This document shows positions 1 to 53,617 of a DNA stretch of 53,617 nucleotides, piece after piece. The position numbers and the translations under genes are program-made. Source of the stretch: Mesorhizobium sp. (lineage in GTDB: Bacteria > Pseudomonadota > Alphaproteobacteria > Rhizobiales > Rhizobiaceae); contig NZ_JAFKIC010000125.1 in assembly GCF_017306585.1 (NCBI RefSeq), positions 1-53,617 of the forward strand. Direction: 5' to 3'. Each line of letters starts with the position of its first letter. Within the stretch, counting starts at the first letter, position 1. Under the pieces are notes generated by a model. It worked only from the letters and a program-made list of their open reading frames with translations, was not told where the DNA came from and ran no database searches.

Positions 1-193
1 CATCCTGATTGCAACGATCGCCCAGAGAACATCGCTGCAATGCCTTATCCAACAGGTGCGGCGAATAAATCCCATAATCCATTGAAAATACATGCATTTT
101 TTGGTGATAGAGAATGCAACAATAGACGAAACTGCCTACATTGGAACTTGCTAAGCGATAGAAATCAAACAGATACTGTTGAGCCACAGCCGC

Positions 194-391
194 TCACGAG
201 AAACTGCCCAGCTCGGGATAGCCGAGATCGGCGAGACCGAACATTTCGTCGCCATTGGCATTCAATTCGATCGCAATCCAAACTCCTTCGCCGAGCAGAT
301 TGAAGAACTTGACGACCGGCAGGTGATCGGCGTTGCGCTCGCGGACATTTGCGATCAGGCGCTCGCACAGTTCGCCAGTGAGGAGGATCAT
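194..391 (-). pseudogene. Truncated DUF2958 protein (65 aa)
   Basis: The 65-residue product starts MILLTGELCERLIAN and ends in the motif GDEMFGLADLGYPELGSFS. These match the first half of DUF2958 proteins, small plasmid/ICE-associated proteins of roughly 110 residues whose function is unknown (family knowledge). The start is well supported by an AGGAGG ribosome site just upstream of the ATG at 391. The reading frame stops at 194-196, straight after the PELG motif, where full-length relatives carry on with a second half. The bases beyond do not restore that half in an obvious way. I read it as a 3'-truncated remnant, which also hints that the left flank is plasmid or island backbone. Confidence 0.6.
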
Positions 392-508
392 GCCGCCCTC
401 CTGTTGATCTCGGTCTCATCGACCTCGCGCCCTAATGTCGGTCCTGGCCTGATGGATGGATCGCTACGGCGGCAATCCGATTCACTCGGCCGTGCCGCCA
501 CTACAATT

Positions 509-1066
509 TCACATACCCCCGCCGCAGCCGTCGGACAGGTTCCAAACATCCACGATCTGCTTGCCGGTAAAACCGTGTTCATGGATCAGGTATTTCGCCA
601 GTCCGCCATACATCTTCCAGCGCCAGCATTGGCAGCAGCACGGGCCTTTCTCGTTTGAATTGGCCATTGCGTAGTCGTAAGCCTTCTGCTCATCGCCGGT
701 GAGCTGCATGTCATAGTAGGCCGTCGCCTGTTGCGCGGTCGCCACCGGTATGTCGTAGGGATCCTGCGGGATCATCGCGATGTCGCCGTATTTGGTCAGG
801 CCATCCGTTTGTTCTGAATAGCGCTTCAGGTCCATCGGACTGCAACACGAGCCCTTGATCCGCGATATGGCCGGCATGGTGGCGATCGAGTCCGTGAACT
901 TGCTCAAGCAGGAGCTGTTGCCATTGTGGCTGAGATCCTCGAAACGCTTAATCAACCACGGATCGCTGGCAGCGACCGCTGTGTTGGCGCTCAGGAAGAC
1001 CATCAGCCCGGCGACCGCGACCGCCATGGCGAGCGTTTTTCCCGCGAGGTTCGAAATAGGGGCCAT
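509..1066 (-). CDS. Secreted Cys-rich protein with PCYCGC-like motif
   Basis: The protein has 185 residues and an N-terminal signal peptide or anchor (about residues 10-33, ending TAVAA). The C-terminal third holds a dense cysteine patch, GPCCCQCWRWKMYGGLAKY, followed by a helix and a terminal DGCGG. This layout resembles the PCYCGC-motif family (PF13798), small exported proteins often found beside copper or thiol-redox genes. A second CC pair (GSCCSPMDLKRY) lies mid-protein. An AAAGGAA ribosome site precedes the ATG. It is the last gene of the minus-strand thiol/copper run, 22 bases after ccdA. A periplasmic metal-binding or thiol-redox role is inferred from the cysteines and neighbours; family membership rests on motif resemblance only. 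Confidence 0.65.
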   Translation of the reverse strand: MAPISNLAGKTLAMAVAVAGLMVFLSANTAVAASDPWLIKRFEDLSHNGNSSCLSKFTDSIATMPAISRIKGSCCSPMDLKRYSEQTDGLTKYGDIAMIPQDPYDIPVATAQQATAYYDMQLTGDEQKAYDYAMANSNEKGPCCCQCWRWKMYGGLAKYLIHEHGFTGKQIVDVWNLSDGCGGGM

Positions 1067-1088
1067 TTGAAAATTCCTTTCCCGGCCT

Positions 1089-1823
1089 TCAGCCGATGCG
1101 CGTGAATATCGGAAACTGCTCGAGAAGCCAGAACGAGAATGTCGACATCTGTCCGGTGATCATGGCGAGCCCCATGACGACCATGATCGCGCCGGCGGCC
1201 GGTTGCAGCAGCCGGCCTGCCCGGCGCATCGCCTTTAGCCGCCGCGCTAGGCTGTCGGTGAACAGCGCGGCAAGCAGGAACGGAACGCCAAGGCCAAGCG
1301 AGTAGATCGCAAGCAGGGCAACGCCGTCGGCGACCGTGGCGGAGGCAGCACCCACGGTCAGGATCGAGCCAAGAATCGGACCGATGCAAGGCGTCCAGCC
1401 AAAGGCGAAGGCCAGACCGAGCGCGTAAGCAGACATCGCACGGCCGCCCGGCGCGGCGGCATGAAACCGCGCTTCGCGCATCATCCAGCCCGGTCGGACG
1501 AGACCGATCAGGAACAGGCCGAACAGGATGACGACGGTGCCGCCGACGAGGTTGAGTTCGATGCGGTAGCTAAGCAACAGCCGCCCGAGCGCCGTGGCGC
1601 TGGCGCCCAGCACAATGAAGACGGTCGAGAACCCGAGCACGAAGCACAAACTGAGGCCCGCCGCCGACAAGCGGGCCGTCCGATCGGCCGGCCCGTCAGG
1701 CTGCGTTCGACCGGCGACATAGGAAACATAGCCGGGCACCAGTGGCAGCACGCAGGGAGAGAGAAACGAGACGATGCCCGCCGCAAACGCGGTCAGCACG
1801 CCGATGTTGGAGAGTTCGGGCAT
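1089..1823 (-). CDS. ccdA: CcdA/DsbD-family thiol-disulfide transporter
   Basis: The product has 244 residues and six or more hydrophobic segments. The CcdA signature is clear: AAGIVSFLSPCVLPLVPGYVSY near the N-terminus and FAFGWTPCIGPILGSIL in the second half. The two conserved cysteines (SPC and TPC) are the pair that passes electrons from cytoplasmic thioredoxin to periplasmic partners in this family. Here the likely partners are the TlpA-, CcmG- and DsbA-type proteins and SCO encoded directly upstream. It starts 12 bases after the DsbA-family gene stops, so co-transcription is expected. The length fits stand-alone CcdA rather than full DsbD. Confidence 0.92.
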   Translation of the reverse strand: MPELSNIGVLTAFAAGIVSFLSPCVLPLVPGYVSYVAGRTQPDGPADRTARLSAAGLSLCFVLGFSTVFIVLGASATALGRLLLSYRIELNLVGGTVVILFGLFLIGLVRPGWMMREARFHAAAPGGRAMSAYALGLAFAFGWTPCIGPILGSILTVGAASATVADGVALLAIYSLGLGVPFLLAALFTDSLARRLKAMRRAGRLLQPAAGAIMVVMGLAMITGQMSTFSFWLLEQFPIFTRIG

Positions 1824-1835
1824 CGATCAGCTACC

Positions 1836-2633
1836 TCATTTCTGCAGCCCCCGCGCCCGCTCGATCAGTTTTTTCATCGTCTCAAGATCGGTGGCGCCGG
1901 GAAAAATCTGATCCCCAACAATAAAACCTGGAGTTCCGGTTATTTTTAGCGCTTGGGCTAGTTCCATATTGCGGTCGATCGACGCCTGGATTTCCGGGCT
2001 CTGCATGTCGGTCTGCATGCGCGGGACATCGAGGCCTGCCTCGGCCGCGACCTTGAGCACCACCGCCTCGGTCACCCGTGTCTTGGCGCCGAACAACGCC
2101 TTGTGGAACTCCACGTACTTCCCTTGTCGGTCGGCCGCGAGTGCTGCCTTGGCCGCGAACACGGAAGCCGGCCCGAGGATGGGGAATTCCTTGTAGACGA
2201 TCTTGAGTTGCGGATCGTCGGCCACGGCTTGCGCCATGATAGGTGCTACCTGGCGGCAATAGGGACAGTTGTAGTCGAAGAATTCGACCATGGTGACGTT
2301 GCCTTCCACGTTGCCGCCAACGGGGCTTTGCTTGTCTCGAAGGATATCGTCGGCACGCGACGCAAGCGTCGCCTTTGCCTCGGCCGCATCGGCCTCGCGC
2401 TGGCGTGCCTCCAACCCTTGTATCGCCTCCATGATGACCTCGGGATGCGCGATAATGTAGTCGTGCACCCGTTGGTCGAACTGGTCCTGGGACATTTCAC
2501 CGGCCGCGATCGCCGATCGCTGTGCGCCCTGAAAGCCCGGGTTGAGCAGGAGCCATCCCGTCACTCCGGCAAGCAGAAGCGTGCGGACAAGCCAGCCCCC
2601 GTATCGATTTGCCTGTTTTAGCCTGCTGATCAT
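1836..2633 (-). CDS. DsbA-family periplasmic thiol-disulfide oxidoreductase
   Basis: The 265-residue protein has an N-terminal membrane anchor (about residues 13-32), a helical N-terminal extension (DQRVHDYIIAHPEVIMEAIQ), then a thioredoxin fold. The active site is FFDYNCPYCRQVAPIM, and the cis-proline loop is ITGTPGFIVGDQIFPGA. This is the Com1/ScsC-BdbD-like subgroup of DsbA proteins, which make or isomerise disulfides outside the cytoplasmic membrane. Its ATG overlaps the end of the SCO gene by four bases (ATGA), so translation is probably coupled; a GGAGAG site sits in the SCO tail. Placed between SCO and CcdA, it may serve copper-site maturation or metal-stress protein folding. Confidence 0.9.
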   Translation of the reverse strand: MISRLKQANRYGGWLVRTLLLAGVTGWLLLNPGFQGAQRSAIAAGEMSQDQFDQRVHDYIIAHPEVIMEAIQGLEARQREADAAEAKATLASRADDILRDKQSPVGGNVEGNVTMVEFFDYNCPYCRQVAPIMAQAVADDPQLKIVYKEFPILGPASVFAAKAALAADRQGKYVEFHKALFGAKTRVTEAVVLKVAAEAGLDVPRMQTDMQSPEIQASIDRNMELAQALKITGTPGFIVGDQIFPGATDLETMKKLIERARGLQK

Positions 2634-3427
2634 GTACGTCTCTCCTTGTTATCCGTTAAGGAGGCCGGGTCGGCATGGCCCCCGATGAAAACTGCGTCAA
2701 AGAGGTCTTTCAGTTTTGCCAGCCAGCCCTCGTCCTGCTCATGGTGCGGACGCTCGACGTCGTTGGTGAGCGCGTTGACGAAGGTGACGAGATTGATCGG
2801 CGCAAAATTCAGGCCGTGGAAATTCGCCCGCCAGCGGCCCTGCTTGTCGATCACATGAGTGACGGTGCCGTGCATCTGATAGCCGTCATCGGTCAGGGCA
2901 AACTTGTGGCCGAAGGCCTCCGCCAATTTGCGGGTCGTGTCCTCCGGCTGTTCCTGGGTCGTGGTCAGGGGCAACCAGTTCACCGGGTCGAGCCCATGGG
3001 CCGGCCCGTAATTGCGCAGCACGTCCGGCGTGTCTCTCGTGGGATCCGTCGTGATGGTCACGAAGGTGACCTGATCCTTCATCGGCGTGCCGTTCACCAT
3101 CGTCTGGATCTCGGCAATCTTCTCGGCATGGAGAGGGCACACATCCGGACACGAGGTGTAGATGAAGTGAAGGACGACGACCTTGCCACGCAGATCGGCC
3201 ATTCGCACGACGTGCCCTTCGGCGGAGCGCAGCGCAAAATCGGGCGCTGGCTTGTCGATCTGCTGGAAATACTTCTCGTCGCCCTGAAGCATTGCGTCGA
3301 CTTCATCCAGCGAGTGCGCTTCCGCACTCTGGACAAAGCTGAAAACCAGTGCCGTCAGCGCGATGAGGCTGCGCAGCAGGTGCATCCCCAGCGAAGCCTT
3401 CGGCTCTTTTTGGACCCGGACGAACAT
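2630..3427 (-). CDS. SCO1/SenC-family copper chaperone / thiol reductase
   Basis: The product has 265 residues from the ATG at 3427. A GTG at 3430 and an ATG at 3385 are alternatives; the 3385 start would give a more typical signal peptide, MHLLRSLIALTALVFSFV. The SCO copper site is present: CPDVCP (FIYTSCPDVCPLHAEK) with the distal histidine in MHGTVTHVID. SCO proteins bind copper and reduce cysteines during Cu(A) assembly of cytochrome oxidase. The C-terminal extension (about 50 residues after the fold) has no recognised domain. The start overlaps the stop of the preceding small membrane gene, and the end overlaps the DsbA-family gene, indicating one operon. Confidence 0.9.
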   Translation of the reverse strand: MFVRVQKEPKASLGMHLLRSLIALTALVFSFVQSAEAHSLDEVDAMLQGDEKYFQQIDKPAPDFALRSAEGHVVRMADLRGKVVVLHFIYTSCPDVCPLHAEKIAEIQTMVNGTPMKDQVTFVTITTDPTRDTPDVLRNYGPAHGLDPVNWLPLTTTQEQPEDTTRKLAEAFGHKFALTDDGYQMHGTVTHVIDKQGRWRANFHGLNFAPINLVTFVNALTNDVERPHHEQDEGWLAKLKDLFDAVFIGGHADPASLTDNKERRT

Positions 3428-3753
3428 CACCTATTGTCTTTCGGGTTGATGGGCACCGCGTTGGCGCCATCGCCCTCACCGTCGGCTTTTGGGACAACAT
3501 TTTCGGTCGAGCAGGCGCGGCCGGTCATCCTGTTCATGCAGAGGCCAAGCGCGCACATGGCGACGCAGGGCAGGACGCTGAGCAACAGCGGCGCGACGCC
3601 GACCGCGACCAGCAAGGTCCAGTTGAAGGCGAGGCCGGCAATGGCAATGACCGCGCCTGCAGCGCTCAGGCCCCGCCAACCGCCGAGATAGTTGCGGATG
3701 GCGAAGTCGCCACCGGGCGAGGCCTTGGTTCGGGTCAGTTCCGTAGCGGTCAT
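3427..3753 (-). CDS. Small two-TM Cys-containing membrane protein
   Basis: The protein is 108 residues from the ATG at 3753 (MTATELTRTK), chosen because AGAAAGGAAA lies just upstream; the frame stays open further back without a good start. Two adjacent hydrophobic segments span about residues 23-60. The second ends in PCVAMCALGLCMNRM, with three cysteines near the membrane face, and another cysteine follows in GRACSTEN. I do not recognise a named family. Its stop overlaps the SCO start, and it begins 14 bases after the TlpA-like gene, so it belongs to the same transcription unit. A membrane partner for SCO or copper handling is a guess from position and cysteines. Confidence 0.75.
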   Translation of the reverse strand: MTATELTRTKASPGGDFAIRNYLGGWRGLSAAGAVIAIAGLAFNWTLLVAVGVAPLLLSVLPCVAMCALGLCMNRMTGRACSTENVVPKADGEGDGANAVPINPKDNR

Positions 3754-3767
3754 CTCATTTTCCTTTC

Positions 3768-4289
3768 TCAGTCTGCGGCGACATGGCGGCGGATGAACGC
3801 GACCATTTCGGGCGCGTCCCATTCCGCCGGACCGATCAGCCGACCGACTTCCATGCCCTTGCTGTCGATCAGCAAGGTTGTCGGCAGGCCGAAGACGCCG
3901 AGCGCGAACATTGCCTTGCTCGATGTGTCGATGTTGAGGGCGAGATGAGCGATGCCGATCTCCGTGAAGAACTGTTTCACCATGTCCGGGCTACGATCTA
4001 TCGACAGCGCGACGACCTCGAAATCTGGCCCGCCGAGTTTGGCCTGCAGCCGGTCGAGCGTCGGCATCTCTTTCCGGCAGGGCGCGCACCATGTCGCCCA
4101 GATGTTAAGCAGCACGGCCTTGCCGGAAAATTCGGCGAGTGTTCTGCGCCCGCCCTCGGCGTCCTCGAAGCTGATTTCCGGCACCGGCAGGGGAGCCTCG
4201 TGAACGGCAAAATTCTGCGGCGCCTCGATAGCGGTTGCGGGCTCCACCGCGAGTATTGCGCCGAAGAGGGCGAGAGCAAGTATCTTCAT
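3768..4289 (-). CDS. TlpA-like periplasmic thioredoxin
   Basis: The 173-residue product has a cleavable signal peptide (MKILALALFGAILAV..ATA) and a thioredoxin fold. The active site is IWATWCAPCRKEMPTL and the cis-proline loop is VFGLPTTLLIDSKG. TlpA/ResA-type proteins reduce periplasmic disulfides; in rhizobia TlpA reduces SCO and the Cu(A) site of cytochrome oxidase (family knowledge). The ATG overlaps the end of the CcmG-like gene (ATGA), so the two are translationally coupled. The neighbouring SCO gene is an obvious candidate client, and CcdA a candidate electron donor. Confidence 0.9.
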   Translation of the reverse strand: MKILALALFGAILAVEPATAIEAPQNFAVHEAPLPVPEISFEDAEGGRRTLAEFSGKAVLLNIWATWCAPCRKEMPTLDRLQAKLGGPDFEVVALSIDRSPDMVKQFFTEIGIAHLALNIDTSSKAMFALGVFGLPTTLLIDSKGMEVGRLIGPAEWDAPEMVAFIRRHVAAD

Positions 4290-4891
4290 GGTTGCTGCTC
4301 CTTCGCCTCTGCCCTCAGGCGCTCGACCAGCGGCAGGATCGTCTTCCCAAGCGCCTCTTGGGTCACCGCGCCAATGTACTTGTAGGCAATGCGGCCGTCG
4401 GCGCTCACCACGAAGGTTTCAGGTACACCGTAGACGCCCCAGTCGATGGCGACGCGGCCGTTCAGGTCCGCTCCGGCACGCGTGTAAGGATCGCCCATCG
4501 TGTCGAGCCATCTTGCAGCGCCGTCGGGCCTGTCCTTGTAGTTGAGGCCGTGGAGCGGCACCTTGCTGTCGGCCGCCAGCTGCATGAACACGGGATGCTC
4601 CTCGCGGCAGGCGAGGCACCATGACGCAAAGACGTTGACGAGCGAAACCTCGCCCTGGAGGTCGCCGCCCGACAAGCCGAGCGTGCGTCCCTTAACAGGT
4701 GCCAGGCTGAAGGCGGGCACCGGCTTACCGATCAGCGCCGAGGGAATGTCCGACGCATTGCGGGTAAGTCCCCAGGCAAGCACAATGGCGAGCCCTGCAA
4801 AAACCACCACAGGCAGGACCACCAGCAGCAGCCGCCAAACGGGCCGGCTGGCCGGCCGATCTGATCCAAGAATCTCACCGCGGGTCATCAT
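4286..4891 (-). CDS. CcmG/DsbE-like thiol:disulfide interchange protein
   Basis: The product has 201 residues from the ATG at 4891 (a second ATG follows at 4888; the frame is open back to a TTG at 4903). One N-terminal membrane anchor (about residues 19-42) precedes a thioredoxin domain with the motif VFASWCLACREEHPVF and the loop VYGVPETFVVSADG. The CcmG-family features GLNYKD and DWGVYGVPETF are present. CcmG reduces apocytochrome c haem-binding cysteines. No other ccm gene is present, so here it may instead serve periplasmic copper proteins. The start lies inside the end of a 57-residue ORF and the stop overlaps the TlpA-like gene. Confidence 0.88.
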   Translation of the reverse strand: MMTRGEILGSDRPASRPVWRLLLVVLPVVVFAGLAIVLAWGLTRNASDIPSALIGKPVPAFSLAPVKGRTLGLSGGDLQGEVSLVNVFASWCLACREEHPVFMQLAADSKVPLHGLNYKDRPDGAARWLDTMGDPYTRAGADLNGRVAIDWGVYGVPETFVVSADGRIAYKYIGAVTQEALGKTILPLVERLRAEAKEQQP

Positions 4892-5048
4892 GCCACCGCC
4901 CAAATGTGATTCCCTGCCCCGTTCGCACGTATCTTGCGAGCGCTGCCACTGTGAGCAACAGAACGACTAGGACAAGAAAGCCCGCAACGGACAGAAACGT
5001 CATGGCCAGCCAGGTTTTGGCAGGGCAATCGGACATATTGGCCATCAT
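4875..5048 (-). CDS. Unlisted 57-aa single-pass membrane protein
   Basis: I translated this by hand from the gap between the DUF411 and CcmG-like genes. It starts with tandem ATGs at 5048/5045, 9 bases after the DUF411 stop; GAGG overlaps that stop codon. The product begins MMANMSDCPAKTWLAMTF, has one strongly hydrophobic segment (about residues 15-38, rich in V, L and A), and ends in a short basic tail (ARYVRTGQG, then GRWHDDPR). One cysteine sits before the membrane segment. Its end overlaps the start of the CcmG-like gene by 17 bases. The position is reminiscent of ccmD before ccmG in cytochrome-c operons, but the sequence does not look like CcmD. Unknown function; likely real because of its start context and packing. 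Confidence 0.55.
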   Translation of the reverse strand: MMANMSDCPAKTWLAMTFLSVAGFLVLVVLLLTVAALARYVRTGQGITFGRWHDDPR

Positions 5049-5057
5049 CGCAATGCC

Positions 5058-5498
5058 TCACTCTGTTGCGTAAACGGTAGGTGCTTTGCCGTCCTTCGTG
5101 AAAGCGTAGATCGTCCAGGTCCCAGCCTTCTCGCCACCCATGCCGGGAGCGCCGGTCGGCATGCCGGCCAGCGTGATGCCGGTGATGGCAGGCCGTTCGG
5201 TCAACAGCTTCTTGACGATATCGACTGGTACCAGGCCGTCGACGACATAGCCGTCGACCATCAGCGTGTGACAGCCTTCGAGGTCGGCCGGCACGCCGGC
5301 ATCACTGCTGATCTGGGATAGGTTGTTGACCGGCTTGATGTCGACCTTGAAGCCGTTGTGTTCCAGATATCTGGCGTAGGATTCGCAGCAGCTACATTGC
5401 GGATTCTTGTACATCACCGCGTTGATGGTCGCCGCGACAGCAGGCAGCGGCATGGCGATCGCAATAGCGAAGGCGGCGAGGGAGTAAGTCAGTTTCAT
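5058..5498 (-). CDS. DUF411 periplasmic metal-binding protein
   Basis: The 146-residue product has a signal peptide (MKLTYSLAAFAIAIAMPLPAVAA) followed by the DUF411 core. That core has the motif YKNPQCSCCESYARYLEHNGF, a CxCC cluster, then CHTLMVDGYVVDGLVPVD and GITLAGMPTGAPGM. DUF411 proteins are commonly encoded next to copper and silver resistance genes and are thought to bind metal in the periplasm. It lies 64 bases after the multicopper oxidase gene in the same direction. The length is normal for the family. Confidence 0.9.
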   Translation of the reverse strand: MKLTYSLAAFAIAIAMPLPAVAATINAVMYKNPQCSCCESYARYLEHNGFKVDIKPVNNLSQISSDAGVPADLEGCHTLMVDGYVVDGLVPVDIVKKLLTERPAITGITLAGMPTGAPGMGGEKAGTWTIYAFTKDGKAPTVYATE

Positions 5499-5562
5499 TG
5501 CAGTTCTCCTTGGTTCATTGGTTGGTCTGGTTGGCGAAAAGGTTCAGCGATTGGCGAAGGAC

Positions 5563-7005
5563 TCAGGTGACTCGGAACACGGTCATCAGGCCGGCCATCT
5601 GATGGTCGGCGACATGGCAGTGCAACATCCAGTCGCCGGGATTGTCGGCGACGAAGGCGCATTCGATCGTGTCCTTGGGGGCGAGCAGCACCGTGTCCTG
5701 CCATTGCCGGTGCGGCACCGGCGAACCGTTGCGGGAAAGCACCAACATGCTGAAACCGTGGATGTGCATGGGATGCCACCAGGCGGTTTCGTTGCGCATG
5801 GTGAGATGACAAGTGGCGCCGCGTTTCAGCGTGAACTGCGGCGCCATGCCGGCGTGGCCGTCGCCGGTCATCGACATGCCGTTGATCGCCCAGGCAGCGA
5901 CGCCGTTTATGCCGGGCGTCGCCATGCCCATCATGCCGCCGACGCCGGCGAGCTTGCCTCCACCCATCATGCCGCCTTGCAGGATGATCTCCTGACGTTC
6001 GGCCCTGGTGAGGTCGGGTTCGGGCAAGGGATTGCGGGGTAGGTCAACAGGCGCATCGAGCGGATGGTTCCGCAGCGGCGGTGCGTTGTCATAGGCAAGC
6101 TTGGTCAGCGTGTAGACGAGACCGTCATAGAAGTCGTCGGTCACCGCGTAACGCGTGCCTGGGTCGCCCTGCATGTCGATCACGACATCGATGCGCATGG
6201 CAGGCGCGAGAACCAGCCGGCCGTCTTCCGCTTCGTACGGGTCACAGGGCTGGCCGTCGATCGCCACAATGATCGGGTGATGGCCTTCGAAGCGCAGTGC
6301 CATGATGCGGGCAAGCGAGGCGTTGATAATCCGCAGCCTGACGCGCTCGCCCGCCTTCACCAGTTGGTCGGCCGGCACCGTGCCGTTGATGGTAACGACA
6401 TTGCCGACGCGGCCGGACATGGCCGCGTCCATCGTGCTGCCGGAGCCGGGAACGATCTGCTTATCGGCGGTCAGCCGCCAGTCCTGGAGCATCCACACAA
6501 GGTCGCGATCCACAACAATAGGCTCGGCCTCCTCGACGATGAACGCGCCGGCAAGTCCGCGGCCGAGCTGCACGAGGCTGTCGGCATGCGGATGGTACCA
6601 GAAGGTGCCGGCGTCGGGCGGCGTGAACTCATAGACAAAGCTTGTTCCCGGCTTGATCGGTGCTTGGGTCAGGCCAGGCACGCCGTCCATGGCGTTTTGC
6701 AGCCGGATGCCATGCCAGTGAACCGTGGTATCCTCGGAAAGCCAATTCTGGACCGTGATGCGAACCGGCCTGCCCTGCTGCACACGTAGTATCGGGCCGG
6801 GCACCGTTCCGTCATAAGCCCAGACAGCGGTCCATGGACTATCCGGACCAGCAAGGCTGGCACGGCCGTGTGTTGCCTTCAGCTCGCGCTCATCGACCTC
6901 GGATGCCCGGAGTGACCTGGCGGTAAACAGGGTTGTCGAGGCAGCGCCTGCCGCCGCAACGAGAAATCCGCGGCGCGACATGAAATGACTGAAATCGGAA
7001 TTCAC
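5563..7005 (-). CDS. Tat-exported multicopper oxidase (axial Leu)
   Basis: The protein has 480 residues. The GTG at 7005 is preceded by GAGGGCACAAGG; an ATG at 6981 lies just before the twin-arginine signal MSRRGFLVAAAG. The copper sites are present: HWHG at 96-99, WYHPH at 136-140, HPMHIHG near 410 and HCHVADHQMAGLM at 462-474. The residue at the type-1 axial position (five after the last His) is Leu473 rather than the Met found in CueO-type enzymes. A Met/Gly-rich stretch (QGGMMGGGKLAGVGGMMG) near 345 resembles the Met-rich copper-binding inserts of cuprous oxidases. It probably oxidises Cu(I) in the periplasm and is second in the minus-strand copper/thiol run. Confidence 0.93.
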   Translation of the reverse strand: MNSDFSHFMSRRGFLVAAAGAASTTLFTARSLRASEVDERELKATHGRASLAGPDSPWTAVWAYDGTVPGPILRVQQGRPVRITVQNWLSEDTTVHWHGIRLQNAMDGVPGLTQAPIKPGTSFVYEFTPPDAGTFWYHPHADSLVQLGRGLAGAFIVEEAEPIVVDRDLVWMLQDWRLTADKQIVPGSGSTMDAAMSGRVGNVVTINGTVPADQLVKAGERVRLRIINASLARIMALRFEGHHPIIVAIDGQPCDPYEAEDGRLVLAPAMRIDVVIDMQGDPGTRYAVTDDFYDGLVYTLTKLAYDNAPPLRNHPLDAPVDLPRNPLPEPDLTRAERQEIILQGGMMGGGKLAGVGGMMGMATPGINGVAAWAINGMSMTGDGHAGMAPQFTLKRGATCHLTMRNETAWWHPMHIHGFSMLVLSRNGSPVPHRQWQDTVLLAPKDTIECAFVADNPGDWMLHCHVADHQMAGLMTVFRVT

Positions 7006-7025
7006 CCTTGTGCCCTCTGCGATCT

Positions 7026-7048
7026 CAATCGACGGCGGCCGTCGATTG
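7026..7048. promoter_or_regulatory. Perfect 10-bp inverted repeat before the oxidase gene
   Basis: CAATCGACGG, a 3-base CGG centre, then CCGTCGATTG form a perfect dyad 20 bases upstream of the multicopper oxidase start. It could be a repressor operator or an mRNA hairpin that sets expression or stability between the upstream Met-rich gene and the oxidase. No U-run follows on either strand, so a classical terminator is unlikely. Confidence 0.45.
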
Positions 7049-7130
7049 ATTGCTGTCCGCGCCCGCCGCTCAAGCGCGCGTAGCGGGCGACCAAACGCCA
7101 GAAATCAGCCGCAGGACGGCTAAACCAGCG

Positions 7131-7529
7131 TCAGACGAGATCGATGGGTCTTGGAGGGAATGGGTCGGGCACGGAACTTCGCCCGCGCAGGAACCGGGCT
7201 GGTAGCGCCGATGGCTGCTGCGCCCGCAGAACCATCCTGATGGCGAGATCTTGCGGCAACACAGCCAGGACAGGTGCGACGCATACCGGCGGACAGTGAA
7301 TCGGGTTGCCGCTGTCGCTCGTGCCCTTGAGGCAAGCCTTGCAATCGCCATTCATGGCGGAACCGGTGGCCATGCCGACGTCGGCGGGCATGGTCATGCC
7401 GCTGCCGGTCATCATCGTCATCTTGGCCGACATCACGCTGGCCTGAGCGGCAGAAAAGCTAAACCCGACAGTCAGGAAGACCGCGAGCAGCATGACAAGG
7501 ACGTGTTTTGGCGACGAGCATGCCATCAT
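7131..7529 (-). CDS. Secreted Met/Cys-rich small protein
   Basis: The product is 132 residues from the ATG at 7529 (or 131 from 7526). GAGGGC sits just upstream; the frame is open further back only to a TTG. A signal peptide (HVLVMLLAVFLTVGFSFSAAQA) is followed by a Met-rich stretch (SAKMTMMTGSGMTMPADVGM) and four cysteines in NGDCKACLK and IHCPPVCVAPV. The tail is proline-rich and ends PDPFPPRPIDLV. I recognise the style (small exported Met/Cys/His-rich proteins next to copper oxidases) but no named family. Being the first gene of the run, it may be a periplasmic copper-binding leader gene. Confidence 0.65.
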   Translation of the reverse strand: MMACSSPKHVLVMLLAVFLTVGFSFSAAQASVMSAKMTMMTGSGMTMPADVGMATGSAMNGDCKACLKGTSDSGNPIHCPPVCVAPVLAVLPQDLAIRMVLRAQQPSALPARFLRGRSSVPDPFPPRPIDLV

Positions 7530-7931
7530 AGCCCTCAGGCTGGTCTCGAAATGTGCGTTTGGCAAGTCAAAACAAGAGTCTGCAACATTGAAACAGTCCC
7601 ACTCGCCGAGATGTGATGGTAAGCAATCGATTTCGCGAAATGACTCGCTATCGCGCCCTTATCGGTTCACTCGTCTCCCTCGCCTAGACCCGTCGTCGCG
7701 ATAAAGTTCATACCACGCGGCCCCGCCTTCGTCATAACAAGGCTCAATACCCCGGCGACTTCGAGTTTGGCTGAACGGGACGGAACCAAGAAAAGTCGAA
7801 GCCGTCGTGCCAAAATTCGAATTTTGTTAACCTTACTGACGAACGATGCTGTTATTGCTATTAACGCGAAACGCGACATCGAGCTGTCAACGGCAGAGCA
7901 GACAGCAGGGGCTGATCCACAAGGGACAGAG
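7530..7931. other. Non-coding gap between divergent genes
   Basis: About 400 bases separate the minus-strand Met/Cys-rich gene from the plus-strand L,D-transpeptidase gene. I see no convincing gene. The transpeptidase frame is open upstream to 7767, but that extension is not lipoprotein-like. The gap should hold both promoters. It contains a 16-bp palindrome and a TTAACC half-site, listed separately, and a weak GGAAC-N16-CGTCG pair (7782-7807) that only loosely matches an EcfG-type promoter. Confidence 0.5.
7811..7832. promoter_or_regulatory. 16-bp perfect palindrome with adjoining TTAACC
   Basis: CAAAATTCGAATTTTG (7811-7826) is its own reverse complement, and TTAACC (7827-7832) follows directly. 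It lies about 100 bases upstream of the L,D-transpeptidase start in an otherwise higher-GC region. This is a plausible dimeric regulator site; TTAACC resembles a CtrA half-site. No regulator is assigned. Confidence 0.4.
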
Positions 7932-8945
7932 ATGAATTTGTTTCAGCGACTGCTCGGTTTTTTGACCCTGCCCGCCCTCGCCCTGGTTATGTCAGCTTGC
8001 GTGTCGACGGTTCTTGACGTCGACAACAAGGCAAATCAACCAATTGCGGCAAGCCTCATCAGCGATATGAGCAAGCGCAAAATGATGCCGGCCGATCCCA
8101 TTCTGATCCGCATCTTCAAGGATGAAAGCGAGCTTGAGATCTGGAAACGTGATCGCACCGGGCGTTATGCCCTGTTGAAGACCTTTCCGATGTGCCGCTG
8201 GTCCGGGAAACTCGGCCCAAAAACGAGAAATGGGGACCGGCAGGCTCCAGAAGGATTTTACAACGTATCCGCAGGCATGCTGAATCCGAACTCGCAATAT
8301 TATCTCTCTTTCAATCTGGGCTACCCGAACAAACTGGAAAGCGCCCTTGGCTATAGCGGCGAAGCCTTGATGGTTCACGGCGCCTGTTCGTCTTCAGGAT
8401 GCTTTGCGCTCACGGATGCAGGCGTCGCGGAAATCTACGCCGTTGCCCGTGAAGCCATCAGGGGCGGCCAGTCCTCCTTTCAGGTGCAGGCTTTTCCATT
8501 CCGGATGACGCCTGAAAACATGGCACGGAATCGAAATGACCCTAATTTCGATTTTTGGACAAACCTGAAACAGGGCTACGACATTTTGGAGGTCACGGGT
8601 CGTCAACCCAGGGTGACTTATTGCGGCAGACGATATGTCTTCGACGCGACCTTTGAGGGTGGCGATCCTCGCGACCCGCTGGCTTCATGTCCACCGATGC
8701 TAAATGCAGAAAACGGTGCCGTGGTCGCTCGACGCGTTTCAGATGAACGCAAGATGGAAGCGGACCTTGCCTCCGGCACAAATATATCGGCCCATGCATA
8801 TTCAGATGGCGGCATGCATCCAAGTTTTCGGAAACTGCTGAAAAGCCGGGGGCCTGCGGTGCTTGCTCAGAAAACATCATTGGATGACGTTCCGATTAGT
8901 CGACCGGATGCTGCGCTGGCGGATCCCCACGCGCCGAGCGAATGA
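7932..8945 (+). CDS. YafK-type L,D-transpeptidase lipoprotein
   Basis: The protein has 337 residues from the ATG at 7932, chosen because it begins a lipoprotein signal (LALVMSAC lipobox) and has GGGACAG upstream; the frame is open further back. The catalytic L,D-transpeptidase motif is MVHGACSSSGCFALT, with His149 and Cys157. This form, without a canonical YkuD insert, is typical of the YafK/DpaA branch. That branch can cross-link peptidoglycan or cut lipoproteins off it, so both roles are open. It is exported and membrane-anchored. The next gene on the same strand, DUF882, is also a cell-wall gene. Residues 240-337 are low in recognisable structure. Confidence 0.88.
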   Translation: MNLFQRLLGFLTLPALALVMSACVSTVLDVDNKANQPIAASLISDMSKRKMMPADPILIRIFKDESELEIWKRDRTGRYALLKTFPMCRWSGKLGPKTRNGDRQAPEGFYNVSAGMLNPNSQYYLSFNLGYPNKLESALGYSGEALMVHGACSSSGCFALTDAGVAEIYAVAREAIRGGQSSFQVQAFPFRMTPENMARNRNDPNFDFWTNLKQGYDILEVTGRQPRVTYCGRRYVFDATFEGGDPRDPLASCPPMLNAENGAVVARRVSDERKMEADLASGTNISAHAYSDGGMHPSFRKLLKSRGPAVLAQKTSLDDVPISRPDAALADPHAPSE

Positions 8946-9045
8946 CATGCAGAAGCCCAGAATGCCGTTCGATCCTGTCGAGGCGGGATCGCAGTGTTTC
9001 CTCATTTGCCAGATTTGGCCACGGTATTACCGCATTTCGGCTTTC

Positions 9046-9079
9046 AATAAGCGATGGTTAATAAGCGAGGGTTAACCAT
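9046..9079. repeat. 14-bp tandem repeat enclosing a TTAACCAT inverted repeat
   Basis: AATAAGCGATGGTTAA (9046-9061) is repeated as AATAAGCGAGGGTTAA (9060-9075) with one mismatch and a 14-base offset. Within it, ATGGTTAA (9054-9061) and TTAACCAT (9072-9079) form a perfect 8-bp inverted repeat with a 10-base centre. TTAACCAT resembles the half-site bound by CtrA in alphaproteobacteria. It is about 125 bases upstream of the DUF882 start and is probably regulatory. Confidence 0.45.
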
Positions 9080-9203
9080 TAGGATCGATATTCGGATGTG
9101 AAAACGACGCATCCGTTTGGGCAAATCCGGGGACAAACGGCAGCCTGCAAGGCCTTTTGATTTGAACAGCATCGAACGACACCCAGACGGTCGGCACTAT
9201 CAC

Positions 9204-11048
9204 ATGAGCGTCTGGCCGAGATGGCTGGCAGCTGTGATTGTTGCCTTTGGGGTTCTTGCCACGATGGCTGGTGGCGCAAACGCCGAAACACGTTCGCTGA
9301 AACTCTATCACCTCCATACACAAGAAAAGGCCGAGATCGTCTACAAACGCAATGGCCGCTACGATCCGGAGGGTCTGAGAAAGATCAACATCATTCTGCG
9401 CGACTGGCGTCGCAACGAGCCGACCAAGATGGATCCGCGTTTGCTGGATCTGGTCTGGGAATCGTACCGCGCCAGCGGCGCCACCGACTACATCCAGGTC
9501 GTCTGCGGCTATCGCTCGCCGGCGACGAACTCGATGCTTCGCAGCCGCAGCAGGGGTGTAGCCAAAGAAAGCCAGCACATGCTCGGCAAGGCTTTAGATT
9601 TCTACATTCCCGGCGTGCCGCTGAAGAAGCTGCGCAACATCGGCCTCAAGCTGCAGGGCGGCGGCGTCGGCTACTATCCGTCATCCGGTTCGCCCTTCGT
9701 CCACATGGATGTCGGCAACGTGCGCCACTGGCCTGGCATCAGCCGCCAGGAACTCGTCAGCCTGTTCCCCAACGGCAAGACACTGCATGTGCCGAGCGAT
9801 GGCAAGCCGCTGCCTGGCTATGAGCTTGCGCTCGCCGCCTATAAGGCACGTAAGGGCGCTGGCGCTCCGACAATCGAGATGGCCAGCGCAAGCGGCGGTT
9901 ACAAGAAATCCGGTGGTCTACTGGCTGCTTTCTTCAGCAGCGGTTCTGACGAGTCGGATGATAGCGCTGATGTCGCGACCGCCGCGCCTGCGCCCAAGCC
10001 GAGGGCCGTGAAGCCGACAGCGATCGCAAGGAGCAGCAACCTCCCGGCCATAGCCGTTGTGGCGCCGCAGGATGCGCAACGCGCCGACATTACGCAGATT
10101 GCCGATGACAACGCTGCCGATTCGCAGCCGCAGCAGGACACGCCCGAGACCATTATCGCGGCGCTGCCGGCGCGCAGCATTCCGCTGCCTGATTTCGCAC
10201 CGCGTCCGAAGGCCGATGTCGGCGCGGAGCCGCCGAGAGATGTTCCGCTCGGCATGGCGGATGCCACTGCCGCCCTCAAGCAGACGGTGGCGACGGCGCA
10301 AGCGCCGACGAGCGTTCCGTCAGGCATGACTGATCCTGCCATCGTTGCCTATCCAGCTGTGGTCGCGGTTAACAACATTCCGGTACCGGCCTGGCGTCCC
10401 GACCGATCGCTGCCGGCTGACCTCGCACCGCAAGACAAGCATGTGCTGCTGGCGCTGGCGGATACCGCCTCACATGACCAGACTGCCAGTGATGTATCTT
10501 GGGTGAAGCCAACTGCCCGGCTTGACAACGCCGAGGTCAAGGCCGTCCTCGATGAATATCAGGTCGCCTCCTTGCCGGAGCCAAGCTCGTCGTTCAGTGA
10601 TCCGGCCGGTGTGAATGTCTTGTCGCCGCGCAGCCAGATTTCTGCCCTGCCCGCCGATTCCGATCCGGCTGGAGTGATTCCCGCGTCGCCGCGTAGCGCG
10701 ATCTCTGCCCTGCCGGCCGGTTCCGATCCGGCTACAGCGATTGGCGCAGGCGTGAAGACCACGCCCAAGGAAGCCAGGGCAACCGCAGGGGACCCGAAGC
10801 ACAATCCCAAATCCGTGGTGGTCGCCGCTGCGCCGCGAGCCGCACGCTGGGCGCTGAACAGCGGAGAAAATATCGCCACAGTCTCAAGCGCAACGACAGC
10901 GCCGCGCTATGCCTACAATATCGTGCACACCCCGCCGAGCGAGGTCTATACGGCCGGTTTCCAGCCGAACAATCAAATGGCCGACGCCAACAGATTTACC
11001 GGCAACGCCATCAGGTTCATGTCGATCGCCCGCTTCCAGACCAGGTGA
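9204..11048 (+). CDS. DUF882 (M15-like) exported peptidase-type protein
   Basis: The product has 614 residues from the ATG at 9204, which opens a signal peptide (MSVWPRWLAAVIVAFGVLA..ANAE); the frame is open further back only to a TTG. Residues about 30-190 form the DUF882/YcbK-like M15 peptidase domain, with conserved VVCGYRSPATN, ESQHMLGKALDFYIP and PFVHMDVG carrying the zinc-ligand-type His and Asp residues. The remaining 400 residues are low-complexity, Ala/Pro-rich and probably disordered, with a 21-residue tandem repeat. DUF882 proteins are thought to act on peptidoglycan. A long disordered tail of this kind is common in rhizobial versions. It follows the L,D-transpeptidase gene by 258 bases. 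Confidence 0.85.
   Translation: MSVWPRWLAAVIVAFGVLATMAGGANAETRSLKLYHLHTQEKAEIVYKRNGRYDPEGLRKINIILRDWRRNEPTKMDPRLLDLVWESYRASGATDYIQVVCGYRSPATNSMLRSRSRGVAKESQHMLGKALDFYIPGVPLKKLRNIGLKLQGGGVGYYPSSGSPFVHMDVGNVRHWPGISRQELVSLFPNGKTLHVPSDGKPLPGYELALAAYKARKGAGAPTIEMASASGGYKKSGGLLAAFFSSGSDESDDSADVATAAPAPKPRAVKPTAIARSSNLPAIAVVAPQDAQRADITQIADDNAADSQPQQDTPETIIAALPARSIPLPDFAPRPKADVGAEPPRDVPLGMADATAALKQTVATAQAPTSVPSGMTDPAIVAYPAVVAVNNIPVPAWRPDRSLPADLAPQDKHVLLALADTASHDQTASDVSWVKPTARLDNAEVKAVLDEYQVASLPEPSSSFSDPAGVNVLSPRSQISALPADSDPAGVIPASPRSAISALPAGSDPATAIGAGVKTTPKEARATAGDPKHNPKSVVVAAAPRAARWALNSGENIATVSSATTAPRYAYNIVHTPPSEVYTAGFQPNNQMADANRFTGNAIRFMSIARFQTR
10599..10745 (+). repeat. 63-bp in-frame tandem repeat (2.3 copies)
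   Basis: Units begin at 10599, 10662 and 10725 with a period of 63 bases and encode a 21-residue repeat. The first two copies share DPAG at the start and ISALPA near the end (positions 14-19). The third copy is partial (DPATAIG). The repeat lies in the disordered tail of the DUF882 protein and looks like recent slippage or duplication. Confidence 0.7.
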
Positions 11049-11206
11049 AGACTTGCTGATCTGGAGGATTTAGGAACCACGGCTAAGAAAATCAGGCGGT
11101 GGCGATTTCGCCGTCGTCAGAGACTTCAAGACGATTGCACCAACCTCTATGAAACGCGACGGCCGCTAGACTGCCGCCAAAAGGAGCGTCGAAACCTGAT
11201 GGGTAG

Positions 11207-11371
11207 CCGCGACCGACTGCAAGCAAGGCATTGAAAGCCGACGCGGGCGAAGGCAATGCCATGGGGATCGGCGGAAGGCCCTCGTTTCTCATCGGTACAC
11301 AAATGCTCGTCGGTGCGCAGTCCTATGAAACGTTGAAAACCGCTATCGATCCGGATCTCGGCGCGATGTAG
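11207..11371 (+). pseudogene. C-terminal relic of a DsbA-family gene
   Basis: A 55-codon stretch opened by a stop codon at 11204 and ended by TAG at 11369 reads, in its second half, EGNAMGIGGRPSFLIGTQ followed by MLVGAQSYETLKTAID. This is the cis-proline loop and last helix of a DsbA/BdbD-type thioredoxin, where relatives have GTPSFVIG and GAQ. No start codon, active-site CxxC or N-terminal half is present. It is a decayed copy, separate from the intact DsbA-family gene at 1836-2633. Confidence 0.6.
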
Positions 11372-11418
11372 CTGACCCGTTCATAGATGGTCCATGAGCA
11401 AATATGGAGCGTAAGTTC

Positions 11419-12042
11419 CTACTGTACGGCGCCCACCAAAATCGGTTGGCTCGCGCGGATCGAAACCCAGCGCCCCGTGTTATCGATCGCCTGACGCTTC
11501 AGGAAACTATAGTCCGTTTCATCCCACAGACGGACCTTGTCGGTCAGATTGTCGAGGAGAAAATCGCCTTTGTCTGTGCGTACGGTCAGAACAGCATGGC
11601 CCTCCCCGTCCGGCTTGCGCACGACAGTGATCAGAAGATCGGCAAACGACAATCCCGTGCGGAAAAGCTCACGTCGCTTTTCCAGAACATAATCTTCGCA
11701 GTCGCCAACACCTTTGTCTGGATAAGCCCAGACTTCATCCCTGCCGTAAATGTCGTAGTCGCTCATCGGCTTGACGGCGGCGTTGACCCTGACGGTGACG
11801 CTGGTCAGCTTCCGAAGGAGTGCGTCAGTCATCCTCGCTGGAGCGAGGTTGCTCGGACGGATCGAGCATTCGGCAGGATTGGTCCGGCAGAAATCATAGT
11901 GTCCGATCGGTTGCGAGGTCAGGCCGCCGGTTGCCATCGGATGGGCAGCAGCCGCTGGCGCTGCCGACCATGCCGAAACAGCCAGTCCGACAGCAATCCC
12001 GGCACACGCGCGCACCACTCGCGCCGTCGAAAAGGAAATCAT
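11419..12042 (-). CDS. Bacterial transglutaminase-like cysteine peptidase (DUF920), copy 1
   Basis: The product has 207 residues with a signal peptide (about residues 1-33). The BTLCP/DUF920 fold has a visible triad: Cys115 in GVGDCEDYVLEKRREL, His149 in GEGHAVLTVRT and Asp164 in FLLDNL. The conserved QPIGHYDFC segment at the mature N-terminus is typical. Relatives are periplasmic proteases; LapG is the best-known member and cleaves an adhesin, but no LapD-like partner is seen here. A TTAA-N7-TTAA site lies 21 bases upstream. A second copy is at 18058-18666. Confidence 0.9.
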   Translation of the reverse strand: MISFSTARVVRACAGIAVGLAVSAWSAAPAAAAHPMATGGLTSQPIGHYDFCRTNPAECSIRPSNLAPARMTDALLRKLTSVTVRVNAAVKPMSDYDIYGRDEVWAYPDKGVGDCEDYVLEKRRELFRTGLSFADLLITVVRKPDGEGHAVLTVRTDKGDFLLDNLTDKVRLWDETDYSFLKRQAIDNTGRWVSIRASQPILVGAVQ

Positions 12043-12063
12043 TATCCCGCCAGCCCCTGTTAG

Positions 12064-12078
12064 TTAACGAAATGTTAA
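12064..12078 (-). promoter_or_regulatory. CtrA-type box (TTAA-N7-TTAA)
   Basis: On the minus strand the site reads TTAACATTTCGTTAAC. This matches the alphaproteobacterial CtrA consensus TTAA-N7-TTAAC exactly. It lies 21 bases upstream of the transglutaminase-like peptidase start, in the direction of that gene. CtrA control is inferred from the motif alone. Confidence 0.5.
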
Positions 12079-12217
12079 AGGAGATTTACAATCCGTGTCA
12101 ATTACGTCGGCAGCCGAATTGGCAGCATGGTTACCCACGTGGCTGGAGCAGCGGCCGTTATGCAAAGGCTCAAGACCACGAGCGCGATGCCCTGCCGTTC
12201 GACATTAGAGTGAGTCG

Positions 12218-12856
12218 CTACCAGCGAGCGACTACGTTCGCGCCGACGCCCCCGATCACCGCCAGACCCGCGACAGCGATCGTGTACCAGGTCGCTACGA
12301 ACAGCGGAGAATCGTCCGTGCACTGGGCCGCGTAGAGCGTCGCCGCAATCGCTCCTGCAAATATCCCACAGACCGCGCCTGCTAGGGTCGGCCGTGTCGA
12401 GGCGCCATGACGTAAGACTGCCAGGAAAATGCCCAAGGGACCGATGCCAATTAGCGGTATGTAGGTTAGGCATACCATGCTGTTCCTGCCTATCGTTCTC
12501 GCCGACCAGATATCCGGTGGAAGCAGGAAGAGTTCGACGATCACCGCAACGGCGATGAGCAGGGGAGCGACCGCCAAATACGGAATTGTTTTTCGCCACG
12601 CATCGCCTGGAGTTGACAGTGCACGGGCAGGAACGAACGCGCTCGCCGCGAGCGATATGGTGACGACAAATTTGAACAGAAAACGCGGCGTTTGTGCTGC
12701 CGCGGCAAAGTCTGGTCGAAGGCCGAGCGTAGCGAAAAAGACCGATGCAGCAACCAGAATTGCCAGTCCTATCGCCCCCCACCATATGGAGGGGAACAAC
12801 AGCACAGGGCGCCTTGCGTCCATGGTCAACGTCTTGATGAGATCATCTGTCTTCAT
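12218..12856 (-). CDS. nrsF: NrsF-family (DUF1109) anti-sigma factor
   Basis: The product is 212 residues from the ATG at 12856, one base after the sigma-factor stop; the longer frame would start with TTG. A short cytoplasmic N-terminus (MKTDDLIKTLTMDARRP) precedes six membrane segments, the NrsF pattern. Cysteines lie at 129, 163 and 179; the 129/179 pair has the same 50-residue spacing as the conserved pair I recall in Caulobacter NrsF. In Caulobacter, NrsF holds the ECF sigma factor SigF at the membrane and releases it under chromate, cadmium or oxidant stress. Adjacency to a sigma factor supports the same arrangement here. Confidence 0.88.
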   Translation of the reverse strand: MKTDDLIKTLTMDARRPVLLFPSIWWGAIGLAILVAASVFFATLGLRPDFAAAAQTPRFLFKFVVTISLAASAFVPARALSTPGDAWRKTIPYLAVAPLLIAVAVIVELFLLPPDIWSARTIGRNSMVCLTYIPLIGIGPLGIFLAVLRHGASTRPTLAGAVCGIFAGAIAATLYAAQCTDDSPLFVATWYTIAVAGLAVIGGVGANVVARW

Positions 12857-12857
12857 T

Positions 12858-13394
12858 TCAATTCGTTCCAAACCGCCGGAAGATGGCTTTCAGGCCACGG
12901 TGAAGCGCAACTCGCACCGCCGTGTCACTCATGCCTAGGGACATGGCCGTCTCGCCGATCGAATGCCCCTCGACTGAGACGGCCGATACTACCGCTCGCT
13001 GACCTGGAGTAAGCGTTTTAAGTGCCCGACCAATCTCAAGTTCACTGACTGCATCGGGTTCCGGCTCGGCGTAACTATCGGCGACGTCTCCTATCTCCAC
13101 GTGGATCCGGCGACCCTGCCGGCGAAAGGCGTCTATCAGTTTGTGGCGCGCAATTGCATAAATCCATGGCATGACGGGTCCGTCTTCCCGCCAAGTATGA
13201 CGTTTCAGATGGATAGCCAGCAGCGTCTCCTGCACCACGTCCTCTGGATCAACGCCGCCCTTTACAATCCTCTTCTGGACGAAACCTCGAACACAGCGTG
13301 CTGCTTGGTCAAGAAATCGCTCATAAGCGTTTTCGTCGCCAGCAATTGCGGCTCTCAACAGCCGCGCGAGTTCGTCTTCGGCCAAGGCGCTCAA
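12858..13394 (-). CDS. ECF sigma factor (SigF-like, NrsF-controlled)
   Basis: The 178-residue product has sigma region 2 (DPEDVVQETLLAIHLKRHTW, MPWIYAIARHKLIDAFRR) and region 4 (LTPGQRAVVSAVSVEGHSI with the helix-turn-helix MSDTAVRVALHRGLKAI). No extra domain is present. The downstream NrsF gene starts one base after its stop, so the pair is an operon and probably autoregulated. I could not pick a convincing own-promoter in the 267 bases upstream. The nearest plausible targets are envelope and redox genes in the window, which is inference. Confidence 0.92.
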   Translation of the reverse strand: MSALAEDELARLLRAAIAGDENAYERFLDQAARCVRGFVQKRIVKGGVDPEDVVQETLLAIHLKRHTWREDGPVMPWIYAIARHKLIDAFRRQGRRIHVEIGDVADSYAEPEPDAVSELEIGRALKTLTPGQRAVVSAVSVEGHSIGETAMSLGMSDTAVRVALHRGLKAIFRRFGTN

Positions 13395-13661
13395 AAGCCC
13401 TTTCTCCCGAGTTCGTCAAAAACCTGCCGTTGTTACCTCGGCTGCAAATTATTGTTCCGCCTGATGGCCAGCCAATAACTCATTCGTGTGCGCCGAAATA
13501 CAATGCGAACGTCCCGAAACGGTCGCTGGCTCGTGGCGACTAGATACCCTTGGGCAGTGCGAGTTCGTTTACCAGGACAAGATTTTCCAAGCCAATCACG
13601 CGTCGTTGGATAGTTACATTAACCAAAGAGGATCAAGAAGGGGGAAATTGACTGTGCGAAC

Positions 13662-14804
13662 ATGAACGATCACTCGCCGCGAATACGCAACCCACTCGGA
13701 GCTTTGCCTGCGAGCGCCGCCGCGCGAATGCCTTGGGTAGATACGGCAAAAGGCCTTTCGATCATCCTGGTTGTGATGATGTACGCGGCTTACAACACCG
13801 GGGAATATACCGGGCAAGTCGGGTTCCTGCATTACGTCATCGGTTTCGCGACTCCCTTTCGGATGCCCGAGTTCTTTCTGATTTCAGGGCTTTTCCTTTC
13901 GCAGGTGATCGATCGACCGTGGCGCCGCTATGCCGACCGGCGAATCTTACACTATGCCTATTTCTATGCCGTCTGGGCGATCATCATGATCGGCCTGAAG
14001 ATAGGCATCTATGGCCGGGACCCCAGCTCGATGCTGCGTGACATCGCCATGTCGGCCGTCGAACCGTATGGCGTCTTGTGGTTCATCTACATGCTGGCTG
14101 TATTCGGCCTTGTGGCAAGGCTGTTGTGGCAGTTGAAAATCCCCGATCCCATCGTGATCGCACTGGCGGCCGTGCTGCAGATGTCGGGCATCGAAGCGAC
14201 CAGCTACATCCTGACGCAATTCGTTGCCTATTTCGTTTTCTTCTATATCGGCTATGCGGCGGCGCCGTTCGTATTCCGCCTGGTCGGATGGACGCAGCGC
14301 CATACTGTCCTGTCCGTCGCAGGCTTGCTCGTCTGGGCGCTCGCGAACGGCTTGCTGGTCTTTTCACCGGGATTCTCGGTCCAACCAACGGTCACACATA
14401 TGGGACTGGCTACCTTTCCACCGCTGCATCTTGGCCTCGCCGTACTGGGCGCCCTGGCGCTTTGCGTGCTGGGCGCGCTGCTTGTCAGGCTTTCTTTCAT
14501 GGATTGGCTGCGCTGGCTCGGCGAGCATTCCCTGGTGATTTACGTCGCCTTCACGCTTCCGATGTCAGTCTTTCGCGCGGTTGCCTTAAGGACTGGGCTG
14601 ATCACCGAAACGGGAGCACTCAGCCTCGCAGTTCTCGTTGTTTCTTTGGCCGGCCCCGTGCTGCTCTACATGCTGCTCAAGCGCGCTGGCATTGGTGCCT
14701 TCTTGTTTGAACGGCCAAACTGGGCGCGTCTTGCAGGATCGGACGCCCTGCCCGCGCCGAAAGGGCAGGTTCCTTTAAGCGCGAGGCTCAAAACCGTGGA
14801 GTGA
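13662..14804 (+). CDS. Acyltransferase 3 family membrane protein
   Basis: The product has 380 residues and about ten membrane segments. The N-terminal signature is PWVDTAKGLSIILVVMMYAAYN, with FRMPEFFLISGLFLSQVI following, typical of acyltransferase-3 (OafB/OpgC/WecH-like) proteins that acylate sugars of the cell surface. The usual catalytic His at the end of the first segment (in relatives the R/H-x10-H pattern) is replaced by residues around MMYAAYNTG, so activity is not certain. It has no operon partner and points away from the sigma factor gene. It may modify a surface polysaccharide. Confidence 0.82.
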   Translation: MNDHSPRIRNPLGALPASAAARMPWVDTAKGLSIILVVMMYAAYNTGEYTGQVGFLHYVIGFATPFRMPEFFLISGLFLSQVIDRPWRRYADRRILHYAYFYAVWAIIMIGLKIGIYGRDPSSMLRDIAMSAVEPYGVLWFIYMLAVFGLVARLLWQLKIPDPIVIALAAVLQMSGIEATSYILTQFVAYFVFFYIGYAAAPFVFRLVGWTQRHTVLSVAGLLVWALANGLLVFSPGFSVQPTVTHMGLATFPPLHLGLAVLGALALCVLGALLVRLSFMDWLRWLGEHSLVIYVAFTLPMSVFRAVALRTGLITETGALSLAVLVVSLAGPVLLYMLLKRAGIGAFLFERPNWARLAGSDALPAPKGQVPLSARLKTVE

Positions 14805-15048
14805 GAGGTTTCAACGACTAAGCGCCGCATCAGGGCGAAGGTCCAACTTCATTGCAAAGCTGGGACCGCCACATTCGGACCAAACTGCCGCCTCATTGCC
14901 ATTGGAAACCGGTCTGGACGATGAGGCCGAACCAACAGAGCACCGCTTTGGCCAGCCGCGTCGTTGACTTTGCCGGCTGTGACGGGCAACTGTTTCGGCT
15001 CAATACGGCGAAAAGCCATTCCGCCTCGGGGAAGAAGCGCCTTTCTGG

Positions 15049-17022
15049 ATGCACGATACAGCCGATGTCATCGCAGCGCTCGGCAATGAGCCGCCGCTGG
15101 TCGCGGATGGCCGCAGCCGCCCGCCTGACCGGCGCGAGATCTCGGCGCGCTGGCTGTCGGGCACCTTCCTCACCGGCGTCACCTCGAGTGTGCTGATGGG
15201 CGTGGCGCTGTTCGCCGCTGTTGACGGCCGCCAGCAATTGGCGACGCCACCCGAGATCGCCGAGTTGGCCCACGTCGAAAACGGCGGCGATTCCGGCGAA
15301 GTCTCCAAGACGACCAGGCTGGTGGCGCTACGCCAGATCGCCAAGGCCAAGGACCGCCGGCGCATGGAAGTGTCGATGGTGACGAAGGTCGGCGACCGCG
15401 ACGTCATTAACACCGTACCTTTCGTGCAGATCAAGATGGCGCTTGCCGCCGGGCACACGACCAGCCGTCCCTACCCGCCTTTCGACCCCATGCAGGTGTT
15501 TGCCGACGACGGTGCCGAGCAATCGGCGCCAAGTGACACTGGCGTCAGTCAGATCTATGGCGCCAAGGTCGAAAGCGAGATGAGCCTGAAGACCGTCGAT
15601 TTCCCGATCGAGACAGCTTCATTCGACGAAAAGAGCGATCTCTCCGCCGAGGAGGTGGAAAAGGTTGTGCGCGGCGCCGGCACGGGACTGAGCGATGGCG
15701 CGGTGCAGGTGGCGTCGCTGCACTATGTGGACCCTCAGCGCTTTGGAGACCAACTGACGCAGAGCATGGCCGGCTCTTATGATGTCAAGGTCGTGCCAGA
15801 AAACGTCTCGGTGTCGCCGCGTGCCATCGCCGACGACAAAGCGCCTGCCTTCGCCGAAGAAATCATTCCCTTCACCAAGGACCTCGACGTCACTGAGGCT
15901 TTTGCTGGTTCCGGCTACACAGGTGAAGACGCTACCGGCATGGCCGAAGCGATCGCCAAGCTGTTGAACGCGACTGCGCTCAAGGCAGGAACCGTTCTGC
16001 GCGTGGGGCTGGAGGTTCGCGGCGAGCAGGCAAAGGTTGTCCGCACCAGCGTTTATGACAAAACCCAGCACATCGTGACCATTGCGCTCGACGATCACGG
16101 CCAGTATGTGCCGGCGCAGGAGCCTGAACCCAATCCCGAATTGCTGACCGCGTTCGACGATTCGCCGCCGGTGACGGTGCGCGGCAATTTGCCGAACATC
16201 TATGACGGGATCTACCGCGCCGCTTATTCCTACGGCATGTCGAAGAAGATGACCCAGCAACTGGTCAAGCTTTTGGCATCCGGCGTCGACTTCCAGTCCC
16301 GGCTCAACCCGTCGGACCGCATGGATGTTCTGTTCTCGCAGCCGGACGGCGACGACCAACCTTCCGACAAGTCCGAACTGCTTTATGTCTCATCGACCTT
16401 TGGCGGCACCGTGCACAATTTCTACCGCTTCCACATGCAGGATGGAAGCACCGACTATTTCGACGAGAAGGGCAGCAGCGCCGAGCAGTTCCTGCTACGC
16501 AATCCGGTTCCCAATGGCAGGTTTACCTCTGGTTTTGGACTTCGGCGCCACCCGATCCTGGGTTACGTCAAAATGCATACCGGAACAGATTGGGCAGCCC
16601 CGATCGGAACGCCAATCATTGCGGCCGGAAACGGCATCGTCGAGAAAGCCGGATGGGCCAGCGGCTATGGCAAACAGACAATACTACGTCACGCCAACGG
16701 CTATGAGACCTCCTACAACCACCAGAACGGCTTCGCCAAGGGCATCGTGCCGGGGGCTCAAGTGAGGCAAGGACAGGTCATTGGCTATCTTGGCTCGACC
16801 GGTCTTTCCACCGGTCCCCATCTCCACTACGAGTTGATCGTCAACGGCACCAAGGTCGACGCGATGCGCGTTCGCCTTCCGGTCGGCAAGGTGCTGAAGG
16901 GCGATGACCTTGTAGCCTTTAAGCGCGAGCGCCAGCGCATTGACGACCTGCTCAAACAGGAAGACAGCGATCACTTGAGGGTAGCAAGCGTCAAGGGCGA
17001 CGACTGTGCAACAATTTGCTAA
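15049..17022 (+). CDS. M23-family metallopeptidase, membrane-anchored
   Basis: The product has 657 residues with one membrane segment (about 35-57, LSGTFLTGVTSSVLMGVAL). A long middle region of unknown fold follows, then a C-terminal LytM/M23 endopeptidase domain. Its zinc motifs are visible: HPILGYVKMHTGTDWAAP and GPHLHYELIVNG. M23 enzymes cut peptide cross-links in peptidoglycan or activate amidases. The frame stays open upstream to about 14982 with sensible codons (FRLGEEAPFW) but no ATG, so the N-terminus may be slightly longer or the promoter-proximal part altered. It is followed by the DUF1007 remnant. Confidence 0.9.
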   Translation: MHDTADVIAALGNEPPLVADGRSRPPDRREISARWLSGTFLTGVTSSVLMGVALFAAVDGRQQLATPPEIAELAHVENGGDSGEVSKTTRLVALRQIAKAKDRRRMEVSMVTKVGDRDVINTVPFVQIKMALAAGHTTSRPYPPFDPMQVFADDGAEQSAPSDTGVSQIYGAKVESEMSLKTVDFPIETASFDEKSDLSAEEVEKVVRGAGTGLSDGAVQVASLHYVDPQRFGDQLTQSMAGSYDVKVVPENVSVSPRAIADDKAPAFAEEIIPFTKDLDVTEAFAGSGYTGEDATGMAEAIAKLLNATALKAGTVLRVGLEVRGEQAKVVRTSVYDKTQHIVTIALDDHGQYVPAQEPEPNPELLTAFDDSPPVTVRGNLPNIYDGIYRAAYSYGMSKKMTQQLVKLLASGVDFQSRLNPSDRMDVLFSQPDGDDQPSDKSELLYVSSTFGGTVHNFYRFHMQDGSTDYFDEKGSSAEQFLLRNPVPNGRFTSGFGLRRHPILGYVKMHTGTDWAAPIGTPIIAAGNGIVEKAGWASGYGKQTILRHANGYETSYNHQNGFAKGIVPGAQVRQGQVIGYLGSTGLSTGPHLHYELIVNGTKVDAMRVRLPVGKVLKGDDLVAFKRERQRIDDLLKQEDSDHLRVASVKGDDCATIC

Positions 17023-17158
17023 GATTCTGCGACAGATACAGCACGCCCGTCGGCACCAGGTATCCGTTTGAAATCGAGCCATCCGTTTGGGGAGCCTGTG
17101 AGAAACAAGCTTTGTCGCAACAGTCCAGGCTTTGCTCTCCTGCCTTGGAGGCGTATCG

Positions 17159-17822
17159 ATGAATCGCCAATCGGCATTTAGAACCGCGTCAATCGCGCCG
17201 ATGGTCGCCTTTTTCTTGTCGGGCCAGGCAAGCGCACACCCACACGTTTTTGCCGAAGCAAGCCTCAGCATCACGCTTTCCCCTGACCGGTCCTCCGTCA
17301 ACTCGCTGCAGCACTTGTGGCGCTTCGACGAAATCTTTTCCAGCACGGTGATGATGGAGTTCGACAAGAATCTCAAGCTCGACAAGGCAGAAATGAATCT
17401 TGTCTCCGAAACGGTCTATGCGTCCCTTGCTGAATATCACTATTTTCAGCTCGTAACCGTCGATGGAAAAGACATTTTGATGGATCCTCCACCCGCACTC
17501 ACGACAAAGTTTGAGAATGATCAACTGATCGTCTCCTTCGAATCGAAGCCGAAACAGCCGGCTGATGCTTGCCGGCAAGATTGATTTCGGCGTGTACGAT
17601 CCGACCTTCTACACCGCCATCGATTTCTTGACTGATGACAAGCTGGTGGTCGATCAGCTGCCGGCGACCTGTACTCGCTCTGTCATCAGACCGAATGCCG
17701 ACGACGCCATTTCTCAGAATCAGAAAACCCTGACGGACGCGTTTTTCAATGATCCCGCTGGGACTGATATGAGCAAGATATTTGCGACGAAGCTTGAATT
17801 GTCCTGTGGCACAAAGGATTAA
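17159..17822 (+). pseudogene. DUF1007 family gene broken by +1 frameshift
   Basis: The first frame (from the ATG at 17159) encodes a signal peptide, then SAHPHVFAEASLSITL and the DUF1007 core as far as FESKPKQP, then runs into a stop. The rest continues in another frame as MLAGKIDFGVYDPTFYTAID to TKLELSCGTKD at 17822. Removing one G at about 17560 (CCGGCTG to CCGCTG) joins them as KQPLMLAGK, giving a normal family length of about 220 residues. DUF1007 proteins are periplasmic and usually sit beside NicO-type nickel/cobalt exporters. Either a real null mutation or a sequencing indel. Confidence 0.8.
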
Positions 17823-18057
17823 CAAGTATCGATTGCATGGGCGTTTCCGATCCTTGCCTGGGAGGCGCTTACCAACCGCAGGCCTTCCGAAACCACCGCA
17901 CCAACCCCAGGCTGGCGCAATTTCTAAACAATTCTTTACCGAAATAATACAATTTTTATGCTTGTTAAATCTGTATTTCACTTAATATCTACTTCCTGAT
18001 TTCGCGCCAAATAAGTTCAGCTGTGTCACTGTCTCCTTAAACGGGGAGACAAAAACA

Positions 18058-18666
18058 ATGAAGACGGCAAGGGGCAGGCTGTTGCTTTTGACAATGGCGA
18101 TCCAGCTATCCGGCTGGGGAACGGCAAACGCGGCAGGACCAGCCTTCATGAGCACAGGCGGCCGTACCACGCAGCCGGTTGGCCACTACGAATTCTGCCT
18201 GCGACGACCTGGCGAGTGTCGTCAGATGACGCCGAAAGGTCCGCCTGTTGTACTCTCCCGCAAGCTTTGGGCCGAAATCGTCGAGATCAACAACAGCATC
18301 AATACGAGGATCAAACCGAAGACCGACCTGGAAAACAATGGGGTCGAGGACTATTGGACTGTCGTCGACAATGGGTTCGGCGACTGCGAGGATTACGCTC
18401 TGGAAAAGCGCCGCGAACTGATGAGTGAGGGTGTTCCAGCTGGCGACTTGTTGATGACAGTGGTGCGTCTGCCGAGCGGCGACGGGCACGCCGTGTTGAC
18501 CGTCCGCACCAGCCTCGGCGAGTTCATCCTCGACAATCTGGACTCGAGGGTGCTGTCCTTCGCGGACACCGACTACACCTACCTGAAGCGCCAGTCGACT
18601 GAGAATTCAGGCGTTTGGGTGACGATCAATGAGGGCAGCGCCGACGTGGTCGGCAGCGTTCGCTAG
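18058..18666 (+). CDS. Bacterial transglutaminase-like cysteine peptidase (DUF920), copy 2
   Basis: The 202-residue product has a signal peptide ending near NAAG. The triad is Cys110 in GFGDCEDYALEKRREL, His144 in GDGHAVLTVRT and Asp159 in FILDNLD. It is clearly paralogous to the copy at 11419-12042, sharing TTQPVGHYEFC and YLKRQ near the end. The 200 bases before it are strikingly AT-rich (17930-18000), which probably marks its promoter. It is a periplasmic peptidase; the target is unknown. The two copies may be differently regulated, since this one lacks the CtrA-type box. Confidence 0.9.
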   Translation: MKTARGRLLLLTMAIQLSGWGTANAAGPAFMSTGGRTTQPVGHYEFCLRRPGECRQMTPKGPPVVLSRKLWAEIVEINNSINTRIKPKTDLENNGVEDYWTVVDNGFGDCEDYALEKRRELMSEGVPAGDLLMTVVRLPSGDGHAVLTVRTSLGEFILDNLDSRVLSFADTDYTYLKRQSTENSGVWVTINEGSADVVGSVR

Positions 18667-18884
18667 GGCCTGACAGGGAGACCTGGTCGCGTCCCTTCCC
18701 TCCCCTTGCAGCGACCGGTTTCAGGGCTAACGCCACCCCTGTGCTGGAGCTTGTTTCTGAACGGGCGCTGGCTGATATTTTGCCAAATCCAGTATCCAAG
18801 GCCGGCGCGATGATGACGGTCCCAGTACATTTCCGTGGAATTGAATAGGCAATATCACACCGCATCCGGTGGCGAAGGGTACAA

Positions 18885-20339
18885 ATGATCTTCACAACGA
18901 GCCTCACCAATTGCCTTAGCACGCCGGACGCTCTCGGTTTCGTCAATGCTCCTAGTCTTGCAACCTTCGATGTCCGTAGCCCATCGACCGGTCTCCTACT
19001 GGCATCCCTGCCCGACATGGACTTGGGGATTCTAAGGGCAACCATCGACAAAGCCGCCGTCGCCCAGAAGGAGTGGGCAGGACGCCCGGCAGCGGAACGC
19101 AGTGACATCATGCGGCGATGGTGCAACCTCATCATCGCTCAGGTCCACGATCTATCCGCCGTTCTCACGGCTGAGATGGGTAAGCCGCTACCGGAATCAA
19201 GATCCGAGCTGCTTCACGCAGCAGCATATGTGGAATGGTACGCTGAGGAGGCGAAGCGAATTTATGGCGAAACGTTCCCGGCACCGTCGAGGGATAAACG
19301 CATGCTTGTCATCAAGCAGCCGATCGGCGTCGTTGGGGCGATCACACCTTGGAATTTCCCGGCGTCGATGGTCGCCCGCAAAGTCGCTCCGGCGCTTGCC
19401 GTAGGCTGTAGCGTTGTGCTTAAGCCTGCAGAGCAAACGCCACTTGTGGCCCTTGCCCTGCACACACTGGCTCAAAGGGCCGGGTTCCCAGATGGTGTAT
19501 TCAATCTGATATTAGCCGCTAAAGGAAATGCGGTTGGAAAAGAGCTCTGCACCAATACCAAGGTTCGAAAAATCAGTTTTACTGGCTCAACCGAAGTGGG
19601 TCGGCTTTTGATGCGGCAATGCGCTGAACATATCAAGAAAATCAGCCTCGAGCTCGGTGGAAGCGCGCCCTTCATTGTCTTCGATGACGCCGATCTGGAC
19701 GCCGCTATCGAAGGCGCGATGCAGGCGAAATTTCGCAATGCGGGACAGACCTGCGTTTCGGCAAACCGGATTTACATCCAGGATGGAATCTATGACCGTT
19801 TCGCCGAAAAGCTAACCGAGAAGGTTAGAAAACTATCGGTCGGCGATGGGGTCACGCCGGGCGTGGCCATTGGCCCGATGATCGATGCCAGATCAATCAA
19901 AAAGCTGAAATCGCACGTTGATGACGCCATCACCAAAGGGGCTCGTTTGCTCTGCGGTGGCAATCGGCACGGAAAATCAGGCACGTTCTTCGAGCCCACC
20001 GTCATTTCCAATGTTCGTCGCGATATGCTTGTGGCTTGCGATGAGACCTTTGGTCCGGTGGCACCGCTCATCCGTTTCAGCACCGTAGAGGATGTCATCG
20101 AGCAGGCCAATGACACTATTTATGGGCTTGCCGCCTATTTCTATGCAAATGATCTAAAGAAGGTTTGGCATGTGGCCGAGGCTCTCGAATATGGGATGGT
20201 CGGCATCAATACCGGGAGAATGTCCTCTGAAGCAGCTCCGTTCGGAGGTATGAAACAGTCCGGCATGGGAAGGGAGGGATCACGTCATGGCGCGGACGAT
20301 TACTTGGAGATGAAGTATCTATGCTTCGGCAATCTCTGA
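18885..20339 (+). CDS. gabD: NAD(P)-dependent succinate-semialdehyde dehydrogenase family
   Basis: The product has 484 residues with all aldehyde dehydrogenase hallmarks: GAITPWNFP, LKPAEQTPL, FTGSTEVGR, Glu256 in LELGGSAPF and catalytic Cys290 in NAGQTCVSANR. The overall pattern (AAPFGGMKQSGMGREGSRHG, YLEMKYLCFG at the end) fits GabD-type succinate-semialdehyde dehydrogenases, cytoplasmic enzymes of GABA breakdown. Substrate assignment is by family only. GAAGGG lies before the ATG. No gabT or regulator is nearby, so it looks isolated from a pathway here. Confidence 0.88.
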   Translation: MIFTTSLTNCLSTPDALGFVNAPSLATFDVRSPSTGLLLASLPDMDLGILRATIDKAAVAQKEWAGRPAAERSDIMRRWCNLIIAQVHDLSAVLTAEMGKPLPESRSELLHAAAYVEWYAEEAKRIYGETFPAPSRDKRMLVIKQPIGVVGAITPWNFPASMVARKVAPALAVGCSVVLKPAEQTPLVALALHTLAQRAGFPDGVFNLILAAKGNAVGKELCTNTKVRKISFTGSTEVGRLLMRQCAEHIKKISLELGGSAPFIVFDDADLDAAIEGAMQAKFRNAGQTCVSANRIYIQDGIYDRFAEKLTEKVRKLSVGDGVTPGVAIGPMIDARSIKKLKSHVDDAITKGARLLCGGNRHGKSGTFFEPTVISNVRRDMLVACDETFGPVAPLIRFSTVEDVIEQANDTIYGLAAYFYANDLKKVWHVAEALEYGMVGINTGRMSSEAAPFGGMKQSGMGREGSRHGADDYLEMKYLCFGNL

Positions 20340-20586
20340 GTTCGATTTACCGACGATCTGTCAAACAGCACCCGTTTGGCAGTCTCCTCGTTATGAATCT
20401 TCCGCATGTGGTGTCATAGGCTCTTCGATTTTGGGCTGTCGATCTGGCAGCGTTACCATCTGGCCGGACGCAGCGGTGGGCCTTTTCAAGGCCTCACGAG
20501 TGAGGCGATTTCCGGTCTTCTTCGCTTCCGTAGGAACAAATATCGTCAGGTGCTCATTAGCCCCGGAATTGAATGCTATCAGCTTC

Positions 20587-20967
20587 GTGACCGATCGGCG
20601 GCCAAACCTCCTCATCCTAATCGCGGTCTGCATCGCGGGACCAGGGACGTTTGCGGTCGCTATGGCGGTGCATGCCGCCTATTCGCAACCGTTTGAGTAT
20701 CGGATTTTGGTAGAAGACGGTGCGATATCTGGACCAAGCGGATCCCCTGATTGCGATAAAGTCGGCAATAATGGCAATTGCTGTGTGGCTTTCCATTGCG
20801 TGGTCGGCATTGCCACGGGGTCCGCGACCATTGGATTTCGTCTGTTGAGTTCAAGGGCTGTTGCAGAGGCGCAGGAGTCATTTCCGTCTCGATCAACAGG
20901 TCGGTTGGAGCGACCGCCCAAGCGGTCCTTTTCGGTCCCATTCCCTAATCGGACAGCCGCAGCGTAG
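20587..20967 (+). CDS. Possible small membrane/secreted protein
   Basis: A 126-residue frame from the GTG at 20587 (the frame is open further back to 20431) encodes a hydrophobic N-terminus (RPNLLILIAVCIAGPGTFAV), a polar part with NGNCCVAFHCVVG and a basic, proline-containing tail (ERPPKRSFSVPF). The layout resembles the small Cys/His-rich exported proteins seen near copper genes. There is no clear ribosome site or family match, and the codon bias is weaker than in its neighbours. If it is not a gene, 20340-21007 is non-coding apart from the promoter of the DUF305 gene. Confidence 0.35.
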   Translation: MTDRRPNLLILIAVCIAGPGTFAVAMAVHAAYSQPFEYRILVEDGAISGPSGSPDCDKVGNNGNCCVAFHCVVGIATGSATIGFRLLSSRAVAEAQESFPSRSTGRLERPPKRSFSVPFPNRTAAA

Positions 20968-21007
20968 CTGCGTACCCCTCGAAGTCAGACAAAACAGGAG
21001 AAAGACC

Positions 21008-21424
21008 ATGCGTAACGTCATCGCCACCCTTGCGGTCGCTACTTTACTCGCTGGGGCTAGTTCAGCCGCCTTCAGCCAAGAGAACCCCCTCCCACAGCAA
21101 TGCCGTCAAACCGGCACCGAACAAATGGCTGGCATGGATACGCCAAAGATGGACGCATCCGGCATGGACGAGGCCCACCAAGCATACATGGCGTCAATGG
21201 AGAAAATGGAACCAGCCATGATGGAGGGGATCATAGCCAAGGATGCAGACGTGGCCTTCATCTGCGGAATGATCGCCCATCACCAGGGCGCGATCGATAT
21301 GGCGGAGGTCGAGCTCAAATACGGCGACAACGCCGACGCTAAGAAAAAGGCGCAGATGGTCATTGATGCTCAAAAGAAGGAGATCAAGGATTACACGAAG
21401 TGGCTCAAGACCAATGCGAAATAG
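21008..21424 (+). CDS. DUF305 family Met/His-rich secreted protein
   Basis: The 138-residue product has a signal peptide (MRNVIATLAVATLLAGASSAAF) and a good GGAGAAAG ribosome site. A Met-rich segment (MAGMDTPKMDASGMDEAH, then MASMEKMEPAMMEG) leads into the DUF305 core CGMIAHHQGAIDMAEVEL, a helical ferritin-like fold. DUF305 proteins are often found in copper-resistance loci and may bind metal. The Csp-type copper protein gene follows after 45 bases on the same strand, so the two form an operon. Confidence 0.9.
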   Translation: MRNVIATLAVATLLAGASSAAFSQENPLPQQCRQTGTEQMAGMDTPKMDASGMDEAHQAYMASMEKMEPAMMEGIIAKDADVAFICGMIAHHQGAIDMAEVELKYGDNADAKKKAQMVIDAQKKEIKDYTKWLKTNAK

Positions 21425-21469
21425 TCAGGCGCGACTGCATTCGACACGAACCTTCATAGGAGAATTTCA

Positions 21470-21802
21470 ATGCACCAACTGAACCCGAAAATGAGGGCCT
21501 GCATCGAGGAATGCTTACGCTGCTATTCAACGTGTCTTTCGACCGCGATGGGCCATTGTCTGGAGATGGGTGGAAAGCACACCGAGAGGAAGCATTTCAC
21601 CTTGATGATGGCCTGCGCCGAAATCTGTCGAACATCGGCGCATTTCATGTTGCTCGGCTCCGAGCATCACAAGCACGTCTGCCGTGAATGCGCCGAGATC
21701 TGCGGCCAGTGCGCGAATGACTGCGAACGCCTCGGCGATATGGAAGAATGCGTGGACGCCTGCCGCCAATGTGCCGAAAGCTGCAACATGATGGCCGCAT
21801 AG
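21470..21802 (+). CDS. Four-helix-bundle copper storage protein (Csp-type, DUF326)
   Basis: The 110-residue protein has 16 cysteines, mostly in CxxxC and CxxC spacing along helices (11, 15, 18, 22, 30, 49, 53, 71, 74, 78, 81, 85, 94, 98, 101, 105). This is the pattern of Csp copper-storage proteins, whose four-helix bundle is lined with Cys and binds many Cu(I) ions. There is no signal peptide, so it is the cytosolic Csp3-like form. It probably buffers copper inside the cell. It follows the DUF305 gene and is terminated by a strong hairpin at 21817. Confidence 0.9.
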   Translation: MHQLNPKMRACIEECLRCYSTCLSTAMGHCLEMGGKHTERKHFTLMMACAEICRTSAHFMLLGSEHHKHVCRECAEICGQCANDCERLGDMEECVDACRQCAESCNMMAA

Positions 21803-21816
21803 GCACAAAACCAAAT

Positions 21817-21845
21817 GCGGGGCGCGATTACAGCGCCCCGCTTCT
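21817..21845 (+). terminator. Rho-independent terminator after the Csp gene
   Basis: GCGGGGCGC and GCGCCCCGC form a perfect 9-bp GC-rich stem with a 7-base loop, followed by TTCTC. It lies 14 bases after the Csp-type stop codon and before the convergent membrane-protein gene. The T-tract is poor, but the symmetric hairpin may work in both directions. Confidence 0.65.
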
Positions 21846-21870
21846 CATCGTCGAGCCGACGGCAGCCTGC

Positions 21871-22356
21871 CTAGACGGTGGCGGGAGGCTGGTCGCGAAA
21901 GGAAGGCGTAGGCAGAGGCGAAACGAGCCGAAAGTTGCGCCACCGGACGTAAACAGCGACCATCGTCACGAGCGCCCCGCCCGCCGCCAGATAAATCCGG
22001 ACGGGCTCCAGATAAGTCAACAGCGCGCTGGCGCCGAACAGGAAGAGCAGAAGCTTGTTGCAGATTGGGCAAGCGATGCCGATGTAGTTGGCGATGCCGC
22101 CAAGGCTGGCGAGTTTCAGAGCACATGCCGGAACCGGAATCGTGACATAGATCCCGAGCAAAAGCGCCTGCAACGCAAGCAGCCCCACTTCGAAGCCGCT
22201 TGTCGGCGTCATGCGTATGAAGAAGGGGTTTGCCCACAACGCCGCAACGGTTCCGAGCATGGCGAAAGAACCAATCGCAACCAACGCGCCCTTGATGTAT
22301 GAGGTGAATGCCACTTTCGCCTCCGTGTTTCTTCCAATTCGAATGGTTTCTTCCAT
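21871..22356 (-). CDS. Four-TM membrane protein with CPIC motif
   Basis: The product is 161 residues from the ATG at 22356, which has GGAG eight bases upstream; a GTG at 22365 would add three residues. Four hydrophobic segments are visible (about 20-40, 55-77, 87-118, 125-142). The third contains NYIGIACPICNKLLLFLFG, a CxxC placed within or at the edge of the membrane, and another Cys lies in PVPACALKLA. The arrangement recalls VKOR-like quinone-linked thiol oxidases, but I cannot confirm that. It starts 13 bases after the penicillin-binding protein stop and is the last gene of that four-gene operon. Confidence 0.7.
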   Translation of the reverse strand: MEETIRIGRNTEAKVAFTSYIKGALVAIGSFAMLGTVAALWANPFFIRMTPTSGFEVGLLALQALLLGIYVTIPVPACALKLASLGGIANYIGIACPICNKLLLFLFGASALLTYLEPVRIYLAAGGALVTMVAVYVRWRNFRLVSPLPTPSFRDQPPATV

Positions 22357-22369
22357 CTTTTTCACTCCG

Positions 22370-24124
22370 TTACGGTTTTACTGGGGCAGCCACAGCTTCT
22401 ACGGTGGGTTGGTTGGCGACTGGGAGAACCGGTCGAAAGCGTTCGGAACCCCACGCTGCGATCCGCACCATGGTTGGAAACGGATCGGTTGGCCGTTCCC
22501 CGTAAGGTGCGATCGGGAGAAGCGGCAAAACCCGCTTCATGATGTCCCCTGTCACCGGAACCGCGTTCCAGCCCGACGTTTTGAATCCGCTGGTTTCCGG
22601 CAGTGCCTGGGGCTCATCGAGAATTGTCAGGAATAGATAGCGGGGTTGGTCCGCAGGAACTATGCCCATAAAGGCCGTCAGCACCCGGTCTCCAGAATAG
22701 CGCCCGTTGACCACCTTGTTAGAAGTGCCCGTCTTGCCTCCAATGAAATACTCCGGAAAGTCGGCTTTTTTTGCCGAACCGACTTCGGCGTTCAGCCGCA
22801 TGAGGAACCGCAGCGCCTGCCCTGTTTCTGATGTCACCACGTCCGTGGCTAAAATTCGCGACTCCAAGGGGGTTCCCTTGATGAAAGTTGGCCGGATAAG
22901 GCTCCCGCCGTTAACAAGCGACGCGACCGCCATCGTCGCTTGTAGCGGTGTCACAGCCATACCGTGGCCAAAAGCGATCGTGGCGGTGCTCAGTTCGCTC
23001 CAGTTCGGAGGAATAAGCGGCTCTGCATTCTCGGGCAGTTCGGTGGTTAGGCGATCGAACTGACCCAGCCTTTTTAGGAAGGTTTTGTGGTTTTCGACGC
23101 CTACACCCATGGCCATCCGGGCCATCGCAATGTTCGATGAATAGATGAATGCCTCGGGAACAGTCAGCGGCCTTCCCTGGCCGCGGTAGTCGTTGATCGT
23201 AAACCGGCCAAATCGCAAAGGTCGACTGGCGTCAAGGACGGAATGGATGTTGAACACGCCCGAATCCAGCGCCATAGCGGTGGTCATCGCTTTAAAGGTA
23301 GACCCCATTTCGTATGTACCGACACTGATGCGATTGATGCGGTCTGGTTTGAGTGCATCAGCGGGAATGTTGGGGTCAAAATCGGGAAGCGACACGAGCG
23401 CAATCACTTCCCCATTGGTGACATCCAATACCAGCCCTGCCCCAGCGATGGCGCTGAAGCGGGCGACAGCTTTCCTCAACTCGTCGCTCAACGCATATTG
23501 GACCCTCAAATCCAGGCTGAGAACAACCGGCTCGAGATCCCGTCGATTGAAATTCAAGCCGGCCAATCTGAGATCCTGCAATCCTTGTTCGTCGATCCAG
23601 CGTTCGATGCCAGCAATCCCGGCATTGTCTATGTTGACTGATCCCAAAACATGCGCAGCGGCAGGCCCATTGGGATAAAGGCGACGCGTTTCATCCCGAA
23701 CTCCAACCCCTGGAATCCCTAGGCCCCAGAGCCGGTCCTTTTCAGCGAGCGTTACGCTTCGTTTGATCCAGGTGAAGCCACTGTCGCTGCCTAGGCGTTT
23801 GTGAAGGTCCATCATATCGAGGTCCGGAAAAACGCTCATCAGGCCCTCAGCCGCCTCGTCGACATCGATAATTCGGCGCGGCTCGGCGTAGACCGAAAAA
23901 CTCGCGGTATCCATCGCGAGGATCACGTTGTTCCGATCGACTATGTCCGGCCGTGCAACAGACGGCGGTACGGCCGCGTAGGCTCGATCGGGCCGATCCA
24001 TGTTTCCAAACATTACCAGGCGCACGCCTATCGCAGCGAAGAAGAAGGCAAACATCGCCATTACGGCATAGATTCGAGCCCTGTATTTGGCAGGCCGATG
24101 GCGAGCGTCCGATGCATTTTTCAT
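22370..24124 (-). CDS. Class B penicillin-binding protein (FtsI/PBP2-like transpeptidase)
   Basis: The product is 584 residues from the ATG at 24124; the frame is open upstream inside the transglutaminase gene but without sensible sequence. A short cytoplasmic tail and one membrane segment (about 17-38) precede the PBP dimerisation region and a transpeptidase domain. The active-site motifs are all present: Ser275-x-x-Lys278 (EMGSTFKAM), SSN at 329-331 and KTGT at 464-467. It should cross-link peptidoglycan in the periplasm. Since no division cluster surrounds it, it is probably an accessory copy. It starts 4 bases after the transglutaminase stop. Confidence 0.93.
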   Translation of the reverse strand: MKNASDARHRPAKYRARIYAVMAMFAFFFAAIGVRLVMFGNMDRPDRAYAAVPPSVARPDIVDRNNVILAMDTASFSVYAEPRRIIDVDEAAEGLMSVFPDLDMMDLHKRLGSDSGFTWIKRSVTLAEKDRLWGLGIPGVGVRDETRRLYPNGPAAAHVLGSVNIDNAGIAGIERWIDEQGLQDLRLAGLNFNRRDLEPVVLSLDLRVQYALSDELRKAVARFSAIAGAGLVLDVTNGEVIALVSLPDFDPNIPADALKPDRINRISVGTYEMGSTFKAMTTAMALDSGVFNIHSVLDASRPLRFGRFTINDYRGQGRPLTVPEAFIYSSNIAMARMAMGVGVENHKTFLKRLGQFDRLTTELPENAEPLIPPNWSELSTATIAFGHGMAVTPLQATMAVASLVNGGSLIRPTFIKGTPLESRILATDVVTSETGQALRFLMRLNAEVGSAKKADFPEYFIGGKTGTSNKVVNGRYSGDRVLTAFMGIVPADQPRYLFLTILDEPQALPETSGFKTSGWNAVPVTGDIMKRVLPLLPIAPYGERPTDPFPTMVRIAAWGSERFRPVLPVANQPTVEAVAAPVKP

Positions 24125-24128
24125 GAAA

Positions 24129-24866
24129 CTAGCCTTTGACCGGATTTTCACGCGCACGCAGTTCATCGGTCCAGGCGTTGAAGGCGCGGTTGAAGGCCAA
24201 TGTCCGTTTGCGTTCGGGCCATTTGAACCCGAAATAGGCGTAGAGATCGGTCCCTGCCTTGATATCTCCTTGGCGAACAACGACCTTTGCACGCGGGGTA
24301 ATGGCCGGTGTCGGTTCAACGCCGTTCCAGTTTGCAAGAACCGGAAAGCCCGCTTTTCCCAGGGCCAGATCCCAAGTCGCATCGACCAGGATCCATTTCC
24401 CGTCGACATTGACCTCCACGGTATCGTGGAAGCCGCGTGTTTCGGCCAGGGGTTGCAGCACCGATTGCGGTATTGGCAAGTCGGCCCAGTCAAAGGGAAC
24501 CCGGATCGGCCGAGCGTCGACCTTCCACGATCGGATTAGCTGAAGCAAGGCTGCCGATTTGTGGCGGCAATCCCCGCGATCGATCGCGAACAGACTGTCC
24601 GGATTGCCGGTCCACGCGGTCAGCTTGTACGGGACCTCTTGCACTATTTTGAATGCGGCGATCCGCCGATCTCGGGCGGTCAGGCCGACCTGCAGCTGTT
24701 CGGCAATCCACTTGCAAGAGGGCGTTTCGCCGTTGGCGCGCTGCGCTTGCAACTCGCGTTGAATGTCCGCGATGCGAGCGTCGAGTGCTTGAGATGTCTG
24801 CGCCACTGCGCGGCCTGGCGCGAGAGTCGTTGCGCCAGCGCCGATCAAAAACATGCGTCGGTTCAT
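24129..24866 (-). CDS. Exported transglutaminase-like protein
   Basis: The 245-residue product has a short signal (MNRRMFLIGAGATTL, a near-Tat RR start). Its transglutaminase core has the triad Cys100 (DRGDCRHKSAALLQL), His147 (RGFHDTVEVNV) and Asp162 (WILVDATWD). This is the classical transglutaminase-core family rather than DUF920. Members act as cysteine proteases, amidases or cross-linkers. It overlaps the upstream methyltransferase-like gene by four bases (ATGA) and ends 4 bases before the PBP start, so the three are translationally linked. A role in wall or lipid-carrier peptide processing is inferred from that coupling. Confidence 0.85.
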   Translation of the reverse strand: MNRRMFLIGAGATTLAPGRAVAQTSQALDARIADIQRELQAQRANGETPSCKWIAEQLQVGLTARDRRIAAFKIVQEVPYKLTAWTGNPDSLFAIDRGDCRHKSAALLQLIRSWKVDARPIRVPFDWADLPIPQSVLQPLAETRGFHDTVEVNVDGKWILVDATWDLALGKAGFPVLANWNGVEPTPAITPRAKVVVRQGDIKAGTDLYAYFGFKWPERKRTLAFNRAFNAWTDELRARENPVKG

Positions 24867-25843
24867 CGAAAAACCTCCAGCATTTGCGGAAAGCCCAATT
24901 CTCCTGCGTCCCGCTGATTTGCAGGATGAGGATCCAGTTCAGCAAGCATGGCAGAGCTTTCCCCAGGCCGTAGCAATTCCGCACGGGGCAAGTGTATTTT
25001 GACGTTGCCAGTTGGCGGTTTTGTCCTCCATGCAATCGGCTGCTTTTCGAATGCGACAATGATGCCGTTCATGCCACCGGCGTTGCACCATTTGCGCATT
25101 GCCAGCCCGTTGGCGCGCGCGCACTCCGAAACCAATCCCGCAAATTCCGGTCGAAGGTTGAATACGAGCAGCCCGCCATTTCGCAGCAGGGCCGAAGCTG
25201 CCACGAGGAACGATTTTACGTCTGTTTCGAAATAGGCTGCTGCTTGTGAGTAAAGAATGTCGACCGTCCCGGCCTGAAGGCCGTGGGTGTCCAGAATGGA
25301 AAGGCCGGCAGCTGTGACATAGGGATGCTCGACGATGCCCGCGGGCAGCTCGGCATGCCACTGCGTCAAGTTGGTGAAGTGGAAAAATACGTTTTGACCG
25401 AGACCATTTTCAAAATGTCTGGCGAGGCTCGCGATGTCGCGAGGCTTTGACGGTGGAGGGCTTCTCAATCCCGCCCAGCCGCCGCCAACTTCCAGATATT
25501 GCAAGGCTCCGTCTGTCCGCAGTCGGCGATCCGCTTCGTGGAGAAGGTCGACGCCGACCTCCTCGGCAAGCCGGAAGGACCCGCCGCTGGACGTCCACGC
25601 TCCGTCATGGAGAAATGAAACAAAGGTCTCGCGGATCGACCCCGTCTCTCGATATACGGCGTCGAGATATTTAATCGGATTTCGCCGTGAGGGAATCGGC
25701 ACGTTGGGACGCAGGCGGCGGGCCTGAAGATCCCGTTTTACGCCCATCCTTATCGACCGCCATGCGGCCTCGTCCGGCTCGTATCCGATAGTTTGAAAGT
25801 TGCCTAGAATAGATTTGCGCGCGCGCGCAGCTGCGATAAACAT
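24863..25843 (-). CDS. SAM-dependent methyltransferase-like protein
   Basis: The product has 326 residues and no signal peptide. A glycine-rich motif I (LQYLEVGGGWAGL), the downstream DILYSQAAAYFETDVKSFL and ALLRNGGLLVFNLRP suggest a Rossmann-fold methyltransferase of the putative sugar O-methyltransferase type. The substrate is unknown, and the N-terminal 100 residues (SRRNPIKYLDAVYRE) are shared with that group in my recollection. It is the first gene of the operon leading into transglutaminase, PBP and the CPIC membrane protein. A perfect inverted repeat lies 27 bases upstream. It could modify a wall or surface precursor. Confidence 0.65.
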   Translation of the reverse strand: MFIAAARARKSILGNFQTIGYEPDEAAWRSIRMGVKRDLQARRLRPNVPIPSRRNPIKYLDAVYRETGSIRETFVSFLHDGAWTSSGGSFRLAEEVGVDLLHEADRRLRTDGALQYLEVGGGWAGLRSPPPSKPRDIASLARHFENGLGQNVFFHFTNLTQWHAELPAGIVEHPYVTAAGLSILDTHGLQAGTVDILYSQAAAYFETDVKSFLVAASALLRNGGLLVFNLRPEFAGLVSECARANGLAMRKWCNAGGMNGIIVAFEKQPIAWRTKPPTGNVKIHLPRAELLRPGESSAMLAELDPHPANQRDAGELGFPQMLEVFR

Positions 25844-25870
25844 CCTGAAAATTCCGCTCTAGCTTGATCG

Positions 25871-25891
25871 GTCGATCGCATTGCGATCGAC
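25871..25891. promoter_or_regulatory. Perfect 9-bp inverted repeat upstream of the MT-TG-PBP operon
   Basis: GTCGATCGC, ATT, GCGATCGAC is a perfect dyad spanning 21 bases, 27 bases before the methyltransferase-like start and within the expected promoter or leader. It may be an operator for an unlinked regulator or a 5'-leader hairpin. GATCG-rich words also occur just outside, so chance is not excluded. Confidence 0.4.
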
Positions 25892-25954
25892 GGGCGAACA
25901 CCGAGCGGATGGAGACAGACGCAGTCCTGCGTCAGCAAAGATACGCTCAGTGCA

Positions 25955-26290
25955 TCAGCACGAAGCGACTCTTGGAGGGCGATCTAGGGATATCTGGACA
26001 GCGCGAGCGCCGTCCTGACTGGGGGAAAAGGCCGGACGACTGATGGTTCCGACAAAGTTAACAGCAAACTGATGGATCATTTCGGCATGATGATCGTGAT
26101 GCAGAGCGCTGTGCGACACGGTCCCGACGTCTTTGGAGCCTTGGTCGTGAACATGAGTGATCGCTGCAACGAGAATGTCGGCGGACTCAGCCCTTGGCGG
26201 ATGCGCGGCAAACGCCGACAGCAGCATCGCGAACGCGATGGCTATCGAAATGAGGCGACGAGCCTGCCATCTTGAACCGGTGGTCCACAT
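25955..26290 (-). CDS. Small secreted His-containing protein
   Basis: The product is 111 residues from the ATG at 26290, preceded by GGA; an ATG at 26305 and a GTG at 26308 are alternatives. A signal peptide (RLISIAIAFAMLLSAFAAHPP) is followed by a His-rich part (ITHVHDQGSKD, then HSALHHDHHAEMIHQ) and a short tail. It resembles the exported His/Met-rich small proteins of metal loci but belongs to no family I can name. It is transcribed in the same direction as lgt upstream, 33 bases after its stop. Periplasmic metal binding is inferred. Confidence 0.55.
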   Translation of the reverse strand: MWTTGSRWQARRLISIAIAFAMLLSAFAAHPPRAESADILVAAITHVHDQGSKDVGTVSHSALHHDHHAEMIHQFAVNFVGTISRPAFSPSQDGARAVQISLDRPPRVASC

Positions 26291-26323
26291 AATTCCAGTT
26301 CGCATCACAGCGTTGATTTTTGG

Positions 26324-27301
26324 TTAAAGGCGGGGAGCGTCTGTCGAATCACAGACGCTTGCAAGCGGGAGATTAGTCCTAGGGCGGGCAAAGTGTCCAT
26401 ACGATGTCCGTTTGGGCGGCGAAGGGAGATGCGGGTCTTCAGCCGTGTCATGCCGGCTGCGGCTGCGGCACGGCTTGGCGATCGCCATCGCCCAGATGCC
26501 GGCCAGCACCATCGGCGACGACAGGATCATGCCCATGGTCAGCCAGTTGGTGCCGAGGAGGTAGCCGAGCTGCTGGTCGGGCTCGCGGAAGATCTCGACG
26601 AAGATGCGCGACAGGCCATAGCCGCAGATGAAGGCGCCGCCGACGAAGCGCGGCGTCTTCAGCTTGAGGCGCGAATGGGTGAGGATGCGCAGCACGACAA
26701 ACAGCACCAAGCCTTCGAGCAGCGCCTCGTAGAGCTGGCTCGGATGACGGGCAAACGGCCCGCCATTCGGGAATTCGAATGCCCACGGCACGTCGGTCGG
26801 CCGGCCCCAGAGCTCGGAGTTGATGAAGTTGGCGACGCGCACCAGGCCAAGGCCGACCGGCACCCCGGCCGCCACGACATCGAACAGCGACCAGGTGCGG
26901 ATGCCGCGCTTGATGGAAAACAGCGTCATGGCGAGGATGACGCCAAGCAGGCCGCCATGGAACGACATGCCGCCTTGCCAGACCGCGAAAATGTCGAGCG
27001 GGTGGGCGATGTAGCGCGGCAGTTCGTAGAACAAGACGTAGCCGGTGCGGCCGCCGAGCACGAAGCCGATGGCCGCCCAGACGATGAAATCGTCGAGGTC
27101 CTCCGGCTTCATCGGCAGGATGCCGTCGGGCCACAGTTTCGGGTTGGCGGCGAGCCGCTTGGCGTACCACCAGGCAAACAGGATGCCGACGATATAGCCG
27201 ACGCCGTACCAGTGCACCGCCAGCGGCCCGATCTGGATGAGGATCGGGTTGATGTTGGGAAACGGCAGGGAGGCCAGCGGCAGCAGGAAATAGTCGTTCA
27301 T
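26324..27301 (-). CDS. lgt: Prolipoprotein diacylglyceryl transferase, altered C-terminus
   Basis: The first 276 or so residues are a normal Lgt: [41 protein letters not shown], the signature [15 protein letters not shown] and [12 protein letters not shown]. Lgt attaches diacylglycerol to lipoprotein cysteines in the inner membrane. The last 48 residues (after AMAIAKP) are unlike any Lgt tail I know. In another frame the sequence reads VPQPQPA and stops at 26448, overlapping an ATGA. One missing base near 26475 would explain this. It lies away from its usual chromosomal neighbours, so it may be a second copy. Confidence 0.85.
26428..26451 (-). pseudogene. First codons of the usual lgt downstream gene
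   Basis: Directly at the expected lgt end an ATG (26451) opens MTRLKTRI. That is how the class I SAM methyltransferase (NDUFAF7-like) gene that normally follows lgt in rhizobia begins, as far as I recall. After eight codons the resemblance stops (SLRRPNGHR). This suggests the lgt segment was copied here with the tip of its neighbour. The evidence is short. Confidence 0.35.
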
Positions 27302-27431
27302 GGGAGCTCTCGGTTGCGATCGCGTTTGACAATCTGCGGAGTCGACCTAAGTCATTGCAGTATCGACCGATTGCGCCGTCTGTAGGAAAGTTGCTGATTG
27401 CCACTAGGCACGGCCGATTGCCTCTTAACTG

Positions 27432-28312
27432 TCATTGAGAGGTCTCTGACCTCAAGAACGGCACGATCGCTTGTTCGACGGCCTCGGGGAACTCTTCATG
27501 GATCGACAGCTTGCCACGCGGAAGCCGCGCGACCTGTACGTTCGGCAACTCCGCCAGCGCTTCCATTTCAGCGCGCGACTTCGGCGGCGTCTTATCCCCG
27601 TCGACCATGAGGATCGGAACCTTCGTTTGCCGGGCGAGGTCAGGAAATTCCGTGTGGCTGGTCACGCGGTCGAGGCCGCCAGTGACGAAGCGGACGGATG
27701 CGTGACTTGCTCCGGCAACTCGCGCGATGGCGAGTTTCGCGCGCAGGCGATCGCCGGATAGCCAGAGAGGATTGTCGTAGACGTGCTCACGCGCCATCTT
27801 GGAACGACGAAGCGGCTGACATTGAGCCTATACAGGAGCGAGCCGATCCCTTCATAGTCAAGGACGTCACGGACACGGGCAAACCAGGGACGATATCCGC
27901 GCATCATCGTCGGGAATGGCCCTCGCCATGTCGGCGCGATCAGCACGAGGCGATCGATGGCGTTTGGTCGATATGCCGCGTGAAAGAGGGCATAAGTTGC
28001 GGCATGGCCTGCGGCGACGACCGCGTGCGGCGGGGGCACTATCTCGCTCAGGAACCAGTTCAGGAAAGCTGAGAGGATTTCCGGTGTCCAATCGGCTCTC
28101 GGGCGCGGCAGGACGCCGAATCCTGGCCAGTCGACCGTGACGACGCGGAAGCCCGGCGCAAGCCTGTCGAAAAGGGGGCGAATTTCCGCGCGCGTCGAGA
28201 TCGAGCTCAGCGCGGGCAAGAGTACAACGGTTGATCCGCGGCCGGCCTCGTCCATGCCGAGCGCGACCTCCAGTTCTTCACACTTGCACCGTATTGTCCG
28301 CAACATCGCCAT
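27432..28312 (-). pseudogene. Alpha/beta hydrolase gene with frameshift
   Basis: The first part (ATG at 28312, GGAGTGAC upstream) encodes an alpha/beta hydrolase: STVVLLPALSSISTR, VVTVDWPGFGVLP, AAGHAATYALFHAAY and RLVLIAPTWRGPFP. After SRFVV the frame goes wrong, and the rest (MAREHVYDNPLWL through VPILMVDGDKTPP to LSIHEEFPEAVEQ) continues in another frame to 27432. One base missing near 27799-27804 would account for it. The nucleophile elbow reads AAGHAA (His in place of the usual Ser), so it may be a non-catalytic relative. It lies one base after DUF1289, in the P1B-ATPase operon. Confidence 0.75.
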
Positions 28313-28313
28313 G

Positions 28314-28511
28314 TCACTCCTTGTCGCGATTGCCCCGACGAGCCCAAAGCTTGGCCTCGCGTCGAGTTTGTTCGGCCAGAATCTGATGCCGCTTGTGGTC
28401 GGTGAACTTCCGCCATTGGCGGATTTCAGCCGTGGTGCGGAAGCAACCGACACAGAGGTCAGCCTTGCGGTCGAACTTGCAGATATCGAGACATGGTGAT
28501 GCCAGGGACAC
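28314..28511 (-). CDS. DUF1289 small Cys-rich protein
   Basis: The 65-residue product starts at a GTG (28511), two bases after the stop of the P1B ATPase. The DUF1289 motif SPCLDICKFDRKADLCVGC continues with FRTTAEIRQWRKFTD. The four cysteines probably bind a metal or form a small knuckle. The function of DUF1289 is unknown. The stop lies one base before the hydrolase ATG, so ATPase, DUF1289 and hydrolase form one unit. Confidence 0.85.
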   Translation of the reverse strand: MSLASPCLDICKFDRKADLCVGCFRTTAEIRQWRKFTDHKRHQILAEQTRREAKLWARRGNRDKE

Positions 28512-28513
28512 GG

Positions 28514-30526
28514 TTAAACCTTCGCGAGTTCGGGTATGAGTTCGGGTGTCGCCGTGACAGTCTTCTCCGGCGTCGGCAGCAACCGGGCCGAGTTGAGGAT
28601 GAACACCAGCTCCGAGACGACATGGATGGCTGCCGCCAACAGCGGGTTGAGAAAGCCGAAGGCGGCAAGCGCGATGCCGAGCGCATCGACGCCGATGGTG
28701 CCGGCGAAGTTCTGCCAAATGATACCCCGCGTCCGCCTGGCAACTACGAGTGTCTCGACGAAGCGCGCAAGGTCGTTGCCGAGCAACACCACGTCTGCGC
28801 TCTCCTGCGCCACGTCGGTGCCGGAGCCCATCGCGACGCCGACGCTGGCTTCGGCAAGCGCCGGCGCGTCGTTCACGCCATCACCGACCATGGCAACGAC
28901 GCGCTTTTGCGCCACCAGCGCCTGGATGCGCTTGAGCTTGTCCTCCGGCAGCAGTTCCGCCTCGATCTCCTTGATGCCCAGCGCCCCGCCAACGGCGGCT
29001 GCGACACGGCGTGCGTCCCCCGTGAGCAGGACCGTTCTGATGCCCATCCGGTGCAACGCTTCGATGGCGCGCTTGGCTTCGGGGCGGACAGTGTCAGCAA
29101 CGGCAAGCGAACCAAGCAGGCGTCCGTCGCGGGCGACAAAAACCTCGGAACCCGCCGCAACGTCCTGACCGGACGCGGGCACGCCGATCCCATTTTCCGC
29201 CATCCAGGCCCGATTGCCGACCAGGACGGTGCTCTCAACAATACTGGTCGCGATGCCGCGGCCCGGCGTATAGGCGAAACTTGTCGGCTCGACTATTTTA
29301 CGCCCTTGGATGCGGGCGTAGGCGACGATCGCTTTTCCGAGCGGATGCTCGGAGCGAAGCTCTGCCGACGCGGCGGCGTCGAGAAGTTCATCATCGGTCG
29401 TGCCGGGTGCAGGCACAACCTGCTGCACCTCCGGGCGGCCGAAGGTCAGCGTGCCAGTCTTGTCCAGCACGACCGTATCGACCTTGCCCAAGGTCTCGAG
29501 GTGCACGCCACCCTTGACGATGGCGCCCAGGCGCGCGGATCGGCCGATGCCCCCGAGAATGGCAAGCGGCGTGCCTGCGGCAATGCCGCAGGCGCCGGCG
29601 ACGATGATGACCGAGATCGTCGAATAGATGTCGCGCGTGATCAGGAATGTCAGGACGGCAGCGCCGAGCGCGAAATAGACGAGATAACCGGCCAGCCGAT
29701 CGGCGAGACGCTGGACCGGAGCGCGGGATTTCTCGGCCCGCTCGACCGCCTCGATGATCTTGCCGTAGCTGGTGTCGCGGCCGATCCGTTCCGCAGTGAC
29801 TTCCAATGCGCCGGACTGGTTGATGGAGCCGGCGAAGACCTGAGTGCCGGCCGTTTTCTCGACTGGCATGGATTCGCCAGTGATGCGGGATTCGTCGACG
29901 AAGGAATGGCCGGAGAGAACCGCGCCATCGACCGGGATTCTTTCGCCGGGCGCGACCAGGATGGCATCGCCAAGGGAAAGCTCCTCCGCCGCGATGGACC
30001 GGATTGAGCCGGATCGCCGGACAGAGACCTCGCGCGGCAGGAATTCGAGCAGGTCGCGAATCGCTTTTCGGCCCCGACCGACGGTCAATCCCTCCAACAC
30101 CTCTGCCACGAGAACGAACAAGGTGATGACCAGCGCAGTGAAGAACTCGCCGATTGCGGCGGCCGCAGCAATGGCGATCGTCATCGACAGCTCCATGGTC
30201 ATGCGGCGCTCGACTACGTTCTCGAAGGCTTCCTTGAGGATCGGCCAGCCGCCGATCAATAGGCCGACGACGCCGATGACGCTTCCCGCCGGGAACGGCT
30301 CCCGGACGCCGAACCACACCGCGGCCGCCGCGATCGCTACAACGGCGATACGCACGGCTTCCGCCCATTCAAACGGATGGTCATTATCATGCCCGTGTTC
30401 ATGATCTTCGTGGTCATGCTCATGGTGATTATGGTCGTTGTGACGAGGCGCGACGGTTGGGGCGATGCTGCGAGCTTCCGCACTGTCGACCAGCGTCTGG
30501 CGATGGGTGGTATCCTGGGTAGCCAT
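28514..30526 (-). CDS. P1B-type metal ATPase lacking the CPX motif
   Basis: The product is 670 residues from the ATG at 30526; the frame is open upstream inside the regulator gene. It has a His-rich N-terminus (ten His in residues 29-50) and no HMA domain. The P-type core is complete: phosphorylation site [18 protein letters not shown] loop (ITGESMPVEKT), HP motif (SEHPLGKAI) and MVGDGVNDAPAL. The membrane metal site normally reads CPC or SPC; here it is VAGACGIAAGTP, keeping one Cys (313) and no Pro. TM8 has HVVSELVFILNSARLL. With RcnR directly upstream, nickel, cobalt or zinc export is likelier than copper. Confidence 0.88.
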   Translation of the reverse strand: MATQDTTHRQTLVDSAEARSIAPTVAPRHNDHNHHEHDHEDHEHGHDNDHPFEWAEAVRIAVVAIAAAAVWFGVREPFPAGSVIGVVGLLIGGWPILKEAFENVVERRMTMELSMTIAIAAAAAIGEFFTALVITLFVLVAEVLEGLTVGRGRKAIRDLLEFLPREVSVRRSGSIRSIAAEELSLGDAILVAPGERIPVDGAVLSGHSFVDESRITGESMPVEKTAGTQVFAGSINQSGALEVTAERIGRDTSYGKIIEAVERAEKSRAPVQRLADRLAGYLVYFALGAAVLTFLITRDIYSTISVIIVAGACGIAAGTPLAILGGIGRSARLGAIVKGGVHLETLGKVDTVVLDKTGTLTFGRPEVQQVVPAPGTTDDELLDAAASAELRSEHPLGKAIVAYARIQGRKIVEPTSFAYTPGRGIATSIVESTVLVGNRAWMAENGIGVPASGQDVAAGSEVFVARDGRLLGSLAVADTVRPEAKRAIEALHRMGIRTVLLTGDARRVAAAVGGALGIKEIEAELLPEDKLKRIQALVAQKRVVAMVGDGVNDAPALAEASVGVAMGSGTDVAQESADVVLLGNDLARFVETLVVARRTRGIIWQNFAGTIGVDALGIALAAFGFLNPLLAAAIHVVSELVFILNSARLLPTPEKTVTATPELIPELAKV

Positions 30527-30543
30527 GACGGCGAACTCCGTTG

Positions 30544-30819
30544 TTACTTGAGGTAGGCGCGCACGACGTCGATGAGTTCTGCGGCGCCTTCGTTGCGTTC
30601 TTCCTGGGCCAGGTCGCCGTCGGCGACGTGCAGCAGGATGTGATCCTCGACCACTTCCGCCATCAGGCCGTTGATGGCGCCGCGAACGCCGGCGATCAGT
30701 TGGAGAACGTCGGCGCAGCCCTTTTCGTCCTGGAGCGCCCGCTCGACGGCATCCATCTGGCCGCGGATGCGGCGCACGCGGTTGATGAGCTTCGTTTTCT
30801 CGCGGGTCGTATGCGACAT
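30544..30819 (-). CDS. rcnR: RcnR-type nickel/cobalt-responsive repressor
   Basis: The product is 91 residues from the ATG at 30819, with AAGGAG upstream. It is a CsoR/RcnR/FrmR all-helical repressor. The metal ligands line up with E. coli RcnR at the same numbers: His3 (MSHTTREK), Cys35 (KGCADVLQ), His60 and His64 (EDHILLHVADG). RcnR releases DNA when it binds Ni(II) or Co(II), turning on the exporter. A G-tract operator lies 22 bases upstream, between this gene and the divergent NicO gene. The P1B ATPase starts 17 bases downstream, so the repressor likely controls both sides. Confidence 0.9.
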   Translation of the reverse strand: MSHTTREKTKLINRVRRIRGQMDAVERALQDEKGCADVLQLIAGVRGAINGLMAEVVEDHILLHVADGDLAQEERNEGAAELIDVVRAYLK

Positions 30820-30840
30820 GCAGCGCTCCTTTTCCCACAA

Positions 30841-30860
30841 ATAGTATCCCCCCCTATATT
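30841..30860. promoter_or_regulatory. RcnR-type operator (C7/G7 tract with AT flanks)
   Basis: ATAGTATCCCCCCCTATATT reads on the minus strand as AATATAGGGGGGGATACTAT. RcnR and CsoR sites are runs of about six G flanked by short AT inverted repeats (TACT-G6-N-AGTA in E. coli), and this matches that plan. It sits in the intergenic space shared by rcnR and the divergent NicO exporter. Confidence 0.75.
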
Positions 30861-31089
30861 ATTCAAGCTTGAACTTGTAACGTCCGCAACGTTGGGGTCG
30901 TACGACGAACTCATCCTGCGGCTCCCGGCCGGCGAGCTTTCAAATTACTTGATAGCTGTTCAAGCATATACGGGCTTTGGCTGCGGCGAACGTCCAGTTT
31001 TCGGCAGAGCATGAGCACAGTGACCAACCACACGCTCATGAGGGCACTGACGGTCGCTCCGGCGGGGTCTTTTCTGGTAGCTTCGCCTG

Positions 31090-31807
31090 ATGTTCCAAAC
31101 CCTCGTTGAATTCCAGCGCACGATCTATCTGACCCTCGGCGAGCAGATCAAACTTTTGTCTGCTGGAGGCGGCTGGCTGGCCTTCATGGCTTTTCTGCCC
31201 ATGGGCATTCTGTTCGGTGCGGCGCATGCCTTGACACCCGGCCATAGCAAAGCCGTGCTGGCCACTTTATCTGGCAGGGTCGGACAACAGCGTCCGGCGA
31301 GGCCTTGCTGTGTCGCTGACGCTATCCTTCACGCATGTGACGATTGCCGTGCTGATTGCAGCTCTCTCGCTGCCGCTGGTCTCGATTGCCTTAGGTAGCG
31401 TTGGTCGTGCGCCGCTTTTGGAAGATGTCAGTCGCGGCCTGCTCGGCCTGATCGGTGTCTGGATGATCTGGCGCGCCTTCCGCCATGGTCATCATCACCA
31501 CAAGCATGAAGGCGAGGCCGTCGGTGTCATGGCGGGCTTGATCCCCTGCCCGCTCACGCTTTTTGTGATGACCTTCGCGATTTCCAGGGGCGTTCCGGTC
31601 GCTGGCATCCTATTTGCAATCACCATGATGGCGGGGGTGGCGTTGACACTATCTTGCGTCGCGGTTCTGTCGATCCTGTTTCGCGAGCGTCTGGTGCATT
31701 TTTTCGACAGCCGGCCACGCCTGTTCGACATCATTTCCCGAACCATCGAAGGTGCCGCCGGGGTGGTGCTCGCGAGCGTGGCGCTTTGGCAGATCACGTC
31801 GAGATGA
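31090..31807 (+). pseudogene. NicO/RcnA-like nickel-cobalt exporter with frameshift
   Basis: The start (31090) encodes the first membrane part with AFLPMGILFGAAHALTPGHSKAVLAT. The frame then fails, and the rest continues in another frame: LAGSDNSVRRGLAVSLTLSF, a His-rich loop (HGHHHHKHEGE) and further membrane segments to LWQITSR. Removing one T from the TTT at 31266-31268 restores ATYLAGSDN. The whole gene is a NicO-family (PF03824) exporter, the usual RcnR target. The DUF1007 partner that normally accompanies such exporters is also frameshifted, 13 kb away. Whether both are truly dead or mis-sequenced is open. Confidence 0.82.
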
Positions 31808-31955
31808 GCGGTGCCTGAGAAAATGCGCGTTGGGCGGACGAAGCCAGTGGCGCGAAGACGAAACTGGCCGCTCTCACACGTAGATCGCCACATCCAGTTC
31901 CCTGTCAGAGCACCATCGGGGGGCGCCATCGCTCAGCCCAAGCTGGAATTATGGT

Positions 31956-32753
31956 CTAATGTGACGCAGGAAACATTTCAGCCGTCAGGCCGGCAATCCT
32001 GTAGCTCAGCAATCCGAACCATTCATGCGCAGCGAGATCGGTCTCGGCCAATCCGACGCTGATCGAACTGGTCGGGCGTTTGAGATCCGCTGCTCCTCGC
32101 GTTCGATAGTCGACCGGATAAGGGGTTGCATCAAATCCAGCGGCGCGAAAGCATCCGACCGCCCTGGGCATGTGACTGGCTGACGTGACCAGAAGCCAGA
32201 GTTCGCCTGGCTTCGGTTGGACCGAGGTGGCACTTTCGGTGCCGTTCTCGCAGGTATTTCGGGATCGTTCCTCCATGTCGATACGCTGCGGCGAGACGCC
32301 TAGCGAGATGAGGATATCGCGGGCGACTTGGGATTCAGTCAATGTGCCGGCTCCGCCGATATGACCCGATCCTCCGGACAGAAAGATTCGCGCATCCGGA
32401 TACCGCCTGCTGAGATCGACGGTTGCGGTCAGCCGTTCTCCTGCCTCATTGATCGCCAAGGTGTAACGGTCGCTGCTGATATGCGTATCGACGGCGCCGC
32501 CAAGGAGGATAATGCCGGTGACAGGCTTGTCGAGAGTGGGTTGAGGGAAGCGATCCTCGAGCACCATCAGCGCCGCTGGCCCAAGTGGGCTCCAACCAAA
32601 GATGGTCAACGCCAGAATGGACGCTACGATGCATGCCCGTCCCAAGCGGGATTTTCCAAGGAGCATGGCCAGAATGCCGGCCAGGCCGAGAAGCGCGACA
32701 AGATTGGAAGGGAGCAGGAAAAACTCGATGAGCTTGGAGATGACGAAAAACAT
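31956..32753 (-). CDS. YdcF/ElyC-family DUF218 membrane protein
   Basis: The product is 265 residues from the ATG at 32753 (a GTG at 32768 is an alternative). Two N-terminal membrane segments (FFLLPSNLVALLGLAGILAM and ACIVASILALTIFGWSP) precede the DUF218 domain. That domain has GIILLGGAVDTHIS, RIFLSGGSGHIGG, MEERSRNTCENG and LLVTSASHMPRAVGCF. ElyC/SanA/YdcF relatives influence envelope integrity and undecaprenyl-carrier use. It is transcribed away from the cytochrome b561 gene. No partner is evident. Confidence 0.87.
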   Translation of the reverse strand: MFFVISKLIEFFLLPSNLVALLGLAGILAMLLGKSRLGRACIVASILALTIFGWSPLGPAALMVLEDRFPQPTLDKPVTGIILLGGAVDTHISSDRYTLAINEAGERLTATVDLSRRYPDARIFLSGGSGHIGGAGTLTESQVARDILISLGVSPQRIDMEERSRNTCENGTESATSVQPKPGELWLLVTSASHMPRAVGCFRAAGFDATPYPVDYRTRGAADLKRPTSSISVGLAETDLAAHEWFGLLSYRIAGLTAEMFPASH

Positions 32754-32795
32754 CAGACCCTCGCGCACGCATCTGATAACCGGCGGGCCTCACCG

Positions 32796-33410
32796 GTGAG
32801 CGAGAAGCCTCGCCTACGCTGGCATTTCGGCATTCGTCTGTTGCACTGGCTGACCGTAGCTGCGCTCGCAACGCAAATCGCCATTGCCTTCGGACCCATG
32901 AACGAGCCCGGCATGGCGACGATGAACTGGCTTCCGCTCCACATGTCGATCGGCGCGACGATCCTTGCCATCATTGTGCTTAGACTTTGCTGGCGCATCT
33001 TTACCCAGCCTCCTGTCAGGCAACCCTCACGCTCGGTGCGGTTTGCGACTGCTTTCTTCCACATGTTTCTCTACGTCATGATTCTTGCCGTCCTGCTAAC
33101 GGGATGGCTCGGCTACCGGCCTATGCCTTTCATGCCTCCCGCACGACTTTTCGGATACTTGCATTTGCCTTTGGCGCCCTCGGTCGGCGGGCTGTCGGCA
33201 CGAGCTTTCGCTTTCGTCCATGCAAAACTGGTCTGGATATTGCTTGGATTTGTCGGCGTTCACATCCTTGGTGCGCTGGTGCATTTCCTGATGCTTCGCG
33301 ATGGTGTCATGCGCACCATGTTCTTTGGGCGGTCGGACATCGCTTCGCGGCAAGAGCAAGCGCTGCTTGCGGTCGGCGATGAAGCCGGCTGCTCACGCGA
33401 GCGCCCATAA
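32796..33410 (+). CDS. Cytochrome b561-family membrane protein
   Basis: The product is 204 residues from the GTG at 32796; the frame is open much further back but antisense to YdcF. Four membrane segments carry haem-ligand histidines: RLLHWLTVAALATQ, LPLHMSIGATILAI, FFHMFLYVMILAV and FVHAKLVWILLGFVGVHIL. This is the prokaryotic b561 (PF01292) pattern, moving electrons between quinol and a partner at the membrane. It could supply or drain electrons for a periplasmic oxidoreductase. The 3' end overlaps the end of the convergent yqaA-like gene by 18 bases. Confidence 0.85.
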   Translation: MSEKPRLRWHFGIRLLHWLTVAALATQIAIAFGPMNEPGMATMNWLPLHMSIGATILAIIVLRLCWRIFTQPPVRQPSRSVRFATAFFHMFLYVMILAVLLTGWLGYRPMPFMPPARLFGYLHLPLAPSVGGLSARAFAFVHAKLVWILLGFVGVHILGALVHFLMLRDGVMRTMFFGRSDIASRQEQALLAVGDEAGCSRERP

Positions 33411-33833
33411 TCCTCCCGCAATGATCACAGCGTACCGGGCCGCTTTGCCCAATGCGACGAGAGCAACGAACACGCCGAGATTCACGCGTGCCGCGCCTGC
33501 CGCAATGGTGAAGGCATCTCCGACAACCGGCAGCCAGGCGAACAGCAGCGTCCATTCGCCAAAGCGTCGGAACGTCCGGCTTGCCTGCTCATAGCGCTCA
33601 GGAGTTACGCGGAACCAGCGCCTGGTCCGGAGCGAGTCGATGCCTCGCCCCAGGATCCAGTTCACCACCGAGCCGAGCGTGTTGCCGATCGTGGCAACCG
33701 TAAAGAGTAGCGCCGGCTCGCCACGGCCCGAGACGATCAGGCCCGCGAGCACCACCTCCGATGAGACCGGCAGAACCGTTGCGGCTAGGAACGCGCTGAT
33801 GAACAGACCGCCGTAGATTGCCAATACTGCCAC
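33393..33833 (-). CDS. YqaA/DedA-like membrane protein
   Basis: The product is 146 residues from the GTG at 33833; a TTG at 33866 would overlap the oxidase gene. The YqaA signature is YGGLFISAFLAATVLPVSSE near the N-terminus, followed by GNTLGSVVNWILGRG and FGEWTLLFAWLPVVGDAF. These small DedA/SNARE-associated relatives are membrane proteins of uncertain transport role, often next to metal genes. It begins 13 bases after the multicopper oxidase stop and closes the copA-cueR-oxidase run. Confidence 0.85.
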   Translation of the reverse strand: MAVLAIYGGLFISAFLAATVLPVSSEVVLAGLIVSGRGEPALLFTVATIGNTLGSVVNWILGRGIDSLRTRRWFRVTPERYEQASRTFRRFGEWTLLFAWLPVVGDAFTIAAGAARVNLGVFVALVALGKAARYAVIIAGGLWALA

Positions 33834-33846
33834 GTCGAACGCCGGC

Positions 33847-35343
33847 CTATGCCTGCACGTCGACAATGCCCATCATGCCAAGTTGCTCGTGCTCGAGGAT
33901 GTGGCAGTGGTACATGCGTGGCCCAGGCCGGTCCTGGCGCAACAGGAGCCGCACAGTCTCGCCGCGCGCGACGTTGACGGTGTCCTTCCAGGCCAGGTAG
34001 GCCGGCTTCGAGACCTTGCCGTCGCGTTCGTGCTCGACCACCTGGAACTGCGTCCCATGCACATGGAATGGATGGTCCATGTCGGCCTTGTTGATGATCT
34101 CCCAAAGCTCGACGTCGCCTGCCTTGGCGACGATATCGACGCGGTTCATATCGAAGGCGGCGCCATTGATCAGGAATCCCATCTCCATGCCGTTGGCATT
34201 CATGGCCATGGTCTCGGTGAAGACGAAGCGCCGGCTGACGGCGGGGGCGCTGAGTCGCGCTATCGGCCGAAGCTTGTCCGGTAGCGGCGGGAGCGCCTCT
34301 GCAGGCGTCTGCGAAACATTGACCGTAAGCAGTGTCAGGCCTGCATCGGCAGGCCGGCCCGCGCCCATCCAGCCGCGATCGTAATCGAGCGTGTACAGCG
34401 TAGCTGGGCCGGGCTTGTCAAAAGACACAATCAGTTCAACGCGTTCCGCAGGACTGAGAAGGATCTCGTCGGCTGCGATCGGTGCTTCCAACAGGCCGCC
34501 ATCCGTTCCGATAACTGTCATTGACGCTTCAAACGACAGTCGAAGGAAACGGGCGTTGGTGGCGTTGTAGAGCCGGAAGCGCCGCTTCGTGCCAAAGGGA
34601 ACCGTTAGCGAAGGATTTTTCTGACCGTTGACCAGCACATGATCGCCGACGCGCCCGTTCATCAGGTCGACCATCGTGTTGTCCGGCATGGTGCCGTCGG
34701 CAGCAAGGCGAAGGTCGGTGAACACCAGCACCGTGTCGCCATAGCCGGCCGGAATGGGATCGATTTTCGGCTTGACCACAAACGCCCCGGCAAGGCCGCG
34801 ATAGACTTGCTCTGCCGTCTTGCCGTGCGGATGCGGGTGATACCAGTAGGAGCCGGCGCTGCCTTCCGGTAGGTCGAAGCTGTAGGTACGGTCGGCGCCG
34901 GTGGCGACAGGGTCCATCGGATTGCCGTCCTGGTCAGCCGGAACGGGCATGCCGTGCCAATGGATGGTGCTTGTCTCTTCAGGAATTCGGTTGGCGAATG
35001 TGATCTCAACGCGGTCGCCCTCGGTCGCTTCGATCAATGGCCCTGGACTCACACCGTTGTAGCCAAGGATCGGCGTGTCGAACCCTTCCGCGAAACGCGC
35101 CGTGGCCGGCTCGGCGGTCAGCTTCGCCCTGAATAGGCCGGGCGTGCCGGCTTCGTTGGCAAGCAGGCGCAGTTCGCGCAGCGCCTCCCCTTCGGGCAGC
35201 ATGCTTGCGCCTTGCGGCGCTGCGCCCATGTCGTGACCGCCCATATCCATTCCGGGCATGTCATCCATCTTCATTTGAGCGATGGCGCGCGGGCTCGCAA
35301 AAACCGTCACAAGACCTGCCGTCAGAAAAGCGCGTCGATGCAT
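33847..35343 (-). CDS. CueO-like multicopper oxidase
   Basis: The 498-residue product has a Tat-like start (MHRRAFLTAGLVTVF) and a Met-rich mature N-terminus (MKMDDMPGMDMGGHDMG). The copper motifs are HWHGMPVP, YWYHPHPHGK, MDHPFHVHGTQF and MYHCHILEHEQLGMMG, with Met at the type-1 axial position. TETMAMNANGMEMGF adds methionines near the substrate site. It should oxidise Cu(I) to Cu(II) in the periplasm. It follows cueR by 48 bases and shares the CueR-controlled unit with copA. Confidence 0.93.
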   Translation of the reverse strand: MHRRAFLTAGLVTVFASPRAIAQMKMDDMPGMDMGGHDMGAAPQGASMLPEGEALRELRLLANEAGTPGLFRAKLTAEPATARFAEGFDTPILGYNGVSPGPLIEATEGDRVEITFANRIPEETSTIHWHGMPVPADQDGNPMDPVATGADRTYSFDLPEGSAGSYWYHPHPHGKTAEQVYRGLAGAFVVKPKIDPIPAGYGDTVLVFTDLRLAADGTMPDNTMVDLMNGRVGDHVLVNGQKNPSLTVPFGTKRRFRLYNATNARFLRLSFEASMTVIGTDGGLLEAPIAADEILLSPAERVELIVSFDKPGPATLYTLDYDRGWMGAGRPADAGLTLLTVNVSQTPAEALPPLPDKLRPIARLSAPAVSRRFVFTETMAMNANGMEMGFLINGAAFDMNRVDIVAKAGDVELWEIINKADMDHPFHVHGTQFQVVEHERDGKVSKPAYLAWKDTVNVARGETVRLLLRQDRPGPRMYHCHILEHEQLGMMGIVDVQA

Positions 35344-35391
35344 CTGTTATCTCCTAAGTCAAAGACTGGCGCGCGTCGGCACGCGGTATGA

Positions 35392-35856
35392 TCAGAAAGC
35401 CTGCCGTTGCCTGGCGATCTCGCCGCCTAGCTTCGGGCGCTTGGACGACTTGGCTGGTCCGGCCTCTTGACCGCTGGAAAGCTCCTCGATGATCGGGCAA
35501 TGCGGGCGACCATCACCCTGGCAATGTTCTGCAAGATGACGCAGCGTTTTGGACATGTCGCGGAGTTCTCGCATTTTCCGCTCGAGTTCGGCGACATGTT
35601 CCATGGCGATCCGCTTGACATCGGCGCTCGCCCGCGAGCGGTCGCTCCAGAGAGCGAGCAGGTCGGTCATCTGGTCGACCGAAAAGCCAAGATCTCGCGC
35701 CCGGCGAATGAAGCGCAGCGCATGGACCTCGTCGTCCGAATAGACCCGGTAGCCAGCGTCGGTTCGGGCAACGTTCGCGATCAGCCCGATCGACTCATAG
35801 TAGCGGATCATCTTGGCCGAGACGCCCGATTCCGCGGCAGCTTCACCTATGTTCAT
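35392..35856 (-). CDS. cueR: CueR, MerR-family copper sensor
   Basis: The 154-residue product has a MerR helix-turn-helix (MNIGEAAAESGVSAKMIRYY), a dimerisation helix and the Cu(I) loop Cys112-x7-Cys120 (HCQGDGRPHCPI), matching E. coli CueR numbering. The C-terminal tail after 125 is longer than usual and basic. CueR activates promoters with a 19-base spacer; two such promoters lie upstream of copA and copZ. The gene lies between copA and the oxidase and is transcribed with them, so it may activate its own expression. Confidence 0.93.
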   Translation of the reverse strand: MNIGEAAAESGVSAKMIRYYESIGLIANVARTDAGYRVYSDDEVHALRFIRRARDLGFSVDQMTDLLALWSDRSRASADVKRIAMEHVAELERKMRELRDMSKTLRHLAEHCQGDGRPHCPIIEELSSGQEAGPAKSSKRPKLGGEIARQRQAF

Positions 35857-35934
35857 AATTGCATCCCTGCAGGTTGGCAGTCCCGGCGAAATCAGATCCG
35901 GAACTTAGGGCAAAAGGGATCGGCATCAAATCTG

Positions 35935-38469
35935 TCATACGACTTGAACGGAGAATTGATCGGCCTGTGTCCTGACGTCGATCGGTGCCCGGAAACGCCT
36001 GAGGCGCAAGGCATTGGTCAAAACGAAGACGCTGGACAGTGCCATCGCGCCAGCCGCCAGCATCGGCGACAGGAGCGTGCCGCTCAGCGGATAAAGCACG
36101 CCAGCGGCTACTGGGATGAGCGCGATGTTGTAGGCAAAGGCCCAGAACAGGTTCTGGCCGATGTTGCGGATCGTTGCCTTGGAGAGCGCGATCGCGTTGG
36201 CCACACCGCGGAGATCGCCCGACATCAGAACGACGTCGGCACTTTCGATGGCGATATCCGTGCCGGTGCCGATCGCTATACCAACATCCGCCGCAGCAAG
36301 CGCCGGGGCATCGTTAATGCCGTCGCCTACGAAGGCGACGCGAGCGCCGTGCTCGCCAAGCCGCCTGACGGCCTCGACCTTGCCGTCGGGCAATACCTCG
36401 GCGACAATTTCGTCGATACCGATACGCCGCCCGATCGCCTCAGCAGTACGGCGGTTATCACCGGTCACCATGGCAACCCGAAGACCAAGCGCATGCAACG
36501 CCTCTATTGCCATTGGCGTCGATGCTTTGATCGGATCGGCAACGGCGATGATCGCGGCAACCTTGCCGTCGATGGCAGCATAAAGCGGAGTCTTGCCTTC
36601 GTCGGCAAGGCGCACTGAGGCTGAAGTGAAGGTTGAAATGTCCAGGTCGAGCCGGGTCATCAGACGATCGGCACCAATCTGGATCTTGCGTCCTTCGACG
36701 ACAGCACTCACCCCAAAACCAGGAAAGGCCTCGAAGTTCTTGATATCCGTTGGCACGAGGCCGCGCCGTTCGGCCGCCCGCACAATCGCCTCGGCGACGG
36801 GATGCTCCGAGCGAACCTCCACCGAGCCAACGAGCCGGAGCACATCGGCTTCGACAAAACCGTCCGCCACCACGAAATCGGTCAGTTCGGGCCGGCCTTC
36901 GGTGAGCGTTCCAGTCTTGTCGAGAGCGATGACCGTAGCATCACGCAGTGTCTGCAGCGCCTCGCCCTTGCGGAAGAGCACGCCCAGTTCGGCCGCCCGC
37001 CCCGTACCGACCATGATCGAGGTCGGCGTGGCGAGGCCCATAGCGCACGGGCAGGCGATGATCAGCACGGCAACAGCGTTGACCAGCGCGAAGGACAACG
37101 CAGGCTCCGGTCCTAGCACAAGCCAGGCCCCGAAGGTGAGCAAGGCGGCCGCGATAACAGCCGGCACGAACCACGCAGTCACCTTATCGACGAGCGCCTG
37201 GATCGGCAGCTTCGAGCCTTGGGCCGATTCAACCATGCGGATGATCTGGGCGAGCAACGTCGCCGAGCCGACCTTTGTGGCGCGGAACGAGAAACTGCCG
37301 GTCTTGTTAATGGTGCCTCCGACGACCTCCGCGCCCACGCCCTTGGCGACAGGTAGCGGTTCGCCAGTCATCATGGACTCGTCGACGAAGGATGATCCTT
37401 CGACGATCACACCGTCGACCGCGATCTTTTCGCCCGGGCGGACCACCACCACGTCACCGACCCGTATCTCGGCGAGCGGCACCTCGACGGTAACGCCGTC
37501 CTTGACGACGCGCGCAGTCTTGGGCTGCAGCCCGACGAGTTTCTTGATTGCCTCGCTGGTCCGCCCCTTGGCCCGTGCCTCGAGAAAGCGGCCGAGCAGG
37601 ATCAGCGTCACGATCACGGCCGCTGCTTCATAATAGACGTTGGCAGTGCCTTCCGGCAGGACACCAGGGAGGAAGGTCGCGACAAGCGAGTATGCCCAGG
37701 CGGCACCCGACCCAAGCGCCACCAGCGCGTTCATGTCCGGCGCGCCCCTAAGAAGCGCCGGCATTCCTTTCCTGAAGAACCGCAGGCCGGGGCCAAACAG
37801 GACAATCGTAGTCAGCACGGATTGCAGCCGCCAGTTCCAGTCGCCGAGCGTCATCATTACCCAGTGATGGAATGCGGGCACGAGATGGGACCCCATTTCG
37901 AGCATGAAAACCGGCAGCGTCAAAAGGGCAGCCAGCGCAAGCAGACGGCCGAGGACGCGAATCTCCGCCTCGCGCCCGTCGCGGTCGCGGTCCTTGTCTG
38001 CGCCCGGCAAGATCTGGCGCGCCTCGTAGCCGACTGCCGCCACCGCTCTTTCAAGCGCCGCGGGCTCGATAGTGCCCGCGACGATCCGGACGGTGGCACG
38101 CTCGGTTGCCAGATTGACGCTGGCATCGGTCACGCCCGGCACAGCCTTCAGCGCCTTTTCGATGCGCGCGACGCAGGAAGCGCAAGTCATTCCTTCGAGG
38201 GCGAGCTCAATCGAGTCCGCGCGCGTCTCATAGCCAGCGGCCGAGACTGCCGCGATAACGGGAGCAATGTTCGGCTTGCCGGCAAAAGTCACCTCGGCAC
38301 GTTCGGTCACCAGATTGACCGATGTCCCAACAACACCCGGCGCGGCGGCGATTGCCTTTTCGACGCGCCGCACACACGAGGCGCACGTCATGCCCTCGAT
38401 GCCGATCTGAATTGCGGAACCAGGAACCGAAACGGGTCCAGCTGACGTGTTCGGCGTTACGGCGTTCAT
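35935..38469 (-). CDS. copA: Cu(I)-exporting P1B-1 ATPase CopA
   Basis: The product is 844 residues from the ATG at 38469; the frame is open further back through the promoter. Two HMA domains carry GMTCASC at Cys29/32 and Cys96/99. The transmembrane site is [11 protein letters not shown], the phosphorylation site is [11 protein letters not shown], and [17 protein letters not shown] and [10 protein letters not shown] are present. It pumps Cu(I) from the cytoplasm to the periplasm. A CueR-type promoter lies 35 bases upstream. It leads the copA-cueR-oxidase-yqaA unit. Confidence 0.96.
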
Positions 38470-38503
38470 GGGTTTGCAACTCCATTCTGGGTGGTTGCTA
38501 CTC

Positions 38504-38534
38504 CATATAAAGGTTCCCACGATAGGAAGGTCAA
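38504..38534 (-). promoter_or_regulatory. CueR-type promoter of copA
   Basis: Reading the minus strand, TTGACC (38534-38529), a 19-base spacer, then TATATG (38509-38504). The spacer holds the dyad ACCTTCC-TATCGTG-GGAACCT (imperfect right arm). The 19-base spacing and a dyad between -35 and -10 are the marks of MerR/CueR-activated promoters. Confidence 0.8.
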
Positions 38535-38599
38535 GGGGATAAATTTCAATCAGCACTCCAACGCAACCGCGACGATTACATCGACGAAAAAATAGGCCC

Positions 38600-38630
38600 T
38601 TGACCTTCCAACGATGGGAAGCCCCATAAC
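38600..38630 (+). promoter_or_regulatory. CueR-type promoter of copZ
   Basis: TTGACC (38600-38605), a 19-base spacer, then CATAAC (38625-38630). The spacer carries GACCTTCCAACGATGGGAAGCC, nearly the same dyad as at the copA promoter and pointing the opposite way. It should drive copZ and probably the DUF4396-oxidase fusion beyond. Confidence 0.8.
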
Positions 38631-38660
38631 GTCTTCATCAGCAACAAAAGGAGAGCTGCT

Positions 38661-38864
38661 ATGTTGAAATTGAAAGTTCCGGATATGAGCTGCGGCCATT
38701 GTGCCAGCACGATCGAAAAAGCCGTAAAAAGTGTCGATCCTGCAGCTAAGGTCATAGTCGACCTCGGCGCATCGACGGTCGCCGTGGAAACCAAGGCGAA
38801 CGACGCCGCTATCCGCGACGTCATCAAGTCTGCCGGCTACGACAACGAGAAATTGGCGGCCTGA
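38661..38864 (+). CDS. copZ: CopZ-type copper chaperone
   Basis: The 67-residue single HMA domain starts MLKLKVPDMSCGHCASTIEK, with Cys11 and Cys14 as the Cu(I) site. It has AAAGGAGAG upstream. CopZ delivers Cu(I) to the CopA N-terminal domains in the cytoplasm. The gene lies divergent from copA and under its own CueR-type promoter. A 7-bp GC hairpin (38880-38902) follows and may lower read-through into the next gene. Confidence 0.93.
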   Translation: MLKLKVPDMSCGHCASTIEKAVKSVDPAAKVIVDLGASTVAVETKANDAAIRDVIKSAGYDNEKLAA

Positions 38865-38977
38865 AGATACACGCGCGGTCGGCGCGGATAATAAACGCGC
38901 CGGCCACGTTCATTGTACCAAGGCTTGGTACGTTGGGCCGTCTGATAGAATGCGCGAGAAACCAAGGGCGGATCCTC

Positions 38978-41032
38978 ATGCTCATCCAACCGATTGATTA
39001 TTTTCTCGTTGCCTGGTTCGCGATTGCGGCCGCCTCGACGCTCTATGTCGGCTTCGATCAGTACCGCAACAACCCCGAACCGGTCGTGATGAAATGGGGT
39101 TTCATCCTCGTCACTCTCTATATGGGTCCGCTTGGACTGCTGCTTTATGTGCTTGCCGACAAGGAACCCCGCCCGGGCGAGCACGAGGACTTCACCAAGC
39201 CTCTGTGGAAGCAGGGCGTCGGATCGACCATCCACTGCGTTGCCGGAGATGCGACGGGCATCATCCTCGCTGCCGTGATCACGGCAGCACTTGGTCTACC
39301 GATGTGGCTCGATCTCATCGTCGAATATCTCGCCGGCTTCGCCTTCGGCCTGTTCATATTCCAGTCGCTGTTCATGAAATCGATGATGGGCGGCACCTAT
39401 TGGGAAAATGTCCGCAAAAGCTTCCTGCCAGAGTTCATCTCCATGAATTTCATGATGGCCGGCATGGCCCCGGTGATGAGTTTTCTGATGATGGGCCGCG
39501 ACATGCGCGCGATGGAACCCACAGAGCTCTTGTTCTGGGGCGTGATGTCGATCGGCGTCATTGCCGGCTTTGCGCTCGCCTACCCTGCCAATGTCTGGCT
39601 GGTCGCACGCGAGCTGAAGCATGGGCTGATGACGGTGCGCCCGCAAGCCGCCGAACCCGGTCAGGAGACAAAGCACGCGCATGGCGGGGCATCCGACATG
39701 GCGGAAGAAGGCCATGCCGGACATACCGGGAAGACCGCGCCTGCGAAAGCACCGACGAAAGCGAAAGCACCGTCACAGGCGAAGGCATCGGCTTCCCATG
39801 CAGCACAGGCTGAGCCCGCCAAGGGGCAACATGCGGGGATGGAAATGCATCAGGCTGGCAATCACGCCCAGCAAGGTCATGACATGGCTTCCCACGCGGG
39901 CAAAAAGAGCGGTGGCCATCAAATGGAGACGGACGCCACGACGCCGCAGATCACCGCCCTCGGCGTGGTGTCCCTGATCGCGCTCGCGATCGGTATGATG
40001 GCGCCGGCGAACTGGTTGAACCTGACCCTGTCGGCCCGCGATGTCGGCGGGGCGATCATGCCACCCGGCATGATCATGGACCGCGACACGCCTGCCGCAG
40101 CAATGCGCGACATGGCGGCGGTCGATCCCAGGCTGGTGAGCTTCAAGGCTGATCCTGCGGCGCAAGGAGGCACGGTCCTCGAACCGCGAATCGAGAACGG
40201 CGTGAAGGTATTCGATCTCGAGGCTTCGGTTATCCGCTGGTCGATTCTGCCCGGAGTGACAGTCGAGGCCTTTGCCTACAACAAGCAGGTTCCCGGTCCT
40301 ACGCTGCGCGTTACCCAAGGGGATCGGGTTCGCATCAACGTCACCAACCGACTACCCGAAAGCACTACCGTGCACTGGCATGGCCTCGACGTGCCCAATG
40401 CGATGGATGGACCGGCCCACGTGACGCAGAGGCCGATCGAACCCGGTGAAACTTTCTCCTACGAATATACCGTTGAACAGTCCGGCACCTATTTCTATCA
40501 CACCCATGATCATGTCGACCGTCAGCAGGCGCTTGGCCTCTATGGCGCTCTGATCATCGACCCGAAGAATCCGGCCGACGCAATCACCGCCGACCTGGAA
40601 TACACCGTTCAACTCCAGGAATGGCTGAAACGGGAAGGACTGACCTTTCCGTCCATGCCGATGGACGGCGGCTTCCCTAATTTCTTCACCATCAACGGCA
40701 AGTCTTACCCGGCGACGGACACGATCAAAATGAAGGTGGGTCAGTTGCTCAAGATCCGTTTCGTGGGATCAAACACCACTGCCAGCCATCCAATGCATAT
40801 TCACGGTGGCCCGTTCGAGGTCGCCGCCATCGACGGCGCGACGCTGCCCCAGAGCGCACGGTATACGGCTGACACCGTCAATGTCGGGCCTGGGCAAAGG
40901 TTCGATGTCCTGTGGCGGGCGCTTCGGCCTGGCAAGTGGCTGCTGCATTGCCACATCCCGCATCACACGACGAACAACAATGTCGAGGAGAAGGGCGGCG
41001 GCGGGCTAACGATGATCATCGATGTTAACTAG
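38978..41032 (+). CDS. DUF4396 - multicopper oxidase fusion
   Basis: The product is 684 residues from the ATG at 38978. Residues 1 to about 225 are a DUF4396 membrane domain (YFLVAWFAIAAASTLYVGF, LGLPMWLDLIVEYLAGFAFG, SLFMKSMMGGTYWENVRKSF). A linker rich in His, Met, Ala and Lys follows (GHAGHTGKTAPAK, GQHAGMEMHQAGNHAQQGH). Another membrane segment (ALGVVSLIALAIGMMAP) leads into a two-cupredoxin oxidase with VHWHGLDVPN, FYHTHDHVDR, SHPMHIHGGPF and LLHCHIPHH. One reading frame encodes all of it. The linker may ferry copper from a membrane DUF4396 unit to the oxidase. Confidence 0.9.
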   Translation: MLIQPIDYFLVAWFAIAAASTLYVGFDQYRNNPEPVVMKWGFILVTLYMGPLGLLLYVLADKEPRPGEHEDFTKPLWKQGVGSTIHCVAGDATGIILAAVITAALGLPMWLDLIVEYLAGFAFGLFIFQSLFMKSMMGGTYWENVRKSFLPEFISMNFMMAGMAPVMSFLMMGRDMRAMEPTELLFWGVMSIGVIAGFALAYPANVWLVARELKHGLMTVRPQAAEPGQETKHAHGGASDMAEEGHAGHTGKTAPAKAPTKAKAPSQAKASASHAAQAEPAKGQHAGMEMHQAGNHAQQGHDMASHAGKKSGGHQMETDATTPQITALGVVSLIALAIGMMAPANWLNLTLSARDVGGAIMPPGMIMDRDTPAAAMRDMAAVDPRLVSFKADPAAQGGTVLEPRIENGVKVFDLEASVIRWSILPGVTVEAFAYNKQVPGPTLRVTQGDRVRINVTNRLPESTTVHWHGLDVPNAMDGPAHVTQRPIEPGETFSYEYTVEQSGTYFYHTHDHVDRQQALGLYGALIIDPKNPADAITADLEYTVQLQEWLKREGLTFPSMPMDGGFPNFFTINGKSYPATDTIKMKVGQLLKIRFVGSNTTASHPMHIHGGPFEVAAIDGATLPQSARYTADTVNVGPGQRFDVLWRALRPGKWLLHCHIPHHTTNNNVEEKGGGGLTMIIDVN

Positions 41033-41054
41033 CGTCGGCCGAGGTTTTTGATCG

Positions 41055-41999
41055 ATGCCCCCAGTCTCTGGTGTTTCTTCCGACGCAGCCGAGCTGCTCG
41101 ATTGTCTGATTGTTGGAGGAGGACCGGCCGGTTTGACAGCGGCGATATACCTTGCTCGGTTTCACCTCTCCGTCCTGGTGGCAGATAGTGGTGAGAGCCG
41201 GGCTGATCTGATCCCCCTCACCCGTAACTTTTCCGGCTTTCCCGATGGGATCGCAGGGTCCGAGCTACGCGCGCGCATGCGGGAACAGGGAGAACGCTAC
41301 GGTGTACGCCATTGGCCTCGAAAGGTCGTTTCCTTGAAAGGAGGGCCGGGCTTGTTTGTGGCCCACACAATGGAAGGGATGTTTCAAGCGCGCACCGTGT
41401 TGATGGCAACGGGCGTCTTCAACCGGAGACCGAGCATGCCTGCCAATGTCCACGATGAGGCTCTGTCGCGTGGCTTATTGCGTTATTGTCCAATTTGCGA
41501 TGGCTATGAGGTGACCGATAGCGCGGTCGCGGTGATAGGAACCGGCGAACACGGAACCAACGAAGCGGAGTTTCTGCGCAGTTACACCGCCAATGTGACG
41601 TTGATCGCACCGACGGGCGATCATGAGCTCGACGCAGCGCAAAGATCGCGGCTCGATAACGGCGCCATTCAAGCAGTTGACGGCCCGTGTCTCGGTTTTG
41701 AACTGTTGCAGGATGGCATCGCGATCGCGACACCGACTGGCCGCCGCTTGTTCGCGACGGTCTATGCGGCGTTAGGGTCCGATGTCCGATCGGAACTTGC
41801 GGCTGCGATCGACGCCGAAGTATCGCGTGACGGATGTCTTATCGTCGACAAACACCAGAGAACCTCGGTAGCCGGTCTATATGCGGCGGGCGACGTGGTG
41901 CGCGGGCTTGATCAGCTCTCCTATGCAATGGGACAAGGCGGTGTCGCCGCCGTTGCAATCCGCAACGACCTGGCTCGCTCGACCCCGTTGCGGCGGTAG
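41055..41999 (+). CDS. Thioredoxin-reductase-like FAD oxidoreductase
   Basis: The 314-residue flavoprotein has the FAD motif [15 protein letters not shown], the NAD(P) motif [14 protein letters not shown], the redox pair Cys145/Cys148 in [10 protein letters not shown] and the C-terminal [16 protein letters not shown]. This is the TrxB-like fold, but the redox site is CPIC rather than CATC, as in several thioredoxin-reductase-like proteins that use other partners. It follows the oxidase fusion by 22 bases, so it is probably co-expressed under copper and may keep cytosolic thiols reduced. Confidence 0.88.
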
Positions 42000-42056
42000 C
42001 CTGGCGGGATTCGCGAGACGACTTCCGATGGGTGCACCACGTGCTGTGTTGCCCGT

Positions 42057-43181
42057 CTACAAAGGTCCCATAGGGCCATCCTGCTGATGTTCTTCATCAT
42101 GATCGCCGTGCCTGCGGAAAGCGTTGCCAGCACGCTCCCTGCCTGAGAGATGGTGACCGGCAAAATACCTGATCTTTATTATCCCAAGAACAAGCAATAT
42201 CCCCATCACTACATACCAGATCGGGTTCGCCGCTGAGACTCCACCAAGGCCGTTGCGAAATATCGAGACGGCTGCGCCCGCGTGCAAGATGACCAGCGCG
42301 GTCGCAGCCAGCGCCGTTGCTACCATCGGAATGATCCGCCTGCGCCCATGAACGGCGACGTGGCCAATCTCATTTGGGCCGATCTTGTTGAGATCGAATC
42401 CGGTGAATTCCTCGGCCTGTATGCTGGCCTCGCTCACGCCTGAGCCGCCGAGCATCGTCTTCATGGCGCTGACCATCTCCGGCAGCCCGGAAATGTAATA
42501 GACCGGAAGCAGCGGATCATCGACGTGCCTTGCAAGCATGAAATGGTCTATACGCCCGGTTTCGCCCGTCCAAGAACGCTGCGAGCCTGCCATTTCGGTC
42601 ATCGTCGCAACCAGCTTGAAAGACGGGTTTCGCGCCGCCAGCTCTTGCAGGTCCGCCAGATAGGCAGCGTCCTCCGGCCGCCGGTTCGAGTAGAACAGCA
42701 ACAGCCTGTGCGGCAGCTCTCGCTCGATTGCGTCCTTGATCATCGAGAAGGCCGGAACGATGCCAATGCCTCCGGCGAGAAAAACTGCCGGCCGCGAGGG
42801 ATCCTCATGCAGCGCAAACGCCCCGTGCGGAACATCCAGCAGCACCTGGATGAGAGCCTTGTCCCCGATTTGTAGGCGGCCCAGAACCCGCTTGAATGCG
42901 GTGTCACGCATTCTCATGACGATAACCAGGTCGGCGTCCTCCGGCGTACTGGCGAGTGAGAAAAACCGGCTGTTGCCCTCGCGGTCCATTTCGGAAGGAT
43001 CGATGAGCGTCATCCGCACATGCTGTCCTGCCTTGAACCGAAAACCGTCCGGTCTCTCGAAGACGAAAGCCCAGCTGTCCTCCGCGATCTGCGTCTTGCC
43101 CCTCAACTCCACTTCAAATGAGGCCGGCTTCATCGAAGCGCCTGAGCGGCCATGCATGCGACGATAGCGATCGTGATCCAT
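42057..43181 (-). CDS. Ferredoxin-reductase-like FAD/NAD protein with C-terminal membrane anchor
   Basis: The product is 374 residues from the ATG at 43181 (ATG 43133 is possible). Residues about 17-240 form an FNR-type module: FAD region SRFFSLAS, GIGIVPAFSMIKDAI for NAD(P), and PVYYISGLPEMVSAM. Two or three membrane segments follow (IIPMVATALAATALVILHAG, IWYVVMGILLVLGIIKI), then a His-rich tail (RRHGDHDEEHQQD). A soluble reductase fused to a membrane tail suggests electron delivery to a membrane acceptor. The TetR gene is divergent. Confidence 0.82.
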   Translation of the reverse strand: MDHDRYRRMHGRSGASMKPASFEVELRGKTQIAEDSWAFVFERPDGFRFKAGQHVRMTLIDPSEMDREGNSRFFSLASTPEDADLVIVMRMRDTAFKRVLGRLQIGDKALIQVLLDVPHGAFALHEDPSRPAVFLAGGIGIVPAFSMIKDAIERELPHRLLLFYSNRRPEDAAYLADLQELAARNPSFKLVATMTEMAGSQRSWTGETGRIDHFMLARHVDDPLLPVYYISGLPEMVSAMKTMLGGSGVSEASIQAEEFTGFDLNKIGPNEIGHVAVHGRRRIIPMVATALAATALVILHAGAAVSIFRNGLGGVSAANPIWYVVMGILLVLGIIKIRYFAGHHLSGRERAGNAFRRHGDHDEEHQQDGPMGPL

Positions 43182-43407
43182 GAGGGGTCTTCCTTTGCGT
43201 CGCGATAACACACCGTGTGTGCCGAGGGCTCGGCGGCCTTCGTCACATCATCCTCGATCGGTCGGTTGTTGTGGACGGGCCCCCACTCACAGTGGTGTTG
43301 CACAATTGGACAAGGTGTACGTTAATGGGCATCCAGTCCAAAATCCTTTTGCCGGACAAATCGATACGAACGTCTAGTACCGGGCAGTCTGTTCGATTTG
43401 AGCGTGA

Positions 43408-44019
43408 ATGGTGATGCATATGACAAAGCCATCGATCGACCGCCGCGTCGCCCGCACCAGGGCCACGCTACACCAAACCCTGATGTCCCTGATCCTGAAA
43501 CAGGGCTACGAAGCGATCACCATCCGGGATATCTGCGACGCGGCCAACGTCGGTAGATCGACCTTCTACGCTCATTATACGAGCAAGGAGGATCTGATGC
43601 GAAGCGGCATCGAGAACTTGCGCCAGGTGCTCCTTGACCGGCAGCGGGACGCTTTGGCAACTCCAGGAGATCGTAGCCATCGAAGCCTGGGGTTCAGCCT
43701 GACATTGTTCGAGCACGCCCGCGACCATATCGACCTTCACCGGGGGCTCGTCGGCGGCGGCACGGTTGCCCTTGGCATCATCCGCCAAATACTGTCCGAT
43801 GTGGTCCGCGATGAAATTGCCGCAACCGGCGACAAGAAATCATCGGACGCCATTCCGCGCGAACTCGTCGTCCAGTATGTCGTTGGCGCCTACATGGCAG
43901 TGTTGACCTGGTGGCTCGACCGCGGCGCGAAGCCGCCGCCCACCGAGGTGGATCGGATGTTTAGGCGCCTGGCGACCGATGGAGTCCTGCCTCACCTTGC
44001 TGAAGGCGGCTCGCCTTAG
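43408..44019 (+). CDS. TetR/AcrR-family repressor
   Basis: The 203-residue product has a TetR helix-turn-helix (YEAITIRDICDAANVGRSTFYAHY). The ligand domain is unassigned. The start could be 43408, 43414 or 43420 (all ATG). The 226-base space shared with the divergent flavin reductase is its probable operator region, but I could not pick a clear dyad there. A decayed relative of this gene, with part of its upstream region, lies at 53099-53339. Confidence 0.88.
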   Translation: MVMHMTKPSIDRRVARTRATLHQTLMSLILKQGYEAITIRDICDAANVGRSTFYAHYTSKEDLMRSGIENLRQVLLDRQRDALATPGDRSHRSLGFSLTLFEHARDHIDLHRGLVGGGTVALGIIRQILSDVVRDEIAATGDKKSSDAIPRELVVQYVVGAYMAVLTWWLDRGAKPPPTEVDRMFRRLATDGVLPHLAEGGSP

Positions 44020-44119
44020 TCGACAAGGTCAGGTGCTGTCGGACAGTCGGCGGAACTGGTGTTTCCCTTGCAGATGCCCTTGCGTCGAGTCTGACGAGAT
44101 TGGCGATAGTCGCTAAAGG

Positions 44120-45004
44120 CTATCCGTGTATCCGATCGTCGGCCCGTACAATCTCGTCGTCAGCGTTTTGTACAAGCGTAGGGATAGTTGTCCCGCCTGT
44201 TGGCGCCCAACCCGACCGTCCTAGCCGGAAGCTTTTGCTCGTCGCTCTGACGAATCTCACCTCGTCGAGGTCCCATGCCCGACACTCCAGATGGATCTCT
44301 GGCCGCTCGATGCGAATGAGATTGAAAGAATTTGCCTCTTGGCGGCGGCGTAAGGAAATCGCTGTGCCAGCTTGGATCAGCAAGGCGGAGTAGCCCTCAA
44401 TATTGTATCGGACCGCACTCGAACCCATGCGGTTCAGATGCAGATGTCCCGACAGGATCACATCGACGCGGCTTTGTGAAAATACTCCCATCGCCATCCT
44501 CGCCCGCCCGACGATACCGTCATCGTCATTCGCACTGGCCCCTTCGAAGGGATGGTGTGTCACCACGATCCGTGTTGTCTCATCCGGCTGATCGGCAAAA
44601 CTTCGTCTCACCCACGTGAGCTGCTCGCTGTTGATACGGCCTCCCTTGATCGTTAACGACCGAGCGGTGTTTATCCCAGCGATGGCCAACTCCGGATCGG
44701 CATAGAACGGGTCGGTATCTGCCGTGATATAGCGTTTGTAACGCGACAGCGGCGTGAGGGCGCGCGCGAACAGGTTGTAGAGCGGGACATCATGGTTGCC
44801 CGGCACGACGAGCTGCGGGCATGGCAACGTGTCGAGAAAAGCACGTGCCTGCGCGAATTCTTCCTTGCGCGCGCGCTGCGTCATGTCTCCCGAGACGACA
44901 ACAATGTCAGGATCGGATGCTCGAACCTCGGCAGCGAGTGCATCGGAAACGATCTGGTCGATCCTGCCAAAATGCAGATCGGAAAGATGGGCAATCGTCT
45001 TCAT
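44120..45004 (-). CDS. Calcineurin-like metallophosphoesterase
   Basis: The product is 294 residues from the ATG at 45004. The metal motifs are in order: HLSDLHFGR, VVSGDMTQRA, VVPGNHDVPL, VVTHHPFEG and LSGHLHLNR. The CpdA-like cytosolic phosphodiesterase family acts on cyclic nucleotides or lipid-type phosphodiesters; the substrate is unknown. It starts 21 bases after the lipid kinase gene and is the last of a seven-gene minus-strand run of phosphate and lipid genes. Confidence 0.9.
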   Translation of the reverse strand: MKTIAHLSDLHFGRIDQIVSDALAAEVRASDPDIVVVSGDMTQRARKEEFAQARAFLDTLPCPQLVVPGNHDVPLYNLFARALTPLSRYKRYITADTDPFYADPELAIAGINTARSLTIKGGRINSEQLTWVRRSFADQPDETTRIVVTHHPFEGASANDDDGIVGRARMAMGVFSQSRVDVILSGHLHLNRMGSSAVRYNIEGYSALLIQAGTAISLRRRQEANSFNLIRIERPEIHLECRAWDLDEVRFVRATSKSFRLGRSGWAPTGGTTIPTLVQNADDEIVRADDRIHG

Positions 45005-45025
45005 CAATCCGATACCTCACCAGCA

Positions 45026-45955
45026 TCATGCGTTTCGAGGGGTGGCCTTCGTCAAGACGGGTGCGAGAACCCGCAGTGCACCAGGCCGTATCCGATAATG
45101 CACAGGAGTTGTCGCCTCGACGGTTTCACCGTCCATCGCAATTCGAATGTGTCGTCGGCGCGCCCTGATCTTAAGATTTTGCACCCGGAATAGTTCCACA
45201 TCGTTGACTGGGTCGATCAAACCGAAGGCGATCTTGAAGGGTAGTAGGGCAAGTCCCCACCAGGACTGTCGCTTCACGACATAGACACACAGTTCCCCGG
45301 AGGTAAGGCTGCTGCGGTGGCCGAGATTGCTCAAATCGTAGAGATTGTTGCCAACGAACACGCAGAGGGTCCGCTGTTCTCGCCCCTTGTCGTCGATTGA
45401 GATTCTGACCCTCTTCCACGATGAAGCCTTGAGCGTGCGGACAAGCGCCGGACCGAGCGCGGCAAGTTTTCCGACTCCCAGCCGCTTCTGCTCGGCGGTC
45501 CGTTCGGCGACGAGAAACGGATAGATGCCGATGGATGAGTTGTTGAGGAAGACCCGGCCGTTCACCTCAGCAACATCGATTTTCTGCACGTGGCCCGCCG
45601 CGATGACGTCCATGGCCGCTTCCAGATCGTTCGGCAAACCGAGATCCCTGGCGAAATGATTGAGGGTGCCTAGCGGCAGGACGCCAAGCACGACATCTGT
45701 TCCCGCGACAACCGACGCTATGGAACCGAGGGTGCCATCGCCGCCGCCGACCACGAGCGTCCGCGACTTCTTGCCACGCGACTTCGAGACTGCGAACTTA
45801 CGCGCCATCTCGGCGATCTCGCGGCCCTTCGCAAGGCGCACCTCGGTCTCGATCCCTCGCGCTTGGAATCCATTGCGAAGGCGGTTTTCCATGTCACCGC
45901 TGTCGGCGCCCTTGATCGAGCCAGCCCCTGCATTGAGGAGAACCAAAACTGTCAT
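45026..45955 (-). CDS. Diacylglycerol-kinase-family lipid kinase
   Basis: The product is 309 residues from the ATG at 45955. The DagK catalytic motif is VVGGGDGTLGSIAS, with LGTLNHFARDLGLP following. This soluble DgkB/YegS-like family phosphorylates diacylglycerol or similar lipids on the cytoplasmic face. The neighbouring DedA/PAP2/LssY and PAP2 proteins would remove lipid phosphates, so the run could cycle phosphatidate or polyprenyl phosphates. Confidence 0.92.
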   Translation of the reverse strand: MTVLVLLNAGAGSIKGADSGDMENRLRNGFQARGIETEVRLAKGREIAEMARKFAVSKSRGKKSRTLVVGGGDGTLGSIASVVAGTDVVLGVLPLGTLNHFARDLGLPNDLEAAMDVIAAGHVQKIDVAEVNGRVFLNNSSIGIYPFLVAERTAEQKRLGVGKLAALGPALVRTLKASSWKRVRISIDDKGREQRTLCVFVGNNLYDLSNLGHRSSLTSGELCVYVVKRQSWWGLALLPFKIAFGLIDPVNDVELFRVQNLKIRARRRHIRIAMDGETVEATTPVHYRIRPGALRVLAPVLTKATPRNA

Positions 45956-46048
45956 ATGTGTGCCACTTGCTAAGGAGTGAAACTGGTATCTTCTGCCCGT
46001 CTCATGCACCTGATAATTGCGAGGCGTCACCTCCAGGAGTCCTCTGGG

Positions 46049-48124
46049 TTATCGGCTGGCAGACCCTTCCGGCAAAGCTCCCATTCCTGGATTGGCGGGA
46101 ATACTTCCTTCACGGGCCAGCAGGACCTGACCATCCCAAACGGGGGTTGACCTATGATCGGCCCGGGTCACCAAGCGGCCGGCGCCGAGAGACGCAGCAA
46201 GAAGGTCGCGGGGCCCGTTCGCGTCGGGCTGCGCCTGTGCCAGCGTGAAGAGCGGGAAGCGATTGCCCAGCCTCTCGTCGACAACGGACCCGATCCAGAG
46301 TTCCGTCAGATGGCCGTTCCGCAGGTCAATGTCGGTTGCCCACATGCGAAGCACGAAGCGCGAACTGGTCCCGTCCGACTCGGCGCGCGGATGGACCAGC
46401 GTGAGACTCGGCAAGCGCCCGCGCTCGATATAGGGCGACGTTGGAAGGTCTATCGGACCGGGGTGCGGCGTGAACCAAACGAGAGCGCCGGCCAACGTCC
46501 ACGGAGCTGGCGAGCGCCAGCCTTTTTGCGCCAAATCTGCTTCGAGGCGTTCCAGGCCGCCTGCCCATTGGAATGTCAACGGTTCCTCGGCCTCGCCCGC
46601 GAGATCGATCCGCTGCACAGGCGATTGCTGCCAATCGCGCGCCCACCAAGCCGCCGCGAGGATCGACGGTGCCTCGTATTGGACTGCGTAGCGCTCCATG
46701 TCCGCAGCGTGACGGCGATAGACATTGGCACCGCCTGCGACGACCAGGCCTGCGCACGCCACGATCAGGAGACCTCCGGCGCCCTTTTCGGTCGGTTGAT
46801 GATGCAAGTAGGCAATGCAGAGCAGGGCCAGCCATGCCGTAGCGAACGCCAGTCCGCCCGCCACGTCGGAAAACCAATGGGCACCGAGATAGAGCCGGGA
46901 GAAGGCGATCAGGGCCACCAAGACGGCCGCCGCAAGCGCAACCGGGAGACCCCAAGCTGGCCGAACGCGCCGTGCGATCAGGAAAGCCAGAAAACCGTAC
47001 AGCACGGCGTTTTCTGTACTGTGGCCGCTTGGAAAGGAAAAATCGCTCCAACCGGAATAGAGGTTCTCGGTGGGACGGGCGCGATGGAGGGCCACCTTGA
47101 TGCCCGTGTTGATGGCTGAGGCGCCGCCGATGGCTGCCACCCAGTAAGCGGCGGTGCGCCAGGCGCGCTTCCAGGCCAGCCAAAGGAACACGAGGACGGC
47201 AATCGCAATCACGACAGCCGTGTCACCAAGTTCCGTGAAGCTGACCATCAAGGAATCGCCCAACGGCGTTCGGAGATCCTGAAGGATTTGATAGACTGCG
47301 GCATCGGTGCGCACCAGCGGATCGCCGCTGACGACATCCTCGAGGATGCCGAAGAAGGTCCAGGCGGCGGTGACGAGCAGCAGTGCCAGCGCCGCGAGTA
47401 TTTTCGTTTCCTTCTGGGCCGGATCGAGCAAGGAGCGGATTTGACGGCTCGTCCAGGTATCGCGAGCATCTGCCCAGCGTCTAAGGCGCTCCAGATAGAC
47501 CAGAAGGATGGGAATGCCCCTGCGTACCATGTGACGCACAACCCAAACGATGACCCACAGGATAATAATCAGCGCGACAAGGAGCACCGCGAGCCGACCC
47601 GCGGCAGCGCCGGCAAAGCTGAAATACGCGCCGACGAACACGCCAGGCAAGATGTGCGAAGGCGCCCAGACGAATGCCGAGAGGATGTTGGCGTAGTAGA
47701 ACCGACGGGCCGGCATTCGCAACATGCCTGCCAAGAGCGGGATGAAAGCGCGGACGCCCGGCGTGAAGCGCGCCATAAAGACGCTCTTGCCGCCGTGCCG
47801 TTCGAAGAATGCCTCGCTGCGCGCGATGAGTTCGCGATAACGGTTCAACGGCCACCGCAGGAGGATTTCACGGTGGTAGCGATGGCCAAGCCAGAAGGAC
47901 AGCCCGTCGCCGACGATCGCGCCCAGAAAGGCTGCGATCAACATCGGCCAGAGCATTAGCACGCCGCTCGGGACAAGAGCCGCAAGGCCGACGATGATGG
48001 CCGTTCCAGGAACGATGGCGCCGATGACCGGAACGGACTCCGACAGAGCCAGAAGAAAGATCGCCGCATACGCCAGATGCGGGTGCGAAGCGATGTAGTC
48101 CGTGAGCGCCAAGAAAAAAGACAT
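46049..48124 (-). CDS. DedA - PAP2 - LssY_C three-domain membrane phosphatase
   Basis: The product is 691 residues from the ATG at 48124, with GAGGGACG upstream. Residues about 1-200 are a DedA domain (GAIVPGTAIIVGLAAL, FMARFTPGVRAFIPLLAGM). About 300-460 is a PAP2 phosphatase (LHRARPTENLY, FSFPSGHSTENAV, SRLYLGAHWFSDVAGG). The last 200 residues are an LssY C-terminal domain (FVLRMWATDIDLRNGHL). All three phosphatase motifs are intact. It should dephosphorylate a lipid phosphate at the membrane, possibly undecaprenyl diphosphate. The fusion is known in other bacteria. Confidence 0.92.
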   Translation of the reverse strand: MSFFLALTDYIASHPHLAYAAIFLLALSESVPVIGAIVPGTAIIVGLAALVPSGVLMLWPMLIAAFLGAIVGDGLSFWLGHRYHREILLRWPLNRYRELIARSEAFFERHGGKSVFMARFTPGVRAFIPLLAGMLRMPARRFYYANILSAFVWAPSHILPGVFVGAYFSFAGAAAGRLAVLLVALIIILWVIVWVVRHMVRRGIPILLVYLERLRRWADARDTWTSRQIRSLLDPAQKETKILAALALLLVTAAWTFFGILEDVVSGDPLVRTDAAVYQILQDLRTPLGDSLMVSFTELGDTAVVIAIAVLVFLWLAWKRAWRTAAYWVAAIGGASAINTGIKVALHRARPTENLYSGWSDFSFPSGHSTENAVLYGFLAFLIARRVRPAWGLPVALAAAVLVALIAFSRLYLGAHWFSDVAGGLAFATAWLALLCIAYLHHQPTEKGAGGLLIVACAGLVVAGGANVYRRHAADMERYAVQYEAPSILAAAWWARDWQQSPVQRIDLAGEAEEPLTFQWAGGLERLEADLAQKGWRSPAPWTLAGALVWFTPHPGPIDLPTSPYIERGRLPSLTLVHPRAESDGTSSRFVLRMWATDIDLRNGHLTELWIGSVVDERLGNRFPLFTLAQAQPDANGPRDLLAASLGAGRLVTRADHRSTPVWDGQVLLAREGSIPANPGMGALPEGSASR

Positions 48125-48188
48125 TATCGTCCCTCGTTTTGGCCGATGATCCGCAACACCCGGCGGAGGCTTTTTACGTGGGAGGGGC

Positions 48189-48851
48189 TCATTGGGAATT
48201 CGCTCCTCTGACCAGGCCCGGCGGGTTTGCGAAATCTTCGCGAATGAGTTGCTCGGAGCCCGGAATGAATTTCCCGTCATGGCCGTAGCGAAGCGCCACG
48301 ACGGCGTCGAAGACGTTGTCGGGCCAGTACCCATCCGGCAGGACTGCGTGCGGGTCGCCACCCAGCGCCTCTATGATCTGCGGCAACGTGCCGTGATGCC
48401 AGGCAATGAGCACAGACTTTCGGTGGTTTTCGGTCATCAGTGCGTGAACGAGGCCCGCGATGTTCTTGTTGTCGAATCTCAAGTCCAGCGGAATCCCGAG
48501 TGCCCGGCTTAACGGCTCCAAGGTCAGGCGTTCGCGCGCGCTATTTTTGGAATCTGCGGTCGCTATCAGCGTATCAGGGCGAAACACGGCGCCGTTCAGT
48601 GTCAGATGCTGAAAATATCCGACATACGCCTGCGCGCGTGCCTCCCCCGCGGGAGACAGCCCTGTCCCGCTATCGGGCTTTTCGGCATGACGTATGATCA
48701 GCACCGTCGCATCCGCGAGGCCCGCCGTTTTAGCTTCGAGAGCAGCGCTGGTGGAAACCGGGATCACGAGCGACAGGACAAGCACGACGTAGGCAACGGC
48801 ACGCAAGCGGGTGCAATTGAGCCGGTTCGGTGAAAAGGATTCGTGCGCCAT
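48189..48851 (-). CDS. Exported histidine phosphatase-like protein
   Basis: The product is 220 residues from the ATG at 48851, with GAGGGC upstream. A signal anchor (AVAYVVLVLSLVIPVSTSAA) is followed by the histidine phosphatase signature ATVLIIRHAEKPDSGTG and the second His region VLIAWHHGTLPQII. Some members of this branch are inactive, but both key His regions are present. The phosphatase is likely periplasmic. It sits between the two PAP2-type genes and shares their direction. Confidence 0.8.
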   Translation of the reverse strand: MAHESFSPNRLNCTRLRAVAYVVLVLSLVIPVSTSAALEAKTAGLADATVLIIRHAEKPDSGTGLSPAGEARAQAYVGYFQHLTLNGAVFRPDTLIATADSKNSARERLTLEPLSRALGIPLDLRFDNKNIAGLVHALMTENHRKSVLIAWHHGTLPQIIEALGGDPHAVLPDGYWPDNVFDAVVALRYGHDGKFIPGSEQLIREDFANPPGLVRGANSQ

Positions 48852-48918
48852 TTTTGAGCCCTCTCGATTTTCGAGCTGCGGCACCTGCCCCGACATCAAG
48901 GATTTCGTCGACGCTCAT

Positions 48919-49470
48919 TTAGAGAAGTCCGGTCACCCATCGATCGATCCGGGTGCCCTCCCGATAAGCTATCCGGACCAGCCCGGCGGCGATAAGCGCG
49001 GTCGCGATCCCGCCCAGGATGTCCCCGACATAGTGGGTGCCGACATAGACACGGGAAATCACAAGGAGCAGGGCGGCAGCGAAGAACCACAGCGCCTTGC
49101 GGACACGGGCGTTGAACACATAGCTGAAGACAATGGCAAAGCTGGCGGTGGCGTGGTCCGATGGAAACGACGGATCGGCGCTGCGCGCTATCAGGAGGTG
49201 TGAAACACCTGCGTCATAAGGGCGTACGCGATGGACTAGGAGCAGAACGATCTGGTTGAGAGTCAGTCCAAGCAGGAACGACAGGCCGCAGGCGACCGCA
49301 ACGTGCCTCTCGGTACGACCGCCGCCACCCCACCACCAGGACGCCACCACGGCCAAGATCAACAGGGGCACGCCTGCCTGCGTGACGGCGACCATGAACA
49401 CATCGATCAGGTTGTTGTGCCCTGAAAGGTTGTTGATCCAGCCCGTAACCTGCGCATCCAGTTTTTCCAT
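48919..49470 (-). CDS. PAP2-family phosphatase (BcrC-like)
   Basis: The 183-residue product has five or six membrane segments and PAP2 motifs: HRVRPYDAGV, PSFPSDHATASFAI and SRVYVGTHYVGDILGG. The size matches BcrC/YbjG-type undecaprenyl-diphosphate phosphatases, which recycle the wall lipid carrier on the outer face. It follows the MFS gene by 46 bases. Confidence 0.9.
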   Translation of the reverse strand: MEKLDAQVTGWINNLSGHNNLIDVFMVAVTQAGVPLLILAVVASWWWGGGGRTERHVAVACGLSFLLGLTLNQIVLLLVHRVRPYDAGVSHLLIARSADPSFPSDHATASFAIVFSYVFNARVRKALWFFAAALLLVISRVYVGTHYVGDILGGIATALIAAGLVRIAYREGTRIDRWVTGLL

Positions 49471-49516
49471 TCCATCACCATTCCATTTCGAAAAGAAATC
49501 GCGAGACGGCCTGCTG

Positions 49517-50734
49517 TCATGACGCCTTCCGCTTACCCAACCTCGCTCGGACAGGGAGCAGGCCCGCCAAGGTCAGCAAAGTGAAGACAGCGCCAGCGAG
49601 GAAAGTGCCTTGCGGCCCTGTCATGTCCCAAAGCGCGCCAGCGACGACACTGGCGACGAGCAGTGCCAACCCGGTGACGAGGTTGAACACGCCAAAGGCG
49701 GTTCCGCGCAATTCCACCGGAGCCGCGTCGGCGATCAACGTCGCCAGCAATCCTTGGGTGAAGCCCATGTGCAGCCCCCAGAGGACCACTCCGATCACAA
49801 GTCCGATTGTCCCCGGCGCAAAAGCGAGCACCAGATCGGCTGCGACGAGCAAAAACAGGCCAACGATCAGGATTGTCAGGCGGTTCACGCGATCGGACAG
49901 CACGCCGATAGGATAGGCCGACAGAGAATAGGCGAGGCTCATGATCACCAGGACAATAGGGGCTAGCACCAGGGGCAGGCCGATCGATTGCGCGCGCAAA
50001 ATGAGGAAGGCTTCGCTGAAGCGGGCAAGCGTGAACACTGCCGCGATCGCCACAACCCACCAATAGGTCGCCCCCAGACGGCGTAGTTCGTCGCGATGCA
50101 GCGGCATACGGACACGGCGCTGCTCCTTCGGGCGCTCCGGTTCTTTCACGGCGACGAGGATCAGACCAAAGGACAGGAATGCCGGAATAACGGCAATCCA
50201 GAACACCGCCTGAAAATGATTGGCCGTGAGCCACATCAGGCCGATGGCGAGGAGCGGACCGATGAAAGCGCCGACGGTGTCAAGCGACTGGCGCAGGCCA
50301 AAACTTGCGCCGCGCAGATGCGGCGGGGCGATGTCGGCGACAAGCGCATCGCGTGGCGCGCCGCGAATGCCCTTGCCGACACGATCGATGAAACGCGCTG
50401 CGATGAGCCATTCGATCGAATGCGCCAATGGGAAAATGGGCCTTGTGAGGGCCGCCAGGCCATAACCGAACGCGGCGAGGAATTTGCGCTTGCCGAGCCA
50501 GTCGCTGATAGCGCCGGAGAAGACCTTGGTGATCGAGGCGGTTGCTTCGGCAATGCCCTCGATGATTCCGACGGTCAGAGCCGAGGTTCCGAGCACCGTC
50601 ACCATGTAGATGGGCAACAGCGCGTGGATCATCTCCGACGAGATGTCCATCAGCATCGAGACGAAGCCGAGGACCCAAATGCCGGTGGGAATCCCTTGCC
50701 GGGCTCCGGAGCGATCCACTGTCTCGGCTGTCAT
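49517..50734 (-). CDS. MFS transporter
   Basis: The 405-residue product has twelve membrane segments. MFS loop motifs are visible: SDWLGKRKFLAAFGY between TM2 and TM3, DRVGKGIRGAPRDALVAD and SDRVNRLTILIVG. The subgroup with RVGKGIRGAPRDALVADI is often annotated only as MFS and frequently lies beside ChrB-domain proteins. A substrate cannot be named; chromate-linked or drug efflux is a guess. It starts 28 bases after the ChrB-domain gene. Confidence 0.88.
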   Translation of the reverse strand: MTAETVDRSGARQGIPTGIWVLGFVSMLMDISSEMIHALLPIYMVTVLGTSALTVGIIEGIAEATASITKVFSGAISDWLGKRKFLAAFGYGLAALTRPIFPLAHSIEWLIAARFIDRVGKGIRGAPRDALVADIAPPHLRGASFGLRQSLDTVGAFIGPLLAIGLMWLTANHFQAVFWIAVIPAFLSFGLILVAVKEPERPKEQRRVRMPLHRDELRRLGATYWWVVAIAAVFTLARFSEAFLILRAQSIGLPLVLAPIVLVIMSLAYSLSAYPIGVLSDRVNRLTILIVGLFLLVAADLVLAFAPGTIGLVIGVVLWGLHMGFTQGLLATLIADAAPVELRGTAFGVFNLVTGLALLVASVVAGALWDMTGPQGTFLAGAVFTLLTLAGLLPVRARLGKRKAS

Positions 50735-50762
50735 CGCCCCACCGTCATGCTAGCCGCTCACC

Positions 50763-51305
50763 TCACCGATTTTCATCATGAGCGTCGAAGACCCGCTGAG
50801 CGTAGCTGTCGAGCAAAGCCTCGCAGGCTCGCAGCCGTTCGGCTGCTTCATCCGCAAGTGTCGCACCGTAGAAATCGAGTTTTTTGATCTTCTCCAGCCA
50901 GCCTTGGAGCTTCTTCAGATCGGTGTCTTCCTCTTCGAGTTCGGCATAGGTGAACTTGTCGATAGAGATCTCCTTGGCGATCTCGACCTCGAAACCAGCG
51001 CACCGACCGAGAAACTCGCGGTACTGGTCGTCGCGATCCGCCTTGAAGCGGGCGACCACCTTGTCCTCTTGAGCGCGATCAAGGGCGACCGTTTCCAGGA
51101 TGACGGATTCGCCGCCCATCTTGGAAACGTCGTTCTCCAGCATTTTCAGCCGGCGCACGTGATCGTCGGTCTTCGGCAAAAGGCAGACGCCGTTCTGCAG
51201 GTAGATCGCGCCCATCCCCTTCAGCCGCCGCCACAGCGCAACGCGCTTCGTCGCGGGCTCCGGAGGTACCTTGTACGTCAGAAGAAGCCATGTCGGGACA
51301 ACCAT
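50763..51305 (-). CDS. ChrB N-terminal domain protein
   Basis: The 180-residue product begins VPTWLLLTYKVPPEPATKR and continues with LWRRLKGMGAIYLQNGVCLLP, the ChrB N-terminal domain. Full ChrB is a chromate-sensing regulator with a longer C-terminal part that is missing here; N-terminal-only proteins form their own group. The rest is helical and charged (LEEEDTDLKKLQGWLEKI). It heads the seven-gene run, so it may regulate or serve the MFS transporter next to it. Confidence 0.85.
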   Translation of the reverse strand: MVVPTWLLLTYKVPPEPATKRVALWRRLKGMGAIYLQNGVCLLPKTDDHVRRLKMLENDVSKMGGESVILETVALDRAQEDKVVARFKADRDDQYREFLGRCAGFEVEIAKEISIDKFTYAELEEEDTDLKKLQGWLEKIKKLDFYGATLADEAAERLRACEALLDSYAQRVFDAHDENR

Positions 51306-51653
51306 GGCTTCAGCCTAATGCAACGACCGTAACAATTCAACGGAAACCGATAGCATTCGCGCTACTTTTTTCGGCTGGTTCCCCCAGCAGTCTGACGATC
51401 GGAGCCAGATTGTCCGGCAAGACGAAAGCACTGCCAAATCTGAGATGATCGCGCGAATGTTGCTCAATGCGGTTGTTGAGATAGGAGGCTCGGGCGGATC
51501 CCGATCGGCTTCAGCAGCCTTCCGATCGATCCCGTTTGCTGTATCGCATAGCAAGGGACCTCGCGCTTTTGCCTGTGGGGCAAGCTATCCCAATCCCGTA
51601 AGCACTGATATGTTCAATTAAATCAGTGGCGTGGACGCGCAGAGGGAGGCCCC
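51306..51653. other. Non-coding gap between ChrB gene and sensor kinase
   Basis: The 348 bases hold the divergent promoters of the ChrB-led operon and the sensor kinase gene. A stop-free plus-strand frame (about 51316-51621) reads plausibly in its first half (TFFGWFPQQSDDRSQIV, EMIARMLLNAVVEI) but has no usable start and no family I recognise. GGAGG precedes the kinase ATG. Confidence 0.4.
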
Positions 51654-53058
51654 ATGTCAACTTCTGATTTCAATTTGAGCGACGTTTCAGCTCAGGATAT
51701 CGTCGAGACCGTTCGCGACGGGCTTCTGGTTCTTGACGCCGAACTAACCGTCGTTTCGGCCAATAACGCCTTTTATTCGATGTTCGCGACTGCGGCCGAG
51801 ACGACCATTGGCCGCCGCCTCTACGATCTGGGCAATGGCCAGTGGGACATCCCGGCGTTGCGCGTGTTGCTGGAGGAGATCCTTCCGCGGAAAACCACCG
51901 TTGAGGCTTACGAGGTCGAGCACGTCTTCCCGGATGTGGGTCCGAAGACGATGCTTCTTAACGCCCGTAAGGTTCACCGTCCCGGGATCAGCTTCGATTT
52001 CTTTCTCCTGACGATCGACGACGTGACGGAACTGCGGAATGAACAACGCAAGGCGACGATCAATCTGCGCCTGGGCCAGACCATCGCAGATACGGTGCGG
52101 GATCCTCTTGTCATTCTGGATTCCGACATGCGGATAGTCACCGCCAGCCGGAACTTCGTTCTTATGTTCGGGGACAGCGCGGAAGATGTTGTTGGCAAGC
52201 GTCTCGAAGACCTCAAGCAGGGTCAGTGGGATGTCGCGGCGCTGCACGCCTTGCTCGACCACGTCGTGCCTGACGATCGGCCATTCGACGACTTCCTGCT
52301 CGAGGACGAATTTCCGCTGCTCGGACATCGCATCTTCAAGCTGTACGCACGCAAGATACAGGTTCCAGGCAACCTGGGCACGCAGCTTCTCCTCGTCTTC
52401 GAGGATGCTACCAAGGAAACGCTGTTTGATCGTCACCGGAATGTTCTGGCCGCCGAGTTGGCACATCGGATCAAAAACAGCTTGCAGGTCATCTCGTCCT
52501 TTGTGAGCTACGAGCTCCGGCGGGCGGCCGACCCGTGCGTGGAAGGCTATCGCGCCATGCAGGCACGCATCAGCGCGGTCGCGGAACTCTACGACGTGAT
52601 CGCCAAATCGAGTGCCTTCGGGCCAGTCGAGATCGAGGCCTACCTGGAGGGCATCGCGTCGAGCATCCTCCTCAAGCCTTCTTGGCGCGAATTCCGGCAT
52701 CGAGATCGCTGTCGATGCGGAACCGCTCACGATCGTGGCCGATCATGCTGTTCCGCTCGGCCTGATGGTCAACGAGCTTGCGACCAATGCGATCAAATAC
52801 GCGTTTCCAAAAGGCACGGGCCGCATCACGCTGGGCTTCCAGCGGCGTGATGGCGAGGTCACCCTTACCGTCGAGGACAACGGCGTCGGCATGAATCCGG
52901 CCGGCGGCGAATCGGGCATGGGATCGCGGTTCATAGCCGCTTTCGCCCAGCAGCTCGGAGGAACACTTGCCAAGGCGTCGGCCGGGACCGGGACAACCTT
53001 CATCGTCCGGCTGCCGCTGACCGTTCTTGCCGGAAATGAAAGTTCTGCCGCATCGTAA
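51654..53058 (+). pseudogene. PAS-domain HWE/HisKA_2 sensor kinase with frameshift
   Basis: Two PAS domains (about residues 10-125 and 135-250, both with the DLGNGQWDIPALR / DLKQGQWDVAALH motif) lead to a HisKA_2 phospho-acceptor at His271 (ELAHRIKNSLQVISSF). After GIASSILLK the frame breaks. The ATPase part continues in another frame as LLGANSGIEIAVDAEPLT, NELATNAIKYAFPKG and VEDNGVGMNP to 53058. Dropping one C at 52677-52678 (AAGCCTT to AAGCTT) rejoins them as KLLGANSG. There is no response regulator nearby. Whole, it would be a soluble 467-residue kinase; broken, it would be inactive. Confidence 0.82.
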
Positions 53059-53098
53059 CGTTTCCAGGCCTTCTTTCAAAATCCAAGACAACAACTGT

Positions 53099-53339
53099 CA
53101 GCCCAAAATCCTTCTGACTCCTGTTTGGCCACTCGTAAAGATCAGGCAGCGGATGGGGTCGAATCCTTGCCGTTTGCCAATCTTGAGCCGACCTTTGCTG
53201 CAACAGCCCACCGGGCGCAAAACATTAAGTTCCAATTCGACCTTCATCGGGCTGGCCGCGCGGCGCCGTGGCTCTTGGTATCATTCGCCAGATACCTCCG
53301 ATGTGGGTCCACGGTGACGCCGTGCCGCGTGAAGTCTCG
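53099..53339 (+). pseudogene. Decayed tetR remnant
   Basis: The stretch 53238-53339 aligns with the TetR gene at 43731-43870. CTTGG.ATCAT.CGCCA.ATAC is almost identical and translates ALGIIRQI in both, and DAVPRE matches DAIPRE. Gaps and frame changes break the coding. The 18 bases at 53099-53116 match 43334-43351, upstream of that tetR, in 16 of 18 positions. So this looks like a tetR copy with its leader, missing about 240 internal bases. The rest of 53059-53387 shows nothing else I can name. Confidence 0.55.
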
Positions 53340-53387
53340 ACAAACGGACAAGGCCGCACGCGGCCACGAAAGGCGGGCTCGTCGTGA

Positions 53388-53617
53388 CTAAATGCCGAGC
53401 ATCTTCTTGGCTTCGTTGAGCGCAGCCTCTGATCCTGCATGATCGCCGGCCGCATGCAATTTCTCGCCTTGGGCACGCAGTTCTTTGACCTTGGTCATAT
53501 CGGCCTCCGCGAGGGTCGCGGACGGCAACGCCGCGTCGATCGCGGCCATGATGGTCGGGGATGAATTCGCAAAGGCGGCCGCTGGGATGACCGACAAGAA
53601 AAGCGCAAGTGAAATTG
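53388..53617 (-). CDS. Small secreted protein, 5' end outside the window
   Basis: The frame runs from the window edge to a TAG at 53388. It reads ISLALFLSVIPAAAFANSS (end of a signal peptide), then a helical, Ala/Lys/Glu-rich mature part (MTKVKELRAQGEKLHAAG, SEAALNEAKKMLGI). The start codon lies beyond 53617. I do not recognise the family; the helical repeat-like end could be a single TPR-type hairpin. It is probably a small periplasmic protein. Confidence 0.6.
   Translation of the reverse strand, partial: ISLALFLSVIPAAAFANSSPTIMAAIDAALPSATLAEADMTKVKELRAQGEKLHAAGDHAGSEAALNEAKKMLGI

Follow-up and report, generated by a model that had tools for sequence, protein, structure and literature searches.

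A conserved operon of metal-resistance islands in Mesorhizobium and its relatives, with a possible role in cell-envelope maintenance

Four genes on the minus strand of a Mesorhizobium contig, coding for a methyltransferase-like protein (MTase), a transglutaminase-like protein (TGase), a class B penicillin-binding protein (PBP) and a membrane protein with a CPIC motif, raise the question of whether they serve one process and, if so, which. A sequence-only reading of the window (the whole 53,617-nucleotide stretch analysed here, contig NZ_JAFKIC010000125.1) had described them as an intact, tightly packed operon, and had proposed an alternative crosslinking or modification step of peptidoglycan or of a surface polymer. 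We confirmed the four open reading frames (table 1), their spacing, with a 4-base overlap of MTase and TGase (24863-24866) followed by gaps of 4 and 13 bases, and the intact catalytic motifs, that is, the Cys/His/Asp triad of the TGase and STFK, SSN and KTGT in the PBP. The order of the four genes also stood, but not the start of the unit, which begins one gene earlier with a His-rich protein. This gene, the neighbouring Lgt gene, a hairpin 3' of the CPIC gene and the surrounding copper island were absent from that reading, which did not name the metal-resistance context.

Table 1. Features of the operon and of its companion genes in the window
Feature	Position	Strand	Description
His-rich protein gene	25955..26308	-	117 aa; first gene of the conserved unit
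Methyltransferase-like gene (MTase)	24863..25843	-	class I SAM-dependent type (predicted), 326 aa
Transglutaminase-like gene (TGase)	24129..24866	-	twin-arginine-type leader, Cys100/His147/Asp162
Class B penicillin-binding protein gene (PBP)	22370..24124	-	FtsI/PenA-like
CPIC membrane protein gene	21871..22356	-	putative distant MerT relative with CPxCN
Terminator-like hairpin	21817..21841	-	directly 3' of the CPIC gene; consensus match
Lgt (prolipoprotein diacylglyceryl transferase) gene	26324..27301	-	5' of the His-rich gene, 15 bp away
M23 peptidase (peptidoglycan endopeptidase type)	15049..17022	+	PF01551 1.9e-29; companion gene
M15_2 (DUF882) peptidase	9117..11048	+	PF05951 6.6e-72; companion gene
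Second transglutaminase-like protein (BTLCP, Peptidase_C93)	18058..18666	+	PF06035 5.3e-60; companion gene
ScsC-like DsbA protein	1836..2633	-	DSBA 1.8e-29, ScsC_N 5.1e-12
DsbD_TM protein	1089-1823		DsbD_TM 2.3e-16; island thiol-redox unit with the ScsC-like DsbA

The conserved adjacency expected of a unit was found, the gene order recurring in five other loci of the Hyphomicrobiales. Based on tblastn, the order His-rich/MTase/TGase/PBP/CPIC is kept in L011-L015, of which L011, from M. norvegicum, is nearest to the window, and a further locus, L016, has the first four genes in order and gave no CPIC match. When the window was compared with these six loci (five for CPIC), dN/dS ranged from 0.075 to 0.231 for MTase, TGase, PBP and CPIC, and dS from 0.95 to 2.6 against all of them except L011; the values for L012-L015 were 0.075-0.216 and 0.95-2.5, respectively. 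The four operon genes are under purifying selection, and their order is conserved beyond chance. The PBP, MTase and TGase trees all recover the pairs window with L011 and L014 with L015; in the TGase tree the former has a support of 91/98 and is not starred. Between the window and L011 dS is uneven (0.11-0.15 for His-rich, PBP and CPIC, 0.27 for TGase and 0.47 for MTase), so the block may be a mosaic.

Tight packing did not prove to be a general trait, since all four genes are closely packed only in the window and L011. The MTase-TGase gap measures 114-129 bp in L012-L015, 162 bp in L017 and 1241 bp in L016, but just 8 bp in both gamma loci for which it was determined, and the PBP-CPIC gap 7-14 bp in L014/L015 and 142-181 bp in L012/L013, several gene starts having been set mechanically or from tblastn ends. 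Nor do these loci establish one process for all four genes, because the trio of His-rich protein, MTase and TGase, or the MTase-TGase pair, occurs without PBP and CPIC, about 15 kb separate the PBP from the pair in Shinella and Rhizobium daejeonense, and the annotated plasmid stretches read have CPIC genes with neither MTase nor TGase. The MTase was found at 12 genome loci, among which L017 and L006 belong to the same species and the gamma loci are close kin, mostly plasmids; genomes G056 and G007 are apparently those of L011 and L015 and were counted once, although a substring comparison that disregarded strand gave no match. In the Bosea locus L019 (G911 is apparently its genome, with the same ORFs), the MTase was accompanied by no TGase match and only partial PBP matches in tblastn.

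The window is a copper island, with three multicopper oxidases and an HMA-domain P-type ATPase (CopA-type by inspection of its sequence), which also carries Lgt, the ScsC-like DsbA with DsbD, and the M23 and M15 peptidases. In some other loci, certain rhizobial ones included, the context is nickel and cobalt. On the three enterobacterial plasmids read, the trio directly precedes ncrA, ncrB and an ncrC/rcnA-type gene, with MFS and Ni efflux genes downstream; among 72,556 plasmid records, 266 have the MTase and 267 the TGase, Klebsiella and Enterobacter accounting for most of them, which gives the pair a reach beyond rhizobia. Ni/Co genes were found by tblastn in the examined flanks of 7 of the 12 genome loci and gave no match in L012-L015, L019 or the window, in which no NcrA-, NcrB- or NcrC-type match was obtained at E 1e-5 either. 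The PBP and CPIC genes would be later additions to the trio. In R. daejeonense and Shinella the pair has as its neighbour an ABC transporter that includes an SBP_bac_5 protein, NikA-like on inspection; in L016 such a transporter lies upstream.

Among known systems, the ncrABC(Y)/nir genes for nickel resistance in enterobacteria and Leptospirillum (PMC8545094, PMC3046157) are close to the operon in that a homologous trio stands directly 5' of ncrA on the three plasmids read; the window gave no match to NcrA, NcrB or NcrC and has a PBP and CPIC besides. Neither "transglutaminase" nor "methyltransferase" appears in the main text of PMC8545094. According to passages of the same paper, an Enterobacter strain deleted for ncrABC behaved like one lacking the entire amplified region of 9 kb, and ncrABC by itself conferred nickel resistance in E. 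coli K-12; the trio, if within that region, would therefore be dispensable in that assay. In M. norvegicum, DmeR- and DmeF-like genes, named by sequence inspection, lie between the P-type ATPase and Lgt, recalling the dmeRF cobalt/nickel efflux genes (PMC6044271, in part), whereas the nearest DmeF homolog in the genome of the window is on another contig (C40, 86%). Among open-licence PMC papers we found none joining nickel, ncrA and transglutaminase, none joining nickel resistance, penicillin-binding protein and Mesorhizobium, and none with a transglutaminase, methyltransferase and penicillin-binding protein operon in metal resistance; the three papers that joined three of four of these subjects were, by title, not on this combination.

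The His-rich gene is directly 5' of the MTase in every locus aligned (the window, L011, L012, L014, L016, L006, L018, L019 and L020). Its homologs are 18-96% identical to the window protein, and in an alignment of 10 sequences, nine preceding an MTase and one beside HupE, H54, H71, H73 and R110-P111-P112 are invariant. The protein, with this HxH motif and RPP tail, is probably exported, and matched no Pfam family above cut-off. The MTase matches Pfam Methyltransf_11 weakly (0.022 in the window protein; at best 8e-5 among 12 homologs). Its AlphaFold2 model (pLDDT 73.4) has SAM-dependent methyltransferases as top Foldseek matches in the PDB (best E 8e-7), with query-normalised TM-scores of only 0.26-0.39 among the 50 matches listed, and we therefore assign the modelled protein to a fold class only, the Rossmann-type methyltransferase fold. 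Among these 50 are methyltransferases acting on C and on N, a nocardicin aminocarboxypropyl transferase and a spermidine synthase. The C-terminal tail is longer than in all other aligned homologs except that of M. norvegicum. In Shinella the PBP has a "SAM-dependent methyltransferase" next to it, with a counterpart in R. daejeonense; this is a different protein, PmtA-like by inspection, to which the operon MTase gave no match. For neither MTase nor TGase did we find convincing sequence relatives in the PDB.

The TGase matches Pfam Transglut_core (PF01841; 4.9e-5, 24.0 bits against a cut-off of 23.0), and its Cys100, His147 and Asp162 are invariant in an alignment of the window protein with one Rhizobium and two enterobacterial homologs. 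In a set of 10 sequences that includes the window, the motifs [RF]GDCRHK and D[AP]TWD are present in all and FHDT in nine, L016 reading IHDS with the His kept. Domain match and triad place it in the transglutaminase-like superfamily, as a putative crosslinking enzyme or protease. By inspection all 10 N-termini have an RR leader, which makes the protein a putative Tat substrate, and some enterobacterial homologs are annotated "Tat pathway signal sequence". The leader types appear to differ on inspection, Sec-type in the His-rich protein and RR in the TGase. The TGase profile matched 5 of 385 genomes of the class, its own included; four of these are remote. Remote relatives in two Alphaproteobacteria had no MTase match nearby.

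The PBP is a class B PBP by its domains (Transpeptidase 2e-48, PBP_dimer 2.7e-10) and its SxxK/SxN/KTG motifs, STFK, SSN and KTGT being present in all seven operon PBPs, window included; a penicillin-sensitive D,D-transpeptidase activity is predicted. It shares both domains and the three motifs with FtsI/PBP3 and PenA, and differs from them as an accessory copy in metal islands; the closest other copy in the genome (contig C266) is 48% identical. It falls below the cut-offs of all 23 NCBIfam models listed, the best matches being PenA-type PBP2, SpoVD and FtsI models (165-225 bits, versus less than 30 for MecA-type). PBP relatives on S. meliloti pSymA and in Microvirga adjoin PBP1A, and the stretches read around them have no annotated gene for metal resistance; this speaks against tying the PBP family strictly to metals.

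In the CPIC protein, C96, P97, C99 and N100 are invariant in 11 sequences. The sequence-only reading had thought of a VKOR fold, but hhalign gave a probability of 90.2% for MerT (pairwise E 1.5e-6, similarity over 60 columns), 1.8% for DsbB (profile of four sequences) and 0.3% for VKOR (profile of two), and on this comparison a VKOR or DsbB identity was rejected. The AlphaFold model (mean pLDDT 49.5) was too poor to be used on a four-helix or quinone-site fold. No Pfam match was above cut-off, and MerT was not among the 9 families listed for 8 CPIC members scanned. On profile similarity we class the protein as a distant MerT relative with CPxC replacing CC: its CPIC motif aligns onto the ACC motif of MerT (PF02411), and the next matches of its profile include MerT-like proteins beside mer genes, whereas it has CPxCN (Cys96/Cys99) and not the vicinal cysteine pair that MerT has in its first membrane helix, and no mer genes were recognised in the window operon. 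The suggested action on thiols gained support at the family level, since 9 of the 13 plasmid homologs with annotation (14 records, L086 dropped for want of it) have DsbA, DsbD, thioredoxin or CcdA no more than 5 kb away. Of these nine, L089 and L093 are strains of a single species, and L037, L038 and L087 are related Rhodobacterales; L036, L090, L091 and L092 have no such genes. A heavy-metal ATPase was present in three of the 13 and a PBP in three. As a control, though not a formal null, 150 kb from three of the same plasmids held 133 annotated features, none thiol-redox by product name. A search with the CPIC protein matched 3 of 385 genomes of the class, its own included. The CPIC family is a testable MerT relative associated with DsbA-type genes.

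The peptidoglycan and envelope theme proposed earlier was reinforced by the rest of the window, where the PBP and Lgt are joined by M23 and M15_2 peptidases. Lgt (TIGR00544, 236.9 bits against a cut-off of 118.9) adjoins the His-rich gene in the window and, by tblastn, in M. norvegicum, and had no tblastn match in the 9-kb flanks of L012-L016. Lgt is essential in Gram-negative bacteria, and we therefore assume a separate housekeeping lgt elsewhere in the genome. Near the operon in other loci, M23 homologs are 79-98% identical (L011, L013, L014 and L015), the second transglutaminase-like protein has matches of 84, 34, 34 and 43% identity in L011-L014, a DsbA-like protein (28.7%) occurs only in L014 and L015, and the single M15_2 match, in L014, covers the C-terminal half only (residues 323-643, at the locus end). 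The ScsC-like DsbA and DsbD_TM genes at the left end of the window resemble the Scs (suppressor of copper sensitivity) system, but lie 19 kb from the operon and its CPIC gene, with plus-strand genes between. The hairpin, read from 21841 to 21817, has 9 pairs, all G-C, followed by ATTTGGTTTT; 20 such sites occur in 10.5 kb, against 10.4 expected. A promoter scan showed no excess (3 sites versus 2.7 expected), the window had no tRNA and no Rfam match at the gathering threshold, and four proteins had no match in PHROGs.

The gene content, conserved order, purifying selection and metal-island context associate the operon with metal resistance, and we tentatively regard it as a cell-envelope maintenance unit of such islands, with a probability that we put slightly short of even. 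What follows on export, enzyme activities and substrates, and on how the genes were assembled and act together, is inferred. In the core trio, which accompanies nickel/cobalt efflux genes in several lineages, the His-rich protein would bind metal outside the cytoplasm, the SAM-dependent methyltransferase would work within it, and the transglutaminase-like Cys enzyme would be exported by the twin-arginine route. The two genes presumably gained in the Mesorhizobium line would add serine-based D,D-crosslinking, supplied by the class B PBP, and a MerT-like CPxC protein that may handle metal or electrons at thiols. The operon, along with Lgt, ScsC/DsbD and M23/M15, could keep peptidoglycan crosslinking, lipoprotein maturation and disulfides running when copper or nickel blocks Cys-dependent steps. 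In a post hoc count, the 7.09 Mb genome has 6 M23 and 7 transpeptidase domains, and one of each falls in the 53.6 kb of the window, two seen against 0.10 expected. According to excerpts of the respective sources, copper inhibits L,D-crosslinking in several species (PMC11390936), mimics Lgt loss (PMC6538781) and disturbs disulfides (PMC6593411, a commentary), and the Hyphomicrobiales are rich in L,D-transpeptidases (PMC12729407). In the excerpt of PMC11390936, no other tested metal salt is reported to inhibit L,D-transpeptidase activity, and the copper argument therefore fails to explain the nickel loci. It also counts against envelope maintenance that the pieces separate and that, in other loci, Lgt accompanies them only in L011, M15_2 partly in L014 and a DsbA-like protein in L014/L015.

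Stepwise capture of genes separately useful under metal stress, which would have an island, and perhaps a promoter, in common but no joint process, is unlikely in our estimation. Such accretion would fit the modules found apart in several lineages, the gaps of 114-181 bp in several loci, L016 with a PBP and no CPIC match, and the possible mosaic suggested by gene-by-gene dS; it accounts less well for an order kept in five loci, four of them at a dS of about 1 or more, and for the same two pairs of loci in three gene trees. We consider it quite improbable that MTase and TGase modify or process the His-rich protein or a small ligand that buffers Ni, Co or Cu in the periplasm, with PBP and CPIC as passengers. 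The constant place of the His-rich gene before the MTase, its invariant HxH, the SBP_bac_5 transporter near the pair in R. daejeonense, Shinella and L016, and the MFS and Ni efflux genes on enterobacterial plasmids speak for such a ligand, but a similar His-rich gene precedes HupE in L006 (14049-14441) with no MTase adjoining, no histidine-methyltransferase or metallophore family was matched in Pfam or NCBIfam, and the leaders seem unlike. A metallophore proper, suggested by the SAM enzyme and the two transporters, was rejected, as the loci read showed no recognisable opine dehydrogenase and family searches gave no match.

The metal-independent crosslinking originally proposed, with amide crosslinks made by the TGase, the PBP as partner and a precursor modified by the MTase, can draw on the domains and motifs of the PBP and on three Rhodobacterales plasmids in which a CPIC homolog has L,D-transpeptidases and a PBP2 no more than 5 kb away. 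We hold it highly improbable, given neighbourhoods that are metal islands and three enterobacterial stretches in which no peptidoglycan gene is annotated beside the pair. Least credible to us is a beta-lactam tolerance by target replacement, for although the PBP is an accessory FtsI-like copy diverged from its nearest counterpart, its motifs are canonical, it scores far higher with PenA-type PBP2, SpoVD and FtsI models than with MecA-type ones, and metal genes surround it.

Accounts of metal resistance in bacteria usually centre on efflux, oxidation and sequestration. If the operon protects the cell wall, back-up of envelope targets would join these modes, and the poisoning of L,D-transpeptidases by copper would acquire a testable link to resistance genetics. 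A stronger version of envelope maintenance, which we think somewhat unlikely, is that islands for metal resistance hold substitutes for those envelope components that the metal itself attacks. In this copper island, the extra PBP and Lgt, with ScsC/DsbD and M23/M15, would bypass three steps known to be blocked by copper, L,D-crosslinking, the Lgt reaction and disulfide formation. Resistance would then come from target back-up and not from efflux, and would be most useful in the Hyphomicrobiales, with their strong reliance on L,D-transpeptidases.

The operon consists of five consecutive minus-strand genes, and a terminator-like hairpin follows the last of them in the window, which comes from a genome of 7.09 Mb that the closest named loci place in Mesorhizobium. 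A sequence-only reading had described four of these genes (MTase, TGase, PBP and CPIC), and their overlap and gaps were borne out. Genes for a Cys-rich DUF326 protein (21470-21802) and a DUF305 protein (20939-21424) lie directly downstream, convergent to the operon, and were seen again in L011, L013 and L015, three of the genome loci treated below.

Genes of the operon in the window
Gene	Product	Position	Strand
1	Small His-rich protein	25955-26308	minus
2	Methyltransferase-like protein (MTase)	24863-25843	minus
3	Transglutaminase-like protein (TGase), twin-arginine leader	24129-24866	minus
4	Class B PBP	22370-24124	minus
5	CPIC membrane protein	21871-22356	minus

A four-sequence MTase alignment, scanned against the genome_contigs collection (one genome per species, 84,980 species), yielded 12 loci (L011-L022). 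A TGase match was found downstream of the MTase in 11 of them, within 162 bp where measured and at 1.24 kb in L016; no TGase match was found in the locus search of the Bosea locus, L019. A near full-length PBP was also present in six loci (L011, from M. norvegicum, L012-L015, from other Hyphomicrobiales, and L016), and CPIC in five (L011-L015). The conserved neighbourhood on which the earlier reading had staked its proposal is real, the order being kept in L011-L015, with 110-111 bp between the His-rich and MTase genes (111 bp in the window). The window MTase shares 54-70% identity with those of L012-L016, at dS of 0.95-2.6, and the common order is therefore old in these loci. Selection on the genes is reflected in dN/dS values for pairs with the window, which range from 0.075 to 0.231 over MTase, TGase, PBP and CPIC; those of the His-rich gene are 0.17-0.61. 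In all three gene trees (PBP, MTase, TGase), the window grouped with L011 and L014 with L015, while L012 and L013 were grouped by the PBP and MTase trees and unresolved in that of TGase. The operon is rare in near kin: TGase occurred in 3 of 101 genomes, own genome counted. Across the order, the MTase profile matched four genomes out of 397, two of them weakly and partially. In the Bosea locus, two overlapping partial PBP matches upstream of the MTase (7807-8288) are perhaps remnants of a formerly linked PBP.

Nickel or cobalt genes were found by tblastn in the examined flanks of 7 of the 12 loci (L011, L016, L017, L018, L020, L021 and L022), but not in those of L012-L015 and L019, nor in the window. 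In their place are copper genes, namely multicopper oxidases in the window, L012, L014 and L015 and, in part of these, a MerR/CueR-like regulator and a CopA-type ATPase, named by inspection. In L016, MTase, TGase and PBP are followed by opposite-strand MFS and NcrB-like genes, and by HupE. Among 72,556 plasmid records searched by tblastn, TGase was found in 267 and MTase in 266, mostly from Klebsiella and Enterobacter; on the three enterobacterial plasmids examined, the His-rich/MTase/TGase trio is followed by ncrA, ncrB and an ncrC/rcnA-type gene of nickel resistance. In R. daejeonense and Shinella, the MTase-TGase pair is flanked on one side by genes for HupE, a metal-sensing repressor, nickel/cobalt efflux and an MFS protein, and on the other by an ABC transporter. 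The plasmid that carries the pair also has a PBP, at a distance of about 15 kb, which clusters with that of L016 (support 89/91, node not starred).

Other metal-related genes of the window include a heavy-metal P-type ATPase (28514-30469) whose translation, on inspection, has GACG for the usual CPC of the CPx motif, preceded by an FrmR/RcnR-like repressor (30544-30840) that scores under both NCBIfam cut-offs. An alpha/beta-hydrolase (27432-28453) is apparently split over two overlapping frames, the second half recognized by inspection only, and is possibly broken; its place in L011, with the P-type ATPase on one side and Lgt on the other, is taken by a DmeR/DmeF-like pair. A single ORF (38933-41032) joins a DUF4396 domain to multicopper oxidase domains.

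The 53.6 kb of the window also encode peptidases of the M23, M15_2 and BTLCP types, the last of them transglutaminase-like (18058-18666), as well as Lgt, a ScsC-like DsbA and a DsbD_TM protein; genome-wide, M23 domains number 6 and transpeptidase domains 7. Near the operon, M23 was found again in L011, L013, L014 and L015, BTLCP in L011-L014 and Lgt in L011 only; both L014 and L015 have a DsbA-like protein there (28.7% to the window's ScsC-like DsbA). In L012 (13386-14336) and L013, the BTLCP-type peptidase comes after CPIC on the same strand. Published studies name L,D-transpeptidases (PMC11390936), the Lgt step (PMC6538781) and disulfides (PMC6593411) as copper targets, and Hyphomicrobiales are described as having many L,D-transpeptidases (PMC12729407). 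The island therefore encodes enzymes at or around each target. Such a correspondence with copper's three envelope targets, which we infer, was not found in the published literature by searches not aimed directly at that match.

The sequence data establish the layout of the genes, their conservation, the selection on them and their surroundings. Tentatively, the likeliest mechanism is that the operon forms an envelope-maintenance unit of metal-resistance islands, whose products, after export where this is predicted, would act jointly through putative enzyme activities on putative substrates. Against this, the parts of the operon occur separately in other genomes, and the main rival, rather unlikely in our judgment, is an accretion of separately useful genes. 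The copper argument also leaves the nickel loci uncovered and, in Enterobacter, ncrABC by itself was enough to explain the nickel phenotype of the region in which it lies (PMC8545094). A metal-ligand system built around the His-rich protein seems less probable still. The sequence-only reading, which had suggested a single process, for example on peptidoglycan or a surface polymer, was sound in its observation and neighbourhood and half right in its interpretation. Accessory genes of metal-resistance islands are known and this variant is new; the specific, testable idea arising from it is that of a back-up of envelope targets.

The motif C-P-x-C-N is common to 11 CPIC sequences, and bacterial members alone have an additional conserved Cys. 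On 398 phylum genomes, the CPIC profile matched its own window gene and, weakly, 14 further genomes (E 7e-7 to 6.5e-4 per genome). By inspection, a MerT-like match adjoined MerR-, MerP- or MerF-like genes in four of seven loci inspected (L043, L045, L052 and L056), in one (L044) the match was flanked by MerR- and MerF-like genes, and the ORF lists of the other two (L042 and L047) gave no assignment; the L056 protein scored 52.2 bits against Pfam MerT (cut-off 32.9). With hhalign, CPIC gave 90.2% against four MerT proteins, recruited by the CPIC profile itself and hence not independent of that search, versus 1.8% against DsbB and 0.3% against VKOR. By profile, CPIC resembles MerT rather than VKOR, with whose folds the sequence-only reading had suggested a comparison. 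The thiol role guessed at there fits the surroundings of CPIC genes elsewhere: of 13 plasmid loci with annotation, 9 have DsbA, DsbD, thioredoxin or CcdA within 5 kb of the gene. L,D-transpeptidases and PBP2 were found within 5 kb of the CPIC homolog in three Rhodobacterales plasmids. We know of no description of a cluster of the type seen in the Rhodobacterales plasmid loci L037, L038 and L087, which looks like a redox/cell-wall unit and comprises two L,D-transpeptidases, cytochromes c, the CPIC homolog, a ferric-reductase-like protein, PBP2 and DsbA proteins.
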